Part shown: piece by piece, positions 1 to 64,000 of the stretch
How the letters are laid out: each line of letters begins with the position of its first letter
Position numbering within the stretch: position 1 is the stretch's first letter
Source of the DNA: Phycomyces blakesleeanus NRRL 1555(-)
Lineage: Eukaryota > Mucoromycota > Mucoromycetes > Mucorales > Phycomycetaceae
DNA: 64,000 nt
Assembly (NCBI RefSeq): GCF_001638985.1
Contig: NW_017265141.1
Coordinates: forward strand, 1,726,684-1,790,683
Reading direction: 5' to 3'
Position numbers and translations under genes: made by a program
The notes under the pieces: model-generated
What the model was told of the DNA's origin: nothing
Database searches by the model: none
The model's input: only the letters and a program-made list of their open reading frames with translations

Positions 1-1889
1 CAAAAGTTTGTGTATTATTGTTGGGGATGTAGGTTTCTGGTTGGTCGATATGACTTTTGTATGTCTGACGATAATCTTCTGAGCGAACCCGCGCCAATGT
101 TTGCGTAGATCCTTGTGGTGAGAATCCTAGAACAGAATTATCTTGAATTTCGGGACTAAATTGGCCATAAGATTGGCTGTCTGGACTTCCAAAGGCCAAC
201 GTCGACTCATGCCGAATGACTTTACGCTGAACTATGTGTACAGGATTAGACAAACCATAACTCTAGTCATTTCGGCCAATACTTACACGGAGGTCCAAAT
301 ACGCCTGAATCTCCCCATCTTGGTCGTTTGTTTTTAATCAGTTTAATCGGGTAAGCGTGCCGGAAATTGATGGGATCATGAGGATCATAGTGATCCGGGC
401 GCTGAGGAGCTGACCACCTATCGGGCATGGATGGGCGTGCGTTGACGTGAACGTGAGTAGGCGATTCGCGGTAGAAAGAATGTAAGTTGGATTGAGCTCC
501 CAAATGTCTCTCATGAAGACTAGGACGTATTTTATATTCATTGAGTTGTGGTCTAGGCATATACGAGGGCAATTTGGCAAGATCTTCCGGAAGTCTTTTG
601 GGAATTTCTCTACGTAATATGTCGAAACCTTCGTTGAAATGCATATAGTGTGATTCGAGAGGTGCCTTGCGTTTTTCCAACGGCGATCTGTTCAAGATAG
701 ATCCTATTGCGGTCGGCGCGTGTTCATTAAACTGTGTTTTGTTGCCAAGATTATTCGGGTTAATTATATCAAAGCCCAGGGAATTAATACCGAGACCTAG
801 GGGAGGATTTGTTTTAAGTGGCTGAATACTGGATTCAATGGTGGCGTGAGTCTCATTTCCATTGGTGTTCATATGGCCTTCAAACTCTTCCGAGCTTGTT
901 CCAAGTGTGTCCGAACTGGTTTGAGCGGAGGAGTGAGGGGTAATAGGTTGGATTGCTATTTTGTCTTGATTTGGAAGAGGTAAAACATCGGTACCCTGAA
1001 GGTTGTTTTGTACTTGGGGTACTTGGGATACTTGGGATACTTGGGATACTTGGGATACTTGGGATACTTGGGGTACTTGAGGTACTTGAGGTACTTGCGT
1101 GCTTATTGTGGATTTCAATGAAGATGGGGAATTTAAAGAGATTTGTGGGAGCAATGAGCCTTCTAGGATATTAATATTTGCAATGGGAGATGTTGGCATT
1201 GTTGGTAATGTTTCTAGTGTAGCGGTACTAGCGCCTGGGGATCCCCTAGCCTTTGAAGTGGTTTCTTGTGGCAATGGAGAAGTGGATTTAATAATAGAAG
1301 CCAAAGGTTCATCAGTGCTGCCTGTTGTTTTTGGTTTCTCCACTGTTTCACCAATTTTTTCTTGCGGGACAAACTTCTGTTTATCTTCTGGAGAAGAAGA
1401 GCGGGTTTTACGTGATTCAGCAGGAATCTGAGACGCGTTATCACTATTATCTTTTAAGGCAGGCGTAATTTCAAGCGCACTAGGTGATTTGCTTTTTGAC
1501 GGAGAGGGATCGTTTGAGCCGCGCGACACATTCTTTTGAGAATCGTTAAATGGATTTGGCAATTCTCCTTTTTTCTGATCGGTACTTTTGGTCTCTTGAC
1601 TAGACTTTAAGTGATCGGATTTAAGTACAATGTCAGCTACAGGCGAATCACCAAGGTTTATCTGAGAAGAAAGGAATTCTTCGAATATAGGCGAAGTGTT
1701 CTTTGTAGGCTGGGATTCATGCTTGACAGGGGCTGGTGGTGAAGGTGTCTTGACAATTAGACGTAAACGTGGGGTAGATCTACTTTCATTTGTTCCATCA
1801 TTATTGAATTCTTGATCTCGTAGTGATGCTTCAGAGACATTGGTTTGCTCTATTGGTAGAGTATCAGAAGTAGATGGCAACGGTGGCAT
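1..1889 (-). CDS. Unrecognised Ser/Pro/Thr-rich protein, 3' end beyond window
   Basis: Two exons are visible: 1889-287 (534 codons plus one base) and 231-1. They are separated by a 55-nt intron with a strong GTAAGT donor, a CTAAT branch-like site and an ACATAG acceptor. Ignoring the intron, the frame stops at 267; splicing keeps it open to the window edge, so at least 611 residues are encoded. The protein is low complexity, with many S/T-P sites, lysine-rich patches and a tandem run of V-P-Q and V-S-Q triplets around residues 265-295 (encoded by a GGGATACTT-type DNA repeat at about 1016-1095). The part near the splice site (RPRWGDSGVF, then basic and aromatic residues) looks more ordered. There is no signal peptide or membrane segment. 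I do not recognise the family; a disordered nuclear or regulatory protein is possible but is only inference. The start is the first ATG after an AT/poly-A leader. Confidence 0.7.
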
Positions 1890-1941
1890 GCCAAATCAAG
1901 TGAACCTTATTAATATAGTTGACAAGTTGTATGTGTATGTG

Positions 1942-1974
<33 letters not shown>

Positions 1975-2771
1975 GGGTGTGTATAAGAGAAAGCAAACAA
2001 GCGTAAGAGAAAAATTGACAGAAGAGAAAAAGAACCGAAACACCCCCCCAAAAAAACCCACTTAAAACCAAATAATTTTTTTTAAAAAAATAAAAATAAA
2101 AAATAGATGAGTAATAATAATAATATTTTATCACTATTCTTGCCTTGCATTGCCTTGTCTTGTTTTTGCTGCCCTTTGTTCTTATTTTCTGTGGTGATAA
2201 AAAAAATTAAATTGCCAGTGCCAGTGCCAGTGCCACTTGGTTATTCAAGCCATAAGCGGATACAACTAGACCAATCGACATAAGAATTCAGGGCATCAAA
2301 TGATTATTCTCTTAATAGCACAACCAGGTCAAATGATGCTTTTGTAAAATACTAACTTGATAAAAATCATCAGTAATTCCATATTAAATCATACTTCTTT
2401 ATTAATTATAGTTTTCCTTTGTAATCTCTACTTCATATAAATATAGTGCCTACGATATCAAATGGCGGATTCTAAGAGTCAATTTGTATATTGAAAATAA
2501 TTAAATAAATAAATCACTTTGCAGTTTCAAAGGTACTCAATCAGCGGGTGGAAGGTCTTTGTTTTGTTTGGTCGACCAGATCGTGGGTTATGGTAATAAA
2601 CTAGCATAAATCGTTTATTATAACTTCTATAGAGGTTTATTCTTATTATTATCCAAGTGTTCAAAAGAAACAATAGCATAATACGGAATAAAGTTTCTTT
2701 TCATAGTCTAAAGTATAGTGTTTAATATCTGAGAGATTCTTATATAAAGGTCTTCATTAGCGTTAAATTTA
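1890..2771. other. Intergenic: microsatellites, no gene seen
   Basis: This is the 5' flank of the minus-strand gene on the left. It holds a TG/TA microsatellite at about 1927-1974, poly-A/C tracts near 2040-2100, and a short CCAGTG tandem repeat near 2215-2234. Reading frames here are short and simple-sequence only. Confidence 0.7.
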
Positions 2772-3200
2772 TTATACTTGACACCGTTCTTTTATCAATT
2801 GCCCAAATTTTTGGTCTATAAGATTTAATTCAGGTGAATATTGAGGAAGGTGAATCTACTGATATTATTTCCTGCTGGTAATTAAAGCATCAAGCATTTC
2901 ACGAGTATGAATAACCAAACTGTCCATAACAAGGTAAGTATCCTTTCATTTCTGAAACTTTATCCAAATAACTCAAACTGTTCCTTAGAAACCAGAGGTA
3001 GTGGATAGGGCATGAGAGTGTGTGAATTTGAAAACAGAATAAAAACTCTAATATCCAAGTAGTTAACGAAACCTCTTAATATAATATACAACATTTTATG
3101 TTTCTTGTGCTTGACATTGAAATTTGATTCTAAAACACATTGTGAATTGTTAAGTGACGAGTGACGTATTCTGTGGCACTCCAAGGACGGACTTTTTTTT
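2772..3200 (-). pseudogene. Relic of a Tc1/mariner-type (DDE_3) transposase
   Basis: On the minus strand the last 26 codons read HLPQYSPELNLIDQKFGQ and on to a stop at 2772. That is the catalytic-E block of Tc1-type transposases, and the same block in the younger copy at 50.9-52.1 kb reads HLPPYSAELNPIEQFW. Just upstream the relic has VMDSLVIHTREMLDALITSR against VIDNAPIHASKTIDELIASR in the younger copy, so the second catalytic D is still visible. Two in-frame stops separate these blocks, and the more upstream part (to about 3200) aligns only in pieces with frameshifts and stops. No terminal repeats were recognised. The relic ends about 70 bp before the VPS29 start codon, so it occupies that gene's promoter region. 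Confidence 0.7.
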
Positions 3201-3271
3201 TATATTCCTTCCTTAAAGCTGGTATCATTTTTCTCTTGGACTGGAACTATTCATATTCCTTGTAATTTGCA

Positions 3272-4214
3272 ATGGTGGTAAGATGACCCGAGAAAAAAAA
3301 AGTCTCATCTCACCATAAACTGCATTAGTTAGTACTTGTTATCGGGGACCTACACATTCCTCATCGTGTCCATGACCTACCCGCAAAATTCAAAAAGTTA
3401 TTGGTAAGAGTCGAGTTGGCAGACTGGATGCCAAAAGAGTTGTATATAGTAAAAAAGAAAGAAAGAGGAGAGACGAAGATAGGTTATAATATTGGGTTTT
3501 CTTGTAATGAGAGTCCAAATGTATATATAATTACAAATATTAATAATAATAATAAAAAAAAGGTACCAGGAAAGATACAGCAGATTATTTGCACAGGAAA
3601 TATCTGTGACAAGGAAACCTTTGATTATCTGAGAACTATTGCTGGTGATATTATAGTAGTCAAGGGTGATTTTGATCAAGTAAGATGATGGTATAGAAAG
3701 TATATTGGAACATTAAATCTTACAAATTTCTATCTCTTATTTTCTCTATTAACAAAAAACGAATAGAATTCAACATTCCCTCAATCCAAGGTAGTAGTTC
3801 ATGGTAACATGCGCGTAGGTGTTTTACATGGTCACCAAGTGATTCCATGGGGAGACACAGAGTCGTTGGCTATTACTGCACGTCAAATGGAAGTAGATGT
3901 GCTCTTGACTGGCCACACGCATCGATTCGAGGCATTTGAAATGAACGGGAAGTTTTTTATCAATCCAGGAAGTGCTACAGGTGCCTATTCTTCATGCCCT
4001 GACACAGTGTAAGCTAGGAAGGATTATAAATATATGTATGTGTCTGTATGAAGCTGACACTATCTTATTACCTAGTGATCCTATACCCTCTTTTGTATTG
4101 ATGGATATCCAAGGTAGCACGGTGATTAGTTACGTCTACAGACTTATCGATGGAGAGGTTAATGTGGAAAAGTTGGAGTACAAGAAGCAGGCTGATTCTA
4201 GCAAACTTTTGTAA
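3272..4214 (+). CDS. VPS29: Retromer subunit VPS29
   Basis: Five exons: 3272-3277, 3329-3403, 3563-3679, 3767-4008 and 4076-4214, giving 192 residues (animal VPS29 is about 182-186). The first coding exon is only ATG GTG, followed by [13 protein letters not shown]. Later blocks are [56 protein letters not shown] and [11 protein letters not shown], matching VPS29 throughout. The family has a metallophosphoesterase fold. It joins VPS35 and VPS26 in the retromer core that recycles cargo from endosomes, and is generally thought to act as a scaffold rather than an enzyme. All introns are GT-AG with donors GTAAGA/GTAAGC. Microsatellite-rich DNA follows the stop, and the next gene is convergent. The start exon relies on family length and a clean splice, so it is slightly less certain than the rest. 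Confidence 0.95.
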
Positions 4215-4233
4215 CATACATACATACATAATA

Positions 4234-4266
<33 letters not shown>

Positions 4267-4408
4267 AAAGAAGTATAAATACATTGGAATTTTTTTTTTA
4301 AGATGAAATGAAATGAAATTTATTTTTGTTTTGTGTGTGTATTAAGTAAAAGACAGTATTAATTTTGTCAGATTTGAAGGTGATAAGGATATAAATGACT
4401 GGAGAAAA

Positions 4409-4439
<31 letters not shown>

Positions 4440-4566
4440 GGAAAAGAAGTATATATATATATAAAAATTATAAATAAATTAAAATAAGATAAAATAAAAT
4501 AGAAAATTAATACAGTATAAAAAAAAGAAAAAGAAAAATGGATAATGCTTAAGTTTGTGCCATCTT

Positions 4567-4602
<36 letters not shown>

Positions 4603-4639
4603 GTGGCTAGTGCTATTAAAATGGTAATATATATGTGTA
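4215..4639. repeat. Simple-sequence intergenic DNA between convergent genes
   Basis: This is AT-rich DNA with an AAAT run near 4235-4265 and AAT triplet runs near 4418-4438 and 4567-4602. It presumably contains the 3' ends of the two convergent genes. No gene seen. Confidence 0.7.
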
Positions 4640-4781
4640 TCACTCTTCATCCTCTTCCTCCTCTTCTATAATCATTCGCGACCCCAGTCGTTGTCTTGAA
4701 TTATCTAGAACAAATGTACTCGGCCGTAAACGAGGTACCAAAAGTTCAAATCGCCTTGGTGGAGGCTGTGGTGTGATTTTC
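4640..4781 (-). other. Possible terminal exon of the kinase gene
   Basis: After a TTTAG acceptor the minus strand reads KITPQPPPRRFEL in the frame expected from the 4891 donor, then runs to an early stop near 4701. From the middle on, the adjacent frame looks like protein (LVPRLRPSTFVLDNSRQRLG, then an acidic tail and a TGA at 4640). The two halves differ by one base in a five-T run. Either the exon is real with a one-base difference, or the splice phase is not the one I chose, or this is only 3' UTR. Confidence 0.4.
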
Positions 4782-4849
4782 TAAATACACATATGCATAC
4801 ATACATATTTATAAATACATATCAAATGAGAACCAAGTCATAAAAATAA

Positions 4850-7800
4850 CTATTCTGGTTTGCTTTCTTTTTGTTTTGCATAACACTTTACCAAAGTAGT
4901 GGTTACAGGTACAGGCACGGGTACAGAAACAGGCGCAATTGTGGACAGACTTGTAGGAGCAATTACAGGCACAGGAACAGGCACAGGAACAGACACAGGA
5001 ACAGACACAGGCACAGGAACAGGCGCTGGTTCGGGAGCTTGCACCGCCTTTTCCTCAGTCACCTCACCCTTTTCTTTTTCAGTCTCAATATCCACCTCAT
5101 TAATAGAGGATGCAGGAGAAGACACGGACGAATTTCCTTGATCTTCACGGGAGCTTTCACTGTCTGTGCATGTAGTGGAAAGAGACTCGATAGAAGAAGG
5201 TGAAGCGGGTGCCTTGAAAATGTTCGATTTTTCTAGTATTAAGAAATCATCGCTCATACTCTTCTTGACTACACCACCGCTGTATATTGGACAGTTGTGG
5301 GAGCACAGATCGATCTCCGTAACTGTAACAGGTACGCCTGTCATGGAAATATAGGGAGGTGTCGTGACAATGGAGAACATATCGGTAGTCATCTTGGGGG
5401 TAATGAGGACAGGGGAAGGTACAGTGATGTTGCTTGCCTTGGTGCTATACAACGTTTGCCTAGGATTTTTGGAGGCCATTGCTTTTTTTAGAGGTTTAGT
5501 GAGCTCAGAAGAGGAGGGAGTCGTAGATTCTCCAGAGGTAGTACTGTATGTGAACTGATCTAATTCACTGATTGGGGGACTAGAAAGTTGTAACAAATGG
5601 CGACGATGCTTCTGACTTCCATATCTGTGCCTTGACATTGATATGGCTAGGTCGTGTGTCCATGCCTGAGATGGTGCCTGCACTTGCGAGCGCGCTTCAA
5701 GGAGAGAAAGAGTTCGATTGTTTTCCACGGACAGGGGGGGTGTTATTGGCTCAAGATGTATCTTTTGGTCAGGGAGAGGTTCTTGATGCTTATTATGTGT
5801 ACCAAACCATGATTTGACAGACGTCAGCCAGCCGGTCTTGTCGCGTGGGTTGTGCAAACTAGGCGGACTCTGTTGAGCAAGGGAGCTATCGGTCTTGGGG
5901 TGGCAAGATCCCTTTTCCTTTTCCTTTTCCTTTTCTTGGGCGTCTACTTCACGGGAAATATGGTGCAACCCTGGAGAGGGTCGTGCAGTGCATTCGGAAT
6001 AAGATGTATTCGCAGCCCCGCTCTCAGGACGGGTCTGTCTGGGCCATGCATCCTGCTCTTGGTGTAGAGGAAGGACGACGGTCAGGCTGTTTTTGTCACC
6101 GAGTTTGGTTAGCAACATCTGCCACAACGTGCCTGGTGCATCACAGTGTTTCGACCGCATGCGTCTCAAAGCAATTTCGTCGAATCCTGCTGATCTGAGG
6201 GCAGTAAAGAGTTGGTATTCGATGGGTGTCATGGCAGTATCCTGATTAGCAGCATGTGAAGGCGAATATGAAGGTAAAGTTGAGAGTGAAAGTGAAGGTA
6301 GTGGTGGTAAAGACACTCTGTTGAACGTGCCACCATTTTTCTTTGTTGAAATGGGCGCCGAGTGCCGAGAGAGAGCTCGATCATCAGCATGCATGGTCTG
6401 TAACAATGCACGCGCAGAGTGTACGCGGGTGGTTTCTTGCGTCAGATAGTTTGCATCAAGTGCATTAAAAGTATCTTTGGCACTCCATCGATCGTCGTAG
6501 CTTGATGCGTCTGTGAGAGTGTCACCTTTTGTGAACCCAGGTCGTTGGGGGTCGGAGAAGATGGAATCTAAATCAGAATAAGATGTATCCTGGGGAGAGA
6601 GTCTGTCAAAATCGTCTTCCTCGTCATCAAAAGACTTTGACAACCAAGGATGAGCGAGAATACTGTCTATTGATATTCTATCGGAGGGCTTGAGTTTTAA
6701 CATACGATGGACGAGATCGGCGGTTTCTGGAAAATAAGTAATGTATAAAATGGTCCAAAGTTGTTGTTTTTGATCTTTTTCTTCTTTTTCTTCTTCTTTA
6801 ATTCCCTTTATTTTAAGCTGTGTTTATTTACCTGGAGAGAAGTAGCTAGGTATGCTATAATCTAGACCAACAATTTTACGCTCTATGATAATCTCATTGT
6901 CATCGTCAAATGGTAGCTCGCCTGCAAGCAAGGTGTACAAAATGACACCCAGTGACCACACGTCCGTTTCTGTAAATATACGAATAATGCTTCGAGTAAA
7001 TCATACAAAGGAAGAAAGGAAGAAGAAGAAGAAAAAAAATCGTATTATCTGAATTACTTACCAGGACCTGTGTAGTTTTGACGCCGAATTACCTCTAAGA
7101 ATAATACATGCGTGATGAAATAAATAAATAAATAAGCAAGCAAGCAAGCAAGGGATAAGAAAAAAGAAAGATAAGCATATGCTTTTATATATACATATAT
7201 AATTATGATTATGATTATGATTATGATTTTTTACCTGGAGCAGAATAGGCTAGACTTCCACAAAATGTGCCCAGCATTTGGTTCTTTTCGGCTTGTCGTG
7301 CAAACCCAAAATCACAAAGCTTAGCATTGTATTCCGCATCCAGGAGAATATTTTCGAGTTTCAGATCGCTAAAGAAGTCATAATGAATTGGGTTATCATC
7401 ATATTGGTTCACGTATTTGTTTTCGAATGTATGTATGTATGTGTGTGTGTACGTATGTATGTATGTACGTATATATGCATGTATATATGTATGTATATAT
7501 ATATATATGTGTATATGCATGCATGCATGTGTGTATGTATGTGTGTGTGTGTGTGTAGTTGTAGTTGTAGGTGTAGGTGTAGGTGTGTGTGTGTGTAATT
7601 AGAGTCGTACCGATGAATTATGTTGTGTGAGTGACAAAAGAGGACGGCATCTACTAGTTGAAGAAACCAACGCTGGGTCTGGCGCTCCGAAAATCGCCCG
7701 CATCGGGTCAACATGTCAAATAATTCACCATTTGGGCAATATTCGGATATGATATGGATGGAAGATTCGGTCATTAACACTTCGTAAAGTGTGACGATAT

Positions 7801-8366
7801 TAGGGTGGTAGAGTAATCGATGATTGTGTATCTCGCGTGCCATTAATGGGGCGTGCTGTTTGCTGATCTTCTTTATGGCTACTCTCTGTCCGGTCAGTTG
7901 GTGTACGCCAAGTCTGACTTTTCCATAAGTACCCTTTATATTTATTTTTATTAAATAGATTTATTGATTATTATTATATATATATATATATTTTAAAAAA
8001 AGGTAAGCAAAATTGAGCATCCATGGCAACCAGGCACGGTTTCCATAGTGATTTATTTTGTACATGTATAATTATTTACATAAATATATTTACCTCGCCG
8101 ATGGATTCTCCGATGGAATAGCACCCGACCGATGTCATCTTTGGGCTAGTGAGCTCTTTAAGCAGATCGGTATAGTCGGCAGCCAACTAAAATAAAATAA
8201 AAATAAAAAGTAAAAACCAAATAATCATAATAATCATAATCATAATAACTCCACAGAAACCATTTGAGTATCAATCTCAATCTCAATTTCAGTATCTATA
8301 TCTGTGTCTATTTGTATATACTTTTGCTTTCTGATTACGAATAGCAGAAGAACGTTGCGATAACAT
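4850..8366 (-). CDS. SNF1/AMPK-like (CAMKL group) Ser/Thr protein kinase with long C-terminal tail
   Basis: Seven exons on the minus strand: 8366-8322, 8186-8094, 7933-7611, 7368-7235, 7094-7062, 6969-6832 and 6726-4850, giving 880 residues. The kinase domain spans about residues 38-283 and looks active: glycine loop IGEGTYGKV (44-52), VAIK lysine 67, HRDLKLEN (153-160), DFG (173-175), a [10 protein letters not shown] activation segment ending near 199, and DVWSLG. The rest is disordered except a block at about 421-463 ([15 protein letters not shown], then [12 protein letters not shown]) that may be a small helical domain, and a PV/SV repeat near the C-terminus. I assign only the SNF1-like superfamily, not an orthologue. 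The 3' end is uncertain: a donor at 4891 (GTAAAG) could splice to an exon-like block starting at 4781. Intron 3 is filled by a TG/ATGT microsatellite. A pyrimidine-rich leader precedes the start codon. Confidence 0.88.
7369..7610. repeat. TG/ATGT microsatellite in kinase intron 3
   Basis: The intron between the HR and DLKLEN codons consists largely of ATGT, TG and GTAGTT-type runs at about 7425-7600. At 242 nt it is the longest intron of the gene, consistent with microsatellite growth inside an older short intron. Confidence 0.85.
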
Positions 8367-10237
8367 TTGTTGAATAATAATAATAATAATAATAATAGAT
8401 TTATAATATTTTAATAAAAAAAGAAAGAAAGATAATGAACTGGAGGGTCGTCAATGAAGAAGGAATGGAAAGGGTATTTGTTGATATTGCTGTGGAAGGG
8501 TGGCGTGAGTTGATGAGATGAGTTTGATTCTGGTAATGACGTTCAAACGAAGGTGAAGTGTCGGGTAATCCAGAATTTAGGGTGACATGGAAGAAAGGTG
8601 CATTGACGGAGACAAGAAAAGGAATGAAAGAAAAAAAAAGGGGGAGGAAAAGAAGAGGAAGAAAGGAAAGAAGAAGAATAAGAAAAAATAATATAAAAAT
8701 AATATAAAAATTATAAAATAATAATAATTGTTATTATAAGTGTGTGTGTGTATGTGTGTATATGCGTGTGTGTGTGTGTGTGTGTAGTACTCAGCTAACC
8801 AACAGCACACAAGCAGAAAGGTAAATTTTCAGTAACACCGATCACCTTGTTACATTTTCTATTAATAATAATAATAATGTTCTTCTTATTAATATTATTA
8901 TAGTCATTTGTTTCAATTTAATAGAGATTATTATATTTCAATATTTAGATTTTGTAATTGTTTGTTGTATTTATATCTCTGTGTATTAATTACTGAGATA
9001 TTGCCATTAGTCAACAAAAAATACAGTAGAGTCATGGTAAAGTCTAGATTGCCAAGACTAGCCTAACAATACGCCATAAAGACCATAAGAAAGAGAGAGA
9101 GATAATGATAAAGATATCAAGAAATAAAGAAATGCTATTATGATTATTGTTAAATAGTAAATATAAATATAAATATAAATATAAAAAAATAGACAATAAA
9201 GGTCTCCTTGATACAAGTCTTTCTTCTCCAAAGCTATAGTATAACTTTGGTTGTATGTATCTGTGTATCTGTGTATTTAAATCACATGGGTTACAAAGGG
9301 TAAATGTGGGTGATATTGAAGCACAGGAAATGTCCGGGTTGAGATAAAATACCTGATTGAATTTACCACACAACACACAAAATCTGTTTTTTGTTAATAG
9401 ACACGTTCTTGCTCCTCAACCAAGTTCAAACGTGGCTCTTATATCCTGTAGTCTTTAGGAGATGAGAACAATGGAATATTAACTTCCCCTATAGATATGT
9501 AGATATATAGATATATTACTAAAATAAATAATGACTTTAATAGTCTCAATTACTCTTACTATTATTTTTTTTTAGGTTGAATCGATGGTATTGTACAATG
9601 ACAATGTCATCTATGCTAATTTAGCATAAAGACTAAGGCAAATAAGTCTTTTATATCTGGCGGAGCTAATAATAATAATAAAATAAGAACTTCTATTTAG
9701 TTAAAAGGAGTTCAAGCCATGAGGTAAGAATCAAAGAAAATGTAGTGAAGATCTTGACAAATATATACGTGAATTTTTTTATTTTTTATTTATTTACAAT
9801 CTTAAGGGGAAAGCACGAGATAGACAGACCACCAAGCTTATATAGATATTTGCTCTAAAGGCTGTGTTCAATCAGGCGAATTTATAAAAGGTTGAACCAA
9901 GAAATCACTTAAGAAAAAAAAAGAATATTATATAAAAATCCATTTATATACAAAAAAGTCATATGGAATTCACAAAAAATCATGTTTCCCCAAATAGGAA
10001 AGCGGGTAAAGAAAATTAAAAAAAAAATAAAGGGCATTTTTCCTAGTCTTTAGGGCTCTTCTTCTTGTATATTTGCTTTAAGAAAAAAGAAAACAAGAAA
10101 AAGACAAAAGAAAACGAAAAAAAAAACAAGTCTTGGGTATTTGATTACTACCTTTCTTCTATTTATTATATAAAACCATTACGTCTCAAGATATTGTCGA
10201 CACTTTATATCAAACACACACTTATAAATAAACATTT
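8367..10237. other. Intergenic between two divergent genes
   Basis: About 1.9 kb of AT-rich DNA. The first ~200 bases next to the kinase are pyrimidine-rich on the minus strand and look like its leader. A TG microsatellite lies near 8738-8785 and several AAT runs follow. The remaining frames are short and low complexity. The promoters of both flanking genes should lie here, but I see no convincing single motif. Confidence 0.6.
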
Positions 10238-11497
10238 ATGCTCATGGAATCTTCAATGGTAATCACAATCATGATCAGAGCCAATCTAATCAACCTTTTC
10301 TAGTCAAATCCACCAGAAGCCATCATAACTCTCGAACCACATCCTTCTGCATCAACACCGACATTTGGTGCATCTCCTGCCTATACCTCAGACAGACCCC
10401 GTCGTCATACTATCACACGCCCAGACTCAGCTATGGCTCTATTGTCCGACACATCCACTGACGATGAAGACATACAACAAGAAGCATTCGACAGGATATC
10501 TGGCATATTGTCAAGCCTAATCCAGGAGGCAAATGATGCGGTTAATGGAATAGAAATCGAACGAGTCCAGATGATGAATAGGACCAAATCTACAGATTCA
10601 CATAGTCGCTCGAGATTACCGCGTCCGAAAAAGCCATTTAATCGGCCATCGTACACCCATTCTTCGTCTTCGTCTTCCTCAACATATTCTTCTTCTCCCT
10701 CAGCAACCCCAGATACCTTTCTTTCCAGATCACCCTCACCTTCCCAATCTCGTCCACCTGCACCTCTCCTAGCTACAAAGCGCTCAATCACCCCTCTCAA
10801 AAAAACCGCCACACAACCAAAACTGCAGGATCCACTCCTGGAATCGTTCAAGCGCCTTGATTCCTCAATGGCTCTGGTAGAGTCTCTCTCGCGTGACCTG
10901 GCCACGGACCCAGACGCTCAGCAGAGATCTCCTATCGAAAACAGACTGACGATCCTTCTTCTACTACCGCTCCTTCATATTCCACATGCATTCCTTAACA
11001 TGATCTTTGATTTCCTCACAGTGACCGAATCTGTTTCTTATGAGCATGTCCAATCCTCTAGCTTTCCGGTAGTCATAGTCTGGGGATTTTTCATTGCCTT
11101 GGCAAACATCATCATGAACTGCGTTGTCGAGAAACCTCCAGTGATAACCAAGACTCGCCGCCTGTCTCTTCCTGGCACTTACACCAGAACAATTGTCGTA
11201 CAAGACTACCAAACAAACACATCTCCTCTCTTGGTCGTCCCAGACCGAGCAGCCACCATTCATTCCTCAGGATCTCGTCGTAGACGGTCTACCCTCAGAG
11301 CTTCTCTATACAGAAGACGACAACCACATCACCAGCATAACTATGACAGTGCTCGCACACACACCAACACAGTACTCACACACAACCTCCTTGACGTGAA
11401 CACATCGGAATCACCTGTGGATTACATGTTGCCTGGAAGCTTTCTATTTCCTTCTACTACTGCTCGGCCAGTATTGGCAAGACGAAAGTCAATTTAA
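10238..11497 (+). CDS. Unrecognised membrane protein with two hydrophobic segments
   Basis: Two exons: 10238-10258 (seven codons, MLMESSM) and 10304-11497, with a 45-nt intron having a GTAATC donor, a CTAATC branch-like site and a TTTTCTAG acceptor; 404 residues. The internal ATG at 10433 is in frame, but upstream sequence such as EAIITLEPHPS and RPRRHTITRPD looks coding, so I place the start upstream. The N-terminal ~215 residues are Ser/Pro-rich with an acidic patch (STDDEDIQQE). Hydrophobic segments lie at about 220-246 (LTILLLLPLLHIPHAFLNMI) and 260-281 (FPVVIVWGFFIALANIIMN). The C-terminal part is basic with RRRRS and RRRQPHH. A tail-anchored or hairpin endomembrane protein is plausible; the family is not recognised. 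Confidence 0.75.
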
Positions 11498-12072
11498 GAA
11501 CCTTCATTACCACACACACAAATATACACATATTTATATATAGCAAACGAACAAACGAACAAACGAATGAACGAATGAACGAATGAACGAATGAACGAAC
11601 AAATGAACAAATGAACAAACAAACAAACACAAAAAAAATACGCACAAACAAGCTCAAGCAGAAGAACACGCATCCTTTTTCTCAATTTTCTTTCATCTCT
11701 ATTTATCTATTTCTCACACTCTCGCACACAGATTTTTTTTTCCAATGATACATATATATACACACATTATATAAACACATACATACATACACACACAGAG
11801 ATATATAAATGTATATACCTGTGTATGTATGTTGTATGTATATGAGCACGTTCACGTTCACATTCACAACTAGTTTCTTTGTATTCAAGCAATGTTAAGA
11901 CAATATTAGCCAATTGTTTGTTTCCTACACAATACATAGTATGTGTATGTATATTTATAATTGGGGGCCATTAGACTCTTAATTAACAAAAGCTTAGCAA
12001 GAAAAGAAAGAAGTACATTACCTTTATAAATCAAATTATTTGAACAAGTAAACCAGTAATGAAAAAGAATGA

Positions 12073-12115
<43 letters not shown>

Positions 12116-13183
12116 GGCAGACGAGAATCAAATACCCATTGCTATTTCTTCTATTTATATATATATATATAAAATAGTGACAATACAATTACAATTACAA
12201 TTACAATTACAATTACAATTACAATTACAATTACAATTACAATTACAATTACAATTACAATTACAATTACAATTGTTATTATTTTTTAATATTTTCTGGT
12301 TTGGTTTGTTTGATCTTTGTTATCCAAAGACGTTATACGGTGTAAGATTTTATTATCGTGCATATCGTAGCCTCAACTGCATATCCCCTAGATTAGGTCC
12401 AGATGTTTCATAGTCAAGTGTGCCCTTTTTTTTTCTCTTTTCTTTATTTGTATGTATGTATGTATTTTATTTTTTAAAGAGCTGCATTTCATTTCATTTA
12501 ATTTCATTATAAGAATCCCACTGTTAAATACACACTAGACTAAGAAACAGGATAAAATTATATCTGTTTAAAAAGAAACTCATCATTTGAGCATATGGTC
12601 TGTTAAGTACTATCCTGGAATGCAACAACAATAATAATAAAAAGAAGTTCTAGTTGAAACTTGCGCTACAGCACACAAATAACATGTAACATTAAACATT
12701 TTTTTTTATTTCTCTCTCTGTCTTTCTAAGCCATGTTTTAGATCCTTAAAGTCGGGTACTTGAATAAACCAAAAGATCAGACCCCCATTAATACACTTCT
12801 TTTAACGCATTGTCTTTGTGATTGAGAATATTATAAAGGGGTTCAAGTACTTGGCCCCACTTGCTTTTATATATAAATACACCTATTTCAATGGACTTTC
12901 TACAAGAACAGTTTTGCATACATCATCGCATCGTGCCGATTGGATCCAATGGAGTCTGAACTGCAGTACAGGGCTCCTGACAGAATATTTGGCGTTTTAG
13001 GAGATTGTAATCCCACCAGCACGAAGCACAACCAATGGCGACACTTGCTTGAATCAGTTATAGACACACATAATTTTTTATTTTATTTTTTTTAAAAAAA
13101 AATATAAATACACCACATTTTTTATTTTTTTTTATAAAATTACATAAAATACTCTTCTTTATCTTTTGCTCTTACTTTCCACA
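11498..13183. repeat. Microsatellite-rich intergenic DNA
   Basis: It contains a GAAC/GAAT run at about 11543-11632, AC/AT runs near 11750-11830, a GAAA run at about 12068-12115 and a CAATTA hexanucleotide run of some 15 copies at about 12186-12272. The stretch just before 13184 is pyrimidine-rich and may be a promoter for the small gene that follows. No other gene seen. Confidence 0.75.
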
Positions 13184-13384
13184 ATGATGCGCAGAAACCC
13201 TATCCTCGTTATCTCCACACTCAATGCCAGGACCTATCCGGAAAAGCCAGCCTTTACCACTACTCCAACTCCACCTGTCACCCATGTCTCAAAAAACAGC
13301 TGCTACAGCTTTTGTCCACAATGCGGTGTAGATGTCTCTATATTCTCTCATGAAGACCACTGTTCGCACGCAAAGAACCCATAA
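13184..13384 (+). CDS. Possible 66-residue Cys/His-containing protein
   Basis: A single frame opens at the tandem ATG ATG after a CT-rich leader. It begins MMRRNPILVISTLNARTYPE, continues with a Thr/Pro stretch, and ends with SCYSFCPQCGVDVSIFSHED, then HCSHAKNP and a stop. The C-x3-C-x2-C and later H/C-x-H residues could bind zinc. The composition is less AT-rich than the surroundings, which supports coding. There is no homology I recognise, and its short length means chance cannot be excluded. A poly-A/T-rich region follows the stop. Confidence 0.4.
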   Translation: MMRRNPILVISTLNARTYPEKPAFTTTPTPPVTHVSKNSCYSFCPQCGVDVSIFSHEDHCSHAKNP

Positions 13385-16300
13385 GTCAAATCGTACTATC
13401 CAAAGCAACAACACGCACCCATGGACACACCATATATATAAAACACATCAAAAAATAATAATAATACGAGAATCGGAATTGTTTTTATTATATTTTTTGC
13501 TTTGGTACCGCCGATCGATCTCACCATAATTTTCATGCTTCTCTTACCCTTGGGTTTGATCCGTTTACGGAACACCTTTATTGGCAGGCCAACTTACTTT
13601 ATTTTCACTTTCCCTGGAAAGCACACACCTTCCAACACTCTTTATTCTTACTGCACTCCTTCCTTCCCTTTTTTTTTCCTTTTTGGATTTATACATATTA
13701 CTCGATCCGCTTGTTTTAATTACCACAATACACCCTAAAAAAAATACACTGCTTCTACACATTAGACAATAAAAAATTAATATTCTTTCTTAATATAATT
13801 ATTATAAAAAAATCATTTTTTTTTCTGCCGTTCTTTCTTGCAAAGAATGCAATAGTAATAAAAGACTCATTTGAACTCAAGATATTGTCCTTTATTTTAT
13901 AAAAAAAAAGAAGGTGATAATGATATTATTAATAGAAGTATATGTTCTTCTTTGCTTTTAAGCAAGGAGAAGATTAAGCTTTTTCTCCCTTGTCCCTTCA
14001 CACGATTATGTTAGGCACCTAGCGATAGAGATAAAGAGGGAAAAATAATAATAAAGAAATATAGTTTATTTTAACTTCATTCTATTAAGTGGATCTACAC
14101 AATGTTAACCCATAAAAAAAAAGAACATGCAAATATTGATTGAGATGGCTGATCATCCTTATTGTCTCAAACATACCTTTCACAAGCCACTTCACTTTTC
14201 GATCCAACTTGAATAACATTCCAACAGATTAACCTATCAAAACGCACCTTTACCATTCGATACACACCGGGTATTTATCTAATTATATAAAAAAATAGAT
14301 AATATCATCACCAAGCTTCTTTGACGTTCTTTGTAAAAATACAGCTCTTACACGCCAATCTGAAACATTACTTTCCACAAAAGAGCAACACCTATCAGTA
14401 TATACATACCATAATATAATAATCTCTTGAACACGTTTTAGCAACTGTCTTCCCGGAATCGAAAAATATGTTTTTGTCTTTTACTATATATCCATTTTCA
14501 GAGTGTGGCGTTATAACTGCCGACAAACAATATACAAACAACATCTTTACAAAAGCTGTTTTTTTTTAAGCAAAACTAAAGTATATATAATAATAATAGT
14601 CCGAACACAAGCTACTTACTGCCTTGTCTACCGAGACTTCTTATTTTCTTAACCCTCAATTGTTTATTGTGTGTTCCATTCCTTCTACCGTATCTTCTTT
14701 TTAACTTGCATTGTTCGTCTACAAATAATTCTCCGACAGTTTTTTTTTCTTTTTTATGTATGTATATATATATATATATACTTCAAGCCACTCTGATACA
14801 GTAAAATCACACTTTACAAGGCGTACTTTTAAGATACAAACTGTTATGTGTGGATCTTCGGTTTCAAATAAACAGTACAGAAAAGTATTCTTAAGCTGTT
14901 TATTAAATATCATTTTAAGCGTTTTGACATTATTCTTTTTCTTATATAATATTCATTATCCTTTGTCTAAATATAAAATAGTATTTAGAATTTTATATAT
15001 ATATCCCAAAAATGCGTCTTGGATTTTCATATTATGCGCCTTACAAATGTGTTTCACTGTATATATGGTTTTTGTGTGTAGCCCACACTAGCGATTTACT
15101 AATCTGCGATTAAACTTTATATGAACTGTCCAATTGAAACATGAGTAATATTTAAATTTTGAATTCAGACAATGCTAGCCTTTTTTTTTGGACGAATGAA
15201 AATTAAGTTTTTAGACAGAGCATAAAAGGAAATTTGAAAAATAAGAATTAATTTTGAGACAAATGAGAAAGAGATTTAAGAATATTCATTTCAAAATGTT
15301 TGGACAAACCGCCGTAGATGCTCCGAGCATTTAAAATATCTAGCCTATTGTTACTCAAGTATAGCTCTTACGAGCAGACAAGAGGTGTCCATCGAAAGAA
15401 AAGCTTACTCACTTTACAGAACCCTCTAATAAATTACTTATGCCTTGATTGTTTAATATACCAGCAATCCAAGTAGTAGTTAGTTTTGGACTCTTATTAT
15501 TTTGGAAAAAAAAAGATGTTTATAGCTTTATCTTATTAATTATTATTTCCCATTCTTTAACGGCCTCCACGACATTTATTCAATTAAATTAAATATAAGA
15601 AAAAAGGAAGTGAATATGGCTACATGGTAGGAAACAATATGAATATTGGAGAGAAGTTAATTGATATATTTACACTATTACGACAGTAAATTTTGAAGAT
15701 CTTTCATTGATATCATTTTATAAACAACCCAGTCTGCAAGAAGATGAATGAAATCACACTTGATTGATAAAAAAACGCTTTATGCCTTTTCTTATTTATT
15801 AAAGTGTGTTGTTTTGATCAGAGGGTTTCCTCATTGGACAAACCAATTATGTTTGAATTGTTAATCCTATAGTATGGTTCAGTGTTTTCCTTTTTCTCTT
15901 TATCTTGCTGTCAGTCAATAATTATTCATAATAGTTGCATTAAGTATCTAAAAGATGTTAATTGGATGTGGCTACTTATGTAAAAGTCGATTGCTAAGAT
16001 TATTACTTGGTGAGGTACTCGGATTGATTTTAGGGTTAGTATCTCAATTATACTGACACACAATATGTGATTTCCTTGGTAAAAAATCCTTTGGTAAAGG
16101 GTTCTCACTACCGAGTTTGTCGTCTTCCCTACCTCCTCGTTCTTTACCTGCCCAAACTGTTCCCTCTGTCCCTCCGCAGTGGACTTTCTTTAATATCTTG
16201 GTTTCTCCTACCCTCGAGGGTTTCCGGCATGGAATTTTGTACTGCAACAACTGTGTTCTTTCCAGTAAATATCGAACGTTGCCTGGCTTCTTACTCGCAC

Positions 16301-18581
16301 TCGACCTTTTACTTTGATCTCATTTTCTCTTCAGATTGTGTGGACTATGATGGAATCAATCATAACTAGACATGTACAGTTGAAAATATCTTTGATAACA
16401 CTCCCCTCCACCTTTAATGTAATTGCTGTTAAATTTGTGGTTTTCATATATAGAACCCATCATCTTATCACTATCTAGTTAGCGTTCATCTCTCCATCCT
16501 TTCTTGAATGTGCCTTTATCTTTCTTTTGAAAAAAAAATCGACTCCAAAGGGCGCTCAGTATATGCGTTGGCAGTACCAATAAATACAAAAAAAATCCCT
16601 ATTTTATTCTGATAACCGAATTTTCCAACCCCTTCTCATCAACTTTACATTTATTTTGTGCAAATTTATTCCTGTTTCTTCAGCTCCCAGGACAATAGTG
16701 AAATTCTTGTATTACATAAAGCATTATCTACTTATTTATTTTTAATTAATACTTTCAGAATTCCCTTCATCTCTCTATCTTTCTTTTGTATTGAATTCTT
16801 AGGAATATTTGTCCAAAAACAGTCTTGAATAAATAGTTGAAATATGTAGCTATTCAAGACTCGTTTTTGTTCCTTAAAGGAGAAGAGTGGTTAATATAAG
16901 TACCAAAATATTTGTGATTTGTGAGAGGGATTATAAATCACAATTAAAGTCGCTTTTTTTTGTAAAGAAAAAATCTCCCATGCCACATAGTGGTACACTT
17001 TTACTCGATTACTCTTTATTCATATACACCTTCTATCAATTTTTTTAGAATCCCCTCATAGAATTTAACGGCTGTTCTGTGAGAGTTATTTTTTTTAAAA
17101 AAATAAAGGAAACCACTAGCCAAAGTAAATGCCTTGTGTAGTGTCGTTTAATATCACTCACATCTTTGTGATAATCGCTAGTAAGATATATGAGCTCTTA
17201 ATTACAATCATGAAAGAAGAAGCACCAGATTCACTCCAATGTATATTTTAGACTCAATGGACATTGTCATAATAATTAAGACTTGAATAAACACAATAGG
17301 GAACGTATTAGGATTTGGCAATTGCTTTTTTTCCCAACAGGATAGTACGAAATGGTGTATTAGCTTAGCGGTAAATATTATACATATATCTCACATGTTG
17401 GTAAAGCCAATCGTATACATATATTAGATATATAGTTACTAATTACATGCAATTAAAGACTATATATATGTCTTTGGATACATGTGTAGACTGAAAATTA
17501 AATGAACAAGAAAGTAAACCCAAATTTCTTAATAAAATCATAGTGTATATATTTGATCGCCTCAGTAGCTTTGACAATTTCTTACTTTAATTAACACAAC
17601 CCTGGCATTCAAAGAAGTATTAGATTAGTAGAATAGATATATTATACTCCATAATTAACACATAAAGTACACAAAGATCTACTGAGAATATTGCTGTGGA
17701 AATATGTCGTACTAAAAGCAGAACATTGATAAAAAGCTCTATACGAATCAGTAATAAATGCACAGTGGGTATAAATGCACTCATTGTCACATTGATGTAA
17801 AAGAAGAAGAAGAAAAAATAATGTAGTATGAAAGTTGAGATAGAATTGAAAGGAAGTAAGTGAGCAATAGCACCTGAACAATGCACATTTGTGGTAAGCT
17901 TATCCAAATATATATAATTTACCATTGTTACATCAACGGTATCTTGTAAATGCAATTAGGTTATCTGTGCCCCAAACTTACTTATATAGTGTATTATTAA
18001 ATTAAATATATTTATTATATATTTCAAAAGAAGAAGAAAAACATACACACACACAACACAAATGAAATATTAAAAATAAAGCACTATATACAAGAGTGAA
18101 AATATGATATATGTTGCCTATCTCTATAATAGAATAAATAAATATATATGTATATATACATGTTAACAAACAGTGCTTTCAATAAAAAGCGTTTATATAG
18201 CTTCAAATTACAGATCCGTTGAAACTTACTCCTATGTGATTTCACTGTTTCTTCTTTTCTCTCCTTCTTCACTATCCATTGTACATTATAAGATATTTAG
18301 AGTTTATTATACCAATATATTAATTGGTTCTTAGCACACCTAATTAATTGATCAAGTATATTTGATCCACAAAGAGAAAAAAAGCAAAAATATAGATGTG
18401 TAAATTTGATTTGAAGAAACACATATATAGAGTTTGGTAAAAATAATAATATTTATTATGTGAAGTTGGTCATTAAAACCGATCTTTTGAGAGAGAATAA
18501 ATTAATAGGGATAGATATATATATATATATATATTGGTGCACTGATTTCTTTATACTAAAAGTAAAAGTAACAGTATGGTT
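13385..18581. other. 5.2-kb gene-poor stretch
   Basis: Mostly AT-rich DNA with poly-A/T tracts and TA runs. Open frames are short and biased to Lys/Ile/Tyr/Phe, as expected by chance at this composition. The only compositional exception is a richer patch at about 16080-16330, reported separately. I see no RNA gene, no repeat longer than microsatellites and no recognisable protein. Confidence 0.6.
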
Positions 18582-19229
18582 TTAATTCTTCTTTTCTGCC
18601 TCGGCAGCCTGAGCAGAAAGGGTGTCATTGAGAGAATGACCGTGAACAAGACCAATGGAAATGTAATCGTTGTTCAAGGGGATCTCTGACTCAGGGATAT
18701 CCATGTTCTTGTAACGGAGACGTTTGGCAAGATGTGCGAAGACATTGTTCTCAGTTCTGATGGTATCGCCACGACCCATGTTTCCTAGATCCCAGTTGTG
18801 CTGTGAAGACAAAAGATAAGCACATGTCCTTCCTTTTTTAGACCCTTTCTTTCTGTCTTATTTAACATGTATTACCTCAACTGTGTTCAAGGTAGAGAAA
18901 TGAGAGTAGTAGGTATCATCCTGAGTACCCTTCAAGTGCTTGGGAACATCGCCAAACAAAATACTCCATACTCTGTTTCTGGCGGAGTATGTGGCAGCCT
19001 GAAATACAAGTCAGAATCCTGTCGATTTATATATCCAAATATTAAAAAAAAAACATACCTCGTCAAATGTCAAAAGAATCAGGGTCTTGTCGAGGAGCTT
19101 TTTGTTTTTCAAAGTAGAATGGTAAAACTTATCCAACCAGTTACCAGCATAGGTTGCATTGGTGTCATGACCATCGTTAAGCATATCTGGAGTGTAGCTA
19201 TAATTTTTATTTCATTGTTAGAGCTTATT

Positions 19230-19266
<37 letters not shown>

Positions 19267-19943
19267 TTTGTTAAGAAAATACTTACAACATCCAGTTGGC
19301 AAGGTCGCCAGAAGCAATATCTTTAGCAAGCTCATCGCCTAGATAAAGGATTTTTTTTAGTAAATTGATAAAACAAAGAATTAATAATTCAAAGCTTACT
19401 GTGCACAATGTTACGGAGACGCTTCTTGTCCAAACCAATGGAATCGTAAGATACAGCAGGGTTGTGCTTACGGACATAGTGTCCAGAATTGTCACCAGTG
19501 AAACCAATCTTAGGAATACCCTCCTGGTACAATCTCCAGGTCAATTGCTTGTTCTCAAGGAGATCAAAGATGGAAGACTGCTCGGCAGGAATGTTGTAGT
19601 AGTCATCATCATCAATTCCAAAGTTGGATCCACCAGCAGCGGCAACGTAGTTGGGCTCAGAAGGATGGGTGATAGCTATACAATTAATTAGTATTCAATG
19701 TGTTTAGCTTAATTGCGCTTAACAAAATTTACCATTGAAGTTGGTCAACAGGATACCCTCAGACTTGAGCTGAGTGAATTGAGGGAGAGCCTCAATGGTG
19801 GAGAAATCTTGATTCTCAAACCAGATCTGGAGGATGTGATCAAAGGCCTTTCCCTTGGGAGCCTTCTTTTGGCTGGAACCAGCGGAGACAAAGGTGGTAG
19901 CAATTGAAGCGAGGGTGATGAAGGTAGCAATGGAGACACGCAT
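18582..19943 (-). CDS. Secreted acid phosphatase (phosphoesterase family)
   Basis: Six exons: 19943-19733, 19675-19400, 19338-19287, 19197-19059, 18998-18876 and 18800-18582, giving 339 residues. Residues 1-21 form a signal peptide (MRVSIATFITLASIATTFVSA). The mature protein begins with a basic stretch, then FDHILQIWFENQDFSTIEA, then ITHPSEPNYVAAAGGSNFG, LNDGHDTN, KTLILLTFDEA and HNWDLGNMGRGDT. These are the hallmark blocks of fungal phosphate-repressible acid phosphatases in the phosphoesterase superfamily that also holds bacterial AcpA and phospholipase C (metal-dependent phosphomonoester hydrolysis). The EN near the N-terminus and the TFDE region are expected to belong to the metal/active site. 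The length agrees with the short fungal forms. All introns are GT-AG, 57-89 nt; intron 3 carries an AG microsatellite. Likely role: phosphate scavenging outside the cell. Confidence 0.93.
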
Positions 19944-20001
19944 GATAGTAAAGAGAAAGAGGCCGATGATGAACTTTTTTTGATTTTAATGGATACTGGA
20001 G

Positions 20002-20009
20002 TATTTATA
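20002..20009 (-). promoter_or_regulatory. TATA box of the acid phosphatase gene
   Basis: The minus strand reads TATAAATA about 60 bases before the start codon, with a CCAAT motif just upstream (about 20011-20020). I see no CACGTG element of the type bound by yeast Pho4 in the following ~400 bases, so phosphate regulation cannot be supported from sequence. Confidence 0.55.
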
Positions 20010-20421
20010 CTAATTGGCAGGATGACAACTTGGGCTGTGAATGCTGATCAATTATAGCAAATACAAATTTAGCTGCTAAAGTTGAATATAGGTTCGCCAA
20101 TATGATAACAGAACCTTATCATGTGTACTTGACAATAAGAAATACATGTCTATCTAGGATCACAAATCACTGATATATGAACCCTATTTCTGTGTTTGAC
20201 AGAAATCGTCCTTTTGACTACCATATTTCGTTGACAGTAACATGTGTACAACACAATATCGGAAAAATTGATTATTTATGTTGTAAAGTTGCACTCAAAT
20301 ACAATTTATTCCAAATAAAGGATTTTATTTTAAAAAAGGTGCAAATGCAGCAAAATACTTTGCCACCAGTGAAAAAGCTTCTCTTTTAAGATTATAGAGA
20401 TAATTGTGTGCTACTTGATCT

Positions 20422-23400
20422 TTATACTGGTAACGTCTCTTCCTCGTTCATAGTCTTCACATCCTCAAATACACTTGTGATTCGTGTGTCGATGTTGGGT
20501 GTAAATACAAGGGTTTCCAAAGTAACCAAAAATCCGCTACATTCTTTTTGATACTACAATAGGTTCCCAAGGTTAATGACCGTAAAATATGCCAAGCAAA
20601 AAGGTGGACAATGCTAAGATTGTTATTGGGCAAGGTAACTTACAAGACGGAGCATTTCTGTGTACCATCCAAACACCCACCAATAGGTCCAGTGCGTGTT
20701 TGGATCTTGTGCTCTGGCTGTACATGTAATGAGTAGTTCTTGCAATGTGTTTGCGAATTTTTGATATATAACCATAAACACCTCCTTTTGCTCTCTTGTC
20801 ACAGTAGTCAATGAGTTATCGACAATTCGGAGTGTGTCCAATTCTTGCTGGGCTTCCGCCTGTGCCACTGTATAAGAGATCACAGTCAGTACTAATTAGG
20901 AATACCACGTTGTGTTTCACATCAATAACTCACTCTCGGTAAGGCCAGTAGATTGTCTCTTTGCTTCATTTTCTGCGTGAAGCTCTTGATAACTTTCGAG
21001 CTTCAATCGTACTTGAACAACACGCGAAACTACCTTGTTCAATGTATTCTTCAAGATCTCCCAAGGGTAAGCTCTGAAAGTATAATCGAAATATTATTAG
21101 TTATGTACGTACGGTCTTGATATCAAGATGGAAAACAAAAGCCTTACCTTCCTGCATTCTCAAGTTGTTCAGGTTCAAAGGTCCACGATATTACAGAAGT
21201 GGGGTCAATGACGCGGTAGTTCAAAAGCTTGTCCAACAATATGCCCAAAAACTACAGTACATAACACGCCAATTAAAGCCAAAATACCCATTGATAACAT
21301 TTTGTGCAACTATATTATACCTGTGTGTTATTCTTCCAGAAGGAAGATACGATTTGAACCGTGTGAAGGCGTCCTTCTGGTGTAGAGTTTACATAGCGCA
21401 TGACCTCAAGATAGCTATTATTTTTTTAAGAAAAATATAGATTGTATTAGCCCCATGGGAAAGTACAGAAATATATAGGCTATACAAAACTTACCGCTCG
21501 ACTACATTAAGAACATGAGAAAAACTCTTGCTACCAACTAGCAAAAGGCACTGTACAAACAGCTGTCGGACAGCACCCAATTGAGCTGTCTCATCCAAAC
21601 CAAGCTTGGCCTGTTCAGCCTTGAAGTTGTTAAGAATCTCTCGAACTTCCTCAACCGACTTCTTTGCACGAAGACTGTCAATGACAAGTTTTGCCTGAAG
21701 ATGAAGTGGGTGAGAGGGATCTTTGAATTCAAAGTCTGGCCCAGGAGCTACAGCTGGGAATAAAGGTGCGAACTCTTCTGGGATTGTGGTCTTGATGCGC
21801 TCGTAATAACTCAATCTAATCTCTTTCTCCAAGGTCTCACGAATAAAGCAGACCTGAGGATGCATTTGATCGAGGGTCAATGTGTGATCCCTACAAAAAA
21901 GTATTAGCGAGAATTATAATATGAGTACAAAAAGAAATACAGGCCGCACTATTAGAAGTGGGTGTAAGTCTATATCGATTACCATGATTTCCAGTCCCAC
22001 TGGAACCCAAAGTTGCTCAAGTGGTGAGAAAACCAGCACCAAAGACGAGATACACACTCGGCATCCAAGTCTTGCATACGGTTAAACAAAGCCTTTACAA
22101 TTCTACCTAATGACATTGGGAATGATGACAATTCTGTCCGGCAGAGCTCTGTCAAGATGCAAGAGTAAAATACGAGACGGAAAGGAGGAGTAGGTAGCTT
22201 CAGCATTTGAGAAAAGATAGCCTAGATGATACATGTGCACGCTTTAGAATTGCTATCTTTGCGCCTGAGATCAAGATATTATTTTACCTCCAGCAAGAGG
22301 TCAGATAAGTTCCAGCCAGTTGTATCCTCTTCCATGACATCCTCTTCTGTTCCATTTTCCTGTGTAGTAATGGCTGTGTTTATAAATCCGGACTCGAAAC
22401 TGTGGGCGATACCGAGAAGGTATTTTGCACACTCCTTGCGATTGGACTCAAATACTTGGATAGTATCAGCAATCACATCGTTCAAAATGAAATAATCAAG
22501 ACCATCATGATCTGGAACAGCAGTCAAAGCCTGTATTCTTTTGATTAATTGTCCTGATTCATGGGATTGTGCCTTTACGCCGCAATCACAATACCATCAA
22601 TTTACCTTGCCACTATCATCCACCAAGACTTTCAATATTCTCTGAGGTCCAAAATACTTGACGTTATCATTGTGCGGTGGGAGCACAAATTGAGGTATAT
22701 CATGCTAAAGATAAACACAAGAGGGTGAATACAGACGGCTCCAAAGTACAAAAATACTGTTATACCGATATATTTTACCTGGAGCGCCGACTTGAGTTCA
22801 TCATCGAACCAACGAAATGGCTTGGGAAGAAGAGGAACCTGTACGCAAGCACACGTTTGTATAAGACTATTTTACATTGCCAATACTTTAATTCATTCAC
22901 TTACATTTCCTCCCTTGGAAAACAAATCCTGGATCAAATACCACAAGTGGACAAGAGGCTTTTTTTTGGGAAATTTAAAGATTAGACAAGTTATTCCCTT
23001 TTTTGGTTTTTTCTTCTTCAAATAATAAGATATTCTTACATCCTTCTCCTCAAATCGAGTGTCTCCACTTCTGTAATGTTGTAAAATGCGAAGAGGAGGT
23101 ACATCACCTCTTGTTTGCATATAAATATCAATCTTAGATATAACCTGAGCTAATCCATCTGATTCACGCTCATTGAGTTCTTTCATACTCTAAAAAAATA
23201 TTATATATCAGCAGCCATCACACACACAGACATATTTAAATAATTCGTTTTTTTGTTTTGTTTCAGAATATAGACATAATGGTTAATCCTTACCCAGGGC
23301 AGTGTAGATAATATGATATAGACAATGCAATCTACACGATCCTATTCGCATATTTACATTAACATTCTTTTTTACATCCAAAAACTATATATATATATAT

Positions 23401-24249
23401 GACCTACTCGAAGTGCTTTTGGTTCATTCAAGACAGCCAAGAGGTTGTTGAGGATGAGAATATATGCAGAAGGCAAAATAACATTGGCATTAACAAGTTC
23501 TCCATAGAATCTCAATATTTGCTTCAACTTAAACCAATTCGAACTTTCGATAGTTTCTTTGAAAAGTTGATTGAATGTATACATCAGCTTCCCCACAGAT
23601 TCATGGTTGGACAAGTTTAGCAAGCCAATAAGAATGCCATAAACTGGTGCTTTTGCAGGAATATCACTTATACTGTTGATATATATATATATACAAACAC
23701 ACACATGTGGGTCAGTATATGTAACCAATCTATCATTTTTTTTTCTTTTTCCCTTTTTTTCGTACCAAGCTTTCAGAGTATCCTGGACAGTCTCTGGATA
23801 CTTTGAGTAATCATTGTCCAGAATGTTCTTCATTTTGTTCAGATTGACTTGTAATTCCGGCGAGATCTAATTCAAGATCGATGAGTATGGCACAAAGCTG
23901 GTGCGGAGGACATACCTTGTCACCGATCTTGATAATAAGACTCTTGAGACGAACTTCGATATCTTCTACTTCATCGTCCTTTGTAGGTGAAGGAGCTCTG
24001 TTGTTGTTTCTATATCCTCTTCTGTCATCTAAGAGAAATGACCATTAGATTTCTACATTAGTACGATGTACAACACATCTTGCTTTAATTACCTCCGCCA
24101 TTGTTGTAACGTCCACCGCCAGATCCTCTGTAACGGTTTCCTAGAGAGTGAAACATTCTTCAATCAGTCTTCATTCTACTGCTCTGAGTTTTCTTGTCAG
24201 AGGCTTCACCTTCTTGACGCGGTCTGTAACTTCTTGAATCGTAACTCAT
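20422..24249 (-). CDS. NCBP1: Nuclear cap-binding complex large subunit (CBP80)
   Basis: Eighteen exons on the minus strand: 24249-24210, 24140-24093, 24028-23916, 23866-23766, 23672-23408, 23341-23294, 23189-23040, 22958-22905, 22838-22779, 22704-22606, 22530-22288, 22221-21983, 21890-21495, 21414-21321, 21251-21148, 21073-20934, 20867-20644 and 20553-20422, giving 849 residues (human about 790). The N-terminus is Arg/Gly/Asn-rich (MSYDSRSYRP). Conserved blocks include APVYGILIGLLNLSN, IILSTLPW, the strongly diagnostic WFSHHLSNFGFQWDWKSW, IRLSYYERI, KSFSHVLN and EVFMVIYQKFANTLQELL. This is the three-MIF4G-repeat scaffold that, with CBP20, binds the m7G cap in the nucleus and serves splicing, export and 3' processing. 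Every intron is GT-AG. The gene is divergent from an RTC4-like gene only 201 bp away. Confidence 0.95.
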
Positions 24250-24450
24250 GTTCGCTCAGGAAAGGAAAGCGCGTCTTGTTGCATGTATCGGATTAAACCT
24301 GTTCGGAGTCACACCAGATACTGTGGCTTGTCGGACTTTTCCTTTCAACTTCTTGCTGCAAAAGAAGGGGAGGCGGAGGAGATGAAGAGCATAGGCCATT
24401 GAACTTTATCTTTTATTTTTTTATTTTCTCTTTACATTAACATTAAAATT
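24250..24450. promoter_or_regulatory. Shared divergent promoter region of NCBP1 and the RTC4-like gene
   Basis: Only 201 bases separate the two start codons, so both promoters and leaders must lie here unless they extend into the coding regions. The right part has a T-rich run (about 24410-24440) typical of a leader before the plus-strand start. There is no clear TATA box. Confidence 0.55.
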
Positions 24451-26200
24451 ATGCCATCAAAGGGAGAAAAAAAAGGCCCAGTAGCCAGGAGGCAGACTCG
24501 TAAACAGACACAATCTGAAAATAATCTGCTTGATGCTTCTAAAGAGCCAACAGTTCATTCCACGTCAGAAGCTACTCGACCAAAAGATGACTCTCAAGCA
24601 TCATTAGACAAACGTAAACCCGCCGAGGCGAAATCTCGAAAGACTATCCATGGTTTGTTACCAATGTAATATTAGATGCATATCTTTTACACAACAAAAA
24701 AAACGCGCTATTTTCCAAAGAGAAAGCAAAGGGATCCAAGGACCCTTACCCGACCAGCAAAGAAAAACAACCGAGAGCGGCCAGGTCTTCCCGGGGAGCT
24801 GATATAGGTACTCGATCACCACCTACCAGTAAACCTTCTGAAACTTTCAAGACAACAAACAAGGCAGCAAACAAGGCAACAAACAAGCTTACAACCAAGA
24901 ATATTGACATTAGTTCCGAGGCTCCTCTTGAAAAAGAAATCAAGGAAAATCAGTATAAAGGCGTGCTTGGAAGAAACAAAGAATCTTTGAAAATACCTAA
25001 TGGAAAGGTTTCAAAACCTGAAGTATTAAAGGCAAGGGATGGAGAGAAACCACGTAGTGTTACAAAGACTACTTCATTGCCGAAACCTATGGCAAGAGCG
25101 TCAACAAGCCAACTGAATGATATCTTCTTCAACTCATCACGCGGACAAGTCAAAGTCTACCGCAAAAATAAATTAGCTGGGTCATTCTTGAAGTTACCTA
25201 GTGATGACACTCGTAGTGAAGAGCAAAAGAAGGCACATGCTGATAAAATCAAGGAACAAGAGATGAGTATGAGAAGAATTATGGACTTTAAAGAATCATT
25301 GGAGAAGTCTGAGGTAGAGACAGCATGTCCTGAGGGAGGTAAGTCTTGCAGCAAAACATATACATAAGTTTACTGTATTTTATTCGAATTTCTCTTACGA
25401 CTATCTGGTTTATTTCCATACAATAATAGCCAAGCAATGTCCGTACTGTGGTGACATACTCGAACCCCCCTTTACTCCAATTCTTGAAGATGCCTTTAAA
25501 GATATGGAAGACAAAAATAAGGCGTTTGAAGAAAGTCAATTAATGATGGACAGTTCTGCAAGAATAATGCACTATGGGAATCAAAAACGGGAAGTCTCTA
25601 ATATGGAGCAGTTCGAATTCTGTCAGATGCACAAGACAGAACTGAAGATTAAGCCAGAAGGTGTTAAGAGAGGATATCCTCTTGAGATCGACTTTGATGC
25701 TCTTCCAGAGCGTATCAAATCTCTCCAGGCAGAGCTCGAGCGTGTCATATCCCAAGATACGCCCAGTATTTACAGGGATGCGGCTCTCCAAGCGTATAAA
25801 GATCTTGGTCAAGTAAAGGCAAGAGGCACTATGGCTGTTATGGCTAGATTTGAATACACCTTGGTAAGTTAATTGATGGATAAAAAAATGATATCAAGTA
25901 ATTTTATTAATTTATATTTTGTAGCCTGGTTATTATGGGTCCAAGGGTGCAGCCATAATGCAGAAAGTCTTGGACACAATGTTTGTAAAGACAAACATCC
26001 TCACACATGAAACAGCAGCCCCTCAGTTACCTATGGAATATTTACAACAAGTGCTTGTGCCTGAGACGGCTTACAGACTTATTCGCGAAGATCTCGCCAA
26101 ACAAGGGCTAGAATCGCAAGATGCTAAGCAAGTTATGAAAGAAAGCAGCGAATTTGGCAGTGTTGTTCACCGAGATCCTGATGTGATGGAGCATTATTAA
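24451..26200 (+). CDS. RTC4: RTC4-like protein (restriction of telomere capping 4)
   Basis: Four exons: 24451-24652, 24721-25338, 25430-25863 and 25925-26200, giving 509 residues. The first ~270 residues are disordered, Lys/Ser/Thr-rich and repetitive (TNKAANKATNKLTTKN). The C-terminal ~235 residues form the RTC4-like domain: it opens with AKQCPYCGDILEPPF, continues with QFEFCQMHKTE and YPLEIDFDALPERIKSL, and ends with PGYYGSKGAAIMQKVL. The CPYC pair and a following C/H suggest a zinc site. Yeast Rtc4 was named from a screen for genes that modify a telomere-capping (cdc13-1) defect; its biochemical role is unknown, so function here should not be assumed. Splice junctions are clean (GTTTGT, GTAAGT and GTAAGT donors). 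It is divergent from NCBP1. Confidence 0.85.
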
Positions 26201-26451
26201 TAATTTATCATTGTACACCACCGAATTTGTTCAATTTCTCGTAAATATATATAAATATATATTCCATGGTATTAATCTATGAATAATGCAGTATTTACAA
26301 CTCTAATTGCCCTTATTTTGTTTTGGCCATTAAATATGTTATATAACTTTTCAAAAAAAGAAAAGTAAGGAAACGAAAAACGCGTATGGTACAGAATATT
26401 GATTTTCTTTGTTTGTTTTATTTTCGATAATACGTAAGCTACCAGCTATAG

Positions 26452-26958
26452 TTAATGGTGCTCAACGTTCTTGTGGTGCTCTATTAATTAAAAATTTAAA
26501 AATATTTTTACAAAGATTAGTATGATGAAACAAATATTATATAATAAAAACTTACTCAAGTGGAAGTGGTAGTCGATGGAGTAACCAATGACAAAGATAC
26601 CAAAGAGAGCATGGAACATGGGGGTCATGGAGGCATTGTCACCATCAATGTAACGAGCCTTGTAGTGTCCCCAGGGACCGGAAGGCTTGGCAGCCTGAGC
26701 AGCACCCTTGGGCAATTTCTATTTATTATGTTAATGGAGGTTTGTCATTTTGACATCTGTAGTATATTATATTATATTATATTATGTAATATTATAATAT
26801 TTACTTATTTATATTATTTATTTTACCTTGTAGAAATCAACCAACTGGGTAATCTGACCGTCCTTGGCAGATCCACTGACCTTAGTGGCAGCAGCCAAGT
26901 TGGGAGGAACGAGAGACTTGGTGGTGTAAGCACGACGGATGACAGATGCGGCGTTCAT
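26452..26958 (-). CDS. ATP17: Mitochondrial ATP synthase subunit f
   Basis: Three exons: 26958-26827, 26718-26556 and 26480-26452, giving 107 residues. It begins MNAASVIRRAYTTKSLVPPN, a plausible mitochondrial presequence, followed by LVDFYKKLPKGAAQAAKPSG, HYKARYIDGDNASMTPMFH, FGIFVIGYSIDYHFHLKHH and a short His-rich tail. The order FYK-LP-G, ARY-DGDNAS, a single membrane helix and YHFHL-HHK is that of yeast Atp17, a small subunit of the F0 stator/dimer region of the inner membrane ATP synthase. The last exon codes only nine residues and is supported by the family C-terminus. Introns are GT-AG. Confidence 0.93.
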
Positions 26959-27428
26959 GTTGGTTGAGTCTTGTTAAAGAAGTGCCTGGCAAAAAACAGT
27001 AGACCCAAAAAAAAATTATTTTTTTTTGTTACCGCCATCGTTTGTAGGGGAGCCCGGAGTTATATGTTTTCAAGCTGGCAGAGTGGAGTGGATTTGTTTG
27101 TCTTTACGCCGGTCACGCTTTTCTTTGGTGATGCGACTCCCAACTACAAACGGGCCTTTATTTTATTTTATTTTTCTTTTGTTCTTTCAATAAGGTTTTA
27201 TCAATATGGTTTTTATATCAAAATCACTTTTCCCCTCATATTGTTAATCTATGTGAATATGTGCATATACGCGCATGTGTGTGTATGTGAGTTTGTAGTA
27301 ATTATTATAGATTGCAAAGATATGTGCTTGTATTGTTATTCTTTAAATTGGAAAACATAAAAGTTACATATGCTAATTTCCTTTATTTGAGGTGTCCATA
27401 CTAAACCTAAAAAAATCGTATCCACTAT
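26959..27428. other. Intergenic between ATP17 and RPN5
   Basis: It contains the ATP17 leader/promoter and the 3' end of RPN5, both on the minus strand. Poly-A/T tracts and a TG-rich run lie near 27270-27300. No gene seen. Confidence 0.6.
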
Positions 27429-29554
27429 TTACATAACCTTGGCAATGCTATGCACCATTTCCTATAAAATCCAAATAAGTATTTTTAAACCACACACATT
27501 TTTGCTGTTATTTTTCTTGTAAAAAAAACAAGACCCCCTCACCTCCTTTGAAATCAAATGGCATGTCTTCTCAACCAAGTTAAGAAGCGAGTTGATGTCA
27601 CTTGACCAGTCATTCAATGTCTGGTTGGCATCTTTCTTGACTTGGAAGGATACAATTCCAGCCATACGATCAATTCTAGCATATATAGTCTTCGAAACTA
27701 CCAACTTTGACAGAGATTCTTCGGCATCCTTATTTTTTTTTGTACAATCCCATTAGATCCAATTACTGCGTTCACCCTTATTATTCCAAAAAACAATACC
27801 TTTTCGTTGAGATCCAACAATTGGCCCAGACGCTTAGTAGAGACACGGGTGTAATACTTTGCAATCACTCTGATGTTGTGTTCAATCACTCTGTGGTGAA
27901 GTTCTTTCCATCTTTTCTGACCATCTTCTGCAGACTTTTTGAAAACAGAAGTCTTTCCAAGCAATTCCCCATACTTGTCTTCGATCATGGGCCATCGCAT
28001 CAACTCGTCTGTAACGAACAGCTTGACAAGCTCACTAATCCAGCAAATTAAAATATTACGATATGTTGTTTAACTTTAATGGCTATATCCTCAATAACCG
28101 TACCTGTAAATTGGCAAATCAGCAGTCTTGGGGTCCTGGTATATGCGATGCAAAAGATCAGATTGCTCATTGTCATAAGGAGACAAAATGATAAAGAGGA
28201 TAGCTTGTTGAAGAGCCTAAAAAAGTGTGAATGGAATGCACCAAGTAACTCCGTGTTTTGGGATATTACCTCTTTCCACTTATTGTCGTCGAGTTTGATA
28301 GACTCGGAGTCATAGATTTGTTTGTAGAACTTGTGCACATTCAAGTGTTGACCCTCATGTAATGCATGTTGGATCATCAAATCATAATAACGAAGCTTAA
28401 GATCCTGTTTATGTGTATATTACTGTATCAATAAACAAGTCCCTTTCTCTCTCTATTGTTTAAACTAGTAACTTGCCTCATTCTCCTTTTCCAAGAAGAA
28501 CTTTGTGTTAATCTTCTTTGAGATAATTTGTGTTCGGACATAGTCATGCTTTGCTAAACACAAGCGCATCTGCTCCAAAATAAAGTCGACTTTCTCACGC
28601 TTATCCATGGATCCAAAGGTCTCCACCTATTCTCACTTATCAGTTTTCTCTTCATCTATCTACTATATTCACTACTCCTTGCCTTGTAGGCATAGTGTTC
28701 TTAATTATTACCTGGAGCTCCTGGAGGATATCCGCAGCTTCGGTTGTCTTACCCTCGTCCTCACGTATTTTTGACAGCATACGTGTGACGCGTGCCCGCT
28801 CAACTTCAACGTAGATCTTTAAGCAAATGATTGAGTTCAATAGACCATCAAAATATATTGATTCCCTATTACCTTTCCATCAGTAACAGTGCGGAGAGTA
28901 TCAATCAACTCGAGCTTGGCTTCTTTGTTGGGTGTAGTGTCAAGATAAGACATTGCTTCTTGTACCATCTTGGTGGTAGCCTAAGATTTAAAAAGCATTC
29001 AAATAAAAGTGATTACATGTAAGCATGAATTGCTAATAAATAGGAAAAAGAAGAAATCTCCTGATTGAATGGACAATCGTCAAATTCCGAAAGTTGATCT
29101 TACCGCCTTGAGCTGGCCATGTTTCTTGGAAAGCAAGATGATCTGCTCGTTCAATGCCTTCCAATCGCCGGCCTGGTGGCAAAGCTTGACGGCTTGAACG
29201 AGTAGACGGCCAGTTGATGCTTGATCTGCAGCCTAAGAAAATTATTTGCGTAAGTTCTTTTCCATCAATCCAGGAACAAGAATAGAAAGAGAAGGAAGGA
29301 GTATATAAAATAGAGGAGTTGGGGACACTTACATTGCGCGCTTGCTTCTCAAGCAAAAGAATCTTTTCGAGGGCCACACTAAGTTTTCCTTGCTAAAGAA
29401 ACAATATTTAAAACGAGTAAGTAGATCAGTCAGTATAATCAAAGAACGCGCGTCTTGGGTCCATTACCTTGACGAGGGCTTCAGTTTCAGGGATGAGTAC
29501 ATCAACCTGAGGACTATAGTCCTTTTCCATCTTTTCTAATTTTCCATCGGCCAT
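27429..29554 (-). CDS. RPN5: 26S proteasome lid subunit RPN5 (PSMD12)
   Basis: Eleven exons: 29554-29468, 29392-29333, 29232-29104, 28980-28873, 28816-28712, 28626-28477, 28404-28270, 28216-28104, 28034-27800, 27728-27543 and 27461-27429, giving 446 residues (human 456). It starts [20 protein letters not shown]. Conserved blocks include [92 protein letters not shown] and RMAGIVSFQ. The C-terminal ~150 residues are the PCI domain, through which lid subunits assemble. Ten introns were found. Nine are GT-AG, but the intron after ...FFLEKENE begins GCAAGT and is a GC-AG intron; the exact match of the joined protein to RPN5 supports it. The gene acts in the proteasome regulatory particle. Confidence 0.95.
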
Positions 29555-32263
29555 GTTTCGTTTATTGTATAGAGAGTTAAAGGACAAAGATATGTTCGAT
29601 TCTTTCCATGACGTGGGCTTCAGGGTCAGCTATTTTCACCTTTGCGGTGGAGTGACGTAGACTGAACTTCTCATGCCAAACCAGTTAATGCAACACCAAG
29701 ATTGTCTAATATAATATTCCTAACTCAAAAATTAAAAATGTGCTTTTTTTATGGTGCATAAGTACATATACAAGTGTATTTGCTACTTGCAAACGTAGAG
29801 AAGCGATTAATATCTTTGTTGCTGCTTAGAGCCTTCATGATGTATTAGAGAATGACTAAGTACCTTTAGTTAGGTGTTTTATCGTGTCTCGACATTTAAA
29901 GTCCGGGTTAAAGGGGTAAAAATGTACTCATACTGAGATACGTTTCAACACCATATGGATGCTGTCAGAAAACTAGCATTTCTTTCTTAAAGAAAAGATG
30001 CATATAAAATTGTTTTTCTTTACATATCTTTACCTTTGCTAAAATGGTCAAGCAACAAGTTAAAATTTATGCCCTAATTGGGATTTCCTTCTTCATTCTA
30101 TCTTTATATATATATTGTTAAATAAATTGTTGAAACTTTTGATTTCTAGATGGCCCTTATTCTCTAATCTATTTGTCGAGGACTCATTTTAGAAGTCTAA
30201 AGTTATAAAGAGTGCAAATTGATACCCAGTAAAGACAAGAATTCTAAATGTAATTTTAGTTTTTGTAATTAGGATGTATTGATGAAGGTGGATGAAGCTC
30301 ATTGTAAAAGTAAAGAATGAACATTTTTTTTACGCGAATTCTTATAGTAAGCAACTTAAGAAGTATATGTATGTTTAAATGTATAAAAAAAAGATCTGAT
30401 CCTGATGATGCTTAACTTTGGACTTATTGTTTCAATCATCTTTTTCGTCAAAACGTGTCAAATAGCCTTCGTTTTTTTCCTTATGTTACCTAATAAAACC
30501 TTCTTATTGGTTCATATCTCCACTTTCTTATATTTCTTCTTACCTTTATTGAATATTATATTTATGGTAGCATTGCGATTGACATGGTATTAGAGACAAC
30601 ATAGACTTATATATCCTTTTCTCATAAAGAGCTTTGTTTTCATTTCGAATAGCAATTTCAGGGTTCTTTTAAAAAAGCCCGGTAATATATAAATTAAGAA
30701 GATGTAAAATTGTACTTCACAATATATTGGTTTTTTTTAGACAAGCTTTGTCCATCAGACTCAAGACATTGTTTTAATTGACTTTTCTGCCCGAGTTTTT
30801 AAAATAAATATGAATGGTTCTTAGCATATCAGCTCTGATATGCCTAGCAGATTATAAAGACTACTCAAATTGCTGAGGTAACTCACAAAGATGCTTCTTT
30901 TTGCAAGAAGAAATGTATGGATATTATTACGAGTAACTTAAGGTATTTAACTGGCTTGATACTTGGTAATAATAAATGTATAGTATTCAAATGTATACAT
31001 GTATTAAAGAAAAGACTTTTAACACGAAGAAAGAAGGTGTATTGTTTTTATTGGTTTTATTTTCAGCTACGTTAATTACAGATTTGGGTTCGTAGGTTCC
31101 TGCAGGATGGCAAGCATACTTTTATGAGAAAAACATCTTTACTCCACTAGTTTCTGCTTCTTCAGCAGTAATGTCGATGGGAAGATTGTTTGAATTATGA
31201 ATAATATATCCGACGCCATAGACTTTATCTATCTCCGTCAAAGATCATTTATATTTAAAAGTGTTAACTATGATAGTTGTCTTCGAACCAAAAGACATCA
31301 ACTCCAGGAACTGAGGATCATTTCAGTGTCTCAGAAATTGTTTCGTTAAATTATGCGTTGTTGCTGACATGTTTGGTGAGAGTATGTATACGGTTAAAAG
31401 CGCATGTTTCAAGAAACAGTAAATCTATCTCATACAAAGAAAAAATATAAAAAAAAAAACAAGATATTAACAGCCGTTGAGTCGGCTAATTTTTTTATTG
31501 TCTAGCAGGAAATATAGTCTTTTCTTTTATGAAATCGATTAATTAGTTATTATGAGATGAGTATATAAGAAAAAAAAAGATATTTAATAGCAGACCACAT
31601 CTCACATCTTATGTGCCTAGTAATATAGAAGTGTGGTTACCCTTTAGATCGCTGGTTAATCACACAATTGGGTGTCATGAGTTATACTATATATTTGAAA
31701 TAAATATTAAGATTCAAGCTTTCTCTTTTTACAGACGCTTTAGTGATAGAAAAACATTATCCAACAATCAAATATTAAGTAATAGCATATTACTCTCAGA
31801 ATTTATTTATAATTGAGTATCAAGATAGATGATTATGCTACAATCTCTTTCTCATCTACCAATTTTTCTTTCAAGAAAATGTGTTAAAATCTGCCTGCAC
31901 TTAATTAAATAAAAGAGTACACAATATAAAGGAAATCAAGAGAGAAAAAAGTTCATCATTATCGAGCTAGATTGTGTATAAATCTCTACTTTCACTACAG
32001 AAATATATAGGTATGTATACACCTTTATCACTGACTAAATAAATGAGAGGGCGGTAGACCAAACATATTTCACAATCCGTCAATCAGCCACAACACTGTG
32101 ACGCAAAGCACTTGTTGCGCCTGTTGCAGCTCTTTCCTGTTAAAGTGGTAAAAAAAAAAGGCGACTCTGCTTAATTAATATTTCATTTAATTTACCTTTT
32201 TTTTATATTTATTTATCCTTCCTCTTTTCATCCCAACAGTGCACCGACACAAACAAATAAATC
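29555..32263. other. Intergenic, upstream of BRR2 and of RPN5
   Basis: A 2.7-kb AT-rich interval between divergently transcribed genes. Apart from the relic-like stretch at about 31085-31330, frames are short and AT-driven. The last 60 bases before BRR2 are T/C-rich and contain CCCAACAG at about 32233-32240, which could be the acceptor of a leader intron. Confidence 0.55.
31085..31330 (-). pseudogene. Possible broken coding fragment, family unknown
   Basis: On the minus strand, pieces read SVPGVDVFWFEDN, then KVYGVGYIIHNSNNLPIDI and TAEEAETSGVKMFFS. They are more protein-like than the AT-rich background but are separated by stops and frame changes. I cannot name the family. The alternative is chance in a slightly GC-richer stretch. 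Confidence 0.25.
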
Positions 32264-35200
32264 ATGGCAGAGAACATTGCCAAGGCTAATCAATACCAAT
32301 ACGCAGCAAATTCCAGTTTGGTGCTGCAAGCAGATCGCAAAGGTTTGCCACGTAGAGATCAGGAGCCGACAGGTGAACCAGAAACACTATGGGGACGTAT
32401 AGATCCAAAAGGATTCGGTGCACGCGTTGAAAGAGAGACACCAAAGGATATTGAAGAAAAGAAAAAGAAAGCCGCCGAGCGAGCTGAAGAATCCGCAGAG
32501 AAGAAACGGCGGAAGAAAGAAGAAAACGCCATCAGTAAAGCTTATGGATACTCTTCCGTATTATCGGCTACCGAGGATTGGGAGGGTCTTAACTACAAGC
32601 CACGCACAAAAGAAACACGCGAGGCTTATGAGCACATCTTGTCATTTGTTTATGAGCATCTCGGCGATCAAGCACGCGATGTCATTCGCAGTGCAGCAGA
32701 TGATGTTCTCGAAACTTTGAAAACAGACACCCTCAAGGATTTTGACAAAAAGCGTGAAATCGAATCAGTGATCGGTCCGATCCAATCAGAACGTTTTGCA
32801 CAGCTTGTCAACCTCTCAAAGAAAATCACAGACTACAGCGCAGAGGGAGATGCAATGGATGTCGATGAGAATGGTGAAAAACTCGGTGAAATTGATGATG
32901 AACTTGGTGTAGCAGTTGTATTTGACGATGAAGATGATGAGGAAGAAGAAGATGATCAATACGAAGTCAAGGAAGATGATGAAGAAGAAGAAGACACATC
33001 AATGGCTGCTACTCTTTCTTCAGGAAGAGAGATCGTGGAAGAGGAAGAGGAAGAAGAGGACGCAGAAGATGGTTTCAAGACTGTTTTACCCGGTGCTGAA
33101 AGTGGACGTAAAAAGAAGCGCGGAACAGCAAAACAGCTCACCGATCACGTCTCACCTCACGACATTGACGCTTTCTGGCTTCAGCGTCAAGTAGCCACAT
33201 ATTATACCGATCCATACACAGCCCAAGATAAAACTACAAAGGCCTTTGATATCCTTGGATCTGAAGAAATCAATATTCGTGATTGTGAAAACGAATTGAT
33301 GGGATTGTTTGATTATGATAAGTTTGATCTTGTTAGAATTCTCATCAAAAACCGTGATTTGATTTACTGGTGTACCCGACTTGCCAGACTTGATGGCCCT
33401 GAGAAGGCAGCCCTGGAAAGAGAGCTCGAAAACAAGGGCCTTTCATGGATCTTACGCGAATTGAGTGGTGACCGACAACGTCGCGGTGAAGCTCTTGTGA
33501 GAAAGGGTGTTGTTGAGAACGCAATGGAGATTGACGGAGAAGCAAAGGAGAGCCGCAGCAGAACCCAGGTCCCTACTACTACAACATTGACCCCAGGAAC
33601 TACTGTTGCTCCTCGCCAGATGCTCGATTTAGAAGCCCTCGCATTTGAACAAGGAGCACATTTGATGTCCAACAAGAAAGTGAAACTTCCCGATGGTTCT
33701 TTCAAGCGCTCCAAGAAGGGTTATGAAGAAATTCATGTACCTGCACCTAAGCCCCAATCTTTTGGTGCTGACGAAAAATTGGTACCAATCAAATCTATGC
33801 CAAGCTGGACTCATGATGCTTTTGCCGGTGCAGAGAATCTTAACCGTGTTCAGAGTCGCCTGTATCCCACTGCATTTGGCAGCGATGAAAATGTTCTTCT
33901 TTGTGCCCCAACTGGTGCCGGTAAAACCAACGTTGCCATGTTGACTATTCTACATGAGATTGGCAAAAACCGTGACCCCGAAACCGGCTTGATTGATTTG
34001 GACTCATTCAAGATTGTTTATATTGCCCCTATGAAGGCTCTGGTAGCAGAAATGGTTGGCAATTTCTCCAAACGTCTGAGACCCTATGGAGTACAGGTAG
34101 CTGAATTGACTGGTGATCGCCAACTTACAAAGCAGCAGATTGCCGAAACACAAATTATTGTTACCACACCCGAGAAGTGGGATGTAATTACTCGTAAAGC
34201 AACCGATCGCAGCTACACCACTCTTGTGAGACTTATTATTATTGATGAAATTCACTTGCTTCACGATGACCGTGGACCAGTACTTGAAAGTATCGTGTCG
34301 CGTACCATCCGTAATATGGAACAGACTCAAGAGCTTGTTCGCCTCGTTGGTCTGTCGGCAACCCTTCCCAATTATGCAGATGTTGCAGCATTCTTGCGTG
34401 TAGACGCCAAGAGTGGTCTCTTTTTCTTTGACAGCACATTCCGTCCTTGCCCGTTGAAGCAGCAGTTTATTGGTGTAACCGAAAAGAAGGCAATTAAGAG
34501 ATTCCAGGTCATGAACGAAGTCTGTTATGAAAAGGTTATTGAGCAAATTGAACAACGTGAAGAAAACCAGGTGCTTGTGTTTGTACATTCGCGTAAGGAG
34601 ACCGCAAAGACCGCAAAGACACTTCGTGACCTTGCGCTTGAAAAAGATACTATCGGTCGCTTCCTCAAACAAGATTCTGCAAGTCGTGAAATTCTTCAAT
34701 CTGAGGCTGCAACTGTCAAGGATGCCAATCTTCAGGATCTGTTACCCTATGGTTTTGCTATCCATCATGCTGGTATGACTCGCGCTGACCGTACTTTGGT
34801 TGAAGAACTCTTTGCCGATGGCCACATCAAGGTTCTTTGTTCCACTGCAACTCTTGCTTGGGGTGTCAACTTGCCAGCTCACGCTGTTATCATCAAGGGT
34901 ACACAGATATACTCACCTGAAAAGGGTCGCTGGGTCGAATTATCACCTCAGGATGTATTGCAGATGCTAGGTCGTGCAGGTCGTCCGCAGTTCGATACCT
35001 ACGGTGAAGGTATCATCATTACAGCACACGCAGAACTTCAGTACTATCTCTCACTTCTCAACACACAATTACCTATCGAGTCTCAGTTTATCTCTCGACT
35101 TGCTGACAACCTCAACGCAGAGATTGTTTTGGGCACTATTCGTAACCGAGATGAGGCTGTGCAATGGCTTGGATACACTTACCTCTACGTCCGTATGCTG

Positions 35201-38200
35201 AGAAACCCAAGTCTCTACAACGTATCCGCAGATGATCTCAGTGATGATCCTTACCTGGAACAAAAGCGGGTCGATTTGATCCATTCTGCTGCTGCTGTTC
35301 TCGATAAGTGTAACCTGATTAAATACGACAAGAAGTCTGGCCGTTTCCAGGTTACCGAGTTGGGTCGCATTGCTTCTCACTTTTATGTTACCCACCACTC
35401 TATGGCCACTTACAATCAGCACTTGAAGCCCATGATGAGCCACATTGAACTCTTTAGAGTCTTTGCTCTTTCTGACGAGTTTAAATACATTCCTGTGCGT
35501 GAGGAGGAGAAGCTCGAACTCTCGAAATTGCTCGAGCGTGTACCTATTCCTGTCAAGGAAAGTCTGGAAGAACCCACAGCAAAGATCAACGTCCTGTTGC
35601 AGTCCTACATTTCTCAGCTGAAATTAGATGGTTTCGCCTTGGTGTCTGATATGGTATATGTTACTCAGAGTGCAGGCCGTATTTTACGTGCCATTTTTGA
35701 GATCTGCTTGAAGCGCGGCTGGGCACAGCTTACCAAAAAAGCCCTTGATCTCTGTAAGATGGTTGAGAAGCGTTCTTGGTTGTCTATGTCACCTCTGCGC
35801 CAGTTCAAGGCTATGCCTTCCGATTTGATTAAGCGGTTGGAGCGAAAGGAGTTCCCCTGGGAGCGTTACTTTGATCTCAACCCCCAGGAGCTTGGTGAGC
35901 TTGTTGGTCAACCCAAGGCCGGACGTCAGCTCCATAAGTTTATCCATCAATTCCCTCGACTTGATATCCAAGCCCATGTCCAACCCGTCACCCGTTCTCT
36001 GCTCAAGATGGAATTGACCATCACTCCTGATTTCCAGTGGGATGAAAAGGTTCATGGTACTGCTGAAGCTTTCTGGATCCTAGTAGAGGATGTCGATGGC
36101 GAAACCATTCTTCATCACGATTACTTTATTCTCAAGCAGCGTTATGCAACAGAAGATCATTTGGTATCCTTCACTGTACCACTTTACGAGCCTCTGCCTC
36201 CCAATTACTTTGTTACTGTTGTGGCTGATCGCTGGTTGCATGCTGAGACCAAGCTCCCTGTCTCATTCAAGCATCTGATCCTTCCTGAGAAGTACGCGCC
36301 TCACACCGAACTTCACGATCTCCAGCCTTTACCAGTTTCTGCCCTTCGTAACCCAGCTTATGAAAATGTGTATTCTCGCTGGATTAAGCAATTTAACCCT
36401 ATCCAGACCCAAGCATTTAATGCACTTTATACCACTGATGACAACGCCTTTATTGGTGCTCCCACAGGTAGTGGCAAGACTGTTTGTGCAGAGTTTGCAA
36501 TCCTCCGTATGTGGAATCAGCAGAGTAAAGGACGCTGTGTGTATGTAGCTCCCTTCCAGGAGATTGTTGATCAGCGTGTTGTCGACTGGCAGGAGAAGTT
36601 TGGCAAATTGGATGGTGGAAAGGAAATTGTGGCTCTGACCGGCGAGACCAGTGCCGATCTCAAGTTGCTTGAACGTGGTGATATTATTGCATGCACACCC
36701 ACACAATGGGATATTGTGTCACGCCGTTGGAAACAGAGAAAGAATGTGCAGAATGTCAACTTATTTATTGCAGATGAGTTGCATTTGATTGGAGGAGACA
36801 TTGGTCCTACTTATGAGGTTATTGTGTCCCGTATGCGTTACATTGCTTCGCAGACCCAGAAGACTATCCGTATTGTTGCCTTGAGTACATCGTTGGCTAA
36901 CGCAAAGGACCTCGGAGAGTGGATCGGTGCTCCTTCCCAGGCTATCTTTAACTTCCATCCTTCTGTACGCCCTGTACCTCTTGAAATTCATATTCAAAGC
37001 TATAATATCCCTCACTTCGCCTCTTTGATGATGGCCATGGCCAAACCTACTTATTTGGCCATCACTACCCATTCTGCAGAAAAACCTGTGATTGTATTTG
37101 TACCTTCTCGCAAGCAGTGCCGACTGACAGCTGTGGATATCATCACTTACTGTATTGGGGATGACACACCCGATCGTTTCTTACACTGCAAAATTGAAGA
37201 AATCAAACCTTTCTTAGATCGTGTCCAAGATAAGAATTTGGCAGAAACTCTTGAGCATGGTATTGGTTTCTACCATGAGGCGCTTTCCAAACAAGATAAG
37301 TTGATTGTCGAACAGCTCTACACAAACAAAGCTATTCAGGTGGTTGTGGCCTCACGTGATACCTGCTGGGGATTGCCATTAAACTCTCACATGGTAATTG
37401 TGATGGGAACACAGTATTTCGAGGGCAAGGATCATCGTTATGCAGATTACCCTATTACCGATGTTTTGCAAATGATGGGTCGTGCATGCAGACCTCGTGA
37501 AGATGACACTGGAAAGTGTGTGTTGATGTGCCAGGCCAACAAGAAGGAGTTTTACAAGAAGTTCTTATACGAGGCTCTTCCTGTTGAATCTCACCTTGAT
37601 CAGTTTATTCATGACCATTTCAACGCCGAGATTGTGACCAAGACTATCGAAAATAAGCAGGATGCTGTGGATTACCTCACATGGACATTCTTGTACCGTC
37701 GTATGGCACACAATCCCAACTACTATGGGCTTCAGGGTACCAGCCATCGTCATTTGTCCGACCATCTTTCCGAGCTTGTTGAGAATACCTTGAACGAACT
37801 CCAGGAGACCAAGTGTATTACTGTTGAAGACGAAATGGATGTGAGCCCACTCAACCTGGGTATGATTGCGGCATATTACAACATTAACTACGGTACCATC
37901 GATATGTTCAGTGTCAGTTTGAAGAGTGCTACCAAGCTCAAGGGGTTGCTCGAGATTGTTTCTGCTGCTACAGAATTTGAGGGTATTCCTATTCGTCACC
38001 ACGAAGATGCTGTATTGAAACGTCTCTACGAACGTTTGCCTGTCAAGCTTACCAGCCCAGATTTCAATGCTCCTCGCTTCAAGACCAACATTCTGTTGCA
38101 AGCTCACTTTTCTCGTATGCAGCTACCTCCGGATCTCCAGTCAGACCAGGCCATGGTTCTCGGTCGTATTATTCCCCTATTGCAGGCCTGTGTGGATGTG

Positions 38201-38857
38201 ATTTCATCCAACGGCTGGTTGTCTCCTGCACTTGCTTCTATGGAGCTGTCTCAGATGAGTGTTCAGGCTATGTGGGATCGCGACTCTCCTCTCAAGCAGG
38301 TGCCTTACTTTACCAACGAGGTTATCAAGAGATGCGAAGCCAACCAAGTCGAATCTGTGTTTGATATTATGGAGCTTGAGGATGATGTTCGGAATGACGT
38401 TCTCCGTATGGACCCCAGCAAGTTGCGCGAGGTCGCACGGTTTGTTAATCGTTACCCTAACATTGAACTTGGTTTCGACGTTGGAGATGCGGATTCGATT
38501 TCTTCTGGAAATGTGGTTAATGTCAAGGTTCAGTTGGAACGTGAATCCGAAGATAATGAAGAGATTGGTCCTGTGGTAGCACCATTCTTCCCTCAGAAGA
38601 AGGACGAGGGTTGGTGGATTGTCATTGGTGACCCTGAACAGAAAGTGCTGTTGGCCATTAAGCGCGTCACTCTTCAACAAAAGCTGACAGTCAAGTTGGA
38701 CTTTATTGCTCCTAAGGCTGGCCATCACAATCTTAAGGTTTATTTGATGTCAGACAGTTATAATGGCTGTGATCAAGAGCTTGATATGGAGTTGGATGTA
38801 GCGGAAGGAGAAGACAGTGACGAAGAAATGAGTGAAGAAGAGTCGGATGCCGAGTAG
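32264..38857 (+). CDS. BRR2: U5 snRNP helicase BRR2 (SNRNP200)
   Basis: One uninterrupted frame of 2197 residues (yeast 2163, human 2136). The N-terminus ([18 protein letters not shown], then [11 protein letters not shown]) is the BRR2 signature, followed by an acidic region at about 205-270. Cassette 1 has APTGAGKT at about 548-555, DEIH at about 659 and GLSATLPNY, then a Sec63 region. Cassette 2 has APTGSGKT at about 1398, DELH at about 1502 and the degenerate [11 protein letters not shown], then a second Sec63 region, ending in an acidic tail. BRR2 is the Ski2-like ATPase that unwinds U4/U6 during spliceosome activation; by family knowledge the first cassette is the active helicase and the second mainly a protein-binding platform. 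The lack of introns is unusual beside neighbours with 4-17. The coding sequence is clearly richer in G+C than its flanks. Confidence 0.98.
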
Positions 38858-40729
38858 AGGTTATTATTTTATTTGCTCCCCTTTTTTTTAAAACAATAAA
38901 ATAAATAAAAAAATAAATACATAATTTATATATATATATATACACATACACTTAAACACGAACACAAGAATAATATATAGATACAAGATAAATATAATAA
39001 AAATATACTTCTTTATGAGTCAAATACTATAATTTATCTATATTCCATGTGTATGTATTAGTCTTTGATTACTATTATTTTGGATCGTTTATGGCTCAAT
39101 TATGTTATAATACAATATGTGTATATATATACATATTGATTTCAATACAGCTCATGGAATTCGAGCCTGTATATAAATAATATATATAATCCAAAGGATT
39201 GTTTAAAAAAGGCATTTTTTTTCAATTAGTTAATTGGGCAGTGATATCACTTTGGTATATATTGAGTTTAAGAACTCCAATATTTCTTTTTTTTTTCATA
39301 TTAAGATTGTCCGCTTGAGTTTTGGCAGAATCCTAAGAAGCTGACCGTGCGAAACTCATATTTTTTCTTTATTATTTATTATTTATTATTATCGTTAGGT
39401 TGTTTTATGCTCGCAAAGCAATACTTGAATGTAATTGCCTGCACCCATTACATTAAGCATATTCTGAAAATGGGTTAGCCATACATATAGAAAACCGAAT
39501 TCTTATATATGTATATAAAAACCTGCACATGAACCCCGGGGTATTCCGATTATCAATTGACGGATATGACAGGTGGCTTATCTCATTGTTCTTGCTTTTG
39601 TACCTCATTTTACGATGAAAATAGAACCTTATCGACTTTGTGTCATATATAATTATCTAAGGTACACACGCACACAAATGTGCACGCATATAGCACAAAT
39701 GAATCATGGGCTATCTAAAAAAGGGTGTCTTGAGTGGATGTTGGGCTATTCAAATAGGTTTTTTCAAGATAATATAGATTACCGTAAATTATTATTATTA
39801 TTTATTTGTTTTTGAAAGCCAACTATACAAATATTCATGATACATGGTAAATAAGAGGCGGAGTGGGTTTGAGGTTTTCCAAGATAGGTCGCACGGTTAA
39901 TTATGCTTTTTATTTTATTTTCTTTATTATCATTATTTTAGTAGAGGTGCCCAGAGTGTAGAGAGTGTAGAGAGTGATAGTAGATGTATTATTGTTGGTA
40001 TTCTTATTATTGAAGACAGTGATTAAATGCTGTGATAAAGTAAAGATACTTCTTGGAAAAGCAGTTTACCCATTCTGTGGAGGTTCAAAAATACCTCTTC
40101 TTTGGTCTCTGTTCTAAGAAATTGTGCTTATTTGGCTCACGTGAGCAACTGCTACAGATTTGCTTTATTGGTCGATGACCAGTACAGGAGATAAGCTAAT
40201 TCGTGCCGGTCTTTTTTAAAGATACACGTATATATTTATAGTTAATTTACTTTTTTATACAGTACCTGTATATAGACATCGACATATACATATACATGGA
40301 CATATCTATAGATTTGGACATATGCGATTCAATGCAATTCACCGAAAAGGAAATGTAGAAATTTTATATATAGATATATAATGAAGAGCTGTTCAGTAGA
40401 CTGCAGCATTCCACAAGTATTGGTCCTTCTCTTGACCTTGAGTATAAAAAGCAGCAGCCAAGAAAAATAGAGGGGTGGGTAGATAGGAGTGAAGGATGTG
40501 AGTACTTTTTTTTTTCATATTGAAGCTCCATGGCGGACTTGATTTTATTTTATTTTGTTGTTGTTCAGTAAAAGGGAAAGTATCGAAAAAAATATTAGAA
40601 AAAAAATCTATAAACGAATCAGATCCATTGCCAATTTTTTTCTTCTTCTTCTTTCTTTTCCTTCTTCTTTACTTCACTTTTATACTTCTTGTTATAATCC
40701 AATCCAAAGACGAAAGAGCTTAACTTCTG
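38858..40729. other. Intergenic upstream of the permease
   Basis: AT-rich. It contains TA runs after BRR2 (about 38920-38945), a perfect 12-base palindrome GCTCACGTGAGC near 40136-40147, a GATAAG motif near 40191, a TATA box at 40443, and a T/C-rich leader of about 70 bases before the permease. No coding region was recognised. Confidence 0.55.
40443..40449 (+). promoter_or_regulatory. TATA box of the permease gene
   Basis: TATAAAA lies about 285 bases before the start codon, in a context (GAGTATAAAAAGCAGC) that stands out from the surrounding AT runs. The leader would be long, or might contain an intron. A CACGTG palindrome and a GATAAG motif upstream could bind bHLH and GATA factors; GATA factors commonly control fungal permeases by nitrogen source, but this is inference. 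Confidence 0.5.
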
Positions 40730-41779
40730 ATGATAAACGAAAAGCTCAATCGACTAGAGGAGGGCTCCAAACGTCCGTCCTACACAAATGAAAAGACAGA
40801 TAGCTACTCTGGCCCCATCGACCCTTCTTTTACGTCAGGAAGGGATGACAGTGTTGTAGAATTTGAACCCTTGAAACGTGGCCTAGATGCTAGACACATC
40901 CAGATGATTTCTCTTGGAGGTGCTATTGGGTAAATATTAACTATAGCATATCTTTGTTTTTTTTAAAAAAAAATCTAAGCCTACCTGAGCCATCAAGTTA
41001 ACAATTTCTACAGTACAGGTTTATTCTTGAATTCTGGACAAAACATTGCAGCGGTAATACGATCACTTCACTTTACGCAATACAATACAATACAACACAG
41101 CACAGCACAGCACAGCACAGCACAGCACAGCACACATAAATTTTTTGTATCTCTTTCTAAATGCTTATATATATATACATATATTCTTTTATAGGCTGGA
41201 CCTGCTGGGGCCCTTATTGCTTATTGTGTAGTCGGATTCATGGTAAACAAATATATCATCGAATGAAGCATTTTTTTTGTTACTAAACTCTGGCTGGCTG
41301 CTGTAGGTTTTTTGTATCATGACATGTCTAGGAGAAATGGCCACATTCTTACCAGGTATATATATATATATATATATAAATCAAATCAGAAAAAAAAACA
41401 GAATGAATGGTATACTAATTTAAAGCAGTATCTGGATCCTTTAATCATTACGCTAGCCGATTTGTGGATCCGGCACTGGGATTTGCACTGGGATGGAACT
41501 ATTGGTAAATATCAATATATATTTTATATATGTATAAAAGCTGTATTCTAATAGCTTTATTTGTAGGTTTTCGGTAAGCTTAATTAGATTTTTACTTATG
41601 AAACGATGGTGACTTACTCCAATCCTTTGGATCTTCTGCTTCTCTTGTTTCTTATATACATTAGTGGGTAAGTAATAAAAAAAAATGGCGAATTAAATAA
41701 AATAATATCATAAGAACTAAACATACTTTGTAATCCCATTTAATTTCATTAGGGTGTAACAATTGCTACTGGTATGTAA

Positions 41780-41819
<40 letters not shown>

Positions 41820-43512
41820 TTATAATATTCTCTTACTTATTCTTGTGCCTTTTCTACAGAGCTTTCTGCATCCGCCACAATTATTAACTGGTGGAAACCA
41901 ATTATGCCTGATGCTGCCTGGTCAGTTATCTTTCTTGTAATGATTGTTGCTATTAACCTGGTCGGTGTAAGGTAAAATATCTATAGACAAACAAACAAAC
42001 AAACAAAAAATTAAATTATGTCACTAATGGAATTCATATATTACACAGAGTTTATGGCGAACTTGAATATTGGTTTGCCTTGTTAAAGATCTTGATTGTA
42101 TTTGTGTTTGTTATCATTGGTAAGATATTTTGCTTGGCCTCAAATTATGCTTTCTGTACTCATATAATTTTTCTTTGTGTACGTGTGTAGCTATATGTGT
42201 GACATCTGGCGGTCTCGGTGATAAAGTCATTGGCTTCTCGTATGTAATCCCTTTTAAAAGCTATCTATTACAAGACATTCAACCGAACCACAACATTCAA
42301 TCAAACTCAATTCAATTCAATATAAAGGTACTGGAAGGATCCTGGAGCCTTTGTCGATGGTGGAGTCGGAACCATTTCCGTCCTGTTGTCGGCTGGTTTC
42401 TCTTTCCTCGGAACTGAAATCGGTAAATTACCTTTTTATTTTTTTTATTACTTTTATTTATAACTTGCATCTCACATCATATTACAGTTGGTGTCACTGC
42501 TGCTGAGGCTAAGAATCCTTCAAAGACTGTCCCAAAAGCTATTCGCAACACTTTCTGGCGTATCATTTTCTTCTACATCGTCACTATCTTCCTTCTTGGT
42601 CTCTGTATTCCCAACAACGATCCCAACCTTATTAACGATGCCGACGACCCCGCCACTGCTTCATTTACTCTGGTTTTTATTCTCGGTGGTATTGATGCAG
42701 GTGCTCATGTTATTAACGCCATTGTCCTGTCAAGTGTGCTCTCTGCTGCAAACTCTTCTCTATACACCTGTGCTCGTACACTCATGGCTCTTGCCCGTGA
42801 CGGCCATGCACCTTTGTTCCTTGCTCGCACGAACAGATATGGCGCTCCCCATTATGCTGTCTTTATATCTTCTATCATTGGATTTGCATGTGTCTTTGCA
42901 TCAATCTACAGTGCCTCGGCCGCATTTCTCTGGTTCTTGAGTATCACTGCTGTTACTGGTTTCATCGGCTGGTGCGGTATCTCCTTTGTACAGCTCCGTT
43001 TCAGAATGGCTTATGTCAAGCAAGGCCGTGATATTGCAGACCTTCCTTACCGTTGCTGGTTATATCCTTTCTCTCCAATCTTCTCGGGCGTTCTCTGTCT
43101 CTTAATTATCCTAGGCCAAGGTAATTACTACACAAAAAGAGAAAAGCAAAAAAGAAGAAGAAGAAATGGCCTCAACTTATATACATTCTTGCCATTCAAT
43201 AGGCTACACTGCATTCACGCCCAAGTTTGATGGCACTCAGTTTGTCATTAATTACATCGGAATCCTTCCTGTCATTTTCTGTTATGTAATTTACAAGTTT
43301 ATCCGAAAAACCAAAGTTGTACCTTTGGATGAAGTTGGTAAGTGGGCATGACATTTTATCAAAGGATTATTTGGTTTCTTTTGACTAAACTCATTTTTCT
43401 GTCAACAGATTTTGACACTGGACGCGTTGATCGCACAGAGGAAGATGACGAAGAAGAACAAAAAGAAGGTGCCAAACCCTGGTACCTAAAAATCATGCAT
43501 TTCTTTGCATAA
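40730..43512 (+). CDS. Amino-acid permease (APC superfamily, yeast AAT type)
   Basis: Fifteen exons: 40730-40929, 41014-41053, 41195-41242, 41307-41355, 41426-41504, 41567-41573, 41665-41667, 41753-41771, 41860-41971, 42049-42119, 42191-42239, 42328-42422, 42488-43120, 43203-43337 and 43409-43512, giving 547 residues. The hydrophilic N-terminus leads into LDARHIQMISLGGAIGTGLF, the family hallmark; later come LGEMATFLPVSGSFNHYASR, FALGWNYWFSWGVTIATEL, FLGTEIVGVTAAEAKNPSKT and SSLYTCARTLMALARDGHAP. About 12 membrane helices are expected. Such plasma-membrane transporters import amino acids with protons; substrate cannot be told from sequence. Exons 6 and 7 are microexons of 7 and 3 nt, needed to build the conserved WFSW. 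The ~50-residue C-terminus is acidic and cytosolic in this family. Confidence 0.93.
41090..41133. repeat. ACAGC pentanucleotide run in permease intron 2
   Basis: A run of ACAGC-type units (CACAGCACAGC and so on) preceded by CAATA repeats lies inside the intron at 41054-41194. It contains many AG dinucleotides, yet the true acceptor is the later ATAG at 41193-41194, as shown by the protein frame. Confidence 0.8.
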
Positions 43513-45124
43513 AGGGCATATATGTATATGTAGTTTCTCTATGCATTTCATTTTATTACTTCTATATTAGCTATCAATATTTCCACATTCATCAAAACCA
43601 CGAGAGTGTATTTTTTATTTTTTTTTATTTTCCATCATAATTTATTCCTTATTGTATTGCCAGAGAAAATATGGCTTATATCACTTCAATATATATATGT
43701 TGTATACATCATTTCTGTAATTAACACGGCTCTATCTTTTGGGGGTTTTATTGGTGATTTATGAGATTTGGTCTTTGTGAGGTATTTTGCGAGATGTACA
43801 GTCAATTGAACTAGAGGATTAAGATTGGATGAATAAAAGCAGTGTAAATCTGTAGAAATAAAAGATAGTGTTTCTTACGTGAGACTAAGACAACCCCAGT
43901 TTTTTTTGCACAAAAGGAAAATAATGTTCAGGCAGTGGGATTAAGTTTTGAGATAAAATCTTTGTTAACGTTCAGACGACTTGCCTTGTAATTATCTAAA
44001 TATTTCAAGATTAATAAGCCGTTTACAATACATCATTTTACAAAGTACAGCAAAAACTATTATTTATATATATATAAGATACTTTGGCGTCCTCATAATA
44101 TGAAATTAATGTTTTTTGAATGGTGTTGTTCATAATAAAGAGTCATCATTTGTGAAGAATAGGTGGTAATCGAAAAAGAGGTAAACATTTATTTTAGCTA
44201 ATAATATTCGTTTGCGAATAATTGGTACGGACAGACTAAAAGTTCAAAATTAATTCAAGTACATATTAGGTAAAATTGCGCTTATAATACCATGCCTTCC
44301 ATTAAGTGAAAATCTTTTATTGTAAGTTTTTCTAGGCCTTGCAGCCTACAGCACATCGTTTCCATAAAAAAATGCTCTTCTTCTCAATCCTAGTGACAAT
44401 GCAAGAAGACTAGCCAATAAGAGACGTTTACAATTTTTGCCCTTCTTTTGCCTTTTTTCTGGAGCTTTTGGTCTGTCCACACCAACTTACTGAAAGTTCC
44501 ATTATATATATATACCACACCAAATAAATCAAAGCCACAAGTCTCTCTAACTATCCACATACTAGATTAGCTATCTGCCCTTCCTTAGCAGCATCATAAC
44601 TGAAAAAGCATAATTTAAACAGATACCTATTATATATTTTGAAGATCGTTGAATTTACAACTGAGATATAAAAAAAAGCTTAATAAATAAAATCATTTTG
44701 ATTAAAATGCCAAATTAAATACAGAAAATCAACCATATATCTAAATCGGTTAAGCAAAGTCTTTTTAAATGTGTAAGTAATATGGTGCGACACATAAAGA
44801 TCCACAATTTAAAGATTATCTAACATTGATTGCTCAAATATTAACGAAAAAATCAATTATCTTTACCCTAAATTTCCACTCCCATTAATATTGATATTTC
44901 GACTATTTCTACAGAAAAATGTGTGTACCAAAATTTAATTTGACTGTGAGTAGCAGGTTCTATAATCCTTGGTATGAACCTGTGTTTTGTGTGATATTTT
45001 GTGGTTTAAATATCAAATAATGTAATTAAAGGCTAATATATGTTTTTCAATAGACTAGACTTGTGTAGTGATTAAAGCATCAACATAAAGCTCAAAGCAT
45101 ATAGAAAGTAAAGAAAAAGAAAAA
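43513..45124. other. Intergenic between the permease and the mobile island
   Basis: AT-rich, with a TA-rich permease 3' flank. Around 44380-44600 there is a promoter-like stretch (pyrimidine-rich, then TATATATATATACCACACC) with no coding frame behind it. Nothing else is recognised. Confidence 0.5.
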
Positions 45125-45705
45125 TGGTAGTGATATTGACAGACACTCTTAAAATGGATGGCTGTGCAATATATGTTATAATATTCTATATTAGGCTTTA
45201 AAAAAAAGAAAAATACATAGGATAATTTTTATGTGTTCTCTTAAATAGCATACTTGAAGTCTTTGTTTCAAATCTATTTATTAAAAGTATGAGAGTAAAT
45301 TGGTGTAAAGAAGTAAAAAAATGAAAAAATTGAAAAAAATGGGAAAATTTAAATTCATCAGGGCATTTTTTTCTTTTTTGGGTTAAATACCTGTCTCCAA
45401 GGTGTATAAGTGTAATGTATAAATCCCAGTCTTTCTTTATATAAAGACGCACACACCAGCTTGTCTGCCAATACCTTGGCTGTGCCATAATAAAATATAG
45501 AGTATAAGGTGGTTTGCTTTGTATGTCTTCTTGTAGACTGTGTAGATACTCACTGATAAATTAGAGTCTACGGCTTACAAAAGTCTTTGTAGACTGACAT
45601 TATCAATTTGTGGTGCAAACAGCCTATGTGTACCCATAAGAGAAAGAAACATAGCAGGCCAATCCACAGTGACACTACCACCCATACAAAGGTTGAAATA
45701 CTGTC
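45125..45705 (-). repeat. Left arm of a ~0.6-kb inverted repeat flanking the mobile island
   Basis: The reverse complement of this stretch aligns with 54158-54755 at what looks like roughly 75-85% identity, for example across ACCACAAATTGATA and the RLYIKKDWDLY-coding part. On the minus strand it carries a frame (45488-45198) of 96 residues starting MAQPRYWQTSWCVRLYIKKD; the right copy encodes MVQPRYRWTSWFVRLYVKKD. The frame is kept in both despite base changes, so it may be or have been a protein, but I know no family. It is followed directly by a copy of the 57-64-kb array's far end. Confidence 0.7.
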
Positions 45706-45859
45706 GGTTTTAATTTTTTACTGCCCTTAAAGTCAAGGCCAACGACCAATCATCTGGTATCCGCCGAGAATTACAGATATAAAAATGTTATTGGGCCGTT
45801 ACTTATAATTGTTTTTGTTTCTCTAGTGTCCTTGCAGTCAAGGGTAACGAGCAAGAACC
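45700..45859 (+). repeat. Displaced copy of two modules from the right-end array
   Basis: About 160 bases are nearly identical to 63738-63896, starting at ACTGTCGG and ending at AGCAAGAACC. They include the exon-like TCAAGGCCAACGACC block, an intron-like segment ending TTTCTCTAG and TGTCCTTGCAGTCAAGGG. The match stops exactly where the MULE terminal repeat begins at 45860, so the MULE either landed in an array copy or moved with one. Confidence 0.85.
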
Positions 45860-48375
45860 GTATCTCCTTATTTTATCCTACGGAGAGTTTGAATTAGTAT
45901 TTAATTTAGTCCTGTGGCTTTCTAACTTTAATGGCAGACAGTGGCTTTTGCATCCCACACATGGCATTTTTTTTTTAACAAATAATCACTTCCCTCTTTC
46001 TTAAAAACAAACTTCAATTATGTCTAACAACAATATAAACAACACTATTTATGATATTTCCACCATTCAACAAGTCTTGATCAACTCGCCTTTGGAAGGA
46101 ATCAAGATGCTTCCTTTGAATTCGACAATATTAGTAAAAGCTAGTGAATGGGAAAAGTGTCTGGAGCGAATCAATGTCTTATGCTCAACAAAATGGAATA
46201 AAAAGCATAAATATTCTGGAAAAGGTTTAGTTTTTGGAGAGACTAAAAAATGCCACCGTGCTGGCCAATATATAACAAACCGCCAATTACGTCTTGCCCA
46301 GAAAGATACGAAGGCATGCTCTTGTACAGCTGCCTTAAAAATCATACAGCATCTCGACAACCCCAATGTTGTTACATTTTGCCAAACAAGGGCACATGTA
46401 AACCATGTTCCTGGAGACTGGGACGAAGTCAGAACTCTTCCTTTGCCTTCTGAAGCCATAAAGATTATTGAAGATCAGTTGAAAAGTGGCAGCAGCTGTA
46501 GAAGTACAAGAATTTCAGTTCTTAGACAGATTGATAGTTGGGGAGTTGGCGTTAGAAAGCCTAATTATGAAGAAATTTACAACAGAATGAGAAAGGTTTG
46601 TCAATGAATATAACAGAGCTTTCGTATTAAATTAATATTTATATATCAAATAAATACTCGTATATAAAATAGATGACTACTTTGTTATATATGTTTGCTT
46701 CTGATGAAAATGCATCTATTTCCATCTGGTTAAATGTAAAGCTAGCAGAACAAAACTATTGCATTTTTGAAATCAATCTTTCTGTTTATAATGATGGTAA
46801 AAAACAATTTGCCTTTGGATTTCAATCACCAATGCAAGTTTCAATCATGAGAATCTCGCAATCTTTTTGTCTCGATGCCACCCATTCCATTTCGTCCAGA
46901 AGCGACGAAGTATTATATACTTTGGTCACTCGCCATCCTCAAACAGGAAAGGGATTCCCTGTTGCATACATGGTGACAAACAACCAGACAGCCATACCCA
47001 TCAAACTTTGGCTTGACCACCTTCGCATCAAGAGCAGCTTCGTACCAATGAATATTACCATTGACTGTAGCATTATGGAGGTTAATGCAATCAAAGAAGC
47101 ATTACCTCATGCTACAATTCACTACTGTGATTTTCATGTTCTTCGCGCTTGGCAGCACAACCTTGACAGCAAGATTAAACTTAATGCCTCTTATACATCA
47201 GAACAACTTGGGAATTATAAGACTGCACTGAAGAACTACCTGAGACACATTCTCATCGAGTCAAACGAAGACGTGTTCCTAAGAGCAATTGAAGATTTTA
47301 AACTGATGGTTCAGGATCAACCTCAGTTTTTGAAATATTTTGAGAAGAAATGGACCGAGAACGAAGAATTGTTGCGAAGATGGGGGCGCCCGTACATTAG
47401 CCAACAACATCAGAGATATGTGACAAACAACTATGTAGAATCATGGCACAATCAACTCAAGACAATCTACTTTGGTCGTGCACGCATCAGAAGATTGGAT
47501 CGACTAATTTTTATCTTGACAAATGATGTGGAGTTCTATTTTGAACAAGAGGTTGAGCGTATTCACTTCAACAATGGTAAGATGGGTCCCATTGATAATG
47601 AGTTAGCAAGAAATTCTTTTGTTGCTTCAAAAATCCAAAATGACATGCTCCCTTCCATGATTCTCAACCCTTTGGGTGAGACTGGTAACAGCATGGATGA
47701 TTATAATGGTGAGTGGCAAATAAGATCTTTCGTAACAGAAGATAAGTGGTATACCGTCAATATATCAAATGACTTGATACAAAGCTGCACCTGCCCGAAC
47801 TTTCTGACCCGCCAGATCCCATGCAAGCATTCACATTTGTTGAAGCGTTACTGTGGGGCAAAATTCAGCTTCATCGAGCAACGGGAGATAGCAGGAGTGG
47901 TATTGAACCGACAAGACGCTGTAAATGCAAACGAGAACGAAGTTGAGGAAGAAGTAGAGGAGGAATTAGAGAGTGGAGGTACTGCTGAAGATAGAGGTGT
48001 ATATGTCTTTGACGAAATTGCAGCTTATTCTGCAACGATGCATCACGGCTTTGAAGATCTTCAAACTTTGAAGACAATTCCTGGCTTAGATCAAACAAAG
48101 GCAGATCTTATAAAAAGAGCACTCGCAGATGCTGTGAGGTTGATGGATGAATATAGAAGTGAGAACCCTTCATATTTTAGAAACTTGAATACTCAGAGAT
48201 AATAATAAAAATAATAAATATATATCATTAAAAGATCTTAAAAGTACAAGAAAAAATATTTCTGATTGATATAAACAAATACAATTCTAATTGAATTTAC
48301 CAAAAGTAAAACCTGTCACTACCTCAACGGATTTTCAAAATTCAAACTCTCCGTAGGATAAAATAAGGAGATACC
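45860..48375 (+). mobile_element. Complete MULE (Mutator-like) DNA transposon
   Basis: The ends are 36-bp perfect inverted repeats: GTATCTCCTTATTTTATCC and on to 45895, mirrored at 48340-48375. The 2516-bp element holds one two-exon transposase gene in the plus direction and little else. No target duplication is visible: the left flank ends AGCAAGAACC and the right begins CAAAAAAAAG. The flanks have probably been rearranged, or the right flank has been replaced by the next element. Confidence 0.9.
46020..48202 (+). CDS. MULE transposase with SWIM zinc finger
   Basis: Exons 46020-46595 and 46673-48202 are joined by a 77-nt intron (GTTTGT to AATAG, phase 0), giving 701 residues. The N-terminal ~190 residues include a Cys/His-containing DNA-binding region of the kind at MULE N-termini (ACSCTAALKII, then CQTRAHVNH). 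The catalytic core appears intact: D260 in LDATHSISS, D323 in ITIDCSIMEV, the C-x2-H of YCDFHVLRAW (344-347) and E447 in NNYVESWHNQLK. The SWIM finger is CTCPNFLTRQIPCKH (C564, C566, C576, H578). A Glu-rich C-terminal tail follows. With perfect terminal repeats and no stops, the element may be recently active. If the intron were unspliced, translation would stop just after residue 192. Confidence 0.92.
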
Positions 48376-50690
48376 AAAAAAAAGGCTATCCAAATAAAAA
48401 AAAAGGCTATCCAGATTGCCAGCCAATAAAAAAAAGGCTATCCAAAGTACCAGCCAATAAAAAAAAGGCTATCCAAATAAAAAAAAAGGCTATCCAAATA
48501 AAAAAAAAGGCTATCCAGATTGCCAGCCAAAAAAAAAAAGGCTATCCAGATTGCCAGCCAATAAAAAAAAGGCTATCCAAAGTACCAGCCAAAAAAAAAA
48601 GGCTATCCAAATAAAAAAAAAGGCTATCCAGATTGCCAGCAAAAAAAAGTCTTTTTCTTTCGCTGAAATACAAAAAAAAAACCATGTCATCTAGTGATAC
48701 TAAAAATTCTAACGAGGGCGAAAAAACTGTTATTCTGTTGAAAAAAACATGTCCTTATTGCGACAAGTCGTATCAGTCGAATCAAAAAGCCGTGAACCAT
48801 ATCGCTACCACTCATAAGAAAAAAGTGGAACGTCTTTTCTCTGGTAACCGCAATTTTGGTGTGTACAATCAAACGAACGTTCAAAAGTATGAACGACTTG
48901 GCTACACCATCGTGGTTCAATTTGGCTGTGTCTCTTGTAAAGAGGCCTTCGTTATGAAAAAAGAACTTGAAAAGCATTGTGATTTGAAACATGTCGTGAC
49001 ATCTCAACCTGAAATTGGGTATTTGAAATATTTTGACTGACAATGATTTGGATTTCTAAATTTTACTTGTTTAAGAATTATCACTGCACCAGACGATATC
49101 ACCAAGCTAGGCTGGATTTTTTGTTGCCCAGACAATGATCTTGTCTTTCAGAACAACGATATTACCAAGGGGTTTTACGACTTCCGCAATTATGTGAAAA
49201 CGGTCATTGACGAACCGCGTCTCTTGACATATGAATCCCATGTCCAGCACGTCTTGGCATTGTCTTCAATCCTTTTGTTAAAGCCAGCCCGCACCAACAG
49301 TGACCTTCACAAGTTTATAGGACGTGAAATATGCGAAGACCTTATTGAATATTTGCTGGGAGAATATGGTATTCAGTCGTGCGAATTTGACCAATATACT
49401 CGGCTTGCTGCTGAACAAATCGTGAAGGTATATAATCAAGAGAGTAAAAAAATGGCTGAGCTTAATTATCCGTTATTATATAGACTTGCATCAAGAAGAA
49501 GACTACAGACTTTCAGGATTCTCAAAAATTGATGGCTCTTATGGTTGCCAGCGATGATGTCCATAACAGAGTACTATTTTGCTTTCGAAATCTGTAAGGG
49601 CGAATTGTGAAGAACGCAGGTCATAGTGTTTATTATATGACAATTAACATCTGTTCGTAGTCTTGAACAATTACCTTTGGAACCAATCAGTCAGAAAGTT
49701 GATGAATCGGAGTTGATTACTAGATATGTCACTGCAGCTATTAATCCGCTGTTGGAAAACCTCATGAAGCACGTCATGTTTCGTTGGTATGAAAAGAACA
49801 ATTTTAGTCAAATGCAAGCTAATTTTTTTTTTGCAATTTCGCGTACTTTAGGACTTCTGTTGATAATGACGAGTGCAAATCCAGTGAGATGTCATTGTTA
49901 CTGGCCAGACCTGATTCTATGGTCAGCATGATAATAGGCACGGAGATCGGGCAGACTGTAGGTTTTGGAGAAGTAAAACCAGCACTCCAGGCGCTGAATC
50001 ACAAGCTGGTTGGAAAAGACTTGGTACGATTAGCGCTTTTAGCAAAAAACGCAATTGATACGTATCGTAGCAAATTTGTTCTGTCGTTTCTTGTCGTTGG
50101 TAAATATCTCTGTTTTTATTTTGAATACAAAAAAGACATATTAACACTCTTTCTTTAATCACCCCTATGTTAAATAAGGACATCACGCGACGTTCTATTT
50201 GACTGATGGTACAAGAAATGGTCTATACCCAATGGTCGAAATTGCCCATATTCAATTGCCAATGTCTTTAAAAGAACTTCCACTTTTTATCGCACAAGCC
50301 GACCAATTGACATTAATTTCCTCAGCCTTCTGGAGCTTGTGCGTCGACCAGAAAACGAATCAGCAATCATCACTCATGCCAACACTTTCCGACAATGAAA
50401 TAGCATTAATTATGGATACCCACGCCAACCGCAAAAGAAAAGCAAGTAGCAGCCATTACACCCATTAATATTATTAAAAAATCTAGTAGAGTATACCTCA
50501 GATGAATCTTTTTTCATTTCACGATATCTGTTTTAAAAAAAACTGCGTTAGATGAGGCTGACAAATTGAGGAATCTTTTTTTTTGGCTAGTACTTTGGAT
50601 AGCCTTTTTTTTTATTTGGATAGCCTTTTTTTTTTTGGCTGGCAATCTGGATAGCCTTTTTTTTTTATTTGGATAGCCTTTTTTTATTTG
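48376..50690 (+). mobile_element. Putative mobile element bounded by inverted GGCTATCC arrays
   Basis: The left end (48376-48650) has ten copies of GGCTATCC spaced by poly-A and by variants of AGATTGCCAGCC or AAAGTACCAGCC. The right end (about 50571-50690) has four GGATAGCC copies, the reverse complement, with the matching GGCTGGCAATCT and GGCTAGTACTTT variants, so the ends are inverted repeats of each other. Between them is one intact six-exon gene. The left edge touches the MULE and the right edge a Tc1-type element with no spacer. I know of no named element with these ends. It could instead be a host gene flanked by repeats, but the symmetry argues for a unit. Confidence 0.65.
48684..50468 (+). 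CDS. C2H2 zinc-finger protein with PD-(D/E)XK-like core
   Basis: Six exons: 48684-49018, 49076-49427, 49484-49593, 49661-49786, 49852-50099 and 50179-50468, exactly 487 codons (486 residues). All introns are GT-AG, 56-79 nt. Two C2H2 fingers stand at the N-terminus: C23-x2-C26-x12-H39-x4-H44 (CPYCDKSYQSNQKAVNHI) and C82-x2-C85-x12-H98-x4-H103. A helical middle region follows (EDLIEYLLGEYGIQ). The C-terminal ~180 residues contain D329 (ARPDSMVSMIIG), E339 and GFGEVKP with E348-V-K350, then KDLVRLALLAKNAID and HHATFYLTDGTRNG. This D...E-x-K spacing, followed by helix and strand, resembles the PD-(D/E)XK nuclease fold. That fold call is inference. A Lys/Arg tail (NRKRKASS) may be a nuclear signal. 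The frame is undamaged and lies inside the GGCTATCC element. Confidence 0.75.
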
Positions 50691-52295
50691 GCAGTTTTCT
50701 GAGAAATTTAAATTGCGGGTCAAGCATTTCTTTTCTTTTTCTTATTTTCTTTCTCTTTCAATCTAGAACTACAATGAGTACATACTTTTTTTACGAAAAT
50801 GGACAAGGCAAGATCTACGATGAACAAGGCAATGATGCCATGGAATGGTCTGAAGAAGTTGATCCTTTTCATTTGTAAACCCTCACCACATTACGTGAAT
50901 ACCAACAGGCACAGCCATCCGAGCAAGAGCAAATGAGAGGCGAACTTGACGAGAATATGAACGAAGTATATTTAAGGGTGAATGAAGAAGATAATAACGT
51001 AACGAAGAAAAGTTATAAAGTATATTCTCCTGTCCAGAAGGTGCTTTTTCTGTACTATTTACAAGTGAAGTTGTTTAAAGCTGCGAAAGCTGCCAGATTT
51101 TCTGGTGTATCCGAACGTACTGGTCAACAGTGGGCTAAAAGAATAAGAGATGAACCTGAATGGAATATATTTGAAAAGCAAACAAATAAGGATAAGCGAA
51201 AGACAGGACAGCTGCAAGAAGAGCATAAGGAGTTTATTATCGATCTATTCGATAAAAACCCTCAAACACGTGTGAAGGATGTTGTTGTGAGTCTGGAGCG
51301 TTCGTTTGCGAATTTCAGCTTGAAAGAAACTAGTGTTCGTAACTTCATGACAAATGAATGCAATCTGTCATTCAAAAGAGCAACATTACAAACAAAAGAA
51401 AGAAACTCTGGAAAAACTCTTCAAAAACGATTCGAGTGGGTAGAGCAATGGACAACAACTGACATGGATTTCCTCTCCAACTGCGTTTTCGTAGATGAAA
51501 GTGGCTTTGATATAAACATGCGTCCACCTTCAGCCTGGTCTAAAGCTGGTACACCAGCAATTGTCGAAACAAAGTCGACTAAAGGGGATTCTCATTCGAT
51601 ATTAGGTGCCATAAGTTCAATTGGGGTTGTTGATATTGAGCTTCGAGTAACAGAAAAGCCTAAGCAACGTAAAGTTGATGGTGTAGGACGAAAAAGAAAG
51701 CAGACATCAAACCAGAAAAGACGAGAGGGAACTAAAACTGGTCATTACTTGAAATTCATTGGAAAAACTCTTGATGAAATGGATAAAAATCCTTGTATGA
51801 GTAATTTTTATATTGTCATAGACAATGCGCCCATTCATGCGAGTAAAACTATTGATGAATTAATCGCTTCAAGAGGATATAGATGCATACATCTTCCTCC
51901 TTATTCTGCCGAGTTAAATCCAATTGAACAATTTTGGTCTGTTGTAAAAAACAAAGTCAAGAGAGGCGTTTTTACTGATGAAGAAGATCTCAAAACAAGA
52001 ATTGCGGATGCATGCAATGATGTTCCTATTAAATATTTAAAAGCTTTCATACAGCACTCTTGTAATCAGTTTGACAAGTGCAAAAATAAAGAACCCCTCT
52101 AATTACAAGTCTCATACTTCGTCCAGCCATTACCGCAATTTAATTTCTCAGAAAACTGCAAATTAATTTCACGAAAAAACGCAATTTGATTTTCCAGAAA
52201 ACCGCAAATTGAGTTGTGAAAAGGCCGCACTTTGAATTTTTTTTTTCCGCAATTTAATTTTCACAAACCCGCAATTTAATGTTGCGGTCACTGTA
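50691..52295 (+). mobile_element. Tc1/mariner-type element, left end truncated
   Basis: The right end (52125-52295) carries about six subterminal repeats related to CCGCAATTTAAT and finishes GCGGTCACTGTA; read inward this gives TACAGTGACCGC, a typical start for such elements at a TA target. The left side has only the innermost of these repeats (CAGTTTTCTGAGAAATTT at 50692, matching AATTTCTCAGAAAACTGC at about 52132-52149). The outer ~150 bases are missing and replaced by the GGCTATCC array. The transposase between them has one in-frame stop. Confidence 0.85.
50774..52102 (+). pseudogene. DD34E Tc1/mariner-type transposase with one in-frame stop
   Basis: The frame from ATG 50774 (MSTYFFYENGQGKIYDEQG) meets TAA at 50876-50878 (codon 35) and then continues in the same frame through LREYQQAQPSEQEQ to an ATG at 50933 and on to 52102. 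From that ATG the protein has 389 residues: a helix-turn-helix region (SPVQKVLFLYYLQVKLFKAA), then D188 in CVFVDESGF, D297 in YIVIDNAPIH and E332 in AELNPIEQFW. The 34 residues between D297 and E332 give the DD34E spacing of Tc1-like enzymes. The core is otherwise undamaged; a CAA-to-TAA change would explain the stop. A protein starting at 50933 would keep most of the DNA-binding region, so residual function is possible. Confidence 0.85.
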
Positions 52296-54157
52296 CTTTT
52301 GTAATTCACTGTTTAAATATTTCTAAAAGAGAGTATATATGAGAAATCGGATGAGAAGTTAATGATACAAGCTATATATTTTCGTCAAGCTACTACTTCG
52401 ATAATTACCGAATATTGTAGTACCAGCCTTTTTCAGTAATAAAATAAAGCATTTTAGAATTTATTTTATATACTAATATATTAATATGAGATTTTGATAG
52501 GCCTCATTATCTGCACGCACAAAGATATAAGCCAAAGAGTATAAGTTATTAACTATAGAGTATAATGTCAAAGTCATTGGAGTTCCATTTTTGGTTAATT
52601 AATTTTGACTTTTATATGATTGTGTACTTGTTTTAGACGGGAAGCATACTTACTTAGGAAGATAGCTTCGCCTTTTTTTATAATAAAGCTGTTACTCAAC
52701 GCATGTCCATCGCAAAGGCATTGCTGTTTATTTATATAGAATTCATAACTTCACTACGGATATGAAAGTTGTGCGCTTAGATTGCTTCTATAGAGAGAGC
52801 TCATTAGCTTCAAATATTGTTTATAAAGAATGAGCAAACTTATAGTTTTGCGGTTTTCTCAAGAATACACTGACCTTCACTCTCGATCTTCCTAAGCCAC
52901 TCTTTATCGCACCCCCTACCCCACTCCCCCCTTCTCACATACCTCACCTACACACACACACACACACACATAAACCTCGACTACACATATTTTAACTACA
53001 TATACATCTCTTATAATACTTTTTAAACCTATATATATATAAATAATATGCTTGTAATTAAATCAAATACATATATAAATCATTATAGCTTCTATTTGTT
53101 GTGTCTATTTAAATATAGTAAAATAAATAGGGTAGGTGGAGACCGAGTCGAATTGATTAAAGTGAAAGGCTGAAGAAGAATGAGAGTGAATTGTAACAGC
53201 GATTTTATTTTAAAAATATTGAGAAGGTTTTGATAGTAGAGTATTTGTATTGTGTAAAGAGTGCGGAATAGTGAGATAGACGGAGGCAGTGTGTAAGAAT
53301 TTTTTTTTATATATAAGACAAGTTTGGGAATTAGGGTGTGTAGCAATTTTATTATTATTATAGACTTGAGGATTATTGTGTGCGCCTATAAAGAGAGATT
53401 ACTATGGTAGGACTTTGTGATGGGTGATTTCTGTTTGGTCTAGAACCAGTTATTTAAAGATATAGTAAAAGTCGGAAGCTTTGGAGAATATGTATGATAG
53501 GCTGGGGTCATTGTCACTGAAGACAGTCTTGGAAGCATAAGCATACAAGTGTTATGTGCGTGCAAGAGTTTGAAGGTAGTTCTGAGAACAGTGGTATATA
53601 GCACTTCAAATATAAAAGAATATAGTGTATAGCTTTTGAGTTTTGAAGTTTTATTATATGGCTATTATTTCAATTTTTATTTTTCAGTGATAGTAGAATA
53701 AAAGGATATTATGGTTGTTGATGTCAATTTTGATAGCGTTGTGAAGCTGGTGTTGCTAGGCGTAATAGATTTTTTTTTTATTTATTGGTGTCGGTTTTTA
53801 AAGCGTTGAGCAGTTTATAGGGACACGAAGGTATGACCGAGGGCTTATTTTTTGCTCGACTTGTATATACCATGGACAGCCGTCTAAAAAATAAAATAAA
53901 GAATATTTTGGTTTTTTTTTAAAAAGAGTGCGCTTCCTTTTTGTATTGCGTCGCTTTTGGTCCACTTTGAGTTGCAATACAATATGAATGTCGATCCCCA
54001 ACAGGAATGAAGATCCTCAGCTGGGATGGCGGAATGTTGGGAATGTCGAAAGAAGATTCAAGCCATCGTTAAAAAAATATATTTTTTTGTTTTGGTTGTG
54101 GTACAGCAAAGGTTATTTTAATACACACTTCTCTCTGAATAGTTTTGAGTGAATACT
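52296..54157. other. Intergenic, no gene seen
   Basis: AT-rich. Around 52880-52990 there is a C-rich promoter- or leader-like stretch with an AC run (about 52951-52972), but no coding frame follows on either strand. Frames in the remainder are short and simple-sequence. Confidence 0.55.
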
Positions 54158-54755
54158 AAATGGTATTTCAACCTCCATATGGATAACAGTGTCCCTGTCG
54201 ATGGGCTCTGCTATGGTTCTTTTACGATCGGGTACACAAAGGCTGTCTGCACCACAAATTGATAATATCAGTTTACAAAAAAAAGACTTTTGTTTGTAGG
54301 AAGTCGTAGGCTCTAATTTACCAATGAGCCTCTACACAGTCTACAAGAAGACATAAAAAGCAAACCACCTTATACTCTATATTTTATAATGGTACAGCCA
54401 AGATATCGGTGGACAAGCTGGTTTGTGCGTCTATATGTGAAGAAAGACTGGGATGTATACACTGCACATATACACCTTGGAGACAGGTATTTAACCCCCA
54501 AAAAAAAAAGAAAAAATGCCCTTATTAATTTAAATTTTCCCATTTTTTTTTTCTTTTTTACTTCTTTACACCAATTTACTATCATAATTTTAATTAATAA
54601 ATCTGAAACAAAGACTTCAAGTATGCTATTTAATGGAACACATAAAAAGTATCCTATGTATTTTTCTTTTCTCTTAAAGGGCAATATAAAATATCATGAC
54701 ATATATTACACAGCCGTCCATTTCAAGAGTGTCTGCCAAAGTCATTGCCTTTTTT
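54158..54755 (+). repeat. Right arm of the ~0.6-kb inverted repeat
   Basis: This is the inverted partner of 45125-45705. It encodes, on the plus strand from 54389, a frame beginning MVQPRYRWTSWFVRLYVKKD and continuing HLGDRYLTPKKK, FTSLHQFT and SETKTSSMLFNGTHKKYPMY, parallel to the left copy. The alignment runs from about AGTATTTCAACCT (54160) to AAGAGTGTCTG (about 54725-54740) and then fades. Confidence 0.7.
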
Positions 54756-57243
54756 TTTTGGAAAAAAGATTGTGGCTTTATTTGTACTCCACTCTTTGCT
54801 TCCAGCGTATGCTTGTAATGTCAGAATATAGGACGGCTTTCTTCATATAAACGTTTATACAAGCTGATATTCTGTTATGTAGAGCATATATAGATATATA
54901 GCTATTCTATAATGTCTCTTATGCTAAATAATATTCTCTTTTCTTTAAAAAAAATATCTCTAACTTTTGAACACTCCAAATTGATGCCTTTTGGAGTGTC
55001 TGGTTTATGTATTCAACTAAAAAAAAATTGTACTTTTAGAAACAACTCGTATTTTTGCTATTGGGCATTTAAAGAGCTTATTGAAGTGGTGCAAGTTTCC
55101 CGAATTTCAGGGTTCTATGCTTTTTGAGAGTGAAAAAATCGGATATTTTGATCAAAATTCGAGTAATTGTAATATAATAAACCTCGAAGAGGTGGATCAC
55201 AATGTGTCTCACCAGGTTACTTAAAGCCAAAAAAAAAACATTGCTTATTTGATTCGATTTTTAATTTTCTATAATTGAAAAGCTATGATTACCATTGGTG
55301 TGCATTTGCATATGCTTGTAGAAATCTTAAAAAATATCATTTCCAGTACACTCATATTTAATCGACCATAGAAAAGGTTCATTTATACAAAGGCTCCGTG
55401 CTTCAAACTAAAATAGTCTCAAGCGAACCAAAGCTAGACTATGAACCTCAAAGTAATAAGTGGAATCATACTATACAGTACTGTAGCGCATTATATTGTA
55501 TTACAAAACAAAAGTTATAAATCAAAGCCTTTAATCCAACAGAGTATTATTTCTAGGTTATTCGTGCATCCAGTTGAGTTTGGTATACAAGCGCAAAATA
55601 TCAAAAGCACTAGATCCTATAAATCGATAATTAGTAATCGATAGCGTCTTGCTCCCAACCAAACAAAACCTATACGTTCAGTAGCAGTAGATTGTCTCTT
55701 TGCTTTCATATTGTGCCGTCAGTCAGTCTGAGCAATAACAGAAAAAAATAGTAAATAAGCAGAGCCTTTAAAAGGTGATTTATATATATGTAATAGCCAT
55801 TTTACTAGCTTGATCTATCTGTGACCAGGCTAGCACAATTGCAAGCACCACTACTTTTTCATGGTGTATAATGTAACTTATATAAATAATTATAATTATC
55901 GATAGAATGGTGTATATTTGAACACATATAAATGTAAAGTGTTTCAGGCAGTTGGGTTATGCTGTATTAATTTCTCAGTTGGATTATGATTGGTTTATAA
56001 AGTAGTACAAACCAAGGTCGATTGACAAACACTAGGCTAGACCCTGTTCTTCTTTTTACTTTTATTTTACTCTAAGAACGATGCTTTAACTTGAGGTACC
56101 AACGACTTTCAATAGTCAGGCTGTCAATCCCTTCATACTGAAGCACTGAAAGTACTTTTATTTCAAGAAAGTATTCCTACACTTTGTGTTTATTAACTCA
56201 AGACACTGGTGAAAAAGCTAGAAGAAAAATGGAAGTCTTTCACACGAAAGAAAAGAAAAGATATAAGCAGCAATTTTTTTCGGGGGTGCTTCTTAAACTA
56301 ATAAAGTCACAGCATGTGAAACAAACAAACAAGAAAACAAACAAATAAATATACACAAGACTTTAATTAAAGCTTTATAATCAACACAACTTTACACTTC
56401 TTTATTGTAGTTTAACGTCTAGCCGATTAATACTTTGTATATCAGTAGTACAGCTAAAATGAACACAGAGGCATATATAGTGTCTCGACAAGTGGCTGTT
56501 CAAAAGCATAAGCCTTGTTAACAGAATCACAACAGAAAGTAGAATAAAAAAGGGGATGGGGGTCCATAGCAACTGAATAATTTGACATGCATATAGTCCA
56601 CCAATCGGAAGACATCATTTAAATGTTTTCATGCTAAAGTAAAGTCTGGACCACTATTGCTACTATGCTCCTCTAAGCCCCATGACACATGTGATGCTGC
56701 ACGGACAGCACGGACCTTATGTGACATAAAAAGAACTAAAACAAAAAAAGAGGCAAAAGAAAAAAACAAAAAGTAAAACAAGTGCCTGCACAGCACGTCC
56801 TTCAGAATATAAGTGATACTTCTTTAAAACCCAAAACCCATATTTTAAGCATAGATATTAAATAAAGAAGTAAAATAGTAATAATATATACATGCTGTCA
56901 AGGCTAAAAGATAAAAGAAAACCGAAAAAGGAATAAGAAAAAAACCGAATTTTATAATATATTATCAAACTATCATAATAAAAATAATAAAAAAGAACAG
57001 CAACTCATGATTGAGACGTCATGAGTTTTATAAAAAAAAAACACCTATCCAAACAGAACGCGTCAAAACAACTCTCTTCCACATACCATTAATACTTTAT
57101 ACACTTCTTTACTGCTCTCTCACAAACTGCTTTAATCAACATAGACGTTAAAGACGAATCATGACCAATACAAATCCATTTTGCTAGTCAAATCTCAGGC
57201 TTTTATCATATGTAAAACAGTCAGTAGCAAGATATAAGACAAC
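54756..57243. other. Intergenic before the modular array
   Basis: AT-rich DNA with several poly-A tracts. A frame near 54970-55127 (MPFGVSGLCIQLKK, then NNSYFCYWAFKELI) is slightly protein-like, but I cannot place it. A 21-base string at about 55686-55706 equals part of NCBP1 exon 16. No other feature is supported. Confidence 0.45.
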
Positions 57244-57339
57244 ATGTCAAAGCCAGTACACAGCAAAAATGAAATACTGAGGTCCAACACTGGTTTGACC
57301 ATCAATCCATCCAAAGCCTATTCACGCTCAGAAACAAGA

Positions 57340-60300
57340 TATAAACTGACAGGACTTACTATATTTCAAGGAGTATATGATATTTATCAAAGACACACAT
57401 TGTGAAGATTATATTTGTCTAGTCTTTTGACAAACAAGGTCAACGATAAAAAATAAGATCTCCATCCAGGCCTACAGGTATATAAAGGCTCGTTGATTAA
57501 TCATTCACTGTCTTTGATATTTCTTTAGGGACTTTTCAGGCAAAGTCAAGCAATCAAGAACAGGTTTCCATCCAGGGCCACAGGTACACCAAGACTCGAG
57601 GAGCATATGCTCATTGTCTTTTGTATGCTTCTAGTGCCTTCCGTCCAGGTCAAGCATCAGGGATCCGATCAGAGTCCACGGTTATCAGGTATATCAAAAC
57701 TCGATGGGCATTTACTCACTTGTTTTTGTATATTTGTAGTATCCATTCCATCCAGGTCAAGCTTCAAGGTTCACGTCAAGGTCCACGGTTTTCAGATCGA
57801 GGTCCACGGTTTCAGGTATATCAAAACTAGATGAGTAGTTACTCACTTGTTTTTGTATATTTGTAGTATCCATTCCGTCCAGGTCAAGCATCAGGGATCC
57901 GATCAGAGTCCACGGTTATCAGGTATATCAAAACTCGATGGGCATTTACTCACTTGTTTTTGTATATTTCTAGTATCCATTCCATCCAGGTCAAGCTTCA
58001 AGGTCCAGGTCAAGGTCCACGGTTTTCAGGTATATCAAAACTCGATGAGCAGTTACTCACTTGTTTTTTTATATTTCTAGTATCCATTCCATCCAGGTCA
58101 AGCTTCAAGGTTCAGGTCAAGGTCCACGGTTTTCAGGTATATCAAAACTCGATGAGCAGTTACTCACTTGTTTTTGTATATTTCTAGTATCCATTCCATC
58201 CAGGTCAAGCTTCAAGGTTCAGGTCAAGGTCAACGGTTTTCAGATCAAGGTCCACGGTTTCAGGTATATCAAAACTCGATGGGCATTTACTCACTTGTTT
58301 TTGTATATTTCTAGTATCCATTCCATCCAGGTCAAGCTTCAAGGTCCAGGTCAAGGTCCACGGTTTTCAGGTATATCAAAACTCGATGAGCAGTTACTCA
58401 CTTGTTTTTGTATATTTCTAGTATCCATTCCATCCAGGTCAAGCTTCAAGGTCCAGGTCAAGGTCCACGGTTTTCAGGTATATCAAAACTCGATGAGCAG
58501 TTACTCACTTGTTTTTGTATATTTCTAGTATCCATTCCATCCAGGTCAAGCTTCAAGGTTCAGGTCAAGGTCCACGGTTTTCAGATCAAGGTCCACGGTT
58601 TCAGGTATATCAAAACTCGATGAGCAGTTACTCACTTGTTTTTGTATATTTCTAGTATCCATTCCATCCAGGTCAAGCTTCAAGGTTCAGGTCAAGGTCA
58701 ACGGTTTTCAGATCAAGGTCCACGGTTTCAGGTATATCAAAACTCGATGAGCAATTACTCACTTGTTTTTGTATATTTTTAGTATCCATTCCGTCCAGGT
58801 CAAGCTTCAAGGTTCAGGTCAAGGTCCACGGTTTTCAGATCAAGGTCCACGGTTTCAGGTATATCAAAACTCGATGAGCAATTACTCACTTGTTTTTGTA
58901 TATTTGTAGTATCTATTCCATCCAGGGCAAGCTTCAAGGTTCAGGTCAAGGTCAGCGGGTTCAGGTCGAGGTCCACGGTTTCAGGTATATCAAAACTCGA
59001 TGAGCAGTTACTCACTTGTTTTTGTATATTTCTAGTATCCATTCCATCCAGGTCAAGCTTCAAGGTCCAGGTCAAGGTCCACGGTTTCAGGTATATCAAA
59101 ACTCGATGAGCAATTACTCACTTGTTTTTGTATATTTGTAGTATCTATTCCATCCAGGTCAAGCTTCAAGGTTCACGTCAAGGTCCACGGTTTTCAGATC
59201 GAGGTCCACGGTTTCAGGTATATCAAAACTAGATGAGTAGTTACTCACTTGTTTTTGTATATTTGTAGTATCCATTCCGTCCAGGTCAAGCATCAGGGAT
59301 CCGATCAGAGTCCACGGTTATCAGGTATATCAAAACTCGATGGGCAGTTACTCACTTGTTTTTGTATATTTCTAGTATCCATTCCATCCAGGTCAAGCTT
59401 CAAGGTTCAGGTCAAGGTCAACGGTTTTCAGATCAAGGTCCACGGTTTCAGGTATATCAAAACTCGATGGGCATTTACTCACTTGTTTTTGTATATTTTT
59501 AGTATCCATTCCATCCAGGTCAAGCTTCAAGGTTCAAGTCAAGGTCCACCGTTTCAGGTATATCAAAACTCGATGGGCATTTACTCACTTGTTTTTATAT
59601 ATTTGTAGTATCTATTCCATCCAGGGCAAGCTTCAAGGTTCAGGTCAAGGTCCACGGTTTTCAGATCGAGGTCCACGGTTTCAGGTATATCAAAACTCGA
59701 TGAGCAGTTACTCACTTGTTTTTGTATATTTGTAGTATCCAATCCATCCAGGAAAAGCATCAATGTTCCGATCTACCAGCTATGGTTATAGGTATAACAG
59801 AACGTTATGCGCATTTACTCACTAGCTTTTATCTATTACTAGTGTTCAGCCATCCAGGTCAAGTGTCAAGGACCCGATTTCCCGGCAATGGGTATAGGTA
59901 TAACAAATCGTTGTGGGAATATACTCACTAGTTATAATATATTTATAGTGTTCAGCCATCGATGTCAGGCGTCAAGGTTGCGATCTTCCAGCCAAGGTTA
60001 TAGGTATAACAAAACATTATGGAAATATACTCACTGGTCTTAATATGTTTTTAGTGTTCACTCATCCAGGTCAATCAACAGGATTCTGATCTCCCGTCCA
60101 TGGTTATAGGTATAACAAATCGTTGTGGGAATATACTCACTAGTTTTAATATATTTATAATGTTTAGCCATCGATGTTAGGCGTCAAGGTTCCGATCTTC
60201 CAGCTATGGTTCTAGGTATATCAAAACAATATGGAAATATACTTACTGGTTTTAATATGTTTTTAGTGTTCCGTCATCCAGGTCAATCAACAGGATTCTG

Positions 60301-63300
60301 ATCTCCCGTCCATAGTTATAGGTATAAAAAAACGTTATGGGAATATACTCACTAGTTTTAATATATTTCTAGTGTTTAGCTATCCATGTCAAGCGTCCAG
60401 GTTCCGATCTCCCAACCATGTTTACAGGTATAACAAAACGTTATGCGCATTTACTCGCATGCTTTTATCTATTACTAGTGTTCAGCCATCTAGGTCAAGT
60501 GTCAAGGTTCCGATTGCCCGCCCATGGTTATAGGTATAAAAAACATTATAGGCATATATTGACTAGTTTTTATATTTATTTGTGAACTCCAGCCATCCGT
60601 GTCAAGCGTCAAGGACCCGATCGCCCGTCCATGGTTATAGGTATAAAAACATTATGAGCGTACACTCATTAGTTTTTATATTTATTTAAGTCTCCAGCCA
60701 TCCGTGTCAAGCATCAAGAACCCGATCCCCCGTCCATGGTTATAGGTATAAAAACATTATGGGTAAATACTTACTAGCTTTTATCTATTTCTAGTCTCCA
60801 GTCATCAATGTGAAGCGGCAAGGACCCGATCGACCGTCAATGGTTATAGGTAAAAAAAAACCATTAGGGACATATACACACTAGCTTTTATCTATCTCTA
60901 GTCTCCAGTTATCCAGGACAAGCATCACGGTTTCGATCTCCCAGCTATGGTTATAGGTATAACAATACATTATGCGCATTTACTCACTAGCTTTATTATA
61001 GTTCAAGTCTCCAGCCATCCAGGACAAGCATCAAGGTTCCGATCTACCAGCTATGGTTATAGGTATAACAGAACGTTATGCGCATTTACTCACTAGCTTT
61101 TATCTATTACTAGTGTTCAGCCATCCAGGTCAAGTGTCAAGGACCCGATCGCCCGGCCATGGGTATAGGTATAACAAAACGTTGTGGGAATATACTCACT
61201 AGTTATAATATATTTATAGTGTTCAGCCATCGATATCAGGCGTCAAGGTTGCGATCTTCCAGCCAAGGTTATAGGTATAACAAAACATTATGGAAATATA
61301 CTCACTGGTCTTAATATGTTTTTAGTGTTCAGTCATCCAGGTCAATCAACAGGATTCTGATCTCCCGTCCATGGTTATAGGTATAACAAAACGTTATGGC
61401 AATATACTCATTATTTTAAATATATTTCTAGTGTTCCGCCAATCATGTCAAGCGTCCAGGTTCCCATCTCCCTGCCATGGTTATAGATGTAAAAAACATT
61501 AGGGACATATACTCACTATCGTTAATATATGTCTAGTGTTCAGTCATCCAGGTCAAGCATCTAGGTTCTGATCGCCAATCCATGGTTAAAGGTATAAAAC
61601 AACATTATGGGCGTATACTCACTAGTTTTAATCTAGTTCTAGTCTCCAGCCATCCAGGTCAAGCATCAAGGTTCTACTCGCCCGTCAATGGTGACAGGTA
61701 TAACAAAATGTTATGGGCATATATTCACTAGTTTTAATATATCTCTAGTGTTGGGCCATCCAGGTCGAGCATCAAGGTTCCGATCGCCCGTCCATGGTTA
61801 TAGGTATAAAAAGCATTATCGGCCTATACTCACTAGCTTTAATATTTTTCTAGTGTTCAGTTATCCAGGTCAAGCATCAAGGACCCTATCGCCCGCCCAT
61901 GGTTATAAGTACAAAAAGCATTATGTGCATATACTCATTTTTTTAATCTAGTTCTAGTCTCCAGCCATCCAGGTCAAGCATCAAGATTCTGATCGCCCGT
62001 GCATGGTGATAGGTATAACAAAATGGTATGGGCATATATTCACTAGATTTAATATATTTCTAGTTTTCAGCTATCCAGGTCAAGCATCATGGTTCCGATC
62101 GCCCGTCAATGGTTATAGGTATAAAAAAACATTATGGGCCTATACTCACTAGTTTTTATATTTATTTCTGGTCTTCAGCCATCCGTGGCAAGCATCAAGG
62201 ACCCGATCACCCGTCCATGGTTATAGGTATAACAAATCGTTATTGTCATTTACTCACTAGTTTTGATATTTATTTCTAGCCTCCAGCCATTCAGATCAAG
62301 CGTCAAGGACCTGATCACCCCTCTATGTTTATCGGTATAAAACAACATTATGGGCATATACTCACTAGCTTTAATATATTTCTAGTATGCAGTCATCCAG
62401 GTCAAGCATCAAGGCTTCGATCGCCAGCCGATGGTTATAAGTGTAAAAAAAACGTTATTCCCATATACTCACCAGATTTAATATATTTCTAGTATTCAGC
62501 CATCCATGTCAAGCCTCAAGGTTCAGATCGCCCGTCCATGGTCATAAGTATAAAACAACATTATGGGCATATACTCACTAGCTGTAATATACTTCTTGTG
62601 TTCAGTCTTCCAGATCAAGCATCAAGGTTCTGATCTCCCCGCCATAGTTATAGGTATAAAAAAACATTATGGGCATATACTCACTAGATTTAATATATCT
62701 CCAGTCTCCAGCTATCCAAATCAAGCATCAAGATTCCGATCTCCCCGCCATGGTTATAGGTATAAAAAAACATTATGGGCATATACTCACTAGATTTAAT
62801 ATATCTCCAGTCTCCAGCTATCCAGGTCAAGCATCAAGATTCCGATCTCCCCGCCATGGGTATAGGTATAAAAAGCATTATGGGCATATACTCATTATTT
62901 TAATCTAGTTCTAGTCTCCGGCCATCCAGGTCGAGCTTCAAGGTGCTGATCTCCCGTTATATGGTTATAGATATAACAAAAATCGATGAGCAATCACACT
63001 CGGCTTTATTTATTTCTAGTGTTGAATCCACCAAGATCATGCTTCACGGATCCGGATTCAGTCCGTGGCTATAGGTATACAAAAACTCGATGAGCAATTA
63101 CTCATTGGATTTTATATATTTCTAGTGTCTACTCATCCACGGCAATTATCGGGATCCGATTTTCATGAATTGTTATAGCTAACCAAGTTTCCTTTAAACC
63201 TTTACTTAAAACAAACTGTACTCTTTATTTATACTTTCTTTTGATGGCAAAGAACGATGATCAAATATACATCCATTATGGAGGGTATACAAGTCGTTCT

Positions 63301-64000
63301 TGGCCATTACTAGCCTAGAAGTATATATGACTATTGTTTTTACTCTCCAGGCCAAACAGCAAGGATCAAAACTCAAATTTGGGCTACAGGTAAACAAGGC
63401 TTCTTGAGCTTTTACTTACTGTCATTTATATATTTCTAGTGTTTTTTTTTTCCTTAAAGTTCAAATATCAAAGATCTGATTTCAAATCAAGGTTACGGGT
63501 ACACACTTTTCTCTCTGTCTTTACATGCTTTCTTTCGTATTGGCCTAGTGTGTTTACGATCCGGCTACACAATGAAAAATTTGTTTTCCTTCCAGTGCGA
63601 CAGGTATATACATCTAGTTCGGCCTTTAGTTACTGTTGGCTTTATTTCTATACTGGCTTCACAGTCCAAGCCAGCCATCATGGATCCTATATCCGTCCAG
63701 CGTTACAGGTATACACTTCTCTTTGGGATTTTACTTACTGTCGGTTTTAATTTTCTACTGCCCTTAAAGTCAAGGCCAACGACCAATCATCTGGTATCCG
63801 CCGAGAATTCCAGATATAAAAATGTTATTGGGCCGTTACTTATAATTGTTTTTGTTTCTCTAGTGTCCTTGCAGTCAAGGGTAACGAGCAAGAACCCGGT
63901 CTCCATATTGGGATATAGTGTTACACATATCTTTGATTTTTGACTTGCTGCAAACTGTATTTTTTCTCGTGACTTTACAGTCAAATTCAACACTCAAGGA
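57340..64000 (+). repeat. Tandem array of exon-intron-like modules
   Basis: More than 50 head-to-tail units of about 106-107 bp; a minority are ~127 bp because 20-21 bases are duplicated inside. Each unit splits into an exon-like block (54-56 or 76 nt; core CATCCAGGTCAAGCATCAAG, ending CAG or TATAG) and a 51-nt block beginning GTATAT, GTATAA or GTATAC, with TTACTCACT 20-25 bases before a final TAG. Examples of the 51-nt blocks: 57478-57528, 57584-57634, 57689-57739, 57816-57866, 57923-57973 and 58030-58080. Units up to ~59.7 kb form one subfamily (exon start TATCCATTCC); those from 59.7 to 63.0 kb another (TGTTCAGCCATCC). Edge units (57.3-57.6 and 63.0-64.0 kb) are diverged. In the left subfamily the sampled exon-like blocks are stop-free in all three frames; in the right one TTATAG makes a stop in one frame. 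Whether it is a transcribed, spliced gene or a satellite cannot be decided here. Confidence 0.85.

What the first reader, a model, noticed from the sequence alone, without database searches (positions are those of the whole stretch)
57478..64000. Tandem array whose unit is an exon plus a 51-nt intron
Over 50 consecutive units keep a GTATA start, a TTACTCACT-like branch region and a TAG end exactly 51 bases apart in every case I measured, while the other block varies (54, 55, 56 or 76 nt). Real introns in this window also use GTATAT (kinase intron 1, permease intron 4) and GTATAA (NCBP1), so these are usable donors here. This could be a gene of more than 50 mini-exons, a spliced non-coding RNA, or a satellite born from a small exon-intron pair. 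I know of no described fungal locus of this shape.
Basis: partly seen in the sequence, partly recalled or inferred. Interest (0 to 1): 0.88.

Follow-up and report, generated by a model that had tools for sequence, protein, structure and literature searches.

The report
Dispersed satellite array mimicking tiny introns
A DNA unit of about 105 to 107 bases, repeated about 115 times in a row in the longest copy read in full, sits together with its flanking DNA at about 36 places in the genome of a fungus that is likely Phycomyces blakesleeanus; its look of tiny introns is likely a by-product of the repetition, so this is probably non-coding satellite DNA rather than a gene of mini-exons.

Summary
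The array is real and larger than described. The window ends at a contig end; in another copy (C36) the array runs 12.5 kb with 114-117 units (95 of 113 spacings are 104-108 bases). Its 5' flank recurs at 36 places, the window included, 29 of them at 95% identity or more: a dispersed repeat family, likely of Phycomyces blakesleeanus. The exact 51-nt rule fails: of 59 anchored units in the window, 55 have GT, 49 GTATA, 34 GTATA with TAG at base 51. Old units show no constraint on the proposed donor (GT changed 18 times, 15.7 expected; in the ancient copy C4d AT outnumbers GT 10 to 7). In young and middle units GT and the overlapping TA are the most conserved neighbouring pairs of 102, but the branch A is no better kept than an average A. 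No coding constraint was found (9 of 71 variants make a stop, 9.4 expected). Best reading: a satellite-bearing complex repeat, likely spread and homogenised by unequal crossing-over and gene conversion and likely methylated, similar in layout to the Candida albicans Major Repeat Sequence. Splicing of the young block is not excluded; only RNA data can settle it.

The parts
54751..57420 (+). 5' flank of the repeat block, shared with other copies; no long conserved reading frame found
   Evidence: Window 56500-57700 matches 36 places, itself included, 29 at 95-100% identity; copies start to match at different points (54751, 54776, 54953, 55249); between divergent copies only short frames match, none dominant
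57421..57580 (+). first recognised array units, of the old type (edge of array)
   Evidence: unit profile hit at C36 6924-7030, about window 57421-57527 by the alignment
57581..59775 (+). young, homogeneous block of units (105-107 and 126-127 bp)
   Evidence: TRF rows 57581-58584 and 58006-59871; unit spacing; the block limits are approximate
59775..63128 (+). middle block of moderately diverged units, mostly 104-108 bp
   Evidence: TRF row 59671-63128, period 106, 32.6 copies
63129..64000 (+). start of the old, strongly diverged tail; cut by the contig end
   Evidence: 63200-64000 matches 29 places, itself included, at 95% or more over at least 790 bases; the tail continues in C36
45116..45872 (.). 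rearranged fragment of the same family: 45116-45701 is the reverse of 54163-54759 (84%), 45699-45872 matches 63736-63909 (96.6%)
   Evidence: also (C8:1771799-1772384 and 1772382-1772555)

Best explanation
This is the proximal part of a tandem array of units mostly 104-108 bases long (114-117 units over 12.5 kb in copy C36) inside a repeat block found at 36 places of the genome, and it is most likely non-coding satellite DNA that probably grows by unequal crossing-over, is probably kept alike by gene conversion, and is probably silent methylated chromatin rather than a spliced gene. Shown: the dispersed copies, the shared flanks on both sides, the variable unit number (2-3 to 117), old units at both edges with young ones between, stretches of 97-100% identity inside old copies that are otherwise much less alike, and an excess of CpG transitions. 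Inferred: the exchange mechanisms, methylation, and lack of a spliced product. A role as recombination or heterochromatin block, as discussed for the Candida albicans Major Repeat Sequence, is the likeliest effect on the cell and is untested.
For: Dispersed copies: 36 places share the 5' flank, this one included (40 of 42 candidates scored); 29 places, this one included, share 63200-64000 over at least 790 of 801 bases at 95% or more, plus partial ones. Unit number varies: C36 114-117, C20m 85-89, C4d 15-18 (cut at the fetch end), C8b 11-12, C28 10, C19 2-3; other copies are cut by fetch ends, gaps, insertions or contig ends. Age gradient. Conversion-like identity peaks: C28 97-100% in the 100-base bins from 55200 to 55600 but 62-85% in those from 56000 to 57400; C19 94-100% from 56800 to 57200 but 67-80% outside. 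Old units: GT 18 changes, 15.7 expected by trinucleotide context. Coding: 9 of 71 distinct variants of young-type exons make a stop, 9.4 expected. CpG sites transition-polymorphic 52 of 204, A/T sites 206 of 3627, other C/G sites 202 of 1717; P. blakesleeanus transposable elements and repeats carry 5mC in CG and CHH contexts (PMC11258239, section 8 read). No Rfam family at E<=1; no Pfam family at its cut-off for one array frame and for the annotated proteins P0002 and P0003.
Against: In young and middle units GT and the overlapping TA at the donor are the two most conserved neighbouring pairs of 102 (0.33 and 0.25 of expectation); GT is present in 101 of 101 distinct young-type and 270 of 284 middle-type units (units were anchored and classed with sequences that contain GTATA, which favours GT somewhat). 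The old-unit acceptor region changed half as often as expected (20 against 38.6, z -3.3, one of nine classes tested). The young block, spliced at about 51 nt, is open in all three frames for 430-467 codons, against at most 192 in shuffled exons, and a first count found stops in 8 of 54 exons where 21.2 were expected (see Tried and rejected). Public annotation holds hypothetical proteins on such arrays. No RNA, chromatin or methylation data for these loci were seen.
Confidence: 0.75

Rival explanations
1. The young and middle units are real exon-intron pairs of a long spliced non-coding RNA; the tail is a decayed remnant.
For: GT and TA are the most conserved pairs in young and middle units; donor GT in 371 of 385 distinct young- and middle-type units; three introns that I could read in the window's kinase gene use GTAAAA, GTAAGT and GTAAAT, and two of them have TTTACTCG or TTACTTAT near the 3' end, so the array's TTACTCAC is a plausible branch site (my reading).
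Against: Branch A not better kept than average in young and middle units (11 steps, mean of A columns 9.4); no constraint on GT in old units and many non-GT donors in ancient copies; CpG decay suggests methylated, silent DNA.
Confidence: 0.13
2. A protein-coding gene of many mini-exons, as public annotation suggests (hypothetical proteins PHYBLDRAFT_65718, PHYBLDRAFT_74154, F4703DRAFT_1378138).
For: The annotated hypothetical proteins; the young block spliced at about 51 nt is open in three frames for 430-467 codons.
Against: Exon lengths of 54, 55, 56, 75 and 76 change the frame; stop-making variants not depleted when each variant is counted once (9 of 71); a shuffled exon is open in three frames in 3.2% of trials and repetition does the rest; outside the young block stops fall in all frames (29-33 per frame in 1350 codons with 47 of 58 introns removed); P0002 joins units at inconsistent places by my reading; no Pfam match at cut-off.
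Confidence: 0.03
3. The array is a passenger inside a large non-autonomous transposon, and transposition spread it.
For: 36 dispersed places with a shared 5' flank, and a shared 3' side at most of them.
Against: Left ends differ between copies; window 54600-55400 and C36 19201-20500 share no repeat beyond 12-base matches; in C36 no open frame of 150 aa or more lies in the block outside the array itself; the homology of C36 and C20 continues past the array into other tandem repeats, as in segmental duplication.
Confidence: 0.09

Closest known systems
Major Repeat Sequence (MRS) of Candida albicans
   Same: Dispersed on most chromosomes; variable-length tandem array (RPS) often between non-repeated flanks (RB2, HOK); RPS itself built of segments of about 80-170 bp (passages of PMC6896093).
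   Different: Unit here is about 105-107 bp, not 2 kb; 36 places instead of nine complete loci; no sequence comparison with the MRS was made; different phylum.
Satellite DNA (general)
   Same: Tandem units without sign of coding, young centre and old edges, homogenised blocks, variable length.
   Different: Dispersed in short arrays (up to 12.5 kb in the copies read) with long shared flanks instead of one very long block; chromosomal position unknown.
Mini-exon / micro-exon genes (e.g. schistosome MEGs, Rhizophagus SP7-like effectors; recalled, no call)
   Same: Many short exon-like stretches between short intron-like ones.
   Different: No frame constraint found; proposed donors not constrained in old units.

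Membership tests
Satellite DNA | head-to-tail units forming long arrays | tested here: met
Satellite DNA | non-coding | tested here: met
   no depletion of stop-making variants in young-type exons, 9 of 71 against 9.4 expected; stops in all frames outside the young block; one search pointed the other way before tail units and repeated variants were taken out
Satellite DNA | copy-number change and within-array homogenisation | tested here: met
   2-3 to 117 units between copies; second young-plus-middle block in C36
Satellite DNA | heterochromatic, methylated | tested here: inconclusive
   CpG transition excess only; species-wide 5mC in repeats from PMC11258239, these loci not seen
Major Repeat Sequence of Candida albicans | array between shared non-repeated flanks at dispersed loci | tested here: met
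Major Repeat Sequence of Candida albicans | RPS/RB2/HOK sequence homology | not tested
   claimed only as an analogue in layout; unit length (about 105-107 bp against 2 kb) differs
Major Repeat Sequence of Candida albicans | involvement in translocations and size polymorphism in isolates | not testable with these tools
   no second assembly at DNA level
Gene with many spliceosomal mini-exons | constrained splice donor in old units and ancient copies | tested here: not met
   GT 18 changes against 15.7 expected; GT in 35 of 52 tail units of C36, 7 of 18 units of C4d, 6 of 11 of C8b, 5 of 10 of C28
Gene with many spliceosomal mini-exons | constrained GT, branch A and AG in young and middle units | tested here: inconclusive
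   GT second of 102 pairs (0.33); AG 18 steps against about 26; branch A 11 steps, mean 9.4
Gene with many spliceosomal mini-exons | spliced transcripts | not testable with these tools
   no RNA data
Gene with many spliceosomal mini-exons | one reading frame kept through the exons | tested here: not met
   exon lengths 54-56 and 75-76 mixed; stops in all frames outside the young block

The most novel reading that the evidence does not exclude
The young units form a dense bait for the spliceosome: a long transcript with dozens of near-identical, poorly branched introns stalls splicing and feeds RNAi and cytosine methylation, so that a satellite uses intron-like signals to silence itself and its dispersed relatives, comparable to the stalled-spliceosome signal described for Cryptococcus.
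Probability: 0.05. Interest if true: 0.85.

Novelty: new member of a known kind. Interest (0 to 1): 0.33.

Why it matters
It is a genome-wide repeat family (36 places, a block of about 15 kb in C36) at which this assembly ends or has gaps in several copies (contig ends of C8, C51, C19; gaps in C51 and C12) and on which public annotation holds hypothetical proteins. It offers copies of very different age for studying array growth, gene conversion and CpG decay in an early-diverging fungus, and it warns that constant GT-to-AG spacing inside a tandem repeat is not evidence of introns. The top listings of my paper searches on Mucoromycota, Mucorales and Phycomyces showed no description of it; the listings are capped and most subscription papers are not held.

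Tried and rejected
Telomere link: (TTAGGG)4 occurs once, inside C28, and the C7 start and the C36 and C51 ends that I read are not telomeric, so a subtelomeric position is neither shown nor excluded. Reverse-strand introns: weaker in the middle and young consensus; in the tail consensus nearly equal (11.7 against 12.1). Rfam: nothing. Spliced-ORF search with free choice of introns: best 3777 nt over 29 introns in C36, not spanning the array. Splicing with the later acceptor (exon of about 48 nt): 31 of 58 introns removed, longest frame 159 codons, inside the shuffled range (maximum 169). Comparison of splice sites between near-identical copies: too few changes (GT 0 against 2.0 expected in six copies, 1 against 1.1 in eight). 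In one search stops were found in 8 of 54 exons against 21.2 expected, which would speak for coding; three of the eight were tail units, and shared variants were counted many times. With tail units taken out and each variant counted once 9 of 71 make a stop, 9.4 expected; among variants seen in two or more exons 3 of 42 (P 0.17). That count rests on an alignment with indels. The tail branch A is somewhat below the A mean on the unit tree (19 against 26.4) and near expectation in the pairwise test (5 against 6.0). The labels young, middle and tail are by similarity to consensus sequences, not by dating. Passages of PMC3000332 were seen and not used.

Full report
What is there. The window is contig C8:1726684-1790683 of a 53.5-Mb genome and ends exactly at that contig's end. 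From about 57421 to 64000 it is a head-to-tail array. A profile of the unit places 59 anchored units at 57478-63920; of the 58 spacings 48 are 104-109 bases, 9 are 126-127 (a 20-base insert) and one is 213, where a unit was missed. Of the 59, 55 have GT at the proposed donor, 49 GTATA, 34 GTATA with a TAG ending at base 51, 36 TACTCACT. So the pattern is real, but not 'in every case'.

The organism. A protein search with one frame of the array found three proteins with E<=0.01 among 60 candidates, all named Phycomyces blakesleeanus. Two of them lie on contigs of 452434 and 1324230 bases, the lengths of C36 and C13 here. I take the genome to be P. blakesleeanus NRRL 1555(-); this is an inference from those matches.

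It is a dispersed family. The 1.2 kb around the array start matches 36 places, this one included, 29 of them at 95-100% (40 of 42 candidates were scored, so this is a lower bound). The last 801 bases of the window match 29 places, this one included, at 95% or more over at least 790 bases, and further partial ones. A 3' end beyond the window recurs as well. In C36 the array runs from 6924 to 19455 of the joined stretch, 12.5 kb, with 114-117 units; 95 of 113 spacings are 104-108 bases, and most of the rest come from a 20-base insert, missed units or the last, poorly matched stretch (the causes are my reading). Window 64000 corresponds to 14739 there. C20m has 85-89 units; old relatives have fewer: C4d 15-18 (cut at the fetch end), C8b 11-12, C28 10, C19 2-3. 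Other copies I fetched only in part or not at all, or they are cut by gaps, insertions or contig ends. C51 read in reverse differs from the window end at two positions in the last 3.4 kb, so it may be the same locus assembled twice.

How it evolves. Units at the 5' edge and in the long 3' tail are old; those between are young or middle-aged. C36 carries a second young-plus-middle block. This is the picture expected of unequal crossing-over inside a satellite. Old relatives show short stretches of near identity with the young copies: in 100-base bins C28 has 97-100% from 55200 to 55600 but 62-85% from 56000 to 57400, and C19 has 94-100% from 56800 to 57200 but 67-80% outside; I read these as gene conversion. 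Left ends differ between copies, a comparison of window 54600-55400 with C36 19201-20500 showed no terminal repeat beyond 12-base matches, and beyond the array C36 and C20 share further tandem repeats, which fits segmental duplication better than transposition. Sites in CpG are transition-polymorphic in 52 of 204 cases, other C/G sites in 202 of 1717, A/T sites in 206 of 3627 (11 and 8 copies aligned). In this species 5mC is enriched in repeats in CG and CHH contexts and low in highly expressed genes (PMC11258239, section 8 read whole; passages). I infer methylated, mostly silent DNA; methylation of these loci was not seen.

Is it spliced? Constant GT-to-AG spacing follows from tandem repetition alone. 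I therefore asked whether splice sites change less than other sites. Between the C36 tail and its relatives C4a and C4c (5878 unit sites), GT changed 18 times against 15.7 expected from trinucleotide context, the G alone 14 of 56; the branch region 45 against 50.1; the acceptor region 20 against 38.6. GT is present in 60 of 62 young and middle units of C36 but in 35 of 52 tail units, in 7 of 18 units of C4d (AT in 10), 6 of 11 of C8b, 5 of 10 of C28 and 2 of 3 of C19. On a tree of 376 young and middle units GT and the overlapping TA are the two most conserved neighbouring pairs of 102, but the branch A changed 11 times (mean of A columns 9.4) and the acceptor AG 18 times (about 26 from the column means); on the tree of 329 tail units GT ranks 31st of 102, the branch A has 19 steps (mean 26.4) and AG 57 (about 69 from the means). 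So there is no constraint on the donor in old units, an unexplained one in younger units, and some sign of one at the acceptor.

Does it code? Spliced at about 51 nt (47 of 58 introns removed), the young block is open in all three frames for 430-467 codons, more than in any of 200 shuffles (maximum 192). But exon lengths of 54, 55, 56, 75 and 76 change the frame freely, a shuffled exon is open in three frames in 3.2% of trials, and repetition then makes it long. A first count of stops in exons pointed to depletion (8 of 54, 21.2 expected); with tail units removed and each variant counted once, 9 of 71 variants make a stop against 9.4 expected. Outside the young block stops fall in every frame. 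The annotated proteins P0002 and P0003 match no Pfam family, and the array frame only below cut-off; P0002 joins units at inconsistent places by my reading. They look like products of automatic gene finding.

Comparison with known things. The layout (shared flank, variable array, shared flank, many places) resembles the Candida albicans Major Repeat Sequence as described in PMC6896093 (passages). I claim likeness of layout only. The idea that stalled splicing feeds RNAi is from the Cryptococcus literature (search listing; papers not read) and is used only for the novel case.

Verdict. An object of a known kind, a dispersed satellite-bearing complex repeat, of which the listings of my paper searches showed no description. 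The residual puzzle is the conservation of GTA in the young and middle units.

Noticed in passing
window 45116-45872: A fragment made of the reversed 5' flank (54163-54759) joined to a piece of the old tail (63736-63909): a rearranged remnant of the same family inside the window.
   Followed up: partly
window 50879-52099 (+), with 48376-48648 and 50576-50692: 407-aa open frame with Pfam DDE_3 (E 7.6e-24); short A-rich repeats and, nearer the frame, their reverse complements lie upstream, perhaps ends of a DNA transposon.
   Followed up: partly
window 53000-54283: A different repeat family: 97-99% identical to places on C13, C18, C40, C37 and C7, most of them not beside an array flank.
   Followed up: no
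C36:449050-452434 (L028), C20:758001-768000 (L029), C51:47011-49734 (L011): Tandem repeats of about 2.8 kb with 74-bp sub-repeats lie near several array copies, on either side.
   Followed up: partly
C20:151-192k (+) and C20:778-752k (-): Two clusters of array plus 2.8-kb repeats face each other on one contig about 560 kb apart.
   Followed up: no
L012, L013 (C51) against the window end: Two mismatches in the last 3.4 kb: C51 may be the unjoined continuation of C8, or a very recent copy.
   Followed up: partly
array units, offsets -37 to -35 and -2 to +4 from the proposed donor: CAA and AGGTATA stay among the best-kept stretches in young, middle and (except the G of GT) old units; could be a protein-binding site rather than a splice signal.
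   Followed up: no
C7 near 1816655 (L026/L030): Array tail interrupted by inserted DNA with a long run of G, also present in C12.
   Followed up: no
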